Shown in pieces: positions 1 to 64,000 of a DNA stretch of 64,000 bases. The notes under the pieces were generated by a model, which was not told where the DNA came from, did no database searches, and saw only the letters and a list, made by a program, of their open reading frames with translations. Positions within the stretch are counted from its first letter, which is position 1, and each line of letters starts with the position of its first letter. The DNA comes from Suillus spraguei. Taxonomy: Eukaryota > Basidiomycota > Agaricomycetes > Boletales > Suillaceae. Location of the stretch: positions 124,001 to 188,000 of the forward strand of contig JABCPU010000007.1 of the NCBI GenBank assembly GCA_016800925.1, in the 5' to 3' direction. The position numbers and the translations under genes are program-made.

Positions 1-702
1 TTGACGCAGGACGTGAGCGGAAAAGAGCGAATGATTGGAACTGATAGATAAACTCGTCAATGATGTCCCACAACCAGTTTGCAGGGAGGGATAAAGGCAC
101 AGGACCGTCGGAGTCTGCCAAATCTCATCAAAAGAGTGATTGTGGTGCAATTTATGCACGTACTAAGGAGGTAGTTGAAGAGCTCGCAGCTATTCTCGTA
201 CGAGTGGAACCGGTCGTCTACATTGGGTTGAAGCCTTGAGTACACATGTCGGTAGTACAGTTCACGATACAGGATGAGGAAGATTTGATCGTCGTTGACT
301 AGTGGTGCAATGGTCTCTGCTTCCGGCCACTCCGTTTTTGCATAGTATTTCTCGGTGAGCCGAGTCCAACCTGACTCGTAAGCGAGAGTTACTTCCTGGA
401 GGTTATTGTCCAAGACGGCTTGGTGAAAATGTACGATAAACTACGAGTTACTGAGGATAAGATCATAAACTAAACGATAGAATACTCACGCGCTTCACGA
501 TGTCTGGAATTTGTTCAAATGCAGCTTGCTGCGCGATGTGTTGTTGCATTGCTTGCAAGGAGCCTTCGTCGAGCTGGAGATTTGGGTCATCGTACATTTC
601 ATTGGTTGACGAGGGTATCGGAATGGGAATATCGACATCGGCATCATTATCATCGTCAAGATCTGGCTCGGCAGCCCACAGTGCAACGCGTTGATGAGCC
701 AT
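1..702 (-). CDS. EIF3L: eIF3 subunit L, 5' part (3' end outside window)
   Basis: Subunit of translation initiation factor 3, a cytosolic complex that helps recruit mRNA to the 40S ribosome. Three exons fit one frame: 702-490, 440-164 and 114 to beyond position 1. The ATG at 702 starts [14 protein letters not shown], followed by an acidic stretch. Joining exons 1 and 2 restores a block ending [10 protein letters not shown], then WPEAETIAP and [11 protein letters not shown], which are hallmark segments of the eIF3L/PCI family. Exon 3 gives [17 protein letters not shown]. An upstream in-frame ATG at 738 is possible, but the shorter start follows the usual fungal N-terminus. The PCI domain lies outside the window. 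It is divergent from VMA4, 172 bp away. Family assignment is firm; exon ends are read by eye. Confidence 0.93.
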
Positions 703-874
703 AGTCGTTTTTTTCTGTTCCAAGGACGTCTTCGACAATGAGCAAGACGATGACAGAAACTTTTTGGTTTGCGGATTTTGCCGCGGCTTTCCTCATTAGG
801 CGACGAATGCTACTCTGTCACTTTCCAGCAGTGCAGTCTTGGTGCAGTCCATCCTATAAGTTTATACTTCCAAG
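703..874. promoter_or_regulatory. divergent promoter EIF3L / VMA4
   Basis: These 172 bp separate the start codons of two housekeeping genes transcribed away from each other. No clear TATA box is visible, as is common for fungal housekeeping promoters. Shared regulation is inferred from the arrangement only. Confidence 0.5.
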
Positions 875-1623
875 ATGCCTCCACGACCGATGAATGATGA
901 GGAGGTCCTGAGCGAGATGAACAAGATGGTACGTCTGCGCATGTATAATGCCAATACCTTACTCTTCGGTCGAAATACAAACGGATCTAACATCATAGCT
1001 CGTGTACATAGGTTACTTTCATCAAGCAGGAAGCTCTGGAGAAAGCACGCGAGATCAAAGTGAAAGCTGACGAGGAGTTTGCTATCGAGAAGGTACGTAA
1101 CGTTGCTCCACTTCGTAGTTCTTAATACGCAATGTGTCTGTCTCGAAAGGCAAAACTCGTGAAGCAAGAACAACAGGCCATTGACGCACAATTCGAGAAG
1201 AAGCGCAAGGGTGGTGAAGTTGCACAGAAGATGTATGGTGTCCACTCGCCTGACGTTGGGCTGCCATACTGATCACCTAGTATTGTTCAGCGCACAATCT
1301 AACTTGACCAACAAATCGCGATTGAAGCTTCTCCAATGTCGCGAAGAGCAACTGCAGGAACTATTCTCTATTGCTCGGACATCGATTCTGACATTTGCCG
1401 AAGACGAAGGGCGTTACTCTCAGTTCCTCGAAGGCGCTGTCGTGCAAGGCTTTCTCCAGCTCATGGAGACAAATGTCACATTGCATGTTCGTGAACAGGA
1501 TGCCGATATCATTCAAAAGGCAGCAGAAGTAGCCGTAGGTTCATATGCTGAGATCAGCGGGCGCGAGGTGTCTTTTGAGTTGGAAACAACTCTGAGCAAA
1601 GATAGGTCAGTCATTCGACTTTC

Positions 1624-5066
<3,443 letters not shown>

Positions 5067-5128
5067 AATCAACAATTCCGACTGGCATCATTCTCATACG
5101 CTGCAGTCCCTATCTTTCATTGATATTT

Positions 5129-6874
5129 ATGACTAGCCTCCTAGCGTCCGTAATTCGGAATGATTCTTCATCAACGGCTAAGCACAGCGTAGCAATCGCC
5201 CTCGGCTCGAACCTTGGCGATCGATTCGCCAACATCGAAACCGCTTTGCGCTTGATTGAGCAACCTAATCTGCTGTTGGCCAGCGTGGCTGCTGACGCCA
5301 TATCGGTCGTTGACACAAGCTTCATGTATGAAACTGCGCCTATGTACGTCACCGACCAGCCAAGATTTGCAAATTGCGCGTGCTTAGTGAGTTCGTCCAT
5401 TCAATAGCTGATGGCAAGTCTGTTACTTAGTTGGGGGACCTTTAGATCGAGACGGACATCCAGCCACGGATATTATTGACATTACTCAAAAGGATTGAAA
5501 CGACAGTGGGAAGGGTGCCTTCTATCCAGAATGGACCTCGTGTGGTTGACTTGGATATAATATTGTACGATAACGAGATCATTGACACTCGTGCTGAAGG
5601 TCTGAGAGGTACCCTCGATGGTTTGGCCGATGAACTTGTTGTACCACATCCACGCCTAGCAGAACGAGAGTTCGTTCTACGCCCTCTAGCTGAGTGTGTG
5701 TACAGCTTTGGCTATTGGTAATAACTAAATTTGCAAAATCAGTATGATTCCGGAATTCGTGCATCCAGTTCATAAGAAATCAATACACACCCTTCTGGAT
5801 AACATCATCAGGCAGTCGACCGGCGACTTCCCAATGCTCAAAGTCACCCCTTTCGCTGATTATCCGATCGCAGAAACACTGCAGCTTTCGGGCATCCATT
5901 GGGTACCCTCTATGGGAAGGTACTGGAGCACCCATTGTTCAAATGACATCCAGCGACCGACAAAAGTGAAGCTGATGGCTACCTTGAATGCGACTCCGGA
6001 TTCATTCTCGGATGGTTCTGTTAATAATACAGTGTCAACTGCTCTGGCTTACTCGACGATATCCATACGAGCAGGTGCCGATATCATCGATATAGGGGGT
6101 TATTCGACCCGTCCAGGTGCAGCATTTGTCTCAGCTGAAGACGAATGTCAACGTGTAGTGCCTGTCATTCAGGCCATACGGTCACATGAAGATCAGGACG
6201 TCAGTTCTGCTCTTATTTCGATTGACACATTCCGTTGGGAAGTCGCGGAAGCTGCTGTCCTGGCTGGTGCAAATTGCATCAATGATGTGTATTCTTTCAC
6301 GGGTCCTGAGTACCCCCTTACGCAAACTTCAGGAAAGCACCTCTTGAAAATTCGAGAGGTGGCACGAAGACTCGCTGTTCCTGTCATCTTGATGCATTCG
6401 CGCGGTGATGCAGGATCGAACAAAGACTACAGCCACTACAAGGGCGGAGTTTTAGAAGGTGTGCGGGTTGAACTCGGAGAGAAAGTGGAGGCGATTATTA
6501 AGGGCAAAGGCGGAGTGCGAAGGTGGTTCGTTATCGTCGACCCTGGTATCGGTTTCAGCAAGACCGTCGAAGCAAACTGCGCACTGCTTCGGGAAGCTTC
6601 TTCAATGACAGCAAACACTCCCATGAATCCACTCGCAGGATACCCTCAACTCATTGGATCGTCTCGGAAGTCGTTTCTCGGTGCGATTTTAGAACGCCCG
6701 GATGTGGATGGGACATACAAGGGGAGAAAAACTGAGCCGAAGGAGCGAGGGTGGGCAACGGCAGCGACCGTGGCTTGTGCTGTTCAACAGGGTGCAAGCG
6801 TTGTGAGAGTTCATGATGTACAAGAGATGCGAGATGTTGTTGCTGTGGCTTCAGCTATCTGGAGTTATCCCTAA
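5129..6874 (+). CDS. FOL1: bifunctional HPPK-DHPS folate biosynthesis enzyme
   Basis: Two consecutive folate steps: pyrophosphorylation of hydroxymethyl-dihydropterin (HPPK), then condensation with p-aminobenzoate (DHPS, the sulfonamide target). Three exons fit: 5129-5386, 5446-5693 and 5743-6874, giving 545 residues. HPPK (about residues 20-170) shows VAIALGSNLGDR, YETAPMYV and NGPRVVDLDIILYD. DHPS (about 240-540) shows MATLNATPDSFSDG, IIDIGGYSTRPGA, SIDTF, ILMHSRGD, VDPGIGFSK and IGSSRKSFLG. Most characterised fungal Fol1 proteins begin with a dihydroneopterin aldolase (FolB) domain. None fits here, because the ATG is 140 bp from the PRP43 start. The aldolase may be a separate gene elsewhere. 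Confidence 0.92.
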
Positions 6875-9389
6875 TTAACAACTTACCACTCACCAATGTA
6901 CCACCATGCAGTAGACTTGTCGTGTAAGATCAACCCCTGCATTCATAACCCAGTTAAAAACTAGCTGGCTCATTTTTCGCCGCACCCTAGCTAGGACACT
7001 TTGGTCTCTTATTCTCAGTTTCTGTCACTCATCTCTCGACATTCGAAGGTTGACATGACTTGGACCAGGAAGTATTGGTGTACCGAGGGGCAAACCTCTA
7101 GTCATGAATATCCGACCAAGTAACTACAGTGTCTTCGATGAACACATCGTCGGGATGGTATCCATATCGAAGTCGACAATTACCAACTTTCCAAGCCTGA
7201 ATAAAGACCGAAAAATGAAATGTCAGAAGGGAGGACTGGCAAGGCGAGGGTCCACTGCGGCAGATGCTACGGGCTTGAATAGAGATGTCTTCCAGGCATG
7301 CAAATGTTTGGCAAGAGAGATAGCACGAATTCCCTAACGTCCTCTTCTAGTGGCACACGTTTCCAATACGTGATGAAAAATTTGGATGATCCTGGGGTGG
7401 CGACGCGAAGAAGGGAATATGTGCACTGCTGCATACGATTGGTATAAACCACAGGAATTTTGAGGGCACCTGATTCCAGCGGCATACCATCGATGTCATC
7501 TGCCAAATGGTGGGTTTTCTGTGTCACTACGTCCTTGCAAAGAAAGTACCTGAGATTGAAGGAGGCACAGAGGGTGGATATTAGCAATGTTACACATCAC
7601 GGGACACGCAGCGACTTCGATCAGGACGAGTTCTCTCGACTTTTTCATGTTCTTGGGAGCCTCGCAGTGCGAAATGGTAGAGTGAATTGGAGGGAACAGT
7701 AACCGCAGGCCTTCTGGAAGAGCAGCTGCTTTACCTCATCCGTCGGGGTACCTGACAATACGTCAAATGCGAACGATTCTACTATGTGATATTGTGGGCG
7801 AGACTCGGAGGTACAGCTGTTGAGAACTTGCTTTGTCCTCGGGTAAGGAAATGTACGTCTGCCAAAGGTCTGAGCGGTGATTCATCGTGCCAGTAGAAAT
7901 TCAATGTATGTAGGCCGCAGTACGTATGCATTGTGACGTGGCACAAACCAACCGGATGGAATGCTAGAGGTCACTGCACATAAAATTGTAGAAAATGATA
8001 CAAGACGCCCAAAGTTAGGTTAAATATTTACAAAAGTAGCTAGCATGGAGCGCCTCTGTTTGGTTTCGCTCCAACAATAAACAAAAGAAGTATTCCAGGC
8101 AGAACTCCCGCACCTGCAGAACTCTAGGATGCACTACATAACTTTGCTGTATCATTTCAGTGTATGATAGTGTGATTGAAACACTTCAAAACTCTCTACA
8201 ATCGCTACTAAGTTTGGAGGCCAGCCTCTGAACAGTGAACACCCTCGTACTTCAAAAAGGGGGATGCTACTTCTGCAACAGATACTGGCTATCACATCCG
8301 AGTCCACCTTAAAAATGTTTGTGAAGATCTGAAGAGGCTCGGACTAGGGATGAGGGACAAGAACGAAGACTTCACATTGGGTCAAAAGACTACTCAACAA
8401 TATTCGACGGTGAGAGGTATTAATATGCTGATTAAGACGGAGAGTGATTGCGTATGTAAAAGAAAAGGATGAGTACGTACGAGAGTGACGTCGATAGTCA
8501 TATCTTGACAATGTTGCTGACAGAAAACCAGCACAATGCTGCCACGCTCACTTGCACATTGCACATAACCTAGACCGAACTTCTGGGAATTGATACGGAG
8601 GTTGCCAAACAGCTCGAACTCAACTTTGCATTTGTTCCTCAGCAGTCTCCAGTGACAATCTCGGAATCAATCTCACTTGATAATATTTGATGCTCGACTC
8701 GGAGATATTTGTAATGCGGAAAAACGATGGGCACAGAGTTTTCCTCGGACTGGGATGTGAACAGGAAGGAAGTTTTGGAAGGGAGAGCATTTAACTTTGC
8801 AGAACTGCAGCACGTTGACGAGAGATTGGTACCTGCAGCGTTCAAGGATGAAATTATAGTCACAGATCATGATGCAAATGAAGATGAGATATGGAATATT
8901 GATTCTATATTGCTGTTGAGCGGTCTTACATCCGAGATTAGTTAGTACTCGCGCGCTTTAAAACATCACGCGACTCCGCCATCTGCCACATTGGCAAAAC
9001 ATGGTTCTGCCAGTTCTGCCGGCAGAACTACCTCGAAATAGTTCTGCCCACAGCACTAATAATCTTGCGGCGCCAACAAGGCGCCAATAGCACGTTCATA
9101 CTTACTTCATGGACACCGCTATTTTCAGCAGATGTCAGTGACCGGTTATTGAGGTTGCTTAAGGACCAAGTTATTTTTCTTGTTACCTTCAAGTCCAGCG
9201 GTTACTACACCTCTGTCGGAAACTGCAGATGTACTGAAAAACCTAACATCATTTTTGTAGGCCAAGGATCCTCCTAGCTGCTCTGCTTGATTCCCTGCAG
9301 GGGAAGGAATACCTGCAGGATGTGCTATGATGATGATGATCTATCTGATTATCAGGCACGCTCACAACGACGCACTATCAGGAAAACGA
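6875..9389. other. 2.5-kb region without a recognisable gene
   Basis: It lies between the folate gene and the second duplication copy. Open frames are short and interrupted, for example minus 7587-7267 and plus 8727-8945. The minus frame around 7300-7590 has a protein-like composition and could be an eroded gene, but I recognise no family. A short ATG/GAT trinucleotide run lies near 9325-9340. The last 100 bp contain repeated runs of the letters 'gttctgcc'. Confidence 0.6.
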
Positions 9390-9640
9390 TGGGGTGCTTT
9401 TCTCTCAACAAACCCATTCTAGTGTGGGCGGTGTCAAGCTTGTGAGCAGCTCGCGACGAATTACCATCGACAATATGTTGGACGAGCGGCTGAGACTTCT
9501 GGAGGACAATGTGGGTCTTGCTAAATGTTGGGTCCATTCTCGTTTCACATTCTTTTGTGAATGCTACCCGAGAGACTTATTTGGGCCAAACGAGAACAGG
9601 AAGTTCTACACACGAATGTTTCCACACTTATCAGACTCGT
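9390..9640 (+). pseudogene. VMA4 3' fragment (exons 5-6) carried by the duplication
   Basis: Matches 1624-1880: the same intron tail, then GGVKLVSSSRRITIDN and LFGPNENRKFYT. There is no upstream VMA4 sequence. The exon-6 acceptor 'tgtag' reads 'tgtga', 8 nt are missing just after it, and the stop codon TGA of the parent reads CGA. This fragment cannot make subunit E. It shows that the duplication breakpoint lies inside the parent VMA4 gene. Confidence 0.93.
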
Positions 9641-9883
9641 GCGCCAACAGTTTATCCAGACATGATAGAAATACATCCGCTCTTGACTGTCCTGTAGAGA
9701 AAATCTACGGAATTAACTGTCCAGCAGAATACATGCAATACTTATCCAAACACAGTTGGAACGCGAAACTGCGGAGGACACCTGCAGATTACAGCCTCTC
9801 AGAGGCAATGCATATTCTATGTAGATCGATTAAAATAACAAGAGTATGCATAACACACGAAAGCGAACCTTGTAGTACCCCTA

Positions 9884-12724
<2,841 letters not shown>

Positions 12725-12802
12725 GTTTGCGGGCCCGGGGAAAAATAATACAAGTGCAACCTTGACCGTCGTTGTTCTTTCAAAAGGATAAGAGGGTTAC
12801 AG

Positions 12803-13284
12803 TTACAGTGCACTTGCTCATAACGCATAGCGTCGGGACCCCTCTGAGGCTATTATCAACACTTGTGCATAACAATGTTGTGTGACATGTTGTGACATAT
12901 GGTGACCTCCTGCAACAGGGTGACTGAGCAAACTACTTAATCGACCCATGAATACGAAGGTGGTACTAAAACGTCTGGTTGGAGAGGATCGGTCATTTAA
13001 CGCAGCAGTCGCGTTCATCGCGTGTCACATTACTTACTAGATATGTTACAGCATGGCCGCCGTCAAACGCATAGTCGAATGAATGACCTCCTCGCGCTCC
13101 ATGAACATTTGAAATTTGAATCCCCCAGGACAATATTGGAATTCCTTTTGGCGGTCTTTTACATCTGTCACTGAATACCTTTCAGACCCGATGCATATAT
13201 AGCCAGTCGTGCTAGGCCCTTCTCCCTTGACCACGCCCTCTCTCCAAATTAACTAAACCAAAAATTTCTTCCAATATCCAAATC
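12803..13284 (+). promoter_or_regulatory. upstream region of the Ppo gene with TATA box
   Basis: Unique sequence between the end of the duplication and the oxygenase ATG. A TATA-like 'tatatag' lies at 13196-13202, about 83 bp before the start codon. No other motif is evident. Confidence 0.45.
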
Positions 13285-16200
13285 ATGAAACGAGCAGCAG
13301 CGTCACTTGTACCGAAGATTAATATTCTCCCATACATATCCCAGGTCGACATCCCCGCGTTCTTTGACAACATCATATCAGTGGAAGACTTCGAACAAAT
13401 TATCATACGAGGACCCCCTTTCACACTGGCAGACCTGGTGCGTAGGCCATCGCCTGCTGTAAAATTTGAGCTGAATGCAAGCTATTTGCTATCAGCCAGC
13501 ATATGTTGATGCACTTAAGAACTTCAAATCTGGGATCAATGACCGAGAGTTTTTGGTAGGTGTAATCATTGTCTTTCATTGGATGCAAACTCACCGCTTT
13601 ATTTGTAATTCAGCTAGAGAAACTCTTGATATTGATGTCACGCCTTCCCGACGACTCAGTCTTCGCTAAAGAACTTGAGATTTCCGTGATCGGTATCCGT
13701 ACGTGTAGCCTTCGTTGACAAGTTATGGGTACAGTCCTGATCAGGCGCATCTAGTTTACAAGGACCTTCCTCATCCGCCCTGCAGCTTCTTGAAGACTCC
13801 TGTAACGACGTTTCTGTCCAGCTCCAGTAGCATGCCATATGTCTTCCGTAGTGCTGATGGCTCTAATTATTCGATGTCCGCGCCAAACCTTGGTCAAGCA
13901 GGCCAACCATATGCGCGATCTGTGCCTTCTACGCACGTTCCCTCGCGTCATCCGTTACCAGATCCAGGTGACGTATTCGATATCCTTCTACGTCGCCGTC
14001 AGGATGACTTCGTCCCTCATCCTGGCGGCCTCTCCAGTCTGTTCTTCGCATTTGCAGATCTCATCGTTCACAGCATATTTGATACCGACTCCCACGATTG
14101 GACAATTAATAATACCAGCAGCTACCTCGACCTCAGTATCCTATATGGGAACAATGAAGAGCAGGTCAATAGCGTACGCAAGAAAGATGGAACGGGTCAT
14201 ATTTGGGAAGATGTATTCGCTGACAAGCGTCTTTTGTTCATGCCCCCCTCCGTTGGTGCCCTCGCAGTCCTGTTCAGTCGCCATCATAATGTCCGTTTTT
14301 GTTCTACTGTGCAAATGGAGAGATGCTAATTCCTCAAACAGTATATTGCGAGTAAAATCCTTAGCCTCAACGAGCGAGGGACATTCGCAAATCCAGCAGT
14401 TCTTCAAGACGCGCAACGTACTGCCCAGTGCGATGAGATCTTTCACCGTGCTCGACTAGTCAATACGGCGTTCTTTATGCAGATCATCTTAACGGACTAC
14501 GTTGGAGGCATTCTTGGTCTTGTCAGGGATGGACTGACCTGGCGATTAAATCCACTTCAGGTCCGTTGTTCGTAATGCTGACCATCCATTTTGACTTTCG
14601 TTCAGGGGTTTCGCGAGCAAACGCATGACGTTTCCCAACGAGGAGCTGGGAATGCCGTTTCACTGGAGTTTAACATGCTCTATCGTTGGCATGCAGCGAT
14701 ATCGCGTCAAGACGAAGTTTGGATTGAGCGCACTTTCAAAGGCATTCTCCCTGGTAAAGACCCTTCAACTGTATGCGTGTCTATCCTTTACAGAATTTTC
14801 AAAAGATGAATTTTCTTCCTTAGATTAGTCTCAAAGAGTTCAAGGATGCCGTCCACAAGGATAGTGCTCGAATGCTTAGCATTCGTAGTTGGACATTCGG
14901 CGGGTATGATGTATTCCTTTGTCACGTATTGCCAGCTAACGAGTCGCAGTCTCACCCGTGAGGAGGATGGTCGATTCAGCGACGCTGATATCGCCCGTAT
15001 CTTACAGGATGCAACGGCCGACCAGGCTTGTGCCTTTCGTGCGAGGGGCGTTCCGGCAGTGATGCGAGTTGTAGAAATTTTGGGAATGAAGCAAGCACGA
15101 GCCTGGGGCACTTGTTCAGTAAGTCCAATTTAAGTTGCAAAGACTCGTAGTGACACCAAGTATTGAAACCCAGCTGAACGAATTTCGTCGCTTCATTGGC
15201 TTGAAACGTGAGATGGTTTTCACTTCGTCAGTTTATGGATTTATAATTTGCCTTTATAGCATACAAGAGCTTCAGCGAATGGAATCCAGATCCAGAAATT
15301 TATGTAGGGATCGATCCTGCTGTGTGCTCACTCATGTTGCCCGCATGTTGACCGTCAATAGATCGCGGCTGAACGCTTGTATGGGGATATTGAAAACCTG
15401 GAACTGCATGTAAGTCTCGATAACAGCCCTTGGACGGTTTGCATCTGAGTCGCACTCAGGTGGGGCTGCAGGCTGAGGAAACAAAACCTCCCATCCCTGG
15501 CGCTGGCCTTTGCCCTGGATACACCATTTCACGTGCCATCCTCGCCGATGCCGTATGTTTGACCCGTGGAGACAGGTTTCTTACAGTAGACTTCACTCGT
15601 GAGTCAGCTGTCAATTCTCGGGCCTATACATCATTCGTCGATACTGAGCTTCTCATGGTAGCGTTCAACTTGACAACGTGGGGTTATGAGCATTGCATGG
15701 TTAACAAGGTGGATGGATCCTATGGCGGCATGCTCACCAAGCTTCTCTTTCGCCTGCTCCCCGATCATTATCCCGCGGGCTCAGTTTACGCTCACTTTCC
15801 TTTCCTGACCCCAGAGTTCATTGCCTCAAGCATGGCCAAGGCGCCGCGCACTGCCGAGATCCGGCATCTTTACAATTGGGACAGACCCTCGACAGTTCAG
15901 CAAGCTGCGTCTGCAGCTGCTGACATGAACGTTGCTAGAGACTATGAGCGTCGACTTTCGAACTTACACATGTCCCCGAGGGTACGGGACGAAGCGGTAA
16001 GGTTTTTTGCCCTCTCCGTTATCTATTGGTTCTTATCGCTATTCATTCAGATCAGAAAGACTATCTCTCGTAAAGTTGCTGAATACACCGCCTCTACTTC
16101 AAATTTTGCACACCTTACATGTGAGCTGATACGCAAGAGACGCGAAGTGGATGAGCACGTTGATATAATCGAAATCCTGAACCTCCTTCCCGTTTATTGG

Positions 16201-17506
16201 GTGGGCGACATCATGGTCCGCTTTCTAATACCTCAATATTGGCCGCTTGGAGTTTACCTTGTTTTTTTTGGTCAGGTTGGATTACCATTGGTGGACAAAA
16301 CATCGTTGCAAGTGACTCCAGAATTTTGGTACCAAGCCTTTTTCAACATTACGCAGTAAGTTTATTTGCTGTGGTTGACCTCCCAACACTAACGTATGCA
16401 TAGTTACTTGTACTTGAATAACGACCCTGCTTCTGACTGGACTCTTCGCCAGAAAGCCATGCGCTCTACTCAGCTAATCAAGTTATACCTTGAGAGTCAT
16501 TTGAAAAGAATTTCTGATGGCATCGTAATTATGCATTTCGCTGTATTGCTCCCCTGCTCAATTGATGAACCAGATTTCAATCAATGGCATATGCGATCTT
16601 CTATTTTCAAACCACTTGTCGTCGCATAAAGGTGGAGCTTTCCTCTCAGAGGTTCTCAAAGTCATACCGCAGGCTTCGATAGAGAAAATAGCATTGTGTT
16701 TGTTCGAAGAGATCATCCCTTCTGCGGCCTTGTTCTCCACAGTCATCGCTTCTGTGGTGAAATACTACATGTATGCTCGAAACGAAGACTACTCAGACTT
16801 TGTTTCCGGTTGTCAAAACAAAGAGTCAGAACAAAGCCCAGCCGTCTTGCGGTGTATCTGCAAAGCACTCGGTAAGCCCTCTACATCTACTGTGACCTAG
16901 ATGCTATGTAACAACCAAATATTCAGATCTGGACATCGACGTTGGTCCCCAACTTTTTCTCTTGAAATACGCACTAACTTCAAGTGAAGATAATGTCCAG
17001 TGATAAGGTAAGTTATCTTAAAGCATCAACGTGACTCTCGTGTCTGAGCGTCGTTAAAGCCGTCTATCCTGCGTATCACTCTTGATAGCCAGGTTGTTGT
17101 CATTCCGGAACCAACTGGGTGCGTCCACCGATTGTCTGTGTGTCTAGCTCACGTAGATATGGTAATCCAGCCTTTTGTCCTGGAATGTCTTCTCAAAGGT
17201 AGATGCTGGTGCTTAGGGTTTGACGCGAGACCTCAGAATTTTTCAGATCGCTCCTGGAATCATTTGCAGCATCTTCCGTGCAGGTTCTATTCGTCGGCCT
17301 CAGATCGCCACTCATAGTAACGGGACGCGTGTTGATGCAGGTAAGTTGTGTGATTGTGTTATTGTCGGCTCTTTTCAATCCATTGAAGCAGAGCAAACAT
17401 CGAGATTCACCGACATCTCCATACCCACCTCAATGGTCGTTGAGGTGAGTGAATGCTGCTATGTGATAAGATCACCACTCAAAAGCAATTGTAGTACGAT
17501 GTTTGA
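13285..17506 (+). CDS. ppo: Ppo-type fatty-acid oxygenase (heme dioxygenase-P450 fusion)
   Basis: Psi-producing oxygenase / linoleate diol synthase family: the N-terminal heme dioxygenase makes a hydroperoxy fatty acid and the C-terminal P450 rearranges it to an oxylipin that governs sporulation. I can join 23 exons in one frame to about 1012 residues, near family length. Exons include 13285-13441, 13500-13555, 13614-13692, 13755-14290, 14342-14560, 14606-14770, 15662-15996 and 17495-17506. Visible hallmarks are YKDLPHPP, FRSADGSN, NTSSYLDLS and the distal-heme His in LIVHSIF. The Tyr-Arg-Trp-His motif (LYRWHAAIS) holds catalytic Tyr and proximal His. The P450 cysteine loop is RYGNPAFCPGM at about 17155-17187. 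The segment 16870-17060 is poorly conserved and its splice choices are least certain. Confidence 0.85.
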
Positions 17507-18557
17507 TACAGAAACTACAGACACGCAATTTTCCTCGTTGTATTACAAGACTCAGACACCCACACTAAATGTATTACCATCACTCGCACTGTTTTAGATA
17601 AATCGGTTTGTAATATATCATCCAATCGTACGAGCACTGGGTCCCAGTGAAAACAAGTAAAGTAGGGGTTGATATAAATTGAACGAGATTGATACGATAC
17701 TTGAACGAAGGACGTCAGTGTACACTGCAGACTTAGCTAATTGACATGGAAACGAAGCTCATGTCAGAAGCGTCCAACAGAGCGCTGTAAGGCTGGTTGT
17801 GGGTTCGAAGGGGAAAAGAGAACAGAACGAGAGAGAAAGATAAGAGAGGAAACAGGCGATAGCGACAAGGGGTAGATCGACGTAGTCAGGATACGAATAG
17901 GACTATACTTTCGAGACAAGTTGGCAGACGAGACGCTTTAAGGACTTTCTGAGGTGCTTTTTGAGCGGGGGATCTAGGATATAATTCGCTTCGTTTCCGC
18001 TCTCGTCGCCGGGGAATAAGGAACTGTACATGAGCTACTTATACTGCGGAACGGTAAGGGTCCTCGGGTATGAATAGACCGAACGATTGTGTGAAAATGG
18101 AGGAAGTGGCGTTGCTGACAAGGTAAAGTAGAATGAAGAGAAAGGTATGAAAATTGAATGAGTGACGGTATGAATGATGAGAGTTGCATAGCATGTAGCA
18201 TGTGGTCGGTCTCGAACGTTTGATTTGAAGCTATGGTCTGGGCGTAGAGGATATGCGATCCTTACAGCGTAATCGAGTCTGACCAGCTCCTTGGTACGTG
18301 CCGTAGGCATCCGTCTCCTAGGCTAAGGGTCTGTTAGCTGGACCAGAGGGAGGCTAGTGGAGCGAGCGGGTTCGGCGAGAAGGTTGCCACTACCCCACGA
18401 GCTTGTGAGTTACCTCTGGTTCTGTTTAGGATTGCTGCTACTAAGCCTATGTGAACAGAGGGAGTAAATGGACCCTGTGACGCTGCACATGGACCCCTCT
18501 AGGGATAGCCAGACGCATCAGTACACACAACCCACCATGATTTATAAAGGTGCATCA
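17507..18557. other. intergenic, with LTR-like repeat on minus strand (about 17960-18190)
   Basis: No gene recognised. On the minus strand, 18190 to 18030 matches plus 37755-37920, including 'cccgaggaccctta' and 'gcagtataa' followed by 'gtagctcatgtaca'. This resembles a promoter/R region of a long terminal repeat. Boundaries were not resolved here. Confidence 0.45.
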
Positions 18558-18619
18558 GCGAGTTGGATTGTGCCACGGAGTGCTCCGTAGCACTCCGTAG
18601 TGAATTACGTTTCCTTGAT
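18558..18619. repeat. short hairpin repeat, copy 1
   Basis: Shares 'gcgagttggattgtg' and 'tgaattacgtttccttgat' with 23192-23263. Between these lies a perfect inverted repeat, cggagtgct / agcactccg with a 4-nt loop. Here the 10-mer 'cactccgtag' occurs once; the other copy has an extra unit. Confidence 0.75.
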
Positions 18620-18642
18620 CTGCCGTACATAACACAATCTTA

Positions 18643-18948
18643 TCGATGTGGAGTAACCCGTACCCCTGAGTGACTTATGATCAGCGTTTGGCCGCATTCA
18701 GTTGTTTACTTGGTCTGCACGCGGGACCACACAAAATGCCTCAAGGCAGACATGGCAGTCCATGGTTCAAGGGTTCTTCGTTCTTACCCTGAATCCCACA
18801 AGACTTGCTCGAGCGAGCAGGGTTATTTGCTGATTTTCTTTCCAAAGAATACACATACCAGTAAGTTTTTTCAGCTCAAGAGATGGGAGAATAATGCGAC
18901 GTGACTATTAACAGGGCAACACATTGCCATTCGCGAGCAAAGTCAGAG
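18643..18948 (+). promoter_or_regulatory. upstream region shared by the two IRG-like genes, copy 1
   Basis: About 300 bp before the ATG align along most of their length with 29216-29509, including 'gatcagcgtttgg', 'cgcattcagttgttt' and 'cttggtctgcacgcggga'. The genes were therefore duplicated together with their promoter and leader. No canonical TATA box is visible near the expected distance. Confidence 0.65.
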
Positions 18949-20512
18949 ATGGGATGTGCTGAGAGTCAGCCAAAAAAGCCCAATCCAACCCTCAAGGAGA
19001 TAGAAGTGCGCCAGAATGCAGAGGTAACAACCAATAAACTACAGGAGGCTGCCGATGAGGAGAAGAAGAAAGCGACTGCTGCACAGGAGGCGGCCAACAT
19101 GAGGAAGAAAGTGGCAGAAGAGAAAATAAAGGCTGCCAATGCTGTCAAGGAGGAGGCTGAACACAAGTTGAAAGAAGGCATCCAACCCGTGGTGACTCCC
19201 ACACCTAAAGAAGTTAGCACTGCCAAGCAGAGAGTTCAATATCGCGAAGACCTTTTCCACTTTGCATTAGTCGGGGTGGCAGGAGGAGGGAAATCATCTC
19301 TCATCAATGCCTTCTGCGGTTTGCATAATAATGACATCGGAGCTGCTGCTGTTGGCGTCGTCAAAACAATGCTAGCCATAGCTAGGATCCCTCACCCCAA
19401 CGCGGAATACCCTCTTGTTTGGTATGATATCCCAGGCGCAGGCACACACAAAACCCCAGACTGGCAGTACTTCAACACCCAAGGACTTTACGTCTTTGAT
19501 GGCATCATTGTCCTGTTCGATAATCGCTTCACCATGACCGACATTGCCATCCTCACCAATTGCAGGCGATTTAATATCCCTACGTACATCGTGCGCTCTA
19601 AGGCAGACCAGCATATCTCCAATATTATGATCAATATGGGGTACAACAGCGATGACAATGAGAACAAAGGCCAGAAGAAGTGGCTGTACCAGGCTGCACG
19701 GCAGCATTTCATTCAGCAGATGCGCCAAAGCGTGAAAGACAACTTGAAGAATGCTGATATACCTGACCAAAGGGTTTACATCATTTCAAATCAAACGATG
19801 ACCGATGTCGTGAAGAGAAAGGAGGCAAAGAACATTATCAAGGAGATTGAGTTGTTGGATGACTTGATCCAAGAAGCCCAGACCAAGCGAGGATTCGGAC
19901 TCCGCGATGCTGAAGTGGCGACAATTATGAAAGAGGGAGAAATAAAACTGTTCAAGCGTTGGTCACAATCCAATTCATCCTTTGTGAATATACAAGGGAT
20001 TGAGGCTGCAGAGGTACCTACAGAGCAGGCCCGAGAGGATGCTGAGCAGCAACCCAGAAAGGATGCTGAGAATACCAGAACACATATCGCTGAGCTCACG
20101 AGGTTGATTCAAGAAATGCTGCAAAACTTGAAGGATGCTGGGGATACCAGAGCACAGATCGCTGAGCTCCACAGGTTGAATCAAGAAATACAGCAAAACT
20201 TGAAGGCCACAGTGCAGGTGCAGAAGATGCTGGGGTCGCTTTTGCACATGTTGCCAAGCTCATCAAGTCGAATCAAGAAATTCAGCAAATGTTCAGCAGT
20301 CCGGCGCTTCGCAGGCCGCCGAGCTAAAGCATCAGTGAGTCTTCTTTTTATATCAGTGCATGTGAACTAACTGCAGTGTGTTACTACAGCCAAAAACAAA
20401 CATATTGATGGTGGTTGCTGTGAGTGATGCTCAAGGCAACACTGAGGATACTGAGGAGGAGTTCTTTGGACCCGGTGGAGATGAGGAGTGGACCAGGACG
20501 ACGCATGCTTAG
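18949..20512 (+). CDS. IRG-like (immunity-related GTPase fold) protein 1
   Basis: Predicted large GTPase of the IRG/IIGP type. Exons 18949-20334 and 20390-20512 give about 502 residues. The ATG at 18949 is preferred because it gives MGCAESQ, a myristoylation (Gly2, Ser6) plus palmitoylation (Cys3) type N-terminus; no ATG precedes it in frame. A Lys/Glu/Ala-rich coiled coil (about 20-90) is followed by the G domain: P-loop GVAGGGKSSLINAF, switch YDIPGAGT, and RSKAD in place of the usual NKxD. A second helical region with AELxRLxQE repeats follows. Near 20215 the repeat pattern continues in another frame, so a small indel may have altered the C-terminus. Exon 2 adds an acidic tail. Membrane anchoring is inferred; the function is unknown in fungi. 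Confidence 0.75.
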
Positions 20513-22020
20513 CAGTGTGTTACGGCAGACGGTACTAGTAGTCCGAGTCATGCTGGGTTTTTTTCGTTATTTTTTACTTTCACTCTGCATCATCTGCATC
20601 AATGTATGTCACTCCCTGTGTACTAGTAATGCCTATCATCCAATTCATTGTCTATCGATGTGGCTCGATTGCAAGTGTAAAAACTACTTGTAACGAGACT
20701 AGTTCTGACTAGCTATGAAAACATTCCCCTCGCTGATTTTCTGATGTCACCAGGTTCTCCGTGCCATACGATGACCTCTCTGCCTTCATTACTGCTTGCT
20801 ATCAACTATCCATCTTGCAATACTGCCTCCCCCTTCTTCAACACGGCACCTCCAAAGTATCTTCTTGTCTGATGCTGTAACCATCCGCCAGGAATGAGCT
20901 CCAGCATTGTACTGGAGGTTGAAGGGTTTGGGTGCTACTGAGGTGGACTTTGGAGGGATTGTGGGTGTCTTGCTATAAGCTGCAGAGGTGCATGTTTTGT
21001 GTATTTTATGCTGCTTCACTGCATCAACCTGCTTTGTTTCCATAGATGCCCAGGCACAAGCCCTCTGTCACCGTAGTGGCAGCTCGCCTGTCTTGCTATC
21101 CCTATTTTTACACCGCTCTCATGCATACCGGTCGCAATTTCTGTTGGGTGAGTAGATCACCATCGATACCCACCGACTCTCAGTGTTAATTATTAGCACT
21201 GTGTCCTCGCTCTCAACATCTGTATCCCTTGCTCACTCTCGTCATTTAAAACAAGCACTTCATGCCACCTCTGCATGACTCATTCAATGATTCGTTATAC
21301 TCGCATGGTATCTACATGCTCACACCCTTGTACATGTTTTCAAAGCGTTGCACAGGTCCTCTCACCTGCATTCATTCATGCTTGCTTGCATTTGTCTGTG
21401 CTCACCTGCACTCACCTGTACTCTTTTAGACTTGCCTGCACTCATTTGAACTTGTCTGGGCCCACCTCCACTCATTTTCACTTGCCTGTACTTCCACTTC
21501 TCTCATTCCAGCGCCTTTGGGTGTTGTTTGCATATGTTTGAGCCACGTCAGCATTTGCTGATGTGTGCTGGGCATATGCGTTAAGCACTGGCAACTGTTG
21601 GAATTAAGTGGGCCTCTCGTTCTCCCCAATATCAGTGACCTGTACCATACTGTACCCATACCCGGTGTGACATGGGTGTGGGTATAGGCTACTGAACTTA
21701 ATAAATTCCATGCTCTGCTACTGGTTCAGTTCAGGTTCGGACCAGAAAAAAACCAAACCAGGTCACAGAGAACTGTTCTCTGTGGTCCGGTTCTGGGTTC
21801 AGTGATTTTGTAGAACCAAACTGATGGTCCGGTTCTTGGTTCTCGTCCAAGACCGGACCAAACCAGACCGCGGCAGCACTAAAATTTTCTATCATTTAGT
21901 ACATAACCTTCCATTGTAGGTTGGTGAAATGAAACTGCACTTATTGGATGACTTTCCATAGGCAAAATAATCCAGAATAGAATATACTGGAGTCTCAAAA
22001 ATATTACCAATACTGCTGAT
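20513..22020. other. 1.5-kb gene-free region with degenerate minisatellite
   Basis: Around 21320-21500 a degenerate 10-12-bp unit close to 'cactcacctg' recurs more than ten times on the plus strand. From about 21640 to 21880 there are several inverted copies of a 'ggttcggaccag / ctggtccggttc'-type sequence, like the palindromic ends of transposons; the transposase fragment follows directly. Confidence 0.55.
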
Positions 22021-22587
22021 ATGTTAATGTATACTGAAATAATCCCCCGTATGCTCATTCAATCAAATTTAGTCTGGTCCTTGATGGACGATAACTTTGC
22101 AGTCCAGCAGCTGCTTCTCGACAAAGATGAGGCTGAACATTTCGATGACGATGAGAGACTTAGGGTGCTTGCTGCCACTATCATTGCTGGGAGTGAGGTA
22201 TCACAACAAGAGCGCATTGACACTTGGCATCCACATCATTTGTACCTTTGCCGACCCAAACTACTTCCAAATCCTCGTATCAACACCCCATGGAAGGTGC
22301 TACACGATAGTCAACATGATAGAGCCTTCATCACTACAATGGGTGTTGATGTGCCCACCCTCTCCTCACTACTTACTGCAGGCTTTGCACAAGCCTGGTA
22401 TGAGACACCAATGCCTCCTGAGAATGTCTCTGTGCACAGAACTCCAAGGATAGATAAACGCTCTCTTGATGCTGCAGGGGCACTTGGGCTTGTGCTACAT
22501 TATCTCAACTCTACTATGCATGCCATTAGCCTCCAGCAGATCTTCGCTATCATCCCCAGTACTGTCATGCGATATCTTCACAGATAG
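22021..22587 (+). pseudogene. truncated PIF/Harbinger-like transposase, N-terminal part
   Basis: An open frame of 188 codons. The segment RSLDAAGALGLVLHYLNSTM followed by ISLQQIFAIIPSTVMRYL resembles the helix-turn-helix region that precedes the catalytic core in Harbinger-type (DDE_4) transposases of mushrooms. The frame stops at 22587 and no DDE domain follows, so it is a relic. The family call is from memory of the motif and is moderate. Confidence 0.55.
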
Positions 22588-23191
22588 AACGTAAGAAGTG
22601 ACGGGAAATTGATACTACTAGGTTGCATTGGGCGAGATTGGAGGCACCGGTGGCATACAGGTCAGGTAGGCACTCCATTAGTGGGCACAGAGAACTTGGG
22701 ACGTCGTTCTGGGCACTTAGAATCACCTAGATAGTGGCGGGAGAGAAAGACTTTAGCGTACTTGATTAAAAGTTGAAACGTACCTCAGTATTACTGTGCG
22801 AGGTGCCGCATTGTGTGACATGCATCTCAAGCAAGGCTGATTATGTCAGCGGATATCGCTGGCGTTAGTGGCCTAAAACGGATGTAAGTCGTCTGTAAAG
22901 TCTATTGGGGGGGTAGATGACACATGGTTACGAACTGACTGTAAATGAACAGCGGCATCGCGGCACACCTGCCTAATAAGGGTAAATATATGATATGATA
23001 TTCTAATCAGAATATTTCAGCCTACAGAAAGTCATCCATTGAATACTAGAGAATTATGACAGCATATTTGAATTTTATGCACGTTTAGCTCGGGTTAAGA
23101 CGTGGCGGCTACCACTGGCTAACGTGGACACTTGCCACGCGATTCGTTTCAAGTCAAACATCGTATGCTGTATCGTGGCGTATCCACATTA
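22588..23191. other. gene-free stretch
   Basis: Nothing recognised. There are short interrupted frames and a run of seven G near 22906. It ends at the second hairpin repeat. Confidence 0.55.
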
Positions 23192-23263
23192 GCGAGTTGG
23201 ATTGTGCTACGGAGTGCTCCGTAGCACTCCGTAGCACTCTGTAGTGAATTACGTTTCCTTGAT
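23192..23263. repeat. short hairpin repeat, copy 2
   Basis: Second copy of the repeat at 18558-18619, with the same perfect inverted repeat and one extra 10-bp unit. It sits about 175 bp upstream of the repeat-peptide gene. Confidence 0.75.
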
Positions 23264-23370
23264 GCAATTTGAAAATTTTGACCACTGCTGGCTGTTGTCT
23301 GCTGACCATGGTCCGCGCATATGTCCAATTATTGTTTGTAGAAGAAACGAAGATCGGACCTGCGAGAATG

Positions 23371-23378
23371 TATAAAAG
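23371..23378 (+). promoter_or_regulatory. TATA box of the repeat-peptide gene
   Basis: 'tataaaag' 67 bp upstream of the ATG at 23438. The clear TATA box suggests regulated rather than constitutive expression (inference). Confidence 0.6.
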
Positions 23379-23437
23379 GTCCTCTCGGTTTTTCAGTAGA
23401 GTGCATTGACGAATAGTCACTCCTCTTATCCCTAAAC

Positions 23438-24016
23438 ATGCAGCTTTCTTTGCTCTTGAGCGCACTTGTATCTCTTGTCATTCTTGGTGCAGCATCACCC
23501 ATGCCAGGAGGCATCTCAGAAGATTCCTGTGAGTATTCTTGATCATAAGCCGCATCATATTCACTTAGATGGGCTGCAATACACCACTCAGACAAGCGGG
23601 AGGAGCTAGAGAACCCCTTCTCAGGCTATGGAAACCCCTTCTCAGAATATGGTGAGATATAATATATCCATCATTTATATTCGTTTACAAATCGTACATT
23701 TTACACCAGAAAAGAAGCGCGAAGAGCTAGAGAACCCCTTCTCAGGCTATGGAAACCCCTTCTCAGAATATGGTGAGATATAATATATCCATCATTTATA
23801 TTCATTTACAAATCGTACATTTTACACCAGAAAAGAAGCGCGAAGAGCTAGAGAACCCCTTCTCAGGCTATGGAAACCCCTTCTCAGAATATGGTGAGAT
23901 ATAATATATTCATAATCTATATTCATTTACGAATCGTACATACGCATTCCGCTCCAGAGAAGCGCAAGGACCTGGAGTCAGGTCACATTTATAGTGATCT
24001 CACCGACACCTACTAG
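23438..24016 (+). CDS. secreted Kex2-type repeat peptide precursor (KEP/RiPP-like)
   Basis: Five exons in one frame: 23438-23532, 23569-23651, 23710-23772, 23831-23893 and 23958-24016, giving 120 residues. A typical signal peptide (MQLSLLLSALVSLVILGAAS) is followed by a short pro-region and then Lys-Arg sites. Three identical units follow, each EELENPFSGYGNPFSEY flanked by (K)KR, and a divergent last unit KDLESGHIYSDLTDTY. Exons 3 and 4 are identical 63-nt exons. They sit in a 121-bp exon-plus-intron repeat whose introns differ by one base. All repeat introns are phase 1, so exon gain or loss keeps the frame. The architecture matches Kex2-processed repeat proteins and ustiloxin-type precursors; no DUF3328 oxidase or tyrosinase is seen nearby. 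The first donor (gtattc) is chosen because the stronger gtgagt 4 nt upstream breaks the frame. Confidence 0.85.
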
Positions 24017-24446
24017 GACAGCAAACCAGCTGCGAAGCATAAACCTAGATGTTTTTCGTAGCAATTTGTCTCACCTCCCCGTATCGTGTCAGATCCATAG
24101 TTATGCAAATAGATAGGGGAGAAATGTATTGAGTTGATCTAGTCTCCTACTTGATGATAAACAGTCGTTCCTTCTTGATTACGGAGTGGATCATATCAGA
24201 CGCTCAACAGAGAATAAAAATAAAACACGTGGAGGAAAAGGTAGTAGGTGCGGTGCAGGACTGTTCCCAGGATTAAGATTCGAAGGTCAAGGAGAGACGC
24301 CCTCTTATGTAGTAAAGAGACCGATAAATCGCATCCTAGATCATACAACATGTATTGATACCAAAATGATCATTTAACGTCCATAAATCCACCTAGGCAG
24401 CTACAAAATATTTCTCCAACACACTCTTCGACACGACATGGGGCAT
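24017..24446. other. gene-free 3' flank
   Basis: AT-rich sequence after the peptide gene. Nothing recognised. Confidence 0.5.
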
Positions 24447-24873
24447 TCATTGTCCTTGTTTCAAATTGTACGCGACCCTGCTCTGCAGAAGAAGTACGTC
24501 TCCCGGGCTAGTGCCGTCAGCAGTTGTTGTCACGCTCGCTGGAACGGTGGATATGATGACAGATGGTGCAGTCCCCTCAGCATCGAATGTCTCGATCAGC
24601 TTTACGGGGGGATTGGGGAAGGCTTCGACGAGCGCCTGCGCCTTGCTTGCAGTCCGATTGAACAAGTAGATGCGCTGGCCCCCCAAGGGCTGAAGCCCAA
24701 AGATGACGGCAGCAGGCGCACCGATGGATGGCGCACGAAAGCAGGTGGGTTCACGAATGCCGAACTACTCGGTATTGTCTCCGAGGACATGGTTCCCTCT
24801 GTTCGGGCCAATCACAGGAGAGTAGTCATAACGGCTCTAGTCCAACGAGTCCAAAAAGCTCTGCAGAAGACAT
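24447..24873 (-). pseudogene. shikimate-dehydrogenase domain relic of the AROM polypeptide
   Basis: Minus-strand frames contain SAELFGLVG, then after frame shifts and a stop GDNTE, and then GGQRIYLFNRTASKAQALVE followed by PSVIISTVPAS. These are typical of the C-terminal shikimate dehydrogenase domain of fungal pentafunctional AROM. Only a few hundred bases remain, frames change at least twice, and no other AROM domain is present. This is a dead fragment; a working ARO1 must lie elsewhere. Confidence 0.75.
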
Positions 24874-25201
24874 TATCTGAAGTATAACACTCGCCTTTTA
24901 ATTGTCGTGGAAAAAACTAGCGGATTGTTGGTCGAGTCTGAGTCCGATTTGAACAGTCCTTGATAGAGATGTACGAGCTGGACTCAAGTTGACATGTATT
25001 ACAGCCAGATATGTCTTTCAGTTGCAGTGACAAAAAGAAAAGTGCCGAACACAAATCAGTCGTCCAAGATAGATATTCTCCGGAAGTATTCAAGAGTAGC
25101 CAATGATACATCTTGTCAACGCCACATCGGTTACAGTTCTTCAAACCCATCTGTGAGCAAGATTCAATGCGAGAGAATGACAGCATATACATGTACCCTG
25201 A
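24874..25201. other. intergenic between AROM relic and IPK1 3' end
   Basis: No gene seen; it presumably contains the IPK1 3' untranslated region on the minus strand. Confidence 0.5.
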
Positions 25202-26553
25202 TTAACTAACGCGTTGACCGTCGATGCAACGCCGCTGCCTGCCTGAACTCCTGTAATGTTCCACAATTTTCATGTCTAACTTTTCCCACTTTCCCAAGTG
25301 ATTCATGTTCTTGACATCCGTGTCGATGATTGTCGCGTCAAACGAACCTACCTGCGAAGATGTAGGCCGGATAATGATAGAGCAATCCTTGAACGTCGCT
25401 GAAAGAAGGTATGCTATTAAATAATGCCGGAGGTGTCCAGGGTTTAGGACTGTGTGGTCCCAGGAATGATAATCAGACTGGTAAACTTTGACGAAGTCCT
25501 CCCATTCCTCCATGGCAGGATCAGGAACTGAAGACCCAATACCGTAGTATGGGCAACCTGGTGATGTCTGTGTGTACAACTTGGATAAGCCCTCTATATC
25601 AAGGATATCCAGTGTTCGTTGTAAAGTCGAAAGAAGGGGAAGGACGGGACTGTCAAGAAGTGCCTGCGAAAGAACGGATATGAACGATTCCCGGAGGTCC
25701 TGGACGTCAGTCAATTCGTTCGCAGTAAAGAAGAGTGCCAGCAATTGCATCGAGTGGTCCTATGCAAACCTATCAGGAATATGTGAACGTGATATACTGA
25801 AGACGTACATCATCTGGTTTTGCCATTCTGCCCTCGACGAAGAATCGCAAGTTATTGAGAGAGCCGTGGCTCTCATACCACCCGGCCCACAAAGCACCTA
25901 GGGCCCTTTTAACACGTGTCTGATTGCGGGAAAAAAGGTCCAACGGACAATATGTCGTACCGAAACCCCCTTGTTCCATTTTGAAGCTGGTGTGCATACA
26001 AAATCTGCATGTTGCTGTCTTCAGAGCGACAGTCGCAGGCGAGAGATGGCATTCTGTAGGTAAAAATCCCCATTTTGGCTAAACAACCAATCAGACACAG
26101 ATATTCTGCCAATAAACTGGCGATAACCTTGATTTCCATCGCGATGGACGTGCCTCCAATGAGATCCGTGGCTAACACACCCTTACTCCTGCGAACATCA
26201 ATCTGATCCGTCTGCCTTCTCTCTGCTGGGCGATCGCCGTTGCGTAGGACAACAAACGACCTAAGCCAATCTTCGTCGAGCACCACCACCACAAGACTCG
26301 GCAAGAACTCAGAGGGAACAAGTTTTGAGATGATGTTTTCTTGGAAGGCGATCATAGGATAATCTAACTGTTCAGTATTTGTTTCGAGTAGCATGTTGTC
26401 TGACGACCCGTGAGCGACTTTACGGAGACGTAGGACATGATCAGAGAATTTGACATTGTGAGGTCCTTGATACGAGAATACGATAGTCGCCGCTCCCTCA
26501 GAGACGTATATCCAATCCTGAGGTTTTGTTTCAGTAATAAACGCTGGAGTCAT
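25202..26553 (-). CDS. IPK1: inositol-pentakisphosphate 2-kinase
   Basis: Phosphorylates the 2-position of inositol pentakisphosphate to make phytate (InsP6), a nuclear cofactor in mRNA export. Three exons, each a whole number of codons: 26553-26128, 26078-25809 and 25759-25202, giving 417 residues. The ATG at 26553 is the first in frame. Visible motifs are DWIYVSEGAATIVFSY (nucleotide site), GVLATDLIGG, and EIKPKWGFLP across the first intron, which is diagnostic. Further motifs are CRFCMH, CPLDLFS, GSLNNLRFFVEG, FKDCSIIIR and the DxD-like IDTDVK near the C-terminus. It is divergent from the AGC-like kinase with 291 bp between starts. Confidence 0.92.
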
Positions 26554-26844
26554 TTGGAATATTGATATTGGCTTTTTCACTTATAACACATGTTACATGT
26601 CGCAATAAATGGCCACAGCAGGCATATTACATAACAAGCGTCAAACAAGCCTAGACTAAACACTAATTCGAAGCACGATCATGCTCTGACCTGCCACCAC
26701 ACCTTTTTGTGGAAACAATGGATGATGATGTGGAATTGTCGCTGTCCCGGTCACAGTATTTATTGACCATTTCTGAAGTCTGGTTCTATAACCTTGAGTG
26801 TTTCATCCCAGTACAACAATCTCGTTCCTACTAAGCTAATCAGA
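26554..26844. promoter_or_regulatory. divergent promoter IPK1 / AGC-like kinase
   Basis: 291 bp between two start codons on opposite strands. A 'gtatttat' lies near 26755. No strong TATA box is seen. Confidence 0.4.
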
Positions 26845-28402
26845 ATGCGACACCCAACTCCCTCGCCATCCAAACCATCTACAAGCTCACGAGCCACAAA
26901 ACATCCTTCTCGATCCCCGAAAGTAAATGCTGCACCATCCAAAGGTGTCCATGCTCGCAAGAACGCCCTCAAAGCATCCATTACTGGATGTGCTTCACAT
27001 TATGATCCTAAACCGGTCTGTACTCCCTGGTGTCCTTCTGAGTCATGGCATGTTCACTGACTGTTGCATACAGCCACGTATCACCGTCCATGGATTACCT
27101 GGTTATACTGGTGGCATCTTACCACCCGATGCAGTAGACCCTCGCCCCTCCGCACTTTCTTTGGACGGTTTCGAATGTATTCGCACATTAGGTATGGGAT
27201 CCCTATTTCAGAATTGAGAGCCAGAATTGAGTTGAATCGGTTCACTTGATGTAGGCGACGGAGCTTATGGTCAGGTTTTACTCGTACGAGCGCGCGATCA
27301 ACCAAGCCTAGGGAAACAGGCACGTCCAGGATCACTGTTTGCAGTGAAAGTCCTCCCCAAAGAAAGGATGAAACTGATTGATCAGGTATGCACACCTCCG
27401 CTACATCATCTTTCCAACTATAACCTTTCACCCAGAAACACCCTGCGGATACTAATGCAGAGACAATGCATTTATCGGCATTGCGCTGGAGTCCTTGGGT
27501 GAACGGTATCGTAGGCACCTTCAAGGACGAATTGAATCTCTACCTTATGCTCGAGTTTATACCGAGTGGGTGTTTCTACGACATCATTCAAACGCGCGGC
27601 CCTTTCGATGCCGCTACCGCCCGGTTCTACTTCGCCAATATTGTGTCTGGCCTATATTTCCTCCATGGTGAGGGAATTATTCATCGTGATCTCAAACCAG
27701 CAAATATCCTTGTTAGATCCGATGGGTACTTGGCCATCGCAGACTTTGGATATGCCCGTTTAGATGAGATTGACAATGGACCAGTATCAGAATGGCTGAT
27801 GATCGGGACGCCGCTTTACATGGCTCCTGAGCTTCTGTGTTATCAACATATGACAGGATACAGCGTCGATTGGTGGGCGGCAGGCGTTACGTTATACGAA
27901 ATGCTAACGAAGAGAACGGTCAGTGCCATTAAATTCTTCGACATGAAATCTTTCTTATGTTTATCTTACTGGCAGCCATTCTTCGGTACGGATGAAAACA
28001 AAATATATAAAAGGATCTCCTCTGGGAAGTACAAGTGGCCCAAGGGCCTGCGCGTGGGCAAATCCCTGAAGTCCATCGTCGCAGGGCTTCTGACCACGAC
28101 GATCGAGGATCGTCTGGGTATTAAGGATTCCGTTCTCGACCACCCATGGCTTGATAACATCGATTTTGATAAATTGGATGCTGGGAACTACATGGTATGT
28201 CCCCTTGTGTGAGCAAACATACGTTATGTCTGACGGATAGATGATATAGGCCCCTTGGATCCCTGAAGCGCCTGCGCCCACCCAGACGTGGTTAAACAAG
28301 GGCCTTCCACCACAACATTGCATTCCTGGACTGAAAGTTTGCGCACCGGCTGTGCACCGGGAGTGGGATGACCGTTTACCCAGGAAACAATTGCCTATTT
28401 AG
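26845..28402 (+). CDS. AGC-family serine/threonine protein kinase
   Basis: Six exons in one frame: 26845-27015, 27074-27191, 27255-27385, 27436-27918, 27976-28194 and 28250-28402, giving about 424 residues. The N-terminus is basic and Ser/Pro-rich and probably unstructured. Kinase hallmarks are the glycine loop GDGAYGQV, LFAVKVL (Lys), HRDLKPANIL, DFGYA, GTPLYMAPELL and YSVDWWAAGVTLYEML. After the kinase lobe comes an AGC-type tail (NIDFDKLDAGNYM) and then a Pro/Trp-rich end. The PKA-like layout suggests an AGC kinase, but the usual DFGFAK reads DFGYAR and the P+1 loop differs. The exact subfamily is not clear. Confidence 0.85.
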
Positions 28403-29215
28403 CTGACTCTTGCTGCTTTGTTTCTTTCATTACAACCCTGCATTTCTTATACTGATATGTAACATATGTAACGATGGTACATATTCATCACTGCTCGTGT
28501 GATTACTGCTGCCTGGCAATACTATCGATACGAATACGCCTTTTCGTACATCAATATTTATGCGCATCAGGGTACATGTTCGTATGCCAGATGATAGGAC
28601 TGTACTATTTGTCAGTGGCAACCCCGTCCCTCGCACTTCATGGAAAACGTAACATTCTTGCTCATATCTCGAGCATTTTGACAATGTTACGAAGAGTATG
28701 AGTTATTACGAGGTATAACTTGTCAGGATTTTGAAACAATAATTTGATTGGAACGATAGCGGACTGTTGAAGCATGTCAGGACCGTCCGCTCAGCTAATG
28801 TGTGACTTGAGAGCATATATCCGTTGCGTATCCTTTTTACGCATTTGCATCACTTTACTGAACCTCCTTTTGCTAATCACTTCCATAAAATTGAATATAC
28901 CGATAATCAAAGACTCGTTCCTTATTGGTCTGTGGTCGATTTTGAAGTGAAACGAGTCGGTGCCAGCGGTGGCAAATTGTAGCCTTCATTCTTCCTGTGT
29001 TTCTGCACCTTCCTGCATTGCCTGCACATCCACTCTACTCAAAGTCTACTACTACCCAGATATCGCTTCGGACTCAGAGCTTGAGAGACTTAAAGTTGAT
29101 GTGATGTGGGCCTTCTCAACACAACGCCAGCCAGCGCATCTCGCTTACTTCCTCTCGACATGACAAACGCCATCTATTCGAACGAGGCTACAGAAAGCCT
29201 GGTAAACAATCTTCA
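28403..29215. other. gene-free stretch
   Basis: 3' flank of the kinase gene and further sequence with only short frames. Nothing recognised. Confidence 0.5.
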
Positions 29216-29509
29216 ATGTCGATGTGGAGCAACCCTTAGCCCTGAGTGACTCATGATCAGCGTTTGGTCGCATTCAGTTGTTTGCTTGGTCTGCACGCGG
29301 GACAATATAAGACGCCTCAAGGCAGACATCATGTTCTATGGTTTAAGGGTTAGTTCTCATCCTGGAATCCACAAGACTTGCTCTGTTAGCTGATTTTTCT
29401 TTCCAAAGCATACACATATCAGTGAGTTTTCTCAGTTCAAGAGATGGGATAATAATGCGACGTGACCGTTGACAGGGCCACGCATTACCATTGTCGAGTA
29501 AAGTCAAAA
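29216..29509 (+). promoter_or_regulatory. upstream region shared by the two IRG-like genes, copy 2
   Basis: Aligns with 18643-18948, including the blocks 'gatcagcgtttggtcgcat' and 'gtctgcacgcgggac'. The homology ends near the ATG and resumes within the coding sequence. Confidence 0.65.
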
Positions 29510-30811
29510 ATGGGATCTTGTGGGAGTCGGCCAGAAAAGCCCAATCCATCCATCGAGGAGATAAAAGCGCGCCAGAAGGCAGAAGCAGCTGCTGCGCAAG
29601 CCAAAAAGGATGTCGAGGCCGCCAGGGAACGGATCGCCGAGCTCAACAGGTTACATCAAAGAATGCGGGAAGAGGCTACGGCGGCTGAACAGGCTGCCTT
29701 TCAAGCTGCGGAAGCCGCAAGGGCTCAGGCCCAAAGGGAAAGGGAGACGATGGCCGAAGCTGAACGTGCTGCCAATGAAGCTCGCTTGTTGGCGGAAGCC
29801 GCTGCTCGTACTGCCAGCGCAGAAGCACAACAGAGAGCAGCGGAAGCAGAGGAAGAGCGTAAGCGAACTGCTGCTGTCCAAGAACAAGCCAAACGAGACG
29901 TTCAGGCTGCCCAGGAGCAGGCCAAGAAACTACAGGAGGTTGCTGATGAGGAGAAGAAGAAAGCGACTGCCGCCCAGGAGGCAGCTAACTTGTCGAAGAA
30001 AGTGGCAGAAGAGCAAGTAAAGGCTGCCAATGCTGCCAAGGAGGAGGCTGAACGCAAGTTGAAAGAAGGCATCCAACCTGTGGTGACTCCCACACCTAAG
30101 GAGGTTCGCACTGCCAAGCAGAGAGTTCAATATCGCGAGGACCTTTTCCACTTTGCAGTAGTCGGGGTGGCAGGAGGAGGGAAATCATCTCTCATCAATG
30201 CCTTCTGCGGCTTGCGCAATAACGACGCCGGGGCTGCTGCCACTGGCATCATCGAGACCACGCTAGCCATAGCTAGGATCCCTCACCCCAATGCGGAATA
30301 CCCTCTTGTCTGGTACGATATCCCAGGTGCAGGCACACTCAAAGTCCCAGATTGGCAGTACTTCAACGCCCAAGGACTTTACGTCTTCGACGGCATCATC
30401 ATCCTGTTCGACAATCGCTTCACCATGACCGACATCGCCATCCTCATCAACTGCAGGCGTTTCAAGATCCCCACGTATATCGTGCGCTCTAAGGCAGATC
30501 AGCACATCTCCAATATCATGACTGATATGGGGTACGACAGCAACGACGATGAGGACGAAGGCCAGAAGAAGAGGCTGTATCAAGCTGCACGGCAACAGTT
30601 CATTCAGCAGACGCGCCAGAGCGTGAATAACAACCTAGAGAATGCCAATATACCTGACCAAAGGGTTTACATCCTTTCGAATAAAACAATGATCGGTGTC
30701 GTGAAAAGAAAGCAGGCAAAGAACGTCATCGACGAGATTGAGTTGTTGAACGACTTGATCCAAGAAGCCCAGACCAGGCGAGGACGCCCTGATGATGAAG
30801 TGGCAATGTGA
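29510..30811 (+). CDS. IRG-like GTPase protein 2
   Basis: Single-exon paralogue of the gene at 18949, 433 residues. Starting at the ATG at 29510 gives MGSCGSRP, again a Gly2/Ser6 myristoylation-type N-terminus with a nearby Cys. A much longer Ala/Glu/Lys coiled coil (about 20-175) precedes the G domain. The G domain has P-loop GVAGGGKSSLINAF, TGIIETTLA, switch YDIPGAGT, FDNRFTMTD and RSKAD. The protein stops soon after the G domain, lacking the C-terminal helical repeats of protein 1. The motif order matches vertebrate IRG proteins better than Ras-like or septin families. The two paralogues differ mainly in coil length, pointing to repeat expansion or contraction. Confidence 0.8.
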   Translation: MGSCGSRPEKPNPSIEEIKARQKAEAAAAQAKKDVEAARERIAELNRLHQRMREEATAAEQAAFQAAEAARAQAQRERETMAEAERAANEARLLAEAAARTASAEAQQRAAEAEEERKRTAAVQEQAKRDVQAAQEQAKKLQEVADEEKKKATAAQEAANLSKKVAEEQVKAANAAKEEAERKLKEGIQPVVTPTPKEVRTAKQRVQYREDLFHFAVVGVAGGGKSSLINAFCGLRNNDAGAAATGIIETTLAIARIPHPNAEYPLVWYDIPGAGTLKVPDWQYFNAQGLYVFDGIIILFDNRFTMTDIAILINCRRFKIPTYIVRSKADQHISNIMTDMGYDSNDDEDEGQKKRLYQAARQQFIQQTRQSVNNNLENANIPDQRVYILSNKTMIGVVKRKQAKNVIDEIELLNDLIQEAQTRRGRPDDEVAM

Positions 30812-31418
30812 CCGTGACGCCATCTGGTGTCCAATATGCTATCCTTTCTTGTCCAAACCGTTATTTCACCCAATGATAAGTACTAACAACAGCTAGTAGT
30901 ACTATAAAAAAGCTCTCGGCTGAGACACTAGCTACCCGTTCTATTCTCTTCGTCGTCCTTCTCCGCTTCTCTCCGAGAGCCTTTAGTTTCAATACTGCGC
31001 AGTTCGTAGATTTGCCTTGCACCGGTGTTTTTTGGAACCCCAAATCGCAGAAACGTTTACCACCGAGATCGTTCTAAGTATCAACAAATTTCTATCCTCA
31101 GTAATCGATATGCATCGACCTCTATTTTACTTGGGGCAGTATGCGTGCGAGATCGGAAAAGTACACGTTATCATCATCTGTATCTGTAGATACTTGGCAG
31201 GTGTCGGGTCTCAATTGCAATGCAGCCCTGTGTCTCCCAGCTATTGAGCCACTACCTATTTTACCTTGATCCTCCGTAATCCGTAAATTAACTGATCTGG
31301 AGGCAAAATGTTCTATTACAAGTCCCGTTATGTAACAAAGTGAACAACATCCGACAGAACATGAATCACGACCTCAACAACAAATGACGAGTACGAGAAG
31401 AAAGGTGCTATTGCACAC
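30812..31418. other. gene-free stretch with TATA-like site
   Basis: 'actataaaaaagctc' near 30900 is followed by a pyrimidine-rich stretch like a transcription start region, but no gene follows. It may be a relic promoter or LTR end. Confidence 0.4.
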
Positions 31419-32531
31419 TCAAAATGCCTGGGCAACATTGTAGAGAATCGGCAGACCAACAACTGCAGCCAAGGCCCCAAGTTGTTTCCCAGGTGCGAGT
31501 GCAATACCACGAGGAGCGGCACCAACTGCTTAAGTATATGATATGGTATAAGTCAGGTCGCATATTATAAGAAAGAAGCGGCTCACCGAGACCAGTGGAA
31601 GTAGATCCTGCGGATGAAACAGTCGAGGAAGTGAGGGACTGACTGCTTGAAGAACTAGTTATTGTGGGGTTAGTGGATGTAATTACACCACTGCTGGAAG
31701 GAGTGGTTCCTGGCAGAACAGTTGACTTGGGAGGAGGAACAGTCGTGGAGCTAGTTAGAGTGCTTCCACTTCCAGAACTTCCACCACCTGAGCCTCCAGT
31801 GGAACATTGATCAGAATTTGCGATGCACGTAGATCCAGTAGGGCAGCCTAAATGTATGTTAGCGTGGCTCATGCAATCGATGGAGAACATAACATACATC
31901 CCCCGGTGGAGTCATTGCAGCACGAGTAACCAGATTCACAGCAGCTGTCGTCGTTGCAGCACTGACTACCAGGATTACAGCAGGCATTTCCATTACACGT
32001 TTGCGCGGTATCGGGACAACATCTACAGCAACCTTCAGAAAAGAAAAGCAAATTGATCGAAATTTTCTCACTGGGAATCGAAGCACTGGTTGCAACGCTC
32101 GTCAGTCAGTTTTTAACGATTAGGTCTAAAAAGGCGAAGTCACGTACGGTGGTGTCATCTGGACAGGTATACGAATCGCTGCACTAGACTCAAAATATTA
32201 ATCACAGTGGAAAGGTTCATTATACAACCTTACACAGTAGCTGCCAATAGGAGCACATGCACCTGGGTAGTTAGTGCATGACTCTAGGGCGGGTTAGCAA
32301 TGTGTTTCTGAGCATTTAACACGTGAGTTCCTCACGATATCCGCTAGGGCACCCTTGTCGAGCGTCAAACTTTCCTCGCCGAACCAAGAGAGCTGATAGT
32401 AGAGACTTGGTCAGTACCAGTGACGATGACTTGAAGTGACGCGGAACTCGTAAGACTGTTGAGGCAGGGTCCGCAACAGCAAGCTGAAGGAATAAGGAAA
32501 GAGATAGGGCGGTACACAACAGACGCAGCAT
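31419..32531 (-). CDS. cysteine-rich secreted, probably GPI-anchored protein
   Basis: Seven exons join in frame: 32531-32336, 32283-32234, 32183-32148, 32097-32072, 32022-31898, 31847-31587 and 31528-31419, giving 267 residues. A signal peptide (MLRLLCTALSLSLFLQLAVA) precedes a basic region with RR, as for a processed pro-segment. A Cys-rich domain runs from CPSGYQSC through QCCPDTAQTC, ACCNPGSQCC and SCCESGYSCC to GGCCPTGSTC. These paired cysteines recall granulin-like folds. A Ser/Thr/Gly-rich, probably O-glycosylated linker and a hydrophobic C-terminus (LGALAAVVGLPILYNVAQAF) follow. A cell-wall location is inferred. I do not recognise a named family. Confidence 0.8.
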
Positions 32532-35500
32532 GGTGAAGGTGGGGATTACAACCAGAGTGTCCGTCTGGACTGTTGTTGGTGCTTTTTATCAGAAACTACT
32601 AGGCATTGATGTTTCAAGTCAGAGAAGGTAGTGAACCTGTAAAATATTCTTGGAAAGGCACCAGGGTTGATATCATGATGGGGCGTACCACTGATCAGCC
32701 TTGCCGTTAAACGTGCTTCATCATGTGGTCAGTCGCAAAAATTGGTCCCGGCGGGCCGGCTAGATCGCATTGTGTTAGAACACGATGAAAGATTAGTTAT
32801 GCTCCTCAAGCAGTCACGTGAATGAATGTTATAGTATGATTTGAACAGTCATTCAAAAGGCTCACCAACTTAAGAGGAGCGGTCATGAGTAGTAAGTAGT
32901 ACGTTGTAGATGCCATGTGAATGGTGTTGTACATACGGCGGCCTGTACCCAGGCTTAGACCATTCTTGAAATAGTAAAAAAACTATTATTACTAGCTTAC
33001 CTTGGCAGGCACTCATCACGGAGGCCCACAGGGACCGTGGGTCTTAGAGCTTAGGCCTTGGGCGTAGTGCCAACTACTTTTGGCGCAACCTGTTCCAGCT
33101 CCGCAAGGTCATACACCATGCGAAATTTGTGTCGAGATCCATTGCCAGGTCCGTGTTAATGCCACCATTGTTCCGAGTGTGCATATGTGCATGTTTTCGA
33201 CTGGTTGGCCAGCAGCAAGTGCACGCTGGTGGACATGATAGGTATAGTTGTTACGAAGTTTTCCGAGCGTCTCGAAAGTGCGAACTGTTAAGTTGCAACG
33301 TTTGACACCCTGGATTCCGCCAAGATCTGAAAATAGTCGTTCGACATCTGCCGCATGAGGGACAATTGAGAATAAGGTGATTGCGAGTAAAAATATTGTT
33401 ACTGTGATCTAATAAGTGGATTGATGGCGAATCTGTGTAGGAACACTGTGACAAGCTTGTCCAAGTCGCCCCTCTGGTACTTACGCCAGGACCCCTGAGA
33501 TACCGCCGGCAATTGCCAAAATGGTACTGGCGCGGCGCAATGGCGCAGTATTGCCAAAACACTAGTCTTAAGCCCAAGCTTTGACAGGCCTGACCGAGGC
33601 TCCACAAAATTCTACAGCAGATCGGGGCCCGCCTAGGCAGGAAACAACCTTGACAATCATAACATGCCTTCGGAAAGTTACTGGAGGTCGTTCGTCCATG
33701 GAACAGATGGTGATATCAATGAAGGTTCGTGGTTGAGACGCTATCCTTTGTTTTCATTCACTAACAATGCTTGCTCATGAGCCAAAAACAAGAGCCGTCG
33801 TGAGGAAATCCACAGTGTCCACCCACTGAGATGAATCTTGCCAGGTGCGTCAATATGGGTGAATGCTGGAGTCTGAGACCAAGTGTCGCACATCATCACC
33901 ATCATGCCAGTGAAAATATTCGATAATATCGACTACCAGTACGGATAGAACTTCGATTGAGGTGATGCTGGGCTAAAGCTCGACAGGGGATAGATTGGGT
34001 ATGTGAGTGTCTTGACCTCTTGGACTGATATGGTTATCTGCTTATGTCGAGTCATCATTAGGACTCGGAAGACTGGATGGGGCCCCTGTAGAAGATAACT
34101 CCTTCTGTATCAATCTTCAAAGAACCTTGAAGCACTTAGCAGGTTCGTACTTTTCATGGATCCTCTTTCCTTGCTATTGCGCAGACACCTTCAGTATCAC
34201 CAACAAATGCGCTTGGGTTGCTGCTTTATCCCATCTTCATGTCAGACCGCGTCGGAATATGATCCAAATGCTATCGCTAAAACAGCACCTAGGTAGCAAC
34301 AGTATATGGTGATGTTTCTTTTTTAATTAAGAACTAGGGGCAAACCAATTTCTCATACCGTTGCAATTCCCGTTGTATAGATGGGTACGTACTATAGGTG
34401 TACACTATCTGGATTTCCTATCTACCCTAATTTCTTCTGTGTGCCTTTCAAAGTCATCGGTACCGCCGGACGACCTCCTTCCCGCCCGGGGCATGATATC
34501 ACTGCTCTGAGATAGATCGTAAAGCAAACCATACTAGAAGCTTCGATAGTTCGGTGCGGGTAATTGCGTACCACACCCACTTGTATTCCTTCTTCCATAA
34601 TGTTCATTTCTGAGTCTAAAAAGGTCATCGCACTGTGTCTTCAGTCTGGATTGCTGTCAAGCCCTTTCGTGACCTGCGGCGACTCGGCCAATCGACAGGA
34701 TCGACCATCGGGGACTGTTTCGGAGTGCTGATAAAATCTCACGTACTTTTTTTTTGCAAGGTGAGCTTGTATTGTGAATGTGGTTATCGTTTTCTGCTCA
34801 AGTTCCGCATATGCGAGCTTTGCTGGTCTCTTGTGTCCAGCTTGTTATTCTGTTTCCAGAGCTCCCGGTGCGCCAACCTGTTGCTGAACTCTGCTTATAA
34901 CCACTGCTCATCATTTCTATTGAATTCAAATACTATTGATGCTCTGAAACTGTATGGTGTTCTTCGATTTTTCTATGGCATGCAGATATTTGTGTTAGAG
35001 CCACGCCTCACCGTCAGTGTTCGAGAACGTAACATAAAACTTGTGACCTATTCTGACGCAGAGACTAGTATGAATTCAATTGTCTTCCAGGAGCATGTAC
35101 ATGTATCAACTAGCAGTACTGTGTAGGAAAATGTTTGGCAAGTGTTCTGCAGGGAGGAGGTATTTGGTCGAGGATCTATCTTGGTATATTTAAGATGAGG
35201 TTTATGTATAGGCCTGGCTTCGGCTGGCCCCGGGGCTTGAAGCCGGGCCGGAACATCACTAGATCAACGTTTGCCACCTGCCAGGATCAAAAGCAAACTA
35301 TTTCTTGCCACATAGTCGAATTCTTGCACCTGCGATGACTCGGATCACAACCACCTCATCATTGCTTTTTCGAGGGGGATGTTTCACAATAACAACCAGG
35401 AGGCATTGATATTCAAGCTCTGATTGAGCAATGCCGGCTGACTCCATCTGTTAGCAGGCCTTACCAAGTGTTCTAGCGAGTCTAGAATCCTACTTTGAGT

Positions 35501-36261
35501 CCTGCTAATATCAGGGACTCATCAATTCACTGATGGCCAATATGGCAAAACACCTGAAATCCTTGCACAATGCATGCGTGAGTAGCAAGCCTGGTGGCTT
35601 ACGCACACTTTTGGCACATACTTATGCTTCATTGCATCGTAGACACCTCTTTCCATTAGCTTGTACCTTACCATCGTCGTCATCCTGCAATCCAGAATGT
35701 GGCTCATTTTGTTTTGTGTCTCATCAGTGTTGCTTGTCACTGGCCATGACTTAATTCCATCTCGGTATTGACGGCCTGTGTAAGTGACAAGCTGGGAATC
35801 AACGACCGCTTCTTGGGCATTCACATGTTTGAAGATAAGCAGTGCACTTTCATGGCAGAGACATACCTTCCAAGATGGATACCAATGCGAAAAGCAAGTA
35901 TAGCTCGTTACATTTCTGTCTGTCCCTGATCTTGACAGTGTGATTTTTCAGTTCTGGACGAAGCACAATTTCCGGAAATCACCATTGATCTGGTGCCCGA
36001 ACAATGTTCTTGCCTTAGTACTTGACATCTGACCTCCGGCAGATGTTTATTGACGGTCAATTTGATACGGAAAATCTGACCCCCCTAGCGCATCATTTGA
36101 AGATTCCGCGGTTTCTCATGTTCATGAATAGCCCAGGTCCAAATTTCGGTGTCCTGTGGCAGAGTTTGGAACACGCATCGCATCGACATTAGATTCTCTC
36201 GATAGGGCATCGTCCACTGATATCGAGCACTTTCTTTTGATACTCAGGTTTATCCCCAGCA
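32532..36261. other. 3.7-kb gene-poor region
   Basis: No supported gene. Short frames occur on both strands. Near 34195-34235 a plus-strand fragment DTFSITNKC vaguely recalls the start of thaumatin-like proteins but has no continuation. A GC-rich imperfect hairpin around 'ggcttcggctggccccgggg' lies near 35217-35255. 35610-36010 is a copy of a repeat also found at 60310-60556 plus 63834-64000. Confidence 0.5.
35610..36010 (+). repeat. uninterrupted copy of a repeat carrying a transposon elsewhere
   Basis: Matches 60310-60556 and then 63834-64000 in the same orientation. The point corresponding to the insertion is at 35843 ('gataagcagt|gcactttc'), so this is an empty site. The sequence holds a protein-like frame (AETYLPRWIPMRKASIARY), but I do not recognise the family. 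Confidence 0.85.
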
Positions 36262-36564
36262 CCCAGGTGCTGCAATAGGCTCCTGCCTTTGTGAGGGTAG
36301 AGTGAGTGAGAACATGAGCTATCGAGCATCAATTTCTCAACTTTGTTGCTGCGGCTGCAGGTTCAAATGATGAAGTAATGAGTGAGAGATCAAGGTTCAG
36401 GATGAGACGGACCGGGGGTTTAAGCGAACTTTCCATGGCTACGAAGAAGAGAATCGTCAATTATGGCTGCTGCCACTGCAGGTTCTGCCGAATCCTTCCA
36501 CTCCACAGCAATGACAATTTCGAAAAATCAATCAACTTGATCGTGCCCCTGAGTATATGCAGGA

Positions 36565-36572
36565 TATAAAAG
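36565..36572 (+). promoter_or_regulatory. TATA box of the knottin-like gene
   Basis: 'tataaaag' 57 bp before the ATG at 36650's upstream partner 36629. It is retained in the duplicate unit as 'gatacaaaag', one base changed. Confidence 0.55.
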
Positions 36573-36628
36573 CTGATCGTCGTCTTACAGTGTTCCCCCA
36601 TCTTCAGATATATCCCCCTCAGAATATT

Positions 36629-36883
36629 ATGTATCGCCTCGCACAGAAAATGCGTTTATCCATCCTCGCCGTTGCTGTTGCTTTGACAGCATCTATGCTT
36701 GTCAGTGCATGTGTGTCGCTCGCAGGAGAGCCTTGCGATGCAGCTCATACTTGTTGCGCCAGCGAGGGCTTGGTTTGTGGCACTGAGGTGAGTATGGGCA
36801 GATCGCTGTACAATCAGGATTCAACCACAATGCTCACCTGCGCGCCTCAGAATGGAAATCAGGTCTGCGTGACAACTTCTTAG
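36629..36883 (+). CDS. small secreted six-cysteine (knottin-like) protein
   Basis: Two exons, 36629-36787 and 36851-36883, with a 63-nt intron, encode 63 residues (56 if the second ATG at 36650 is used). The N-terminus is a strong signal peptide (LSILAVAVALTASMLVSA). The mature part of about 36 residues has six cysteines in the order C-C-CC-C-C, ending QVCVTTS, the spacing class of inhibitor-cystine-knot peptides. Small size, secretion and disulfide richness make it an effector-like candidate. No specific homologue is recognised and the function is unknown. Confidence 0.7.
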   Translation: MYRLAQKMRLSILAVAVALTASMLVSACVSLAGEPCDAAHTCCASEGLVCGTEVSMGRSLYNQDSTTMLTCAPQNGNQVCVTTS

Positions 36884-37488
36884 AAATTGAGCCAGCAGCC
36901 AGAATGGCACGTCGAGTCGGTAATTATTTTTTCTGCTTTCGCTTTGGCATTATGGTTGATGGTACAATATCCAGTTCGGAGCCCATCATTACAGTTGTAT
37001 TCGGAGTCTTCGACGAGTTTTCATACTGCTCGAGCAATGGTGTAGATGTTTGAATTTAATGCTTGGCAGTCCGTGACTAGCGTGAAATCACCAAACGCCG
37101 CCTGCGGCAGTAAGCGAGCGGGTGCTATCGCCGTGCAATGATAATACCAATCAATTATTGACGCAGAAGAGCTGACAAAAGGTACTGCAATAGGCTCCTG
37201 CATTTGCGAGGGTAGAGTGAGTGAGAGAAAAATAAGCATCGACTTCTCAACTTTGTCATTGCCGGTTCAAATAATGAGGTAATGAGTAGAGATCAGAATT
37301 CAGGATGAGAGACTGAGGGTTTAAGCAAACCTTCTGTGGCTACGAGGAAGAGAATCGTTGATGCCTGCTGGGAATATAAATTCTGTCACCTCGTGCTCAT
37401 AAGTATATGAAGGATACAAAAGCTGATCGTTGTCCTACAGTGTTCCCCCATCCTAAGAGATATCATTTAAAATCGCCCCGCACAGAAA

Positions 37489-38335
37489 ATGCATTCATCC
37501 ATCCTCTCCGTTGCTGTTGCTTTGACAGCATCTCATAGATAAGTTTGTTAGTGCATGTGCATCCATTGTGTAGTGATTACCAATCGTCTGTGGCCGGAAA
37601 TAGCCGAACTTAGCATCAACTGCGTCGTTCGCCGTCATCCCTTCCTCGTATATTGGCCCTTGGGCCTTAGTCCATCACCCTCTCGCCACTTAGTCGTCTG
37701 GAGTCTGCCAAAAACAAGAAAAAATATTGTTAACTTTGTTAAATACCATACCCCTTCATATCGCCACTCACTCGATTTTCGTACTCTCTTTCCTCTCTCT
37801 CTACTCTACCCTGTCAGGCTCAACGCCACTTCCTTCTGCATCCGTTTTCACCTAATCATTCGGCCTTTGAATACCCGAGGACCCTTAGCAGTTCGCAGTA
37901 TAAAAGTAGCTCATGTACACTCGTTTCTACAGGCAATCAGATCAGTCTCACAGTCGAGTCTCGTTCTCGTATCGCGCTCGTTATTATCAGTATCGTCAAT
38001 GTCTATCGTTTATCATCACAGAATTATCTCTCTCCTTATCGCATAACTATCGCTAACGATTCATCCAACTATTCAGCGCGCTTATATTTTAAATAGGTCC
38101 CACACTGTACGAAAACTCGCAGCCACTTGCAGAAGCCAGAGCCTTACACTTGCAATACAAGTAAGGATTGCTGCAACGTGGCATTGACTTGTAGCGTTGA
38201 TGAAGCCAACGTAAGTATGAGCAGATCGCTTTGCAACCAGGATTCAATCACAATGATGACTCACCTGCACGCCTTAGGGTAGAGATACTAAGGTCTGCCT
38301 AATAGTTTCAGAGCCATCTAAAAATTGAGCCAGGC
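37489..38335 (+). pseudogene. decayed paralogue of the knottin-like gene
   Basis: The signal peptide (SILSVAVALTAS) is followed by a 7-nt gain that brings in a stop (TAA). The gene is then split by an inserted LTR-like block. Beyond it, a frame with PYTCNTSKDCC and LTCSVDEAN, an intron and a last short exon ending near KVCLIV keep the Cys spacing. It is probably dead because of the early stop. The retained cysteines show that the paralogue had diverged before it broke. Confidence 0.65.
37566..38056 (+). mobile_element. solo-LTR-like insertion in the knottin pseudogene
   Basis: About 0.5 kb absent from unit A. It contains 'cagtataaaagtagctc', a TATA-type signal, and shares about 160 bp with the minus strand of 18030-18190. 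The flanking words 'catcca' and 'catcca' on both sides may be the target duplication. Exact ends are uncertain. Confidence 0.5.
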
Positions 38336-38399
38336 CGCAGCCTGAGTGGCACGTCGAGACAGTAATTATTTTCTTCCTCCTCTTGCTTTGGAATTATGT

Positions 38400-40315
38400 T
38401 TGATGAGTCCACTACCCGTTGTGCCTTCGGCACAGGAAGCCAAAAAGGAGTGCTTCGCACTCCTTTTTGGCTCCCTGACCTCAGGCCACATCCTAATAAT
38501 CTGGTTTTGCCCTCAGCACAGGGAGCCAAAGGGAGTGTTCAGCCAAAAGTGAAGGCAAAAAGGAGTGCAAAGGAGTGCAAAGCAAAAAAGGAGGGCAAAG
38601 GCCAAAAAGGAGTGTTCTTTTGGCTGAACACTCCCTTTGGCTCCCTGGCCTTGGCTCCATCCTAATAATTTCATTTTCCCCCAATTCAGACAACCCATGG
38701 CAAATTTCAACCTGTGTGGTGCTGCACATGACAAAACCACACAATCACACAATGGGACAACTGAGTCAGCACTCAAAAAAACCATGCAAGAAATTTCCAT
38801 TCTGAGCTAAGCATTCTTAAGTGATGCAAGCAAAAGCCATGTGAGCTAGCAAGCTACTTTCCCACCTTTCTCCCATACTTTATAGACAAGTCCACCACCC
38901 ATTGTGCCTTCAGCACAGGAGTGCTTCACACCCCTTTTGCTCCCTTGCTAAGGCTTCATCCTAATAATTCTGTTTGCCCAAGGCACAGGAAGGCAAAAGA
39001 GTGCTTTGCACTCTTTTTGCCTTCCTGGCCTTGGCTTCATCCCAATAATTCTCTTTTGCCCACACTCTTTTTGGCTTTCTGGCCTTGGCTTCTTCCTAAT
39101 AATTATCTTTGATAATGATAATAGGTTTTGAAATAAATTATAACTTTAACCAATATTTTCACAGAAGTAAAAGTACCACTGATCACCATCTTTGTGATTT
39201 TATTACCCATTTCATCCTTATGTCATTGTATTTGATTTAAATTTTTTCAAATTATTTACTGCAAGCTATTAACTTAAATAATTCTTTTGTGTCAAGTTTT
39301 AATAGGGGGCAACAGTATTGAGTTATCACATGACAAAATCATGCAAGTGTCCCATCTCCCATCTCCCATCTCCCATCTCCCATCTCCCATCTCCCATCTC
39401 CCATCTCCCATCTCCCATCTCCCATCTCCCATCTCCCATCTCCCATCTCCCATCTCCCATCTCCCATCTCCCATCTCCCATCTCCCATCTCCCATCTCCC
39501 ATCTCTTATCTCCCATCTCCTCCATCTCCCATCTCCTCCATCTCCTGTCTCCCATCTCCAGTCTCCTGTCTTCCATCTCATGTCTCCCGGCTGTGTAGCC
39601 TGCTGGCAACTTCCAACCTGGTATTGGTGCCTGATGGAGTAGTTTGTCATAGGTATTAACCTGTTCCTAACAAACTTGACCATGCCTTTTGATGGTGCCA
39701 CTACTCCTTCCAGCCCCGATGAGTTTCTTCTGTTTTTACCTATCAGCCATCTTCTACAATTGCCCTCATTTTTTGCTTTTCACTCCTCTGCACTCCTTTT
39801 TGGCTTCACTTTTGGCTTCATACTCCCTTTGGCTCCCTGGCCTTGGCTCCATCCTAATAATTTAGTTTTGCCCCAGCTTCAGACAACCCATGGCAAATTT
39901 GACCAGCTGCACAATCATGTGACCAAATCATGCAATCACACAATCATACAATGGGACAACAGTGTATTGAATCAGCACTCAAAAAAACCACATGGCCCTA
40001 CACAAAAGTCATGTGAGCTAGCAAACCTGTTTCCCCTTTCTTCTTAGACGAGTCCACCACCTGTTGTGGCTTTGGCACAGGAAGCAAAAGGAGTGATTTG
40101 CACTCCTTTTGCTTCCTGTCCAAGGTTTCATCCTAATAATTCACTTTGCCCAAGGTACAGGAAGGCAAAAAGAGTGCTTTGCACTCTTTTTGCCTTCATG
40201 GCCTTGGCTTCATCCCAATAATTTTCTTTTGCCCAAGGCACAGAAAGCCAAAAAGAGTGCTTCACACTCTTTTTGACTTTCTGGCCTTGGCTTCATCCTA
40301 ATAATCATAGTAAAT
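38400..40315. repeat. array of long perfect hairpins (about nine copies)
   Basis: A recurring unit reads 'tttgcccaaggcacagg' then a hairpin such as gaaggcaaaaagagtgc / gcactctttttgccttc, then 'ggccttggcttcatcc' and 'taataatt'. Copies lie near 38420-38510, 38520-38670, 38910-38970, 38975-39050, 39055-39110, 39780-39860, 40065-40145, 40150-40225 and 40230-40310. Hairpin arms differ between copies but are matched within each copy. Two copies of a longer spacer with 'cacacaatgggacaac' (about 38690-38900 and 39880-40060) alternate with them; a third spacer is at 60075-60260. Confidence 0.85.
39349..39590. repeat. heptanucleotide satellite (CCCATCT)n
   Basis: More than 20 near-perfect copies of a 7-bp unit, degenerating after about 39505 into related 6-9-bp units. 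Because 7 is not a multiple of 3 and the unit has no stop, all frames on both strands are open across it. These open frames are not genes. Confidence 0.95.
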
Positions 40316-40394
40316 TTTCAAACAAACATGTACATTTCACCACCATTTCAGCAAGACTAAAAGTACACTATACATCACTTTACATAAAACTACA

Positions 40395-42206
40395 TCAATC
40401 AATCTCAATCTGACCTCTAAGTCCTCTCAGCACTTCTGTATACACCACATTGGTCATCTTTAACCCTTCTTCATGCTCTGGAAAGATAGTACACACACTC
40501 TCTGGGTGAGTGCACCTGGACAATGCCACATACAACTGTCCATGACTGAACACAGGAGTTCTCAAATCCAGTCCAACCCACTTCACACTTTGACCTTGAG
40601 CCTTATTGATTGTCATAGCAAATGCAAGACGGACAGGAAATTGATGACACTTTAGAGGGATTGGGTTGTCTTCAGCAGTGGCATCCAGAGTCATCCTGGG
40701 GATCAGTACTGTGTCCTGATTGTCTTGCTGGGCTTCATCAACTCCATCCTTGAGAATCCGATATTTGAGTACATGTGTGGTCCAAGACAGGAGGATCATC
40801 CTAGTTCCATTGTAGAGGCCATTAATGGGATCCAAGTTGCACAACAGCATCAGAGGAACACCCACTTTGAGTTCCAATTTGTGCAAAGGGAACCCTGATG
40901 GTGTCAGAGTGTGAAAGGAATCACTTGCAAAGACTTTCCATCTTTGTGAAGCTTTCCATCAATGTGATAGAGACCATAGTCATAGACCTCTTCATTTGTG
41001 GGGTTAGGAATGTTGAATGGGGCATGAGACAGGTGGTAATGCAGATTATCACAGAGATTGTCCTTGAATTGGTTCCAAAGATCACTGGGGTCTGTAGGGT
41101 TGCAGTGGATGAGGATGATGACAAAGAGATTGCGCATGCTATGTTCAGTGCTCACGTGAGAGGCATCCTACAAGCACTGGATCCATTCATTGACATCCTT
41201 AAGCAGACCTCTACATCAACATGCCTCCTTGAAAGTATCGCATAAAACACCATCAACTGTTCGAAGGTTCTCATAAGAGGTGGCCCTTTGAATACATTGT
41301 GAGTTTGATTGATAAAAATTGACATGAGCATCATACCTTTTACTACAGTCAGAAGCAATCTCAGGTAGAAGCGCTCTCCATATCCAGGTGCAGCAGAGTA
41401 CATCCTTCCAATGACCATTCCACATTGTTGTACCTTCCATGTGGTCTTGTTCTATACGAATTCTGAGGGTAAGTCCTGGTAGAGGTGGTCATGGGCTCCA
41501 GCTGCCACCAAGACATTGTTGGCATTGGCTTTGAACCATCAAGTAAGGCAAGTCTTCTTGGTTGCTGCATGCTCAAGAACATCCTGTGCATTATCCTCAG
41601 GATCATAAAACACCATGTGTTCATCTGGGAGGTGGACCAGCAAACAATAGACAAAGGGCAATTCAAGGTGCATTCCAAACTCAAAGATGTGCCATGTGGC
41701 CTCAGTAGAGCTGATGTATCTGGAGTCAAGATAGGTTTTGACCTCATCCACTGGTCCTGGCATCTCCAAAGTGGCATGGTCATTTCCCTTGTAGATGTAC
41801 TTGTGGATATATTTCACACACTTGATGGAAGCACAGACTTCAAGATTGATGTGGCAGTTGAATTCTACCAGGAGTTGTGGAGGGTGAGGAACAACATCTT
41901 TGTTGGTGAAAACAGTATCATTCTTCTGGACAGTGCAACCATTGTCAGGTCTTGCATACTCTGGATAGCCATCCTCCTTCATCAATGTCTGGGCACAGAA
42001 AGACTTTGAAAAGTGCTTTTTGCAATGTCCATTCTCCAAGCAACATTCTGGAGAGCAGAGGCCATGGAGCATGTATTTCTCTACAGCCTCATAGAGTTGG
42101 GGATGGTCATTTCTATCAGGGATCTGAGCAGAGATGAAGGAGTCTATTTGTTCCACTGTGCGAATCTTGTGGTCTGGATCCAGGAAGATGAGAAGGTGCA
42201 TGTGAG
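40395..42206 (-). pseudogene. Helitron Rep-helicase, catalytic and C-terminal part
   Basis: Read on the minus strand it continues the frame left of the solo LTR. The HUH motif (LPHMHLLIFLDPDHKIR) is rebuilt across that junction, and the Tyr motif KYIHKYIYKG follows. The far end has the Pif1-like helicase tail INKAQGQSVKW and LYVALSRCTHPE. Between about 41540 and 40890 frames shift and stops accumulate. The Walker A/B part of the helicase is missing: only about 0.65 kb is present where over 1 kb is expected. The element is therefore non-autonomous. Confidence 0.88.
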
Positions 42207-43933
42207 GTAGATGTCATATACCATACTTCTGATTTCAGATCTGATCAGACCTGATCGATCCTACTTCCGTCCGGTCCACAGATCCTGTCCAGATTACCCA
42301 TCCAAAAGTGCCTACTTCTCGCACACTAACTCCCTTGTGGACATCTGCATCTACCTTCTTTCGGCATTCCTCCTGTCTCCGGTATTCCGGCTGTGTATAT
42401 TTCCATCCTGCTTATTGATCCATTTCCTGTGTCTCATTTCTGACTCGTGCTTACTGATCTGCTGTGCATTAACTAATAGACTTCTGTTATACATCGTACA
42501 TAGCCCTTGGTGCAAAGATACAACCTAACCTGGGCTGTAGATAAACTACCTCCTAAGTTAGTATGTGAGTCTTGCGCTCCGTCTAGTCTGCTTCACTTGT
42601 GAAAACAAGAGCATTCGACCCTAAAGGGGTATGCCTATTAGTATGGTCAAGTTCAAGTCAAACTTATGTGCGAATGAAGCATCATAGTCAGCGGTAAGTT
42701 GCTGCGGTCAGCGATGATGCCGCCAGAACTAGCGTCGTATGTAGCGGTGCTACCGTGGTTGAGATATAGTCAGGAACAGTTGCATCGAGCGAGCAATGAT
42801 ATGAGTGGTAGCGGTAAGATTGCGAGCGGTGCAAAGAAACAGTAATGAAGGCCGCAGTACTTTCAGCAGTAAAGCAGCAGTGCATAAGAAGTTCAGTCAA
42901 AATCACAATCAAAAGTCCAGCGGTATGCCAGCGGTAACAGAGAACGAGTGTGATCAATTAACGAGCAATAAGGAACTTTAAAGACTACGTCTACTACTGG
43001 GTAGATTCAGAGCTAGACAATAATCATGACCTATAGTATGTGCAATGGGGTAAAATCAGGTACTGTATCGTGCAGGGTACGCAGTGCTTATATCCTAAAT
43101 TGTATGTATTCGGAATACTCTAGGCGAGATCAGTAGTGCTCGAGTGTAGTAACTGCCATATGTAAACATAGTGCGAGGCGCTGCGGCACGAGGCAACATG
43201 TAATAAGGCTTGCCATGGAATCAGTGATAATGAACATAAAACAAATGACGCACCAAATGGAGCTATGCGGATGCAGCAAGGACATGGGAGGACATCGGTA
43301 CATGGAATGTGGTGTGGCAGTCAGTATGGTGTGCGGTAAGCGTGGGATGCCGCCAGAAGTGCTAAAGGGGTAAGACGGCCATGGACAAGTGGTAACTCCT
43401 ATAGATGTAAGACGAGTGTCAAAAGATAGGGTTTTAAGCCCAGCGCCAATATGTTTGTTACATCGGTCCTGGACTTAGTGATTATCCATGCTAGTTACTT
43501 ACAGTATATAGACTACTTGTAAATCTCCATAGAACCTTAGTTCAAATATCATCTTAGATTCTGCTCAATCTATTCCTCTGGACTTGAGTTACTTCCAACT
43601 CTGGTCAACTTCTGAGACTTAGGATTGATTCCTATAAGTCTGCATCTCCAACTCTACCTTCAGGTAGTCTACCTCTGTTAGTTGTTTCTAGTTAAGGACT
43701 TGTTCTGAGACTAGTCTTATTCCTCGTATCATCTCCACGCTCTGGATAACCTTCAGACACATCATATCCGATACCTTTGGACATCCGGATCCATCACGCA
43801 ATCACTTCCGGATCTTCAGATGTATACCTACCCTCTGAAATAAGGGGCATAACTTGGGAAAGGGGCACAGTGCACAAACTGAGGCCAAAGCCCTTCAGAT
43901 CTCTTACCCTTTGAGTACAGTCTTAACAGTAGA
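42207..43933. mobile_element. solo LTR in the Helitron, itself carrying a 0.95-kb insertion
   Basis: The LTR is 42212-43928, starting TGTCATATACC and ending GTCTTAACA, with a perfect 5-bp target duplication GTAGA at 42207-42211 and 43929-43933. The same LTR without insertion is 54516-55284 (769 bp). Comparison places extra DNA at about 42507-43462. That DNA is noncoding, rich in 'agcggta', and ends in TTACA. It resembles the block at 51188-52118 in the Gypsy element. Confidence 0.88.
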
Positions 43934-45471
43934 CCACACTTTTGATATTCAATAGTATACACCAATCCTGCAACCTTGCCATAGTAGCCTTTGTGAACTT
44001 TCTTCAGCAGAGCCTGCTGCTTTTGATAGAATATGTGAGCCACCAAGTCTGGATGGTCCACAGCAGTTTGACCTACATAAGAAAACTTATCAGAATCAAG
44101 TCATAATAATGTATCAATATGTCACTTTACCTGGAAGGAGATTCTCAGTAATCTCAGGCCAGTTTCCATTGGCAGTCATTGTCAGGAAGAGATCTGGTTT
44201 TTGCAGGCATGGCAGATGGCCAAGGAGTTCTGCAGCTGCTGCTGCATATAGTGAGGGCTTCCAGAATGAGAGGAGGGAAGGATTATAGCATGACCTGTCT
44301 CAGCTAAATTGCCCACTCCATCATTGAGAATATTGTCTGTGAGGCCTTGGTAGCAGTCAGCCCTGATCTTCTTCTGGTTGTTTCTTATCCAGTTGAGTCT
44401 GCTTTGCTCAATGAAAGCCCAAGCATCAACAACATACTGCTGGAACAGCCATCCACCACGAAAGATGTTGTTGTGGTCAATGCGAGCTGGACAGTGATAA
44501 AGACAAAGGCATAATACAGCAGCTGAGTTACTTTTTTGGTACATGCACGTCCACCCTGGGGAATAATCATATCAATGTAGAGGCCCCAGCCATCCTCTCC
44601 ATTAGGAAAGAGAAGGACATAATGGAGACAGGCATATGCATGGTTGAGTTGACTGATTTACCTAAGTTGACCACCTTGATAATATAAAATGATGTCATGT
44701 TCATGAGACACCACCTCAGATCCATCTCCAGGAAGAGCTCCAGCAATTTCATTGGCAGTAGGAAGATTGTATCTTCTACCATCTGTGCCAGGCTGGAAAT
44801 GAATGCGTAGAGAAACATCTGTTTGCTCCTCTGGAGGCTTCTCTTGCATGACTTGATAGACTTGCTTGTAGACAGCAGCATAGGGGTGTTTTCGATGCAA
44901 CATGTCATGCAGATCTCTGACAATCTGACAATCAAGACCTTCATTTCCAGGGCAGGTGGTGCAGATGTCGGTTGCTTCTTCAGAGTCATATATATAAAGT
45001 TGTGCATATAAAGGCTGGACACCCTCTGGAGGTAGAATACTGCCCATGAGGTGATGAAGAGAGCTATGGATATGAAAAGCATTTGGACCAGATCCTTGAA
45101 TAGCACAATCCTCAATATTGACACCAACAGAGGTAAATGCAAGAGCACTGTTGTATTGGCGAATTTTTGACACAAATGTTCTGTTTCTATATGCCTGCTC
45201 CAGCTCAGGTGGCCATGCTGGAAATGGAGGAAGGCTAACTTAGCCCTGCAAGCAGCACATACCAAAGCAAGGATTTACCAGAAAGGAGTTGGAGAGTCTT
45301 TCACATACAAAGTGAAGTGCATGACATTTGGGGCACTCTACATTGAGGGGACCAAGAGTGTGACAGTTGATTGGTTCAGTATATAGTTGAGCTCCATCAG
45401 GAATAGGAATGACCTGATTGATATGCTGGTTGTCCTCTGCTTCATGCTCCTGGTGTTGTTCCCGCTTCTGG
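43934..45471 (-). pseudogene. Helitron N-terminal domain (Helitron_like_N)
   Basis: The minus strand holds CPKCHALHFVCERLS, then IHSSLHHLMGSILPPEG, LPTANEIAGALPGDG and AWAFIEQSRLNWIRNNQKKIRADCY split into phase-shifted frames, typical of the N-terminal half of fungal Helitron transposases. The right end stops exactly at the Gypsy insertion and the left end at the solo LTR. Several frame changes show that it is inactive. Confidence 0.85.
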
Positions 45472-45476
45472 ATTCT

Positions 45477-45950
45477 TGTTACAATCATATGTGCCACTAT
45501 TCATTATTTCTTCTATGCTCTCGTCTTACATATCATGTGACTCTCTCTTGACTCATACATTCAACCATCTGTACTATGATTGCCTTCCTCTAAAGGATAT
45601 GCACTTACATTCTCACAACTGCCTTGGTCCATGCGCACATATTGACTTATTTAAGCACATTGTATTATGCTTGTATTCTGCACTTTAATCTTACTGGGTT
45701 TTACCTGGAATATCCTTCGCTTAGGTCTCCAACCTAAGTCGTCTGAATCGTCTCTAAGTCTCAGCACTCCTTAGCCTTAGTCTCTATTCTACCAATCATC
45801 TTAGAGTTGCGACTCTTCGATTGAACCCTTGATCCTACTCGGAATACTTCCTTGTAGTAGTCCTCGTTCTCTTTTGAACGTAGTCGAACCTCCCAGCAGA
45901 CAGGCTGTGTCTTATCACTGTCGCTGGTGATGCCACTCCAGTTCGTAACA
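45477..45950 (+). repeat. Gypsy 5' LTR
   Basis: 474 bp, TGTTACAAT...TTCGTAACA. Matches 55845-56314 along its length with scattered substitutions and small indels, for example an extra 'gtag' near 45885 and a missing 'atcaat' near 45710. The two LTRs have therefore diverged since insertion. Confidence 0.92.
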
Positions 45951-46081
45951 AAGATTAAAGTCTACATTGATCATTGACTATCCAGTCTTTGACCCCTCTG
46001 AACCCTGATAAGCCCTAACGGACTGCAAGACCGTGCATGTAGGCACTGAGAAAGAATAACTCACTCAGACGACTCATCATC

Positions 46082-46930
46082 ATGATGACGACTACTACCA
46101 CCGGAAAAGATTTTGAGTACAAAATCAGTCTCCCAACTGCTTTTGATGGAGATCGTGATAATTCACTAGAATTCATATTATCATGCAATGCATACTTCGA
46201 CATCAATGAAAAGTTCTATACCAACGACAAGCAGAAGATCATTTTCATTTTGTCCTTTATGACGGAGAAAAACACCAAATCTTGGAAAGAGCAATTTCTC
46301 ACTCACACTCAATCCGTTGACACTTCTGGACAGAAAGTTGGTTATGGGACGATGAAAGATTTCATGAGAAGCTTCAATGAAGCTTTCGAACCGGTAGACT
46401 CCGTAGGAACCGCATTAATGAAGCTCAGGGATCTTAAACAAGGAAACAGTGAGCTCCAAACCTATATCACTGATTTCAAAGTGCTTGCAGCTAAAGCCCA
46501 TATCACTGACAATGCAACGAAGATCCAATTCTTCCAAGATGGCCTTAACCTAGGCATCTTGACCAAACTATTCGCACCAGGAGACGTCCCAGATGTATTT
46601 TGCAATGTTGTATCACAATGCGTTTCCATCGACAACTCCCACCAATGTCTTCAGGCATTACGAGCATGTCACACTCCGCAGAAGAAGAAGAACTATGGAA
46701 ATGTGTGTTACACACCTAGCTGCAATTCAAACGCAATGGTCGTAGATTGAATCTCCGATATGGAAAGATCCGAGTGCATGAGAAAAGGTCAATGTTTTGG
46801 ATGCTGAAAGACAGGACACTGTATTGGTAACTGCCCTGATAAGAAGAAGAAGACTCCGCTCCGTCAAGCAGAAGTCAAAGAAGTTCAAAATGAGGAAGAT
46901 GAAACCATGAGACAAATTGTAAAGGATTTT
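46082..46930 (+). pseudogene. Gypsy gag
   Basis: The open frame 46082-46750 encodes a retrotransposon capsid-type protein (LPTAFDGDRDNSLEFI ... LKQGNSELQTYITDF). After a TGA the frame continues with a zinc knuckle CFGC-stop-KTGHCIGNC, a C-x2-C-x4-H-x4-C motif in which the Trp codon reads TGA (46805-46807). It then has a Lys-rich tail. Confidence 0.85.
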
Positions 46931-46950
46931 TAACTTGGAGAAACAAAGAC

Positions 46951-49900
46951 TTGATATATGTTTCTCCCAATGTATTACTAAGACTTGTACGTGCTGTAGG
47001 TGAAAGAAAAGAACTTTGTATTCCTATCACCCTTCATTCACGTACTCGCTTAAAATCCGTCAACACTACTGCCATTATTGACTCTGGCACAGCAGGAACA
47101 TTCATCTCCGAGGAGTTTGTGAAACTCCATCAAATCACATGACGAAAACTCAAAACACCATTTTGAGTTACCACTGCAGACATAACCCTTATCAAAGGAG
47201 GGCCAATCACGCATTATTGCCTTCTAGTGGTAAAGATTGATGAACGAACCATGTATGGAAAGTTCAATATCACTAAACTTGGACGAAGAGACCAAATTCT
47301 TCTGGGAATCCTGTGGTTATGTGCCATGAACCCAAGTATAGATTGGGCTGCCGAAACACTTGCCCTCCCACGAACAATGAAGTCTGATGAAATCGAACAA
47401 GACGTGGATACAGATTGAAAGAAGAATGTATTACCTCCCACATTCCCTTACCACACCAAGAAATGGCAGAATTCGAAACTTCTGAAACTTGTTGTTGCTC
47501 CTACCATTGACATCCCTAACGAACTCATGATCGACGAAACTTCTCCACAAGTAAGAATACCACCACGTCTCCCATCACCTATTCCTCATGTAGAAAAATG
47601 AAAGAATGAGTCAGAACCAGAATCTCGACCGCCATCAAAACCCATTGAGCAATGACCAATTGAGGAACAACAACAAGGAAAGCGGAAAATCGAAAAAGAT
47701 CTTGGAGGACGAGCTCATAATATTCCAAAGTTAACCGAATACTTTGTACCGCCCAAATTGTTAACCTCTTCCGCTTCTATCGAAGAAATTCCTGATCAGG
47801 ACGAACCCATGACGCCCACTATACCCGCTGAAGAAGATGAGCAATTTAATATGATGCATGATGTATGGAGTGCCCCCAAAGTATGAGAAGTATTATCCTA
47901 CGAACTTGGAGAAGGAGAATTCTTGGTTGAATACAACATCGATGGAAGTTACATGAGAATCGTCGATGAAGTATCCATGGATACACCCCTAACTCGCAAT
48001 GGAACTTCCTGACTTGAACGACTCCCAAATTATTCCACCATCTCCCTTCCTCTGCCGAAATACAGCAACAAGGCACAAGAATTTGCAACCGACGAAAAAG
48101 AGAAAAAGAAGAAACCATTCAAAGCACTCATACCATCCTACCTCCATGACTTTGCTGACATCTTTGCCAAAGACGGGCTTAACAAACTTCCCCCTGAATG
48201 ACCCGGTATTGACCACCACATCGATACCAAACCCAGTTTCATTCCCTGAACATCTAAGGTTTACCCACTGTCTGAAAAGGAACGAACTTCAATAAAAGCA
48301 TTTATTGATGAAAATGTCGCCAAGGGGTTCATTTCTGAATCAAAATCACCTCAAGCTAGTGGGTTCTTCTTCATTGGAAAGAAGAGCGGAGAACTCCATC
48401 CTTGCCAGGACTATTGTTACATCAATTATTGGACGGTCAAAAATGCTTACCCACTTCCTTTACTGGTATCTCTTGTGGCATGGCTTCACAATGCACAATT
48501 CTTCACGAAAATGGATATATGATTGGGATATAACAACATCTGCATCCATCCCAAAGATGATGGAAAGCTGCGTTCACAATGGAATTCGGTCTCTATGAAC
48601 TAACATCATGTTCTTTGGGTTATGTAATTCACCAGCCATGTTTCAAGCATACATGAATCACACCTTCCAGCAGGAGATTAACGAAGGATGGATGGTTATC
48701 TATATGGACGATATCCTCATTTTTTCGACAACTATGGAGGAACATTGTGAACGTACCAGACGAGTACTGATGAAGATACAGGACAAACATCTTTTCCTAA
48801 AACCAGAAAAGTGTACCTTCGATGCTGATGAAGTGGAATACCTTGGAATGATCATTCGGCCTGGACAGATTGCTATGGATACTGCCAAAACAAAAGGGAT
48901 TGCCGAATGGCCTGTTCCAAAAAGTGTAAGAGATGTTTGGTCGTTTTTAGGATTCTGCAACTTTTACTGCACGTTTATCTCCCATTACTCTGATATTGCA
49001 TGACCCCTCATCAATCTAACAAAGAAGGATACTTCTTTCCTTTGGGCAACTCAATGTCAGGATACCTTCCGAGACCTCAAGGAATGCTTCATAAAACAAC
49101 CAGTACTTCGCAATCCAGATCCATCCTGGCAATTTGTGGTAGCAACCGATGCTTCTCTTGTAGCAACTGGAGCCATCTTATTGCAAACTGACGAAAATGG
49201 CATTTATCACCCATGCGCTTACCTATTTCAGTCGCTAAATCCAGCGGAATGCAACTATCAGATTTTCGATGGGAACTACTTGCAGTTATCCACACCTTAA
49301 ATGAATGGTGTTACTATCTTGAAGGGAACGCCCACCCTGTCATCGTCTTCACTGACCACAAAAACCTTCTGTACTTCCATACTGCACAGAAGTTAACTCA
49401 ACGACAAGCCCACTGGCAATTGACATTGTCACTCTTTAATATTGAACTACATCATGTTGCAGGCACTAAACTAGCTGCTCCAGATGCTCTCTCACATCGC
49501 CCAGATCATGACGATGGTTCTCATGATAATGAAGACACTGTGCTTCTTCCTGATTCCCTATTCGTCCGACTCATCAATAATGACCTACTTGATGTATTGG
49601 CTACTTCTGACCCTTTGGACGACCCTGTATTCAAAACAGTGTCGGATGCACTAGATGGTGTCTGTCTTCCTCCCATGAAGTCGGCATTGTCCAATTGGAA
49701 GATCAAGCATGATGTGCTCTATTTCAAGAACTGTGCTTACATTCCTCCCATTCATCACACCGCTACCCTCGCTCACTATCATGATCATATCACTGCTGGT
49801 CATCCTGGCTGTTTCAAAACTGAAGAACTTATTAAATGAGAAGCCTGGTGGCCTTCTATGGGTGCCTATATCCGTGAATATGTCGAGGGTTGTGCCCTTT

Positions 49901-50989
49901 GTCAGCAAATAAAATCAGATACTCATCCAGTCCGACCTCCACTTGTCCCCATTCCTTCCTCCACCACCCGTCCCTTCTTGCAAATCTCTGTGGATTTGGT
50001 CACTGATCTCCCTGTTTCCGGAGGCTTTGATAGTATCATGGTTGTGGTGGACCATGGCCTTATGAAGGGGGTAATTATTATCCCTTGCCTTAAGATGGTA
50101 ACTTCCGAAGGCGTAGCAAAGTTATTTTTGAAACATGTCTATCAATGGTTTGGTCTCCATGACAAAGTCATATCGGATTGAGGACTGCAGTTTCTATCAA
50201 GATTTTCAAAAGAACTTGCACAACTCCTTGATTATACCATTGCCCCATCTACCACCTATCATCCTCAGACTGACAGACAAACTGAATGATTACACCAAGA
50301 ATTAGAAACCTATTTGTGTATCTACTGCCACAACAACCCTAAAGAATGGATAGAACACCTCCCTATCACTGAATTTGTCCACAATCATCATAAACATGAT
50401 GCCCGAAATGCCTCACCATTCTTTCTCATGATGGGATATGAACCCTGCACCATTCCCCATTTAATCCCTGATTCTACTGTACCAGCAGCAGAAGATCCAA
50501 GAAGAAGCCATTGCATGCCATAACATTGCTATGCAAACCATGGCGGAACAATCCCAAGGAGATAAGTACCAACCATGGAAGATTGGAGATAAGGTTTGGC
50601 TATCTGCTGCTAATCTTAGACTCAAACTCCCATCGCGAAAGCTTGCACCAAAGCAATACGGACCTTTCCCGATCACCAACATCTTATCACCTATCACATT
50701 CACACTCAAACTCCCTCCGCAATGGAAGATTCATCCCACCTTCCATGCTTCTGTGTTATCGTCTTATAGCAAAAATGACGTACACGGCCCAAACTTCCTT
50801 GAACCACCACCTGATATCATTGAAGAAGAAGAAGAATATAAAGTAGAAGCAATTCTTTCCAATAAAGAAACTGGCAATCACCAATGCTATCTTGTCTCCT
50901 GGAAAGGATATTCATCAGGAGATAACGAATGGATCCCCAAAAAGAACTTAGCAAACTCTGCACGAATCCTGAATGCTTATAAGAAGTGA
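46951..50989 (+). pseudogene. Gypsy pol with C-terminal chromodomain
   Basis: Aspartic protease with AIIDSGTAGTFI (about 47070-47105). Reverse transcriptase with YMDDILIF (about 48702-48725). RNase H with FTDHKNLLYF; a 1-nt loss near 49270 shifts this frame. Integrase has the zinc-binding HITAGH and CALC and the catalytic-core start ISVDLVTDLP. The chromodomain at about 50840-50985 (CYLVSWKGYSSGDNEWIP) suggests targeting to heterochromatin. Stops are mostly TGA where Arg (CGA) or Trp is expected, for example at 48199, 49837, 50179 and 50287. Inactive. Confidence 0.9.
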
Positions 50990-51030
50990 CACGCCCTTTG
51001 AATTTGAACTAGCCCAACAAACCATTCAAT

Positions 51031-53276
51031 ATGACTTCCTCCACAACTGCTTCCTTCCCCACTGCTTACATCCACCCTGTTACTGAAGAAACTTACACTA
51101 CCACTGATCACTATGACGACCTCATCAGAAACATTGATGAAAATTCCTTTGTTGAGGCTGCCCTCCTCTGCCCCAGTGAAACGAAGAAACTAGCGCTGGC
51201 CTAAGTATAAGCGCAGCGTTAATCCTACTAAAGGCGCAAGTGAGATGTTCGACCCAAGAGGACTGCAAATAGAAGCACTTCCTTCTAAGTTAGTGCAAAG
51301 GAAACAATGAAGTACTAATATGGCAACAAGGATTCCAATTTCCGAGGTTAGCGGCGGTACTAGCGCGGTGTCAGCGGTACACGCGCGGTAATGATAGCTG
51401 CAATGGTTAGCTAGCGAGAGCAAGAACAAAGTTACTTGGGCAAGACAAAAATGTTATAACTACCGGCGGTGCGGTAGCAGTAGTGGCAACTTCCGTACGA
51501 GCGGGAATTCAGAGGAGAGAGAAAACAACCCAGCGAGATCACTGGCCGCAGTCCAGTTACGAGTAGTGAAGTCGAAAGTTGCGCGGTACTTCGAGTGGTA
51601 AAGTTACCGGCAGTTAAATCAATGAGCGAAGTTTGAACGGAGAAAGGTTCAAAGGCAAATAGATTGCAACTAGTGAGCGTTTCAGATACTAAGTCCTAGT
51701 GAAGGGATGTAACAGGAAGTAAAAGTAACGGTATGTATGTTCAGTCCTTTTTAACATATGTGAGCGTGTACAAGATAGCTATGCGAGTCCAGTAGCGAGA
51801 AAGAAAATAAATGGGGTACTTAATTATGAGGCGCACAGCATGCAGTGGCCCCTTGAGATATAAGGTAAATCCTGCCATAGGTTTAGTAACGGTAACAGCG
51901 GAAGCGAGGTAACTACGCACCAATGGATTCTAGATGGAATAGGACGGGACATGAGGGCATTGGCGCGAGGATCCGGTAAGGGTTTGCGGAAGAAGAACAG
52001 TTCCGCATTAGCAGAGCAAAAAGGCTATTTCGTTGCTATAAGGAAATCCTTCGGTTGCCGCCGCAGACGTTAATGAGACACTTGTCGAAAATGGGGTTTT
52101 GATGGTCAGCGTGACTTTTCTCGCTACACCAGACATGCAATCAAGATTGAAAAGATCCTTACCGGCAAGGATGCATTCGTCACCATCCTCCTTACCAATA
52201 TCATCCACACAGCTGCCCTCATTGAAACTCTATGCCATAACGTTGAAGATGATACTATCCATCAATGAATCCTACACTGCCAGAAATGCATTCGCGCTTA
52301 TGGGTTGCTTCTCCTTCCCAATTCTTTTAAGGCTGATGTTGAAACAGCTATTCACATCGTGGCCGAGCGTCGAGCAGGCGTGGCTAGGCCTCCCTCCCCG
52401 CAAAGAGATCCACTTCCAATTTTTGCTCCTCCCACCCGTGATTTGGGCACTCGTTCTAATATTGTTGCCCTTACTGGCTTACTCACTGCTGTTCAGGAAG
52501 CCAATAACATAGTTGATGCCATTATTGGAGGAATTGAAGAAGCAACGGTTGACTCTAGAGAAGTGAGAGGATTGGTAGCTCGTCTGATTGATGCCATCCA
52601 TCACTACGAAACACAACCCATGCCATCCCCAGTCAACACTACCACTACGCTCGATGAGGACACAGAACCCCCTCATCTGTTTACTGAATGCTCCGTCATG
52701 CACAAGAAAGCAGTCGTAACTGGAGAACTGCATAATGAGGTTGCTGAGATTATTGCGCTTGGTCATCAGTTAAAAGAACTTCATATTCATCTGCCTATGG
52801 TTGTCCCTCATAACTTCGACTCTACAATTCCTATCCTTGTAGAGGCCTTAGGACCTACAACCTCCTCAGACCCCAACAAGTTGCTAGCTGCAGCCGTCGT
52901 GACACCAGCACCCTCAATTTATACTGTTAGCGATGACCAAATTGAGGACATCCGTTCTAGCAATGAACGAGCCCTTAGACGTATTACTCGTAAACATGGA
53001 AAGAAGCACACATGTTCTACTAGTCCCCATCATCACATCACTGCCCCGACTCCACTTCACAAAGTGAACTCCAACCCTGACGAAAACATGAAATGTCGCA
53101 TCTGCGGACTGCTTGGGCATCGCCAAAAGAATTGCGCCGAGTATCAGTGTGGGGTTTGTCGGTACTGGTCACTAACTCACTTATCTATTTACTGGCCCCA
53201 ACACATTGGAACCCCACCCTTCACACTAACCTGGAAGGACGATGGATTCTACAACACACTTCGTTCTTGGGAATGA
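51031..53276 (+). pseudogene. extra ORF after pol with CCHC zinc knuckle
   Basis: Starts at 51031 (MTSSTTASFPTAYIHPVTEE), is interrupted by foreign DNA (about 51188-52118), and resumes with TRHAIKIEKILTGKDAFVTI. It then runs open except for one TGA near 52265 to 53276. Near the end lies CRICGLLGHRQKNC, a perfect C-x2-C-x4-H-x4-C knuckle, followed by a Trp/Pro-rich segment. Same strand as gag-pol and inside the LTRs. The function is unknown; a second nucleocapsid-like protein is one guess. I know no standard Gypsy gene in this position. Confidence 0.7.
51188..52118. mobile_element. 0.93-kb noncoding insertion in the extra ORF
   Basis: Interrupts the reading frame. Composition and several words ('agcggta', 'ttcgaccc', 'ctaagttagt', a 'ggggttttgatggtca' end) resemble the block at 42507-43462, so it is probably the same family, perhaps another solo LTR. 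Ends are not resolved to the base. Confidence 0.6.
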
Positions 53277-54510
53277 CAGCTTGACGACGAACGTTGACAC
53301 GCACCAAACTGGTCTGGTGCATGGCTGACTAAGCACTATTGCAGCTGACAAATAGTACCAGGACTATAATAGCTTAGTGTTCCTCTATTCAGAAATCAAT
53401 CCATGACGCAGAATCAAAAGTTTCTTTTTGCTCGTAAAAGTTTGCTTATTATTTCTAATTCATTTTTCATGGGTGTGTTTATGTATGTTTGGCTACAGAA
53501 ACTACTTCATAAGATTCCCACAGATGTCAGGTGACCCCAGCAAAATAATTACATAGAGTTACCCTGCAGAGAAACTCATGAAACACATTATGATTCACTC
53601 GCGTCATTTCTATGCATCTACAAAAAAAGTGCAGATTTATGCTTCAAATATTACATAATTGACATTCCTCCTAGGATAGCCACTAATAGTCACCTGATCT
53701 CAAATTTATGCATAGCCATTGATATCCCACATGACTTCTTCTCACACCCTTGAGCATATTACAAATCAACTATGACAATATTCAATAAATAGGGTAGGTC
53801 AGCACCCCTACAAAATGTGGAAAAATAGTAGCATAGCCATTCATTTTGTCTATATAAGACCCACCTTTTTGTCAATAAAAAAGAGATTTTCTCCCCCTCA
53901 GAAACATAACTGAGAGTGAAGTGTGACCAGCTGTATCAGTACACTGTCAAGAACATTGTCAACAACAGTAAGATTGGAAGTCTACTCTGTGAGATAACAC
54001 TACCTTGAGCTCACTGTGCTCAACAACTAGCAAGACCCTGAGCTCACTGTGTCTGACAACCAGCAAGACAACAAATTTTTTTTCTTTGACAAATTCATTC
54101 TAGTTTCTTTCATCATCTTTCTCTCTGTTTTTCTTTCTCTGTTGTCTGTTTCCTTGCTTCTGTTTCTTTTGAATCTTTCTCTTTTCTTCTTTTTCTTTGA
54201 TTACTGGTCTCTCTCTCTCTTTCAAAGTTTGCTGGTGCTAAGTGTCCTTGTGTTTCTGATATTTGTGTTGTCTCTTTAGTCCATCTAAGGCCAGAGTAGC
54301 TTAGTGGGAGAGACTTCAGAAGTTGATAGCAACACTCTATCTTGCACATCTGAGTAGCAATACTGAGTTAAGGTCTTCACTGACTGATAGACTCTAGTTA
54401 TTGAAAGGGAACTTGGTATTGAAATCCAAGGATGTCCGTTCCTGCTAACTGCTTAATACTCATAGTGAGTTCCTTGGCAGCAGGTTCAATAGTAAGCTAG
54501 AGATCTCTGA
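53277..54510. other. noncoding Gypsy interior with promoter-like signals
   Basis: No gene. 'gcaccaaactggtctggtgc' near 53302 is a short hairpin. 'ctatataagaccc' (about 53850) and 'caataaaaaagag' (about 53873) look like the TATA box and poly(A) signal of another LTR. 'tagcttagtgg' near 54297 fits a tRNA A-box, but no B-box follows at normal distance. Confidence 0.45.
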
Positions 54511-55289
54511 AGTAGTGTCATATACCATACTTCTAATCCCAGATCCGACCATATCCGATCAGATCCGATTGATTCTATTTCCGTCCGTTCCACAGGTCCT
54601 GTCTGGATCGCTCATCCGAATGTGCTCACTTCTCGCACTCTATATCCCTTGTGTATATCTGTGTCTATCTCCTTTCATCGCTCATCCTGTTTCCAGTACT
54701 CCAGCTGTGTATAACTCCTTCCTGTGTCACTGATCCATTACCTGTGTTTCATTTCCAATTCGTGCTTACTGATCCGCTGCGCATTAACTAATAAACTTCT
54801 GTTACACTTCGTACATAGCCCTCAGTCCCGGACTTGTTGATTATCCATCTTAGATACTTACCGTATATAAACCACTTGTAGATCTCCATAGAACCTTAGT
54901 TCGAATATCATCTTAGATTCTGCTCATTCTGCTTCCTCCAGACTTAAGCCACTTTCCGCTCTAAGTCATCTTCCGAGACTGGGATTGATTCCTATAGTCT
55001 ATATCTCCGACTCTATCTTCGGATAGTCTATCTCTGTTAGTTTCTAGTTAGGAATTTGTTCTGAAGCTAGTCTTAATCTTCGTTCTATTCCTACGTTCCG
55101 GATAACCTTTGGACGTATCATATCCGATACCTTCAGACGTCTGGATCTGTCATGCAACTCCTTCCAGATCTTCGGATGTATAACTTCTCCCTGAAATAAA
55201 GGGCATTACTCGGGAAAGGGGCACAGTGCACAAACTGAGGCCAAAGCCCTTCAGATCTCTCTACCTTTGAGTACGGTCTTAACAAGTAG
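54511..55289. mobile_element. solo LTR (769 bp) inside the Gypsy element
   Basis: LTR 54516-55284, TGTCATATACC...GTCTTAACA, with a perfect 5-bp target duplication AGTAG at 54511-54515 and 55285-55289. Same family as 42212-43928. Neither copy has internal retroviral genes, so both are recombination products. Confidence 0.92.
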
Positions 55290-55844
55290 TGACTAGTCTT
55301 GACCGGGGATCCTACCTGCTTGTCTGAGAAGGTGATTGTTGTAACTTCCCACAAATTCTGGTAGCACAGTTGTTGCAAAACACCTGCATTCCATCAGAGA
55401 GAGTGATTTGGCCAGTTATTTTTGTTTCTTAGTTTGTTCAACTTCTGTGTTTTTCTTTGAAGTTTAGTTGTTTCGAGAATCTTTGTCATTGTCCAAGAGT
55501 TTGCTGATTGCACAGAAGTGACTCATTTGCTGACCATAGCCTGGGGAACATAAACAACCACCCACGTACAACCACGTTATCAGTCATTGGTATTTGTCTG
55601 AATCACTGACCGTGGAGATATTTGGTTTTATAGGTCTTTATCTATAGATCATCTATCTAAGAAGACAACATACTCAAGCAGTGGCTAGAAGAGACTCTAA
55701 ACGACGTGCTGGTGTTGAAGAAGCCGCCTACATGATGAGTGGGTCAGTTCTTGATGAGGGATATGATTGGTCCGATGATCCCATCTACTACGCTAACCAA
55801 GATGAATGATGTAGTTGGTGACTTCATGCTTAAAATGGGGGTAA
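55290..55844 (+). other. Gypsy 3' interior and polypurine tract
   Basis: Contains a short protein-like frame (ILKQWLEETLNDVLVLKK, about 55670-55725) that may be the displaced end of the extra ORF. The purine-rich 'aaaatgggggtaa' (55832-55844) directly before the LTR is the plus-strand primer site. Confidence 0.6.
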
Positions 55845-56314
55845 TGTTACAATTGTATGTGCCCCTATTCATTATTTCTTCTATGCTCTCGTCTTACATA
55901 TCATGTGACTCTCTCTTGACTCATACATTCAACCGTCTGTACTATGATTGCCTTCCTCTAAATGATACGCACTTACATTCTCACAACTGCCTTGGTCTGT
56001 GCGCACATATTGACTTATTCAAGCACGTTGTATTATGCTTGTATTCTGCACTTTAATCTTACTGGGTTTTACCTGGAATATCAATATCCTTCACTTAGGT
56101 CTCCAACCTAAGTCGTCTGAATCATCTCTAAGTCTAAGCACTCCTTAGCCTTAGTCTCTATTCTACTGATCATCTTAGAGTCACGACTCTTCAATTGAAC
56201 CCTTGATCCTACTCGGAATACTTCCTTGTAGTAGTCCTCATTCTCTTTTGAACCTCCCAGCAGACCGGCTGTGTCTTATCACTGTCGCTGGTGATGCCAC
56301 TCCAGTTTGTAACA
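55845..56314 (+). repeat. Gypsy 3' LTR
   Basis: 470 bp, TGTTACAATTG...TTTGTAACA, partner of the LTR at 45477-45950. Confidence 0.92.
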
Positions 56315-56319
56315 ATTCT

Positions 56320-57590
56320 CCTTCTCTCTTCATCATCTGCATGTTGCTCTTGAAATATTGGATTATTATATTCACGTAATGCCTCCTCAAGATGCTCCTG
56401 CTGCTCAAGAACTCTCTGCTCCTCACGGTTATGACAGGCCTCCTCCTGTTGACCTGCTCGTAGAATCTTCTGAGCTTGTCTATCTTCCTACTGCTCCAAG
56501 TAAAAGGCATCTCTCTCCTCCTGGCCTTGCCTATGGATGTGCTCCTACTGTAATTTCTGCTGGATCTGTTGTTGACGTAAGGTCTCCTGTGCTTATCTAT
56601 CTTCCTCTCGTTGGATCTGCTGATGGTATAATGCCTCCTGTGCTTGTTCATGAAGCAAGTTATCTCTAATCTGTTCCTGCTGAAAATGATGCTGAAACTG
56701 ATTATTAAATTGTTAATGATCAGGTTGAGGTGGCATAGGCAAAGGTAGTGCAGGATGAGGTCCAAAGTATTGATGAGGATTGTTGACATTGTGAGGACCA
56801 ACTGCACCCTCATAGTGAATAGGACCATGCATGTAATGGTCATAGTTCTGTCTATTCATCTATTCAGCTTCCTCTTCCTGCTGCCGTTCACGGTGGTAAT
56901 CCTCAGCATGTCTAGCAACCATTTCAGCTAGCTGCTGCTGTATGTTGTGTCCCTGTGCAGCTTGCTGCAGCAGCAAATGAAAGGCTGCCAAGTTGTTATG
57001 AGCAGCAGGGGTAGGGGCAGGGGCAGGGGCAGGGGCAGGAGGTGCTGGTACTGGTGCTGGTTGTTGTTGAGGATTATTATGCCTTCGCCTTGCAGCATGC
57101 CGTGCTTCATGATTATTGATTATGGCTGCAGCAACATCCATATGATGTTCATACTCATTCTGAAGTGCAGCAGGTGGAGGAATATAACCAAAGGGAGGCC
57201 CTAAGGCTGGAGCAGCAACAGGTTGACCAAAGGGAGGTCCTAAGGCTGGAGCAGCAACAGGTGGCCCAGGTGGTGGTGTAGATGCCACATATGTTGAGCC
57301 TCATGATGCTCGATAACATGACATGGCATATTAGAAAACCTTTGCATGAGAATTGGACCATGGTTCATATTTCCCAAGATCTGAGGAATATTCTATAAAC
57401 ATATCAGAACATGTCTTATGAAAATCAGAAAATTAATTCCTACCATTTGAGCAGCATTTTCTAATGGTTGAGCTATAAGAGCAGGATGGTGATGTGCAGA
57501 AGGGGAGCCAATATTTTGCTGATTCCTCTCAGCCTGACGTGCAGCAGCCTGTGCCCGCTGAGGAGAGGTAGGAGGAGTGGAGAGATTCCT
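56320..57590 (-). pseudogene. Helitron protein, Gln/Pro-rich N-terminus
   Basis: Minus-strand frames give STPPTSPQRAQAAARQAERN (about 57580), an intron-like gap, then a Pro/Ala-rich stretch (57288-56860). A Gln/Glu-rich part follows, including YHRERQQEEEAE, QQEQIRDNLLHEQAQEALYH and QEEACHNREEQRVLEQQEHL. The frame then meets the Gypsy target site and continues at 45471 with TRIQKREQHQEHEAEDN. It has several stops. The disordered N-terminus is typical of mushroom Helitron proteins. Confidence 0.7.
57001..57050 (+). repeat. G-rich tract with G-quadruplex potential
   Basis: Five GGGG runs separated by 'ta' or 'ca' within about 30 bp. On the minus strand this encodes the Pro-Ala repeat of the Helitron protein. 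Confidence 0.6.
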
Positions 57591-58301
57591 ATTAAGAATA
57601 AATATCAGTCAAAATAAATATATATGTCAATAACCACATACATTGGAGAAGATATATGAAAGAAAGAGAGAGAAGAACCAAATTTCCAACAGTTGTAGTT
57701 CCACTGTGTCAAAGATAAGCCATCATATTATACATATACAGCAAAGTATCATATACCAAAGATCCAAACAAATATTGCTGAGAGTGACTGAAGAAGTACC
57801 AGCAGTTTCCAGGATGAGCTAATACCAGTTCAATGTATGACAGTGCTAAGAACAGCTGAAAGCTGTCTGAGAAATTATCCCAAAGGATAGGATGGTAACT
57901 GTAAGAAGGCTGCAAGCAGACTAACTTAGCACAGAAAAGTGCCCTGCCAATCCAAAATCTCTACACTGTAGTATACCCAGAGGTCCAGAAACAACCAGCG
58001 AACACCTACAAGAACAGGTGGCCAGGGAAGTAGGACTTGGTTACATGTTCATCTTGAATTGACAGGAGTTCACAAGTCCAGATGGAATACAGGGCCAGTA
58101 ACAAACAACAATCACAATCACAATGCTTCAAACTCCAAGATACGGCCAGGGTCCAGGTCCAGGTCCAGGGATCCAAAGGGTCCAAAAACATGTCAAAAAG
58201 TGAAAATGCCTGATATCTGATTACATAATCATTAATTTTTATCATAGTTTCAATATGTACACTATATAGGCTTACAGGAATCAAGAACAGTGAAAGATAT
58301 A
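57591..58301. other. gene-free stretch between Helitron remnant and Tc1 element
   Basis: No recognisable gene. A short GGTCCA hexamer run lies near 58147-58170. The Helitron 5' end may lie here but no terminal signature was found. Confidence 0.45.
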
Positions 58302-59920
58302 CAGTGGCTCAAAAAACTGTCTGCATGTTTTGGCATTTTTCACTATCTATAATATTGTGTGAGAACAAACAAATGCCTCAAAAACATGCTTATACCACAT
58401 TGTAGTATGGCTTCAGGGCTTTCATTTGAGCCCTACACCGTGGGAATCGGTGGAGATATGGTGGAGATACAAGGCTCACAAAATGGTGACTCATGCGGAC
58501 AGTTTTTTGACTCAAGTATTTTACAGTAATAACCAGGTATTCTAGTATTTTGTATGACCTCCCTTGGCTTTAATTACTGCCTCTATCCTTCTAGGCATAC
58601 TCTCAATTAATTTCTGGCAATCCTCAGCTGTGATCTTCCCCCATTCCACTGCTACTCTCTCCCAAAGCTCCCATACTCCTTTAGGGGGGTTTTCATAGGC
58701 TTGAAGCTTTTTCTTGAGTGTTCCCTAGAGATGTTCAATGACATTGACATCAGGAGACTGTGCTGGCCAGTCAAGAACATTGATGTTATGTTCTTCAAAC
58801 CATTCCCTAGCTCTTCTGGATGTGTGCTTGGGATCATTATCCTGTTGGAAAATGATATCTTCTTCATCAATCCCTGATTCTGCCAAGCTAGGCAGCAAGT
58901 GGTCATTTAAAATGTCCACATACTGCTCAGCATTCATCTTCCCCTCAACCTCAGCAAGCATTCCCACACCATTCCATCCCATACAGCCCCATACCATTAA
59001 AGAACCTCCTCCAAACTTGACAGTCCCATTAACCTCTCTGTCTGTTAGGCCATTTCCCTTCTTTTTCCATACATACACCTTCCCATCTGACCCAATCCTA
59101 TTGATTTTGGTCTCATCTGACCATATAACACGCTTCCAGTCCTCTACAGTCCAGTGTTGATGAGCTAAGGCAAAGGCTAGTCTTCTCTGCCTATGTTTGA
59201 TGGAGAGAAGAGGCTTTTTCTTCTTTGTTACTGCCTTGAGATGAGCTGCCTTGAGAACATTCCTCACAGTTTGTGAAGAGACAGGGGTAGTGATGGTGGA
59301 ATTGATATAATGGGTGGCTTGGACAGCATTATCAGCCTTTCCTGTAGTGATATGTTGGATAATAGCCCTTTTGTCAGTAGAGGTAAGCTTGGATGGACGT
59401 CCTCCACAAGAGTTTTCCTTGTCTGGGTGGCTTTCTTTGATGAACTTGGCCACAGTGGACTTGCATACTCCAGTTCTAGAGGAAATTTGGCGAGCAGAGA
59501 GGCCAGCATAAGACAGAGAGAGGATATTATCTCTTTGAGCAGAGGAGATGGCTTTCATGGTGATTATGACTATGATACATGAGATATTCTGGTTTATATA
59601 GTTAGATATAGTCATAAAATAACATAATGACACCACTTTATAATTTATATAATAGTGGCATGATTTTTATGGTGTCATAAATAATGATTTATATAGTTTT
59701 AATATACACTCAAAAAACTGTCCACATGAGTCATCATTTTATAAGCCTTATATCTCCACCATATCTCCGCCGATTCCCACGGTGTAGGGCTCAAATAAAA
59801 GCCCTGAAGCCATACTACAATGTGGTATAAGTATGTCCTTGAGGAATTTGTTCATTCTCACACAATATCATAGATAGTGAAAAATGTCAAAACATGCGGA
59901 CAGTTTTTTGAGCCACTGTA
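58300..59920 (-). mobile_element. Tc1-like DNA transposon with long inverted repeats
   Basis: Element 58302-59918 (1617 bp), CAGTGGCTCAAAAAACTG at both ends, flanked by the TA target duplication (58300-58301, 59919-59920). The inverted repeats are about 215 bp (58302-58520 and 59700-59918). Each holds an outer and an inner copy of a 'ctcaaaaaactgtc' motif, the IR/DR layout in which transposase binds twice per end. Confidence 0.92.
58542..59558 (-). pseudogene. Tc1 transposase with one nonsense codon
   Basis: From the ATG at 59558 a helix-turn-helix domain (LSYAGLSARQISSRTGVCKS) is followed by the DD34E core: SDETKINRIG, FQQDNDPKHTSR and SPDVNVIEHL. An in-frame TAG at 58727-58725 replaces the expected Trp of HLW, right after the catalytic Glu. 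The frame then continues uninterrupted to 58542 (GTLKKKL ... AVIKAKGGHTKY). One transition (TGG to TAG) separates it from a full 338-residue protein, so the copy is young. Confidence 0.9.
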
Positions 59921-60309
59921 TCTACCAAAATAAAGCAGAAAAACAAACAGAGGTTGAATATATTGAAAAAGTATTACTTTCTCAAGATGTGGCAGAGGGA
60001 GCAGTGGTGGGGAAAAGAGGAAACGAAGATTGGAGCTTGAGGGTATATCTAGGGAACTACAGCGCACCAGCTGCGCAGTCACATGACCAAATCACGCAAT
60101 CACACAATGGGACAACAGTGTATTGAGTCAGCACTGGAAAAAACCATGCAAGAAATTTCCAAACCAAGCTAAGCAAAATAAGTGAAAAAATGTGGCATTT
60201 AGCGAAAGCCACGCAAGCTAGCGAACACCTTCCCACCTTTCCCCCCTTACTTTATAGATGAGTTCACTACCCATTGTGCCTTTGGCACAGGAAGCCAAAA
60301 AGGAGTGTG
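59921..60309. repeat. spacer and hairpin repeat related to 38.7-40.3 kb
   Basis: 60075-60260 matches 38740-38890 and 39900-40040 ('cacacaatgggacaacagtg', 'gagtcagcact'). It ends in the start of a hairpin unit ('tttggcacaggaagccaaaa') that is cut off by the next repeat. Confidence 0.7.
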
Positions 60310-60556
60310 AAGCCAACACACTTTTGGCACATACTTATGACTCATTGCATCATAGACACCTCTTTCCATTAGCTTGTACCTTACCATCATTGTCATCCTG
60401 CAATCCAGAATGTGGCTCATTTTGTTTTGTGTCTCATCAGTGTTGCTTGTCGCTGGTCATGACTTAATTCCATCTCAGTATTGACAGCCTGTGTAAGTGA
60501 TAAGCTGGGAATCAACGACTGCTTCTTGGGCATTCACATGTTTGAAGATAAGCAGT
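60310..60556 (+). repeat. left half of an interrupted repeat
   Basis: Matches 35610-35843 and is cut at 60556 by the element below; it resumes at 63834. Confidence 0.85.
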
Positions 60557-60573
60557 CATCAGCAAACTACCAA

Positions 60574-63128
60574 TTTCATCACCTGCTCCTGGCATTATCA
60601 TCCATAACCATAGTTATGCTTCCTTGTCACAGACTACAGACACTTGATAGGTTATCCATCATAGCTCCCACAATGGATAATATGCCTAACACCTCAATAT
60701 GGCATGATTCTAACTCATTTTGGAGCTGTCTACTATTTGGTGCGTGCCTCACAATCCCCACACCGCATTTTTGGCCACCTACTGTGGGAATTTCCCCACT
60801 ACACCAAAAACATCACCCATTTTGGAATCTTCACAATATCAATTATTCCCACACCCTCCCCACATCACTGCAGCTTCACCACCACACCACAATAGGTTTA
60901 TCTTCATATATGAGTAGTATTTTAGCATATATGTGTATAATATAACATAATAGACCATTTTTTTTGTTTATTTGTGTGCTTTCTCCTCCTCCAGGCCTCT
61001 TTCAACATAACCTGGAGCACAGAACACTTTCGCAATTTTGTCTCTTTGACAGAGAAGTGTCCTGGGGTACTCAACAAATGTTTAGTAGCATATATGAACA
61101 GATTCCTGTCTTTATTTGACCCTTTGAAGTGTCTTATATCAAGAGATATGGCATATATTCAGAAAACCACAAAATGTGTGCCCATTTTATTATTTCTATG
61201 TAGATGGACTTTTTGAAATCATTCCCAGCATCTATTTAATAATAAGAATAATGGTTCAGGAGCCCAGGATCATAGGAAAAGATCCTGTTGTGTAGTGCAT
61301 TCCCCCTCTCCTGATGGTTTACCCCCTTGTGAAATTTTTTCCTGTAGGACCGGACCTCGGGATGGTGAGGGGTCTATTCCTATTCCTATTTGGAGTGTAT
61401 CTATCACATAGCTACCACATAAGACCTATAGTATTGATCTGCAGGAACAAAATTGAACAAAATCGCATTTTGACATTTTTGATGTTTCTGACTGCTCCAC
61501 AATTGCATTCATGATCCAACCTGTTCATGTATTATTGAAACAGTATATATACTTGCTATTTCTACTGATAAGGGGCCCATACCCTCAAAAGATGGAACTT
61601 TAATAATCGGACACCTGTGGTGCATTCAGAATATATACAATATTTTAGATCTATATTTACTGAACAATCCAACAAGAATTGAGTGCTGATGAAGTGAAAT
61701 AGATAAGAAATTGAGTGTGGGAAACTCAAAAGACGAAAATGGTTGGTAGAGTAGTAGTCGGACTTTAATGCTGCATCAACTTACATTACCGCCACATCAC
61801 TTCCACATATCTTCTACCCTCAGGGCAAAGTGTAGTGTATGTTCCTTATATAGTCTAACATGTATTCAATCAAAATTCAATCAAATCTTCGACCTATATT
61901 ATATATAAATGTGACTTTTGTGTGATGTTTGTCAATTGTCACATTTCACACATATGTTCTTTTGCTTCTCTTTCACTCGGTAATTGATGGATCTTTCTGA
62001 AAATATAGATCTACAATATTATATATATTCTAAATACACTCCAGGTGTCTGATTATTAAAGTTCGATGTTTTGAAGGTATAGGCCCCTTATCAGTAAAAA
62101 TAGCAAGTATAGACACAATCTCAAACCTCCGGCCCATTTTGAGCTGATCTCTGTCATTAAAAGCAAGTATATATATTGTGTTAATGATACATGAACAGTT
62201 TGGATCATGAATGCGATGGCAGAGTAGTCAGAAACATCAAAAATATTTTGTCCAATTTTGTTCCTGCAGATCAATGCTATAGGTTGCCTGCAGTAGCTAT
62301 GTGATAGATACACTCTAAATATGAATATGAATAAACCCCTCACCATCCCTGATGTCCGGTTCTACAGGAAAAGTTTCACAGGGGGTAAACCATCAGGAGA
62401 GGGGGGATTCACTACACAACAGGATCTTTTCCTATGATCCTGAGCTCCTGATACATCATTCTTATTGTTAAATGTATGCTAGGGATCATTTCCCCAAGTC
62501 CATCTACATAAAAATAATAAAATGGGAACACATTTTGTAGTTTGCTGAATATATGCTATTTCTCTTGATGTAGAACGCTTCAGGGTGTTAAATAAAGATG
62601 GTAATCTGTTCATATATGTTCCTAAACATGTTTTGAACACATTGGGACACTTCCCTGTCAAAGGGACAAAAATGCGAAAGTATTCTGTGCCCCAGGTAAT
62701 GTTAAAAGAGGCCTGGAGCAGGAGCAAGCACACAAATAAACACAAAAAGTGGTCTATTATGTTATATTATACACATATATGCCAAACTACTACTTATATA
62801 TGAAGAGAAACCTATTGTGGCGTGGTGGTGAAGCTGCAGGAGGGTGTGGGAATAATTGATATTGTGAAGATTCCAAAATGGGTGATGTTTTTGGTGTAGT
62901 GGGGAAATTCCCACAGTAGGTGGCCAAAGATGCGGTGTGGGGATTGTGAGGCACGCACCAAATAGTAGACAGCTCCAAAATGAGTTAGAATCATGCCATA
63001 TTGAGGTGTTAGGCATATTATCCATTGTGGGAGCCATGATGGATAACCTATCAAGTGTCTGTAGTCCGTGACAAGGAAGCATAACTATGGTTATGGATAA
63101 TAATGACAGGATAGCCTGATTTCGTCAC
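60574..63128. mobile_element. foldback element with arms of about 1 kb
   Basis: Left arm about 60584-61640 and right arm about 62025-63117 are inverted copies with a spacer of about 0.4 kb. It is flanked by a 9-bp duplication, tttcatcac (60574-60582) and tttcgtcac (63120-63128). The undisturbed host sequence 'aatttcatcacaag' is seen at 63258-63272. A 9-bp duplication with long inverted repeats points to a non-autonomous Mutator-like element. No long transposase frame is present. Confidence 0.82.
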
Positions 63129-63556
63129 AAGTGCCACAAGGTGTCACAAGACATCACAGGTCTTACAAACTCAACAGACATATAATTAAATATGACACCA
63201 CCAATGTTACTGATGTCTACAGATAATACAAACTGACATATATGCATCAGCAAACTACTAATTTCATCACAAGTGAGTGTCACAACTATCACAAGGTGTC
63301 ACAAGACATCACAGGTCTTACAAACTCAACAGACATATAATTAAAAATCATACCACCAATATTACTGATGTCTACAGATAATACAAACTGACATATATAT
63401 GTGGGTTTTATTAAGCTGCTGTCACTGGAAATTTGTGTAGTAGTAAATAGAATATGTGATGTTGTATTGAATGAATGAACTTGGTGGAATTTTCGCATTT
63501 TTGGACATGTGACATTGCTTTGGTAGTTATTGCTATTATTGTTACACTATATCTAT

Positions 63557-63628
63557 GGTCTGGTGGCTTAGTGGTAAAAACACTCCACTTGTAGCTGCTG
63601 AGGTCTTAGGTTCAATTGCTGCCAACTA
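63557..63628 (+). repeat. tRNA-like sequence (SINE-type pol III promoter)
   Basis: 'tggcttagtgg' (63561-63571) fits the A-box and 'ggttcaattgc' (63609-63619) nearly fits the B-box, at normal tRNA spacing. The acceptor and T stems do not pair well, so it is not a functional tRNA. It is most likely a tRNA-derived piece captured by the element. Confidence 0.5.
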
Positions 63629-63833
63629 CAAATTACAATGTGTGAAAGTGATCAGGTGATGTGACATGCAGTGTGATCATACTGTTTTGCCATTTCTCCT
63701 CCGAAACCCCAGAAGGCTTGTACAGTTTGTGGCTGCTTGTACAGGCTTGCACAGCAGGGACTTACCTGTGAGTTTGTCGAGCCTGTACAAGTTTGTACAA
63801 TTTTGTACAGGCTCCCAGTAGTTTGCTGATGCG

Positions 63834-64000
63834 TGCACTTTCATGGCAGAGACATACCTTCCAAGATGGATACCAATGCGAAAAGCAAGTATAGCTTGTT
63901 ACATTTCTGTCTGTCCCTGATCTTGACAGTGTGATTTTTCAGTTCTGGACGAAGCACAATTTCCGGATATCCCCATTGATCTGGTGCTCGAACAATGTTC
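63834..64000 (+). repeat. right half of the interrupted repeat
   Basis: Continues the repeat broken at 60556; matches 35844-36010 and runs off the window edge. Confidence 0.85.

Follow-up and report, generated by a model that had tools for sequence, protein, structure and literature searches.

Positions 23438 to 24016 of the window, by which we mean the whole stretch of 64,000 nucleotides analysed (G000:C924:124001-188000, from a Suillus spraguei genome of 86,217,890 bases in 1256 contigs), raise the question of whether a short exon-plus-intron repeat encodes secreted peptides, each on an exon of its own, and whether such a gene has relatives. Suillus is a genus of Boletales and is ectomycorrhizal on pines. 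Judged from the comparisons below, the gene at these positions (the window gene) is likely a secreted repeat-peptide precursor of the KEX2-processed repeat protein (KEP) kind, arranged as an array of symmetric exons and belonging to a Suillus-wide family. The gene model has five exons (91, 60, 63, 63 and 59 nt) and four introns, all GT-AG and all in phase 1, and its features are as follows.

23438..23528, + strand: exon 1, leader MQLSLLLSALVSLVILGAASPMPGGISEDS and the first base of the next codon (gene model, annotated protein)
23529..23591, + strand: intron 1, GTGAGT..CAG, phase 1 (gene model)
23592..23651, + strand: exon 2, KR and core EELENPFSGYGNPFSEY, 60 nt (gene model)
23652..23709, + strand: repeat intron, 58 nt, phase 1 (94.8-96.6% identical to the repeat introns of the paralogue C924b)
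23710..23772, + strand: exon 3, EKKR and core EELENPFSGYGNPFSEY, 63 nt (gene model)
23773..23830, + strand: repeat intron, 58 nt, phase 1, a single base unlike the preceding repeat intron
23831..23893, + strand: exon 4, EKKR and core EELENPFSGYGNPFSEY, 63 nt, base for base the same as exon 3
23894..23957, + strand: last intron, 64 nt, phase 1 (gene model)
23958..24016, + strand: exon 5, EKR, last unit KDLESGHIYSDLTDTY and stop (56 of 59 bases the same in C924b)
23594..23941, + strand: 121-bp exon-plus-intron tandem repeat, 2.9 copies (TRF)
25202..26580, - strand: neighbour, two reading frames matching inositol-pentakisphosphate 2-kinase (PF06090)

The spliced translation is identical at 111 of 111 residues to the hypothetical protein BDR07DRAFT_1457014 of Suillus spraguei, and the splice chain thus agrees with an independent gene model. 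The product runs leader, KR EELENPFSGYGNPFSEY, EKKR EELENPFSGYGNPFSEY, EKKR EELENPFSGYGNPFSEY, EKR KDLESGHIYSDLTDTY, so that three identical 17-residue cores are bounded by KR or KKR, as in KEPs; the leader is hydrophobic, signal-peptide-like by eye, and common to the family across Suillus. A sequence-only reading of this stretch had already described the leader, the Lys-Arg sites and the three identical peptides, and had seen two 63-nt exons identical to the base within a 121-bp tandem; all of these are present, the tandem being recovered by TRF (score 647, 96% matches) and the two repeat introns being 98.3% identical, with 1 difference in 58. Its central claim, a repeat-peptide precursor in which each peptide is its own symmetric phase-1 exon, is supported. 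The first donor, however, is the GTGAGT at 23529 and not at 23533 as had been claimed; with splicing just ahead of 23533, exon 1 would have 95 nt and the frame would be lost. Each core holds two Tyr and two NPF motifs, the latter from a 21-bp internal doubling (23612-23652, 23733-23773 and 23854-23894), in agreement with the doubling and Tyr count reported earlier. Pfam searches with P0001, P0004 and P0031 gave no match above the cut-off, an NPF-motif match being weak and non-significant (E 0.17). The last unit had been called a variant of the cores: it is indeed unlike them (KDLESGHIYSDLTDTY), but the corresponding C-terminal unit in C924b is KDLESGHIYSDLTDVY, and the exon resembles a conserved C-terminal exon more than a core in decay.

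The segment 23831-26571 is also present on C481 as a truncated 2.7-kb duplicate of 96.2% identity. C481 was rejected as an allele of the window for the stretch examined (window 15001-35000 against about 20 kb of C481), since homology spans only these 2.7 kb. Elsewhere in the window, 18895-20370 and 29456-30811 carry reading frames that are similar by eye, the former matching the interferon-inducible GTPase PF05049, and 3291-4352 and 11003-12094 carry two closely similar reading frames (by eye), apparently a local duplication, which we take to be helicase-like.

To find relatives, the genome was searched with the leader, a Suillus lakei homologue, the DNA of the window gene and repeat units. 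At least 19 related loci were found, and five of them were modelled as arrays of 4, 10, 11, 13 and 13 repeat exons. The number 19 is a lower bound from a list picked by hand among the best-scoring candidates, in which three loci, C392, C453 and C522, were included on weak matches to repeat units (E 0.0018-0.0021) and from which a match on C1147 (E 0.265) was excluded; the loci are not independent, because near-duplicate pairs occur among them (C908/C318, C36/C967 and C470/C382). We name the group the Suillus [ED]EL repeat-peptide family, a term coined in this analysis. Its leader is of the form MQLS..SALVSLVIL.AASP.PG.IS.RS, and most of its units start with [ED]EL behind a basic site, and most contain tyrosine; the window gene has the homologous leader and the phase-1 intron behind it. 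C924b, on the same contig as the window gene and 60 kb off, has four core exons, EELSPEYLKYGSTG, EELDSAYFKYDSTG twice and EELGSAFIKYGTIG, and a single precursor thus carries more than one kind of peptide. In the gene models, C470a has 13 core exons and C382 has 10 with three GC donors, and in both the last-unit exon is shortened by an early stop. A second branch consists of C908 (11 repeat exons) and C318 (13 repeat exons), each such exon being 75-78 nt long and the open frames spanning 14 and 16 exons, respectively; the repeat exons of both have KER before the cores and no dibasic site, which weighs against a KEP reading.

Intron phases are all 1 in the window gene, C924b, C470a, C382, C908 and C318, and all 54 repeat exons of these six genes are multiples of three, in a count that leaves out C470b, C481 and C536a and uses exon and intron lengths entered by hand from the models. 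The 50 repeat introns counted in the same genes include lengths of 52, 53, 56, 58, 59 and 63. One unit per exon is found in the window gene, C924b, C470a, C382 and the repeat part of C908 and C318, two units lie in exon 2 of C320, C36, C269, C908 and C318, and the repeats of C1213 and C969 share a single open frame instead of having one unit per exon. When the array models were searched as proteins, two of three (C470a and C924b) had no identical entry and the window gene was annotated; the 13-unit C470a model gave no match at E<=1 among 7999 candidates scored, and no protein identical to the C924b model was found among the candidates scored. Many such arrays may thus go unnoticed when a survey is based on predicted proteins.

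Between the window gene and C924b, repeat introns share a mean of 95.7% identity (6 comparisons), whereas core exons share 53.5% (12 comparisons); for one core pair, the observed 36/65 equals the 95th percentile of shuffles, with a shuffled mean of 50.0%. Of the other parts, the leader exon is 92.3%, the last exon 94.9%, the 5' flank 92.0%, intron 1 88.9%, the 3' flank 82.7% and the last intron 78.1% identical. Because the introns are alike and the cores are near chance, peptides appear to have been replaced inside conserved introns. The same holds for the window gene against C470a (introns 94.2%, cores 50.9%) and C382 (introns 94.7%, cores 52.2%), while the cores are closer between C924b and C470a (introns 93.3%, cores 77.2%) and between C470a and C382 (introns 94.2%, cores 89.3%). 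Within C924b, three 54-nt core exons vary at 8/54 sites and three introns at 0/58; within the longer arrays, exons are less variable than introns in C470a (0.185/0.207), C908 (0.103/0.173) and C318 (0.128/0.192) and about equally variable in C382 (0.111/0.103). Within a long array the cores are thus mostly alike, and between genes they are replaced, C924b being a mosaic. The likeliest driver of core replacement is selection for new peptides, although the divergence could also reflect a single replacement event or relaxed constraint, and we do not equate it with positive selection because near-chance similarity allows no rate test.

The family extends across the genus. A seven-member profile matched 64 proteins at E<=1 among 7993 candidates scored, of which 55 are named and come from 20 Suillus species (P0065, among these 55, matches at E 0.59 only), eight are unnamed and one is from Gallowayella weberi. 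In the last, P0064 from a lichen fungus, KRDELDGDV..KREELDGDV repeats resemble Suillus units (E 1.3e-3), a likeness that might stem from convergence or transfer. In P0034 of S. hirtellus, RYNLFVIYSFTHCTFTP at a unit boundary resembles the translated C320 intron VRYNLFAIYSFTQRTLCI, and similar stretches are visible by eye in P0027 and P0009. This suggests that other species carry the intron at the same position and that gene models sometimes count it as coding. Among 58 proteins (1653 pairs), median pairwise identity is 0.70 for the leader and 0.30 for the best-matching units, a contrast that favours the leader because the proteins were found by a leader-rich profile. This comparison leaves out 7 of 65 proteins (P0003, P0058 and P0061-P0065) and takes as leader a stretch of 30 residues starting at the first MQ, or else at residue 1, which gives the wrong leader for P0059; the protein alignment took 40 of the 65. 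Neither the genus-wide family nor core replacement between conserved introns lay within view of the sequence-only reading, whose observation is real and whose interpretation is partly supported.

One expectation of that reading, that the number of exons varies, is seen both among paralogues (3, 4, 10 and 13) and between close copies. An alignment of C908 with C318 gives 99.1% identity over 2950 bases, yet C908 has 11 repeat exons and C318 has 13, with the frame of each open as far as the stop; their last exons hold two and three [ED]ELDAGQNDYAVAA units, respectively. The two are either alleles or recent duplicates. S. bovinus, stated to be ectomycorrhizal on pines in the accessible part of PMC10971629, has a genome of 43 Mb according to the same text, and with 86 Mb the S. 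spraguei assembly may hold two haplotypes. The main caveat on the count of 11 against 13 is assembly error, to which tandem arrays are prone.

What becomes of the released peptide admits two readings, which we hold to be about equally probable. According to the first, which is a real possibility though somewhat short of probable, the window gene encodes a dikaritin-like RiPP precursor from which Kex2 releases the 17-mer with its Tyr residues, to be cyclised by UstYa oxidases whose genes lie elsewhere in the genome. PF11807 has at least 50 matches on the genome, counted exon by exon among the best candidates. The nearest UstYa match lies 491 bases from C1213, 800 from C536a, 2289 from C969 and 3940 from C536b, so that four of the 19 loci lie within 5 kb; UstYa surroundings make up 0.246% of the genome, and 0.047 of 19 loci would be expected there (P(>=4) = 1.4e-7, or P(>=3) = 1.4e-5 if C536 is counted once, the 19 loci not being independent). 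Some of the locus positions were rounded, and UstYa matches grouped into genes, by hand. The HxxHC motif is found at the nearest UstYa match of all four linked loci, and among 15 UstYa loci inspected L065 lacks it in the right strand. The leader of C969 resembles four family leaders (z 7.0-10.6), its repeats, such as KRDELDTNLFDYPEYEEVQ, lie within a single open frame, and the window gene itself has a core with two Tyr. On the other hand, no PF11807 match at E<=0.01 is on contig C924 among the matches listed, 15 of the 19 loci are more than 5 kb from any UstYa match listed, and of the four linked loci C1213 has a repeat run similar to that of C969 with a stop inside its leader, and C536a has no leader. 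In the accessible text of PMC7329392, moreover, DUF3328 neighbours are given for only 103 of 1680 Basidiomycota KEPs. Matches to DUF3328, for which a search had been suggested, are near 4 of 19 family loci and, among the matches listed, not on the contig of the window gene, which lacks dikaritin linkage and may still work in a dikaritin-like way with enzymes in trans.

Two observations concern the same regions. At L060 (G000:C1213:36787-37233 and C1213:33209-36209), a KREELDSNLFTYPNYEEEQ-type repeat run lies about 0.5 kb from UstYa matches, and G000:C536:32090-98686 holds about seven UstYa (DUF3328) genes (hand grouping) within 70 kb. A plausible history has two sides: UstYa-linked precursors in which no intron separates the repeats, and dispersed arrays with one exon per peptide. 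The analysis puts repeat precursors close to UstYa matches in Suillus. For S. bovinus, S. brevipes and S. luteus, the published table of secondary-metabolite clusters in the accessible part of PMC10971629 lists none of the fungal-RiPP type.

According to the second reading, which we would neither prefer to the first nor rank below it, the window gene releases an unmodified linear peptide for signalling or host interaction (a mycorrhizal small secreted peptide, or an antimicrobial one), in an amount that follows exon number. The 15 of 19 loci without a UstYa match within 5 kb are consistent with it, as are the KEP peptides of other agaricomycetes, which are linear and minimally modified as described in the accessible text of PMC9769878, and the turnover of cores suits an outward-facing peptide; against it, the family co-locates with UstYa matches above chance.

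A tandem duplication in decay, with no product and left over from an active family, is a very unlikely account of the array. Such decay would explain why C470b is frame-broken and why C481 and C536a are truncated, so that part of the family is apparently decaying or misassembled, and it would fit the shortened last unit in C470a and C382. In the window gene, however, the frame is fully open, the last exon is common to C924b and the gene is annotated, and the 54 of 54 in-frame repeat exons also speak against decay. Moreover, the variable exon sites of C470a and C908 fall at codon positions 1, 2 and 3 in the ratio 4, 3, 11 of 18 (P = 0.014); C318 (3, 2, 5) was kept outside this total because it nearly repeats C908, and C382 (2, 2, 2) and C924b (2, 4, 2) are without bias and have few sites. 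The in-frame exons and the third-position bias support, without proving, translation of the arrays. Two further structures were seen. G000:C470:67187-69043 is an inverted second copy of the 13-unit gene in which small length changes break the frame in several units, through either decay or assembly error, and at L048 (C536b, G000:C536:50748-51278) an exon-like block stands three times in tandem with spacers of about 15 bases and, by eye, no normal intron. A chance minisatellite with an accidental reading frame and no spliced peptide gene, for which the 121-bp tandem repeat might speak, was rejected as next to impossible, since other loci share the leader, the intron positions and the phase, and homologues occur in 20 Suillus species.

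We thus return to the secreted precursor of the KEP kind, whose layout, family, varying exon number and core replacement are all visible in the sequences compared. Cleavage, modification, dose effect and function of the window gene are what we infer. Its transcript would be spliced as annotated, the leader would be removed, and Kex2 would cut after KR to yield three copies of EELENPFSGYGNPFSEY and one of KDLESGHIYSDLTDTY; a kexin-type P-domain is found at two places in the genome among the matches listed. The arrays would lengthen or shorten as near-identical exon-intron units undergo unequal exchange or slippage, and the cores would diversify under selection for new peptides, as with outside partners such as the plant host, microbes or animals. 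Some members, perhaps the window gene in trans, might be oxidatively crosslinked at tyrosine by UstYa-type enzymes. It weighs against this precursor reading that knockouts of kep genes in Coprinopsis cinerea have no detectable phenotype, as reported in the accessible text of PMC9769878. More broadly, and only tentatively, Suillus may possess a cassette system in which peptide exons are added, removed or replaced within a conserved frame of leader, promoter and intron, giving fast-changing secreted peptides, many of them UstYa-crosslinked in trans. Because every modelled repeat exon is symmetric, exon skipping could also tune the number and mix of peptides per gene. With such arrays, a symbiotic fungus would have a concrete genomic means of altering how many peptides it secretes and what their sequences are, with the reading frame kept.

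Among the closest known systems are KEPs (Le Marquer 2019, PMC6339444; Umemura 2020, PMC7329392; Vogt 2022, PMC9769878; as far as their accessible texts describe them): they have a signal peptide, to which the signal-peptide-like leader of the window gene would correspond, share with it short repeats bounded by KR, KKR or RR and diverse cores, and occur in mushrooms. The Suillus family differs from KEPs as published there in its symmetric phase-1 exon per repeat, its well-conserved introns of 52-63 nt and its core replacement. The words intron, exon and Suillus are absent from the main texts of PMC6339444 and PMC7329392, and in the accessible text of PMC9769878 intron appears once, about cDNA cloning, and exon never; no description of exon-per-peptide KEPs was found in the main texts of the open-access literature as far as accessible. 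The dikaritins (ustiloxin, phomopsin and asperipin-2a, which depend on UstYa/DUF3328) resemble the family in their KR-bounded repeated Tyr cores, and the likeness to KEPs and ustiloxin first proposed from the layout of the window gene is supported; they differ in that no UstYa match is on the contig of the window gene among the matches listed, although some of its relatives are near UstYa. To our knowledge, dikaritin precursors are not exon-per-peptide. GigA and the epichloecyclins of Epichloe also count among the closest known systems and differ in coming from an ascomycete. In frog-skin peptide genes (caerulein, dermaseptin), a conserved export exon is followed by variable peptide exons. The window gene is like them in combining a conserved leader exon with small fast-changing peptide exons, and the likeness, to genes of an unrelated animal, is one of analogy only.
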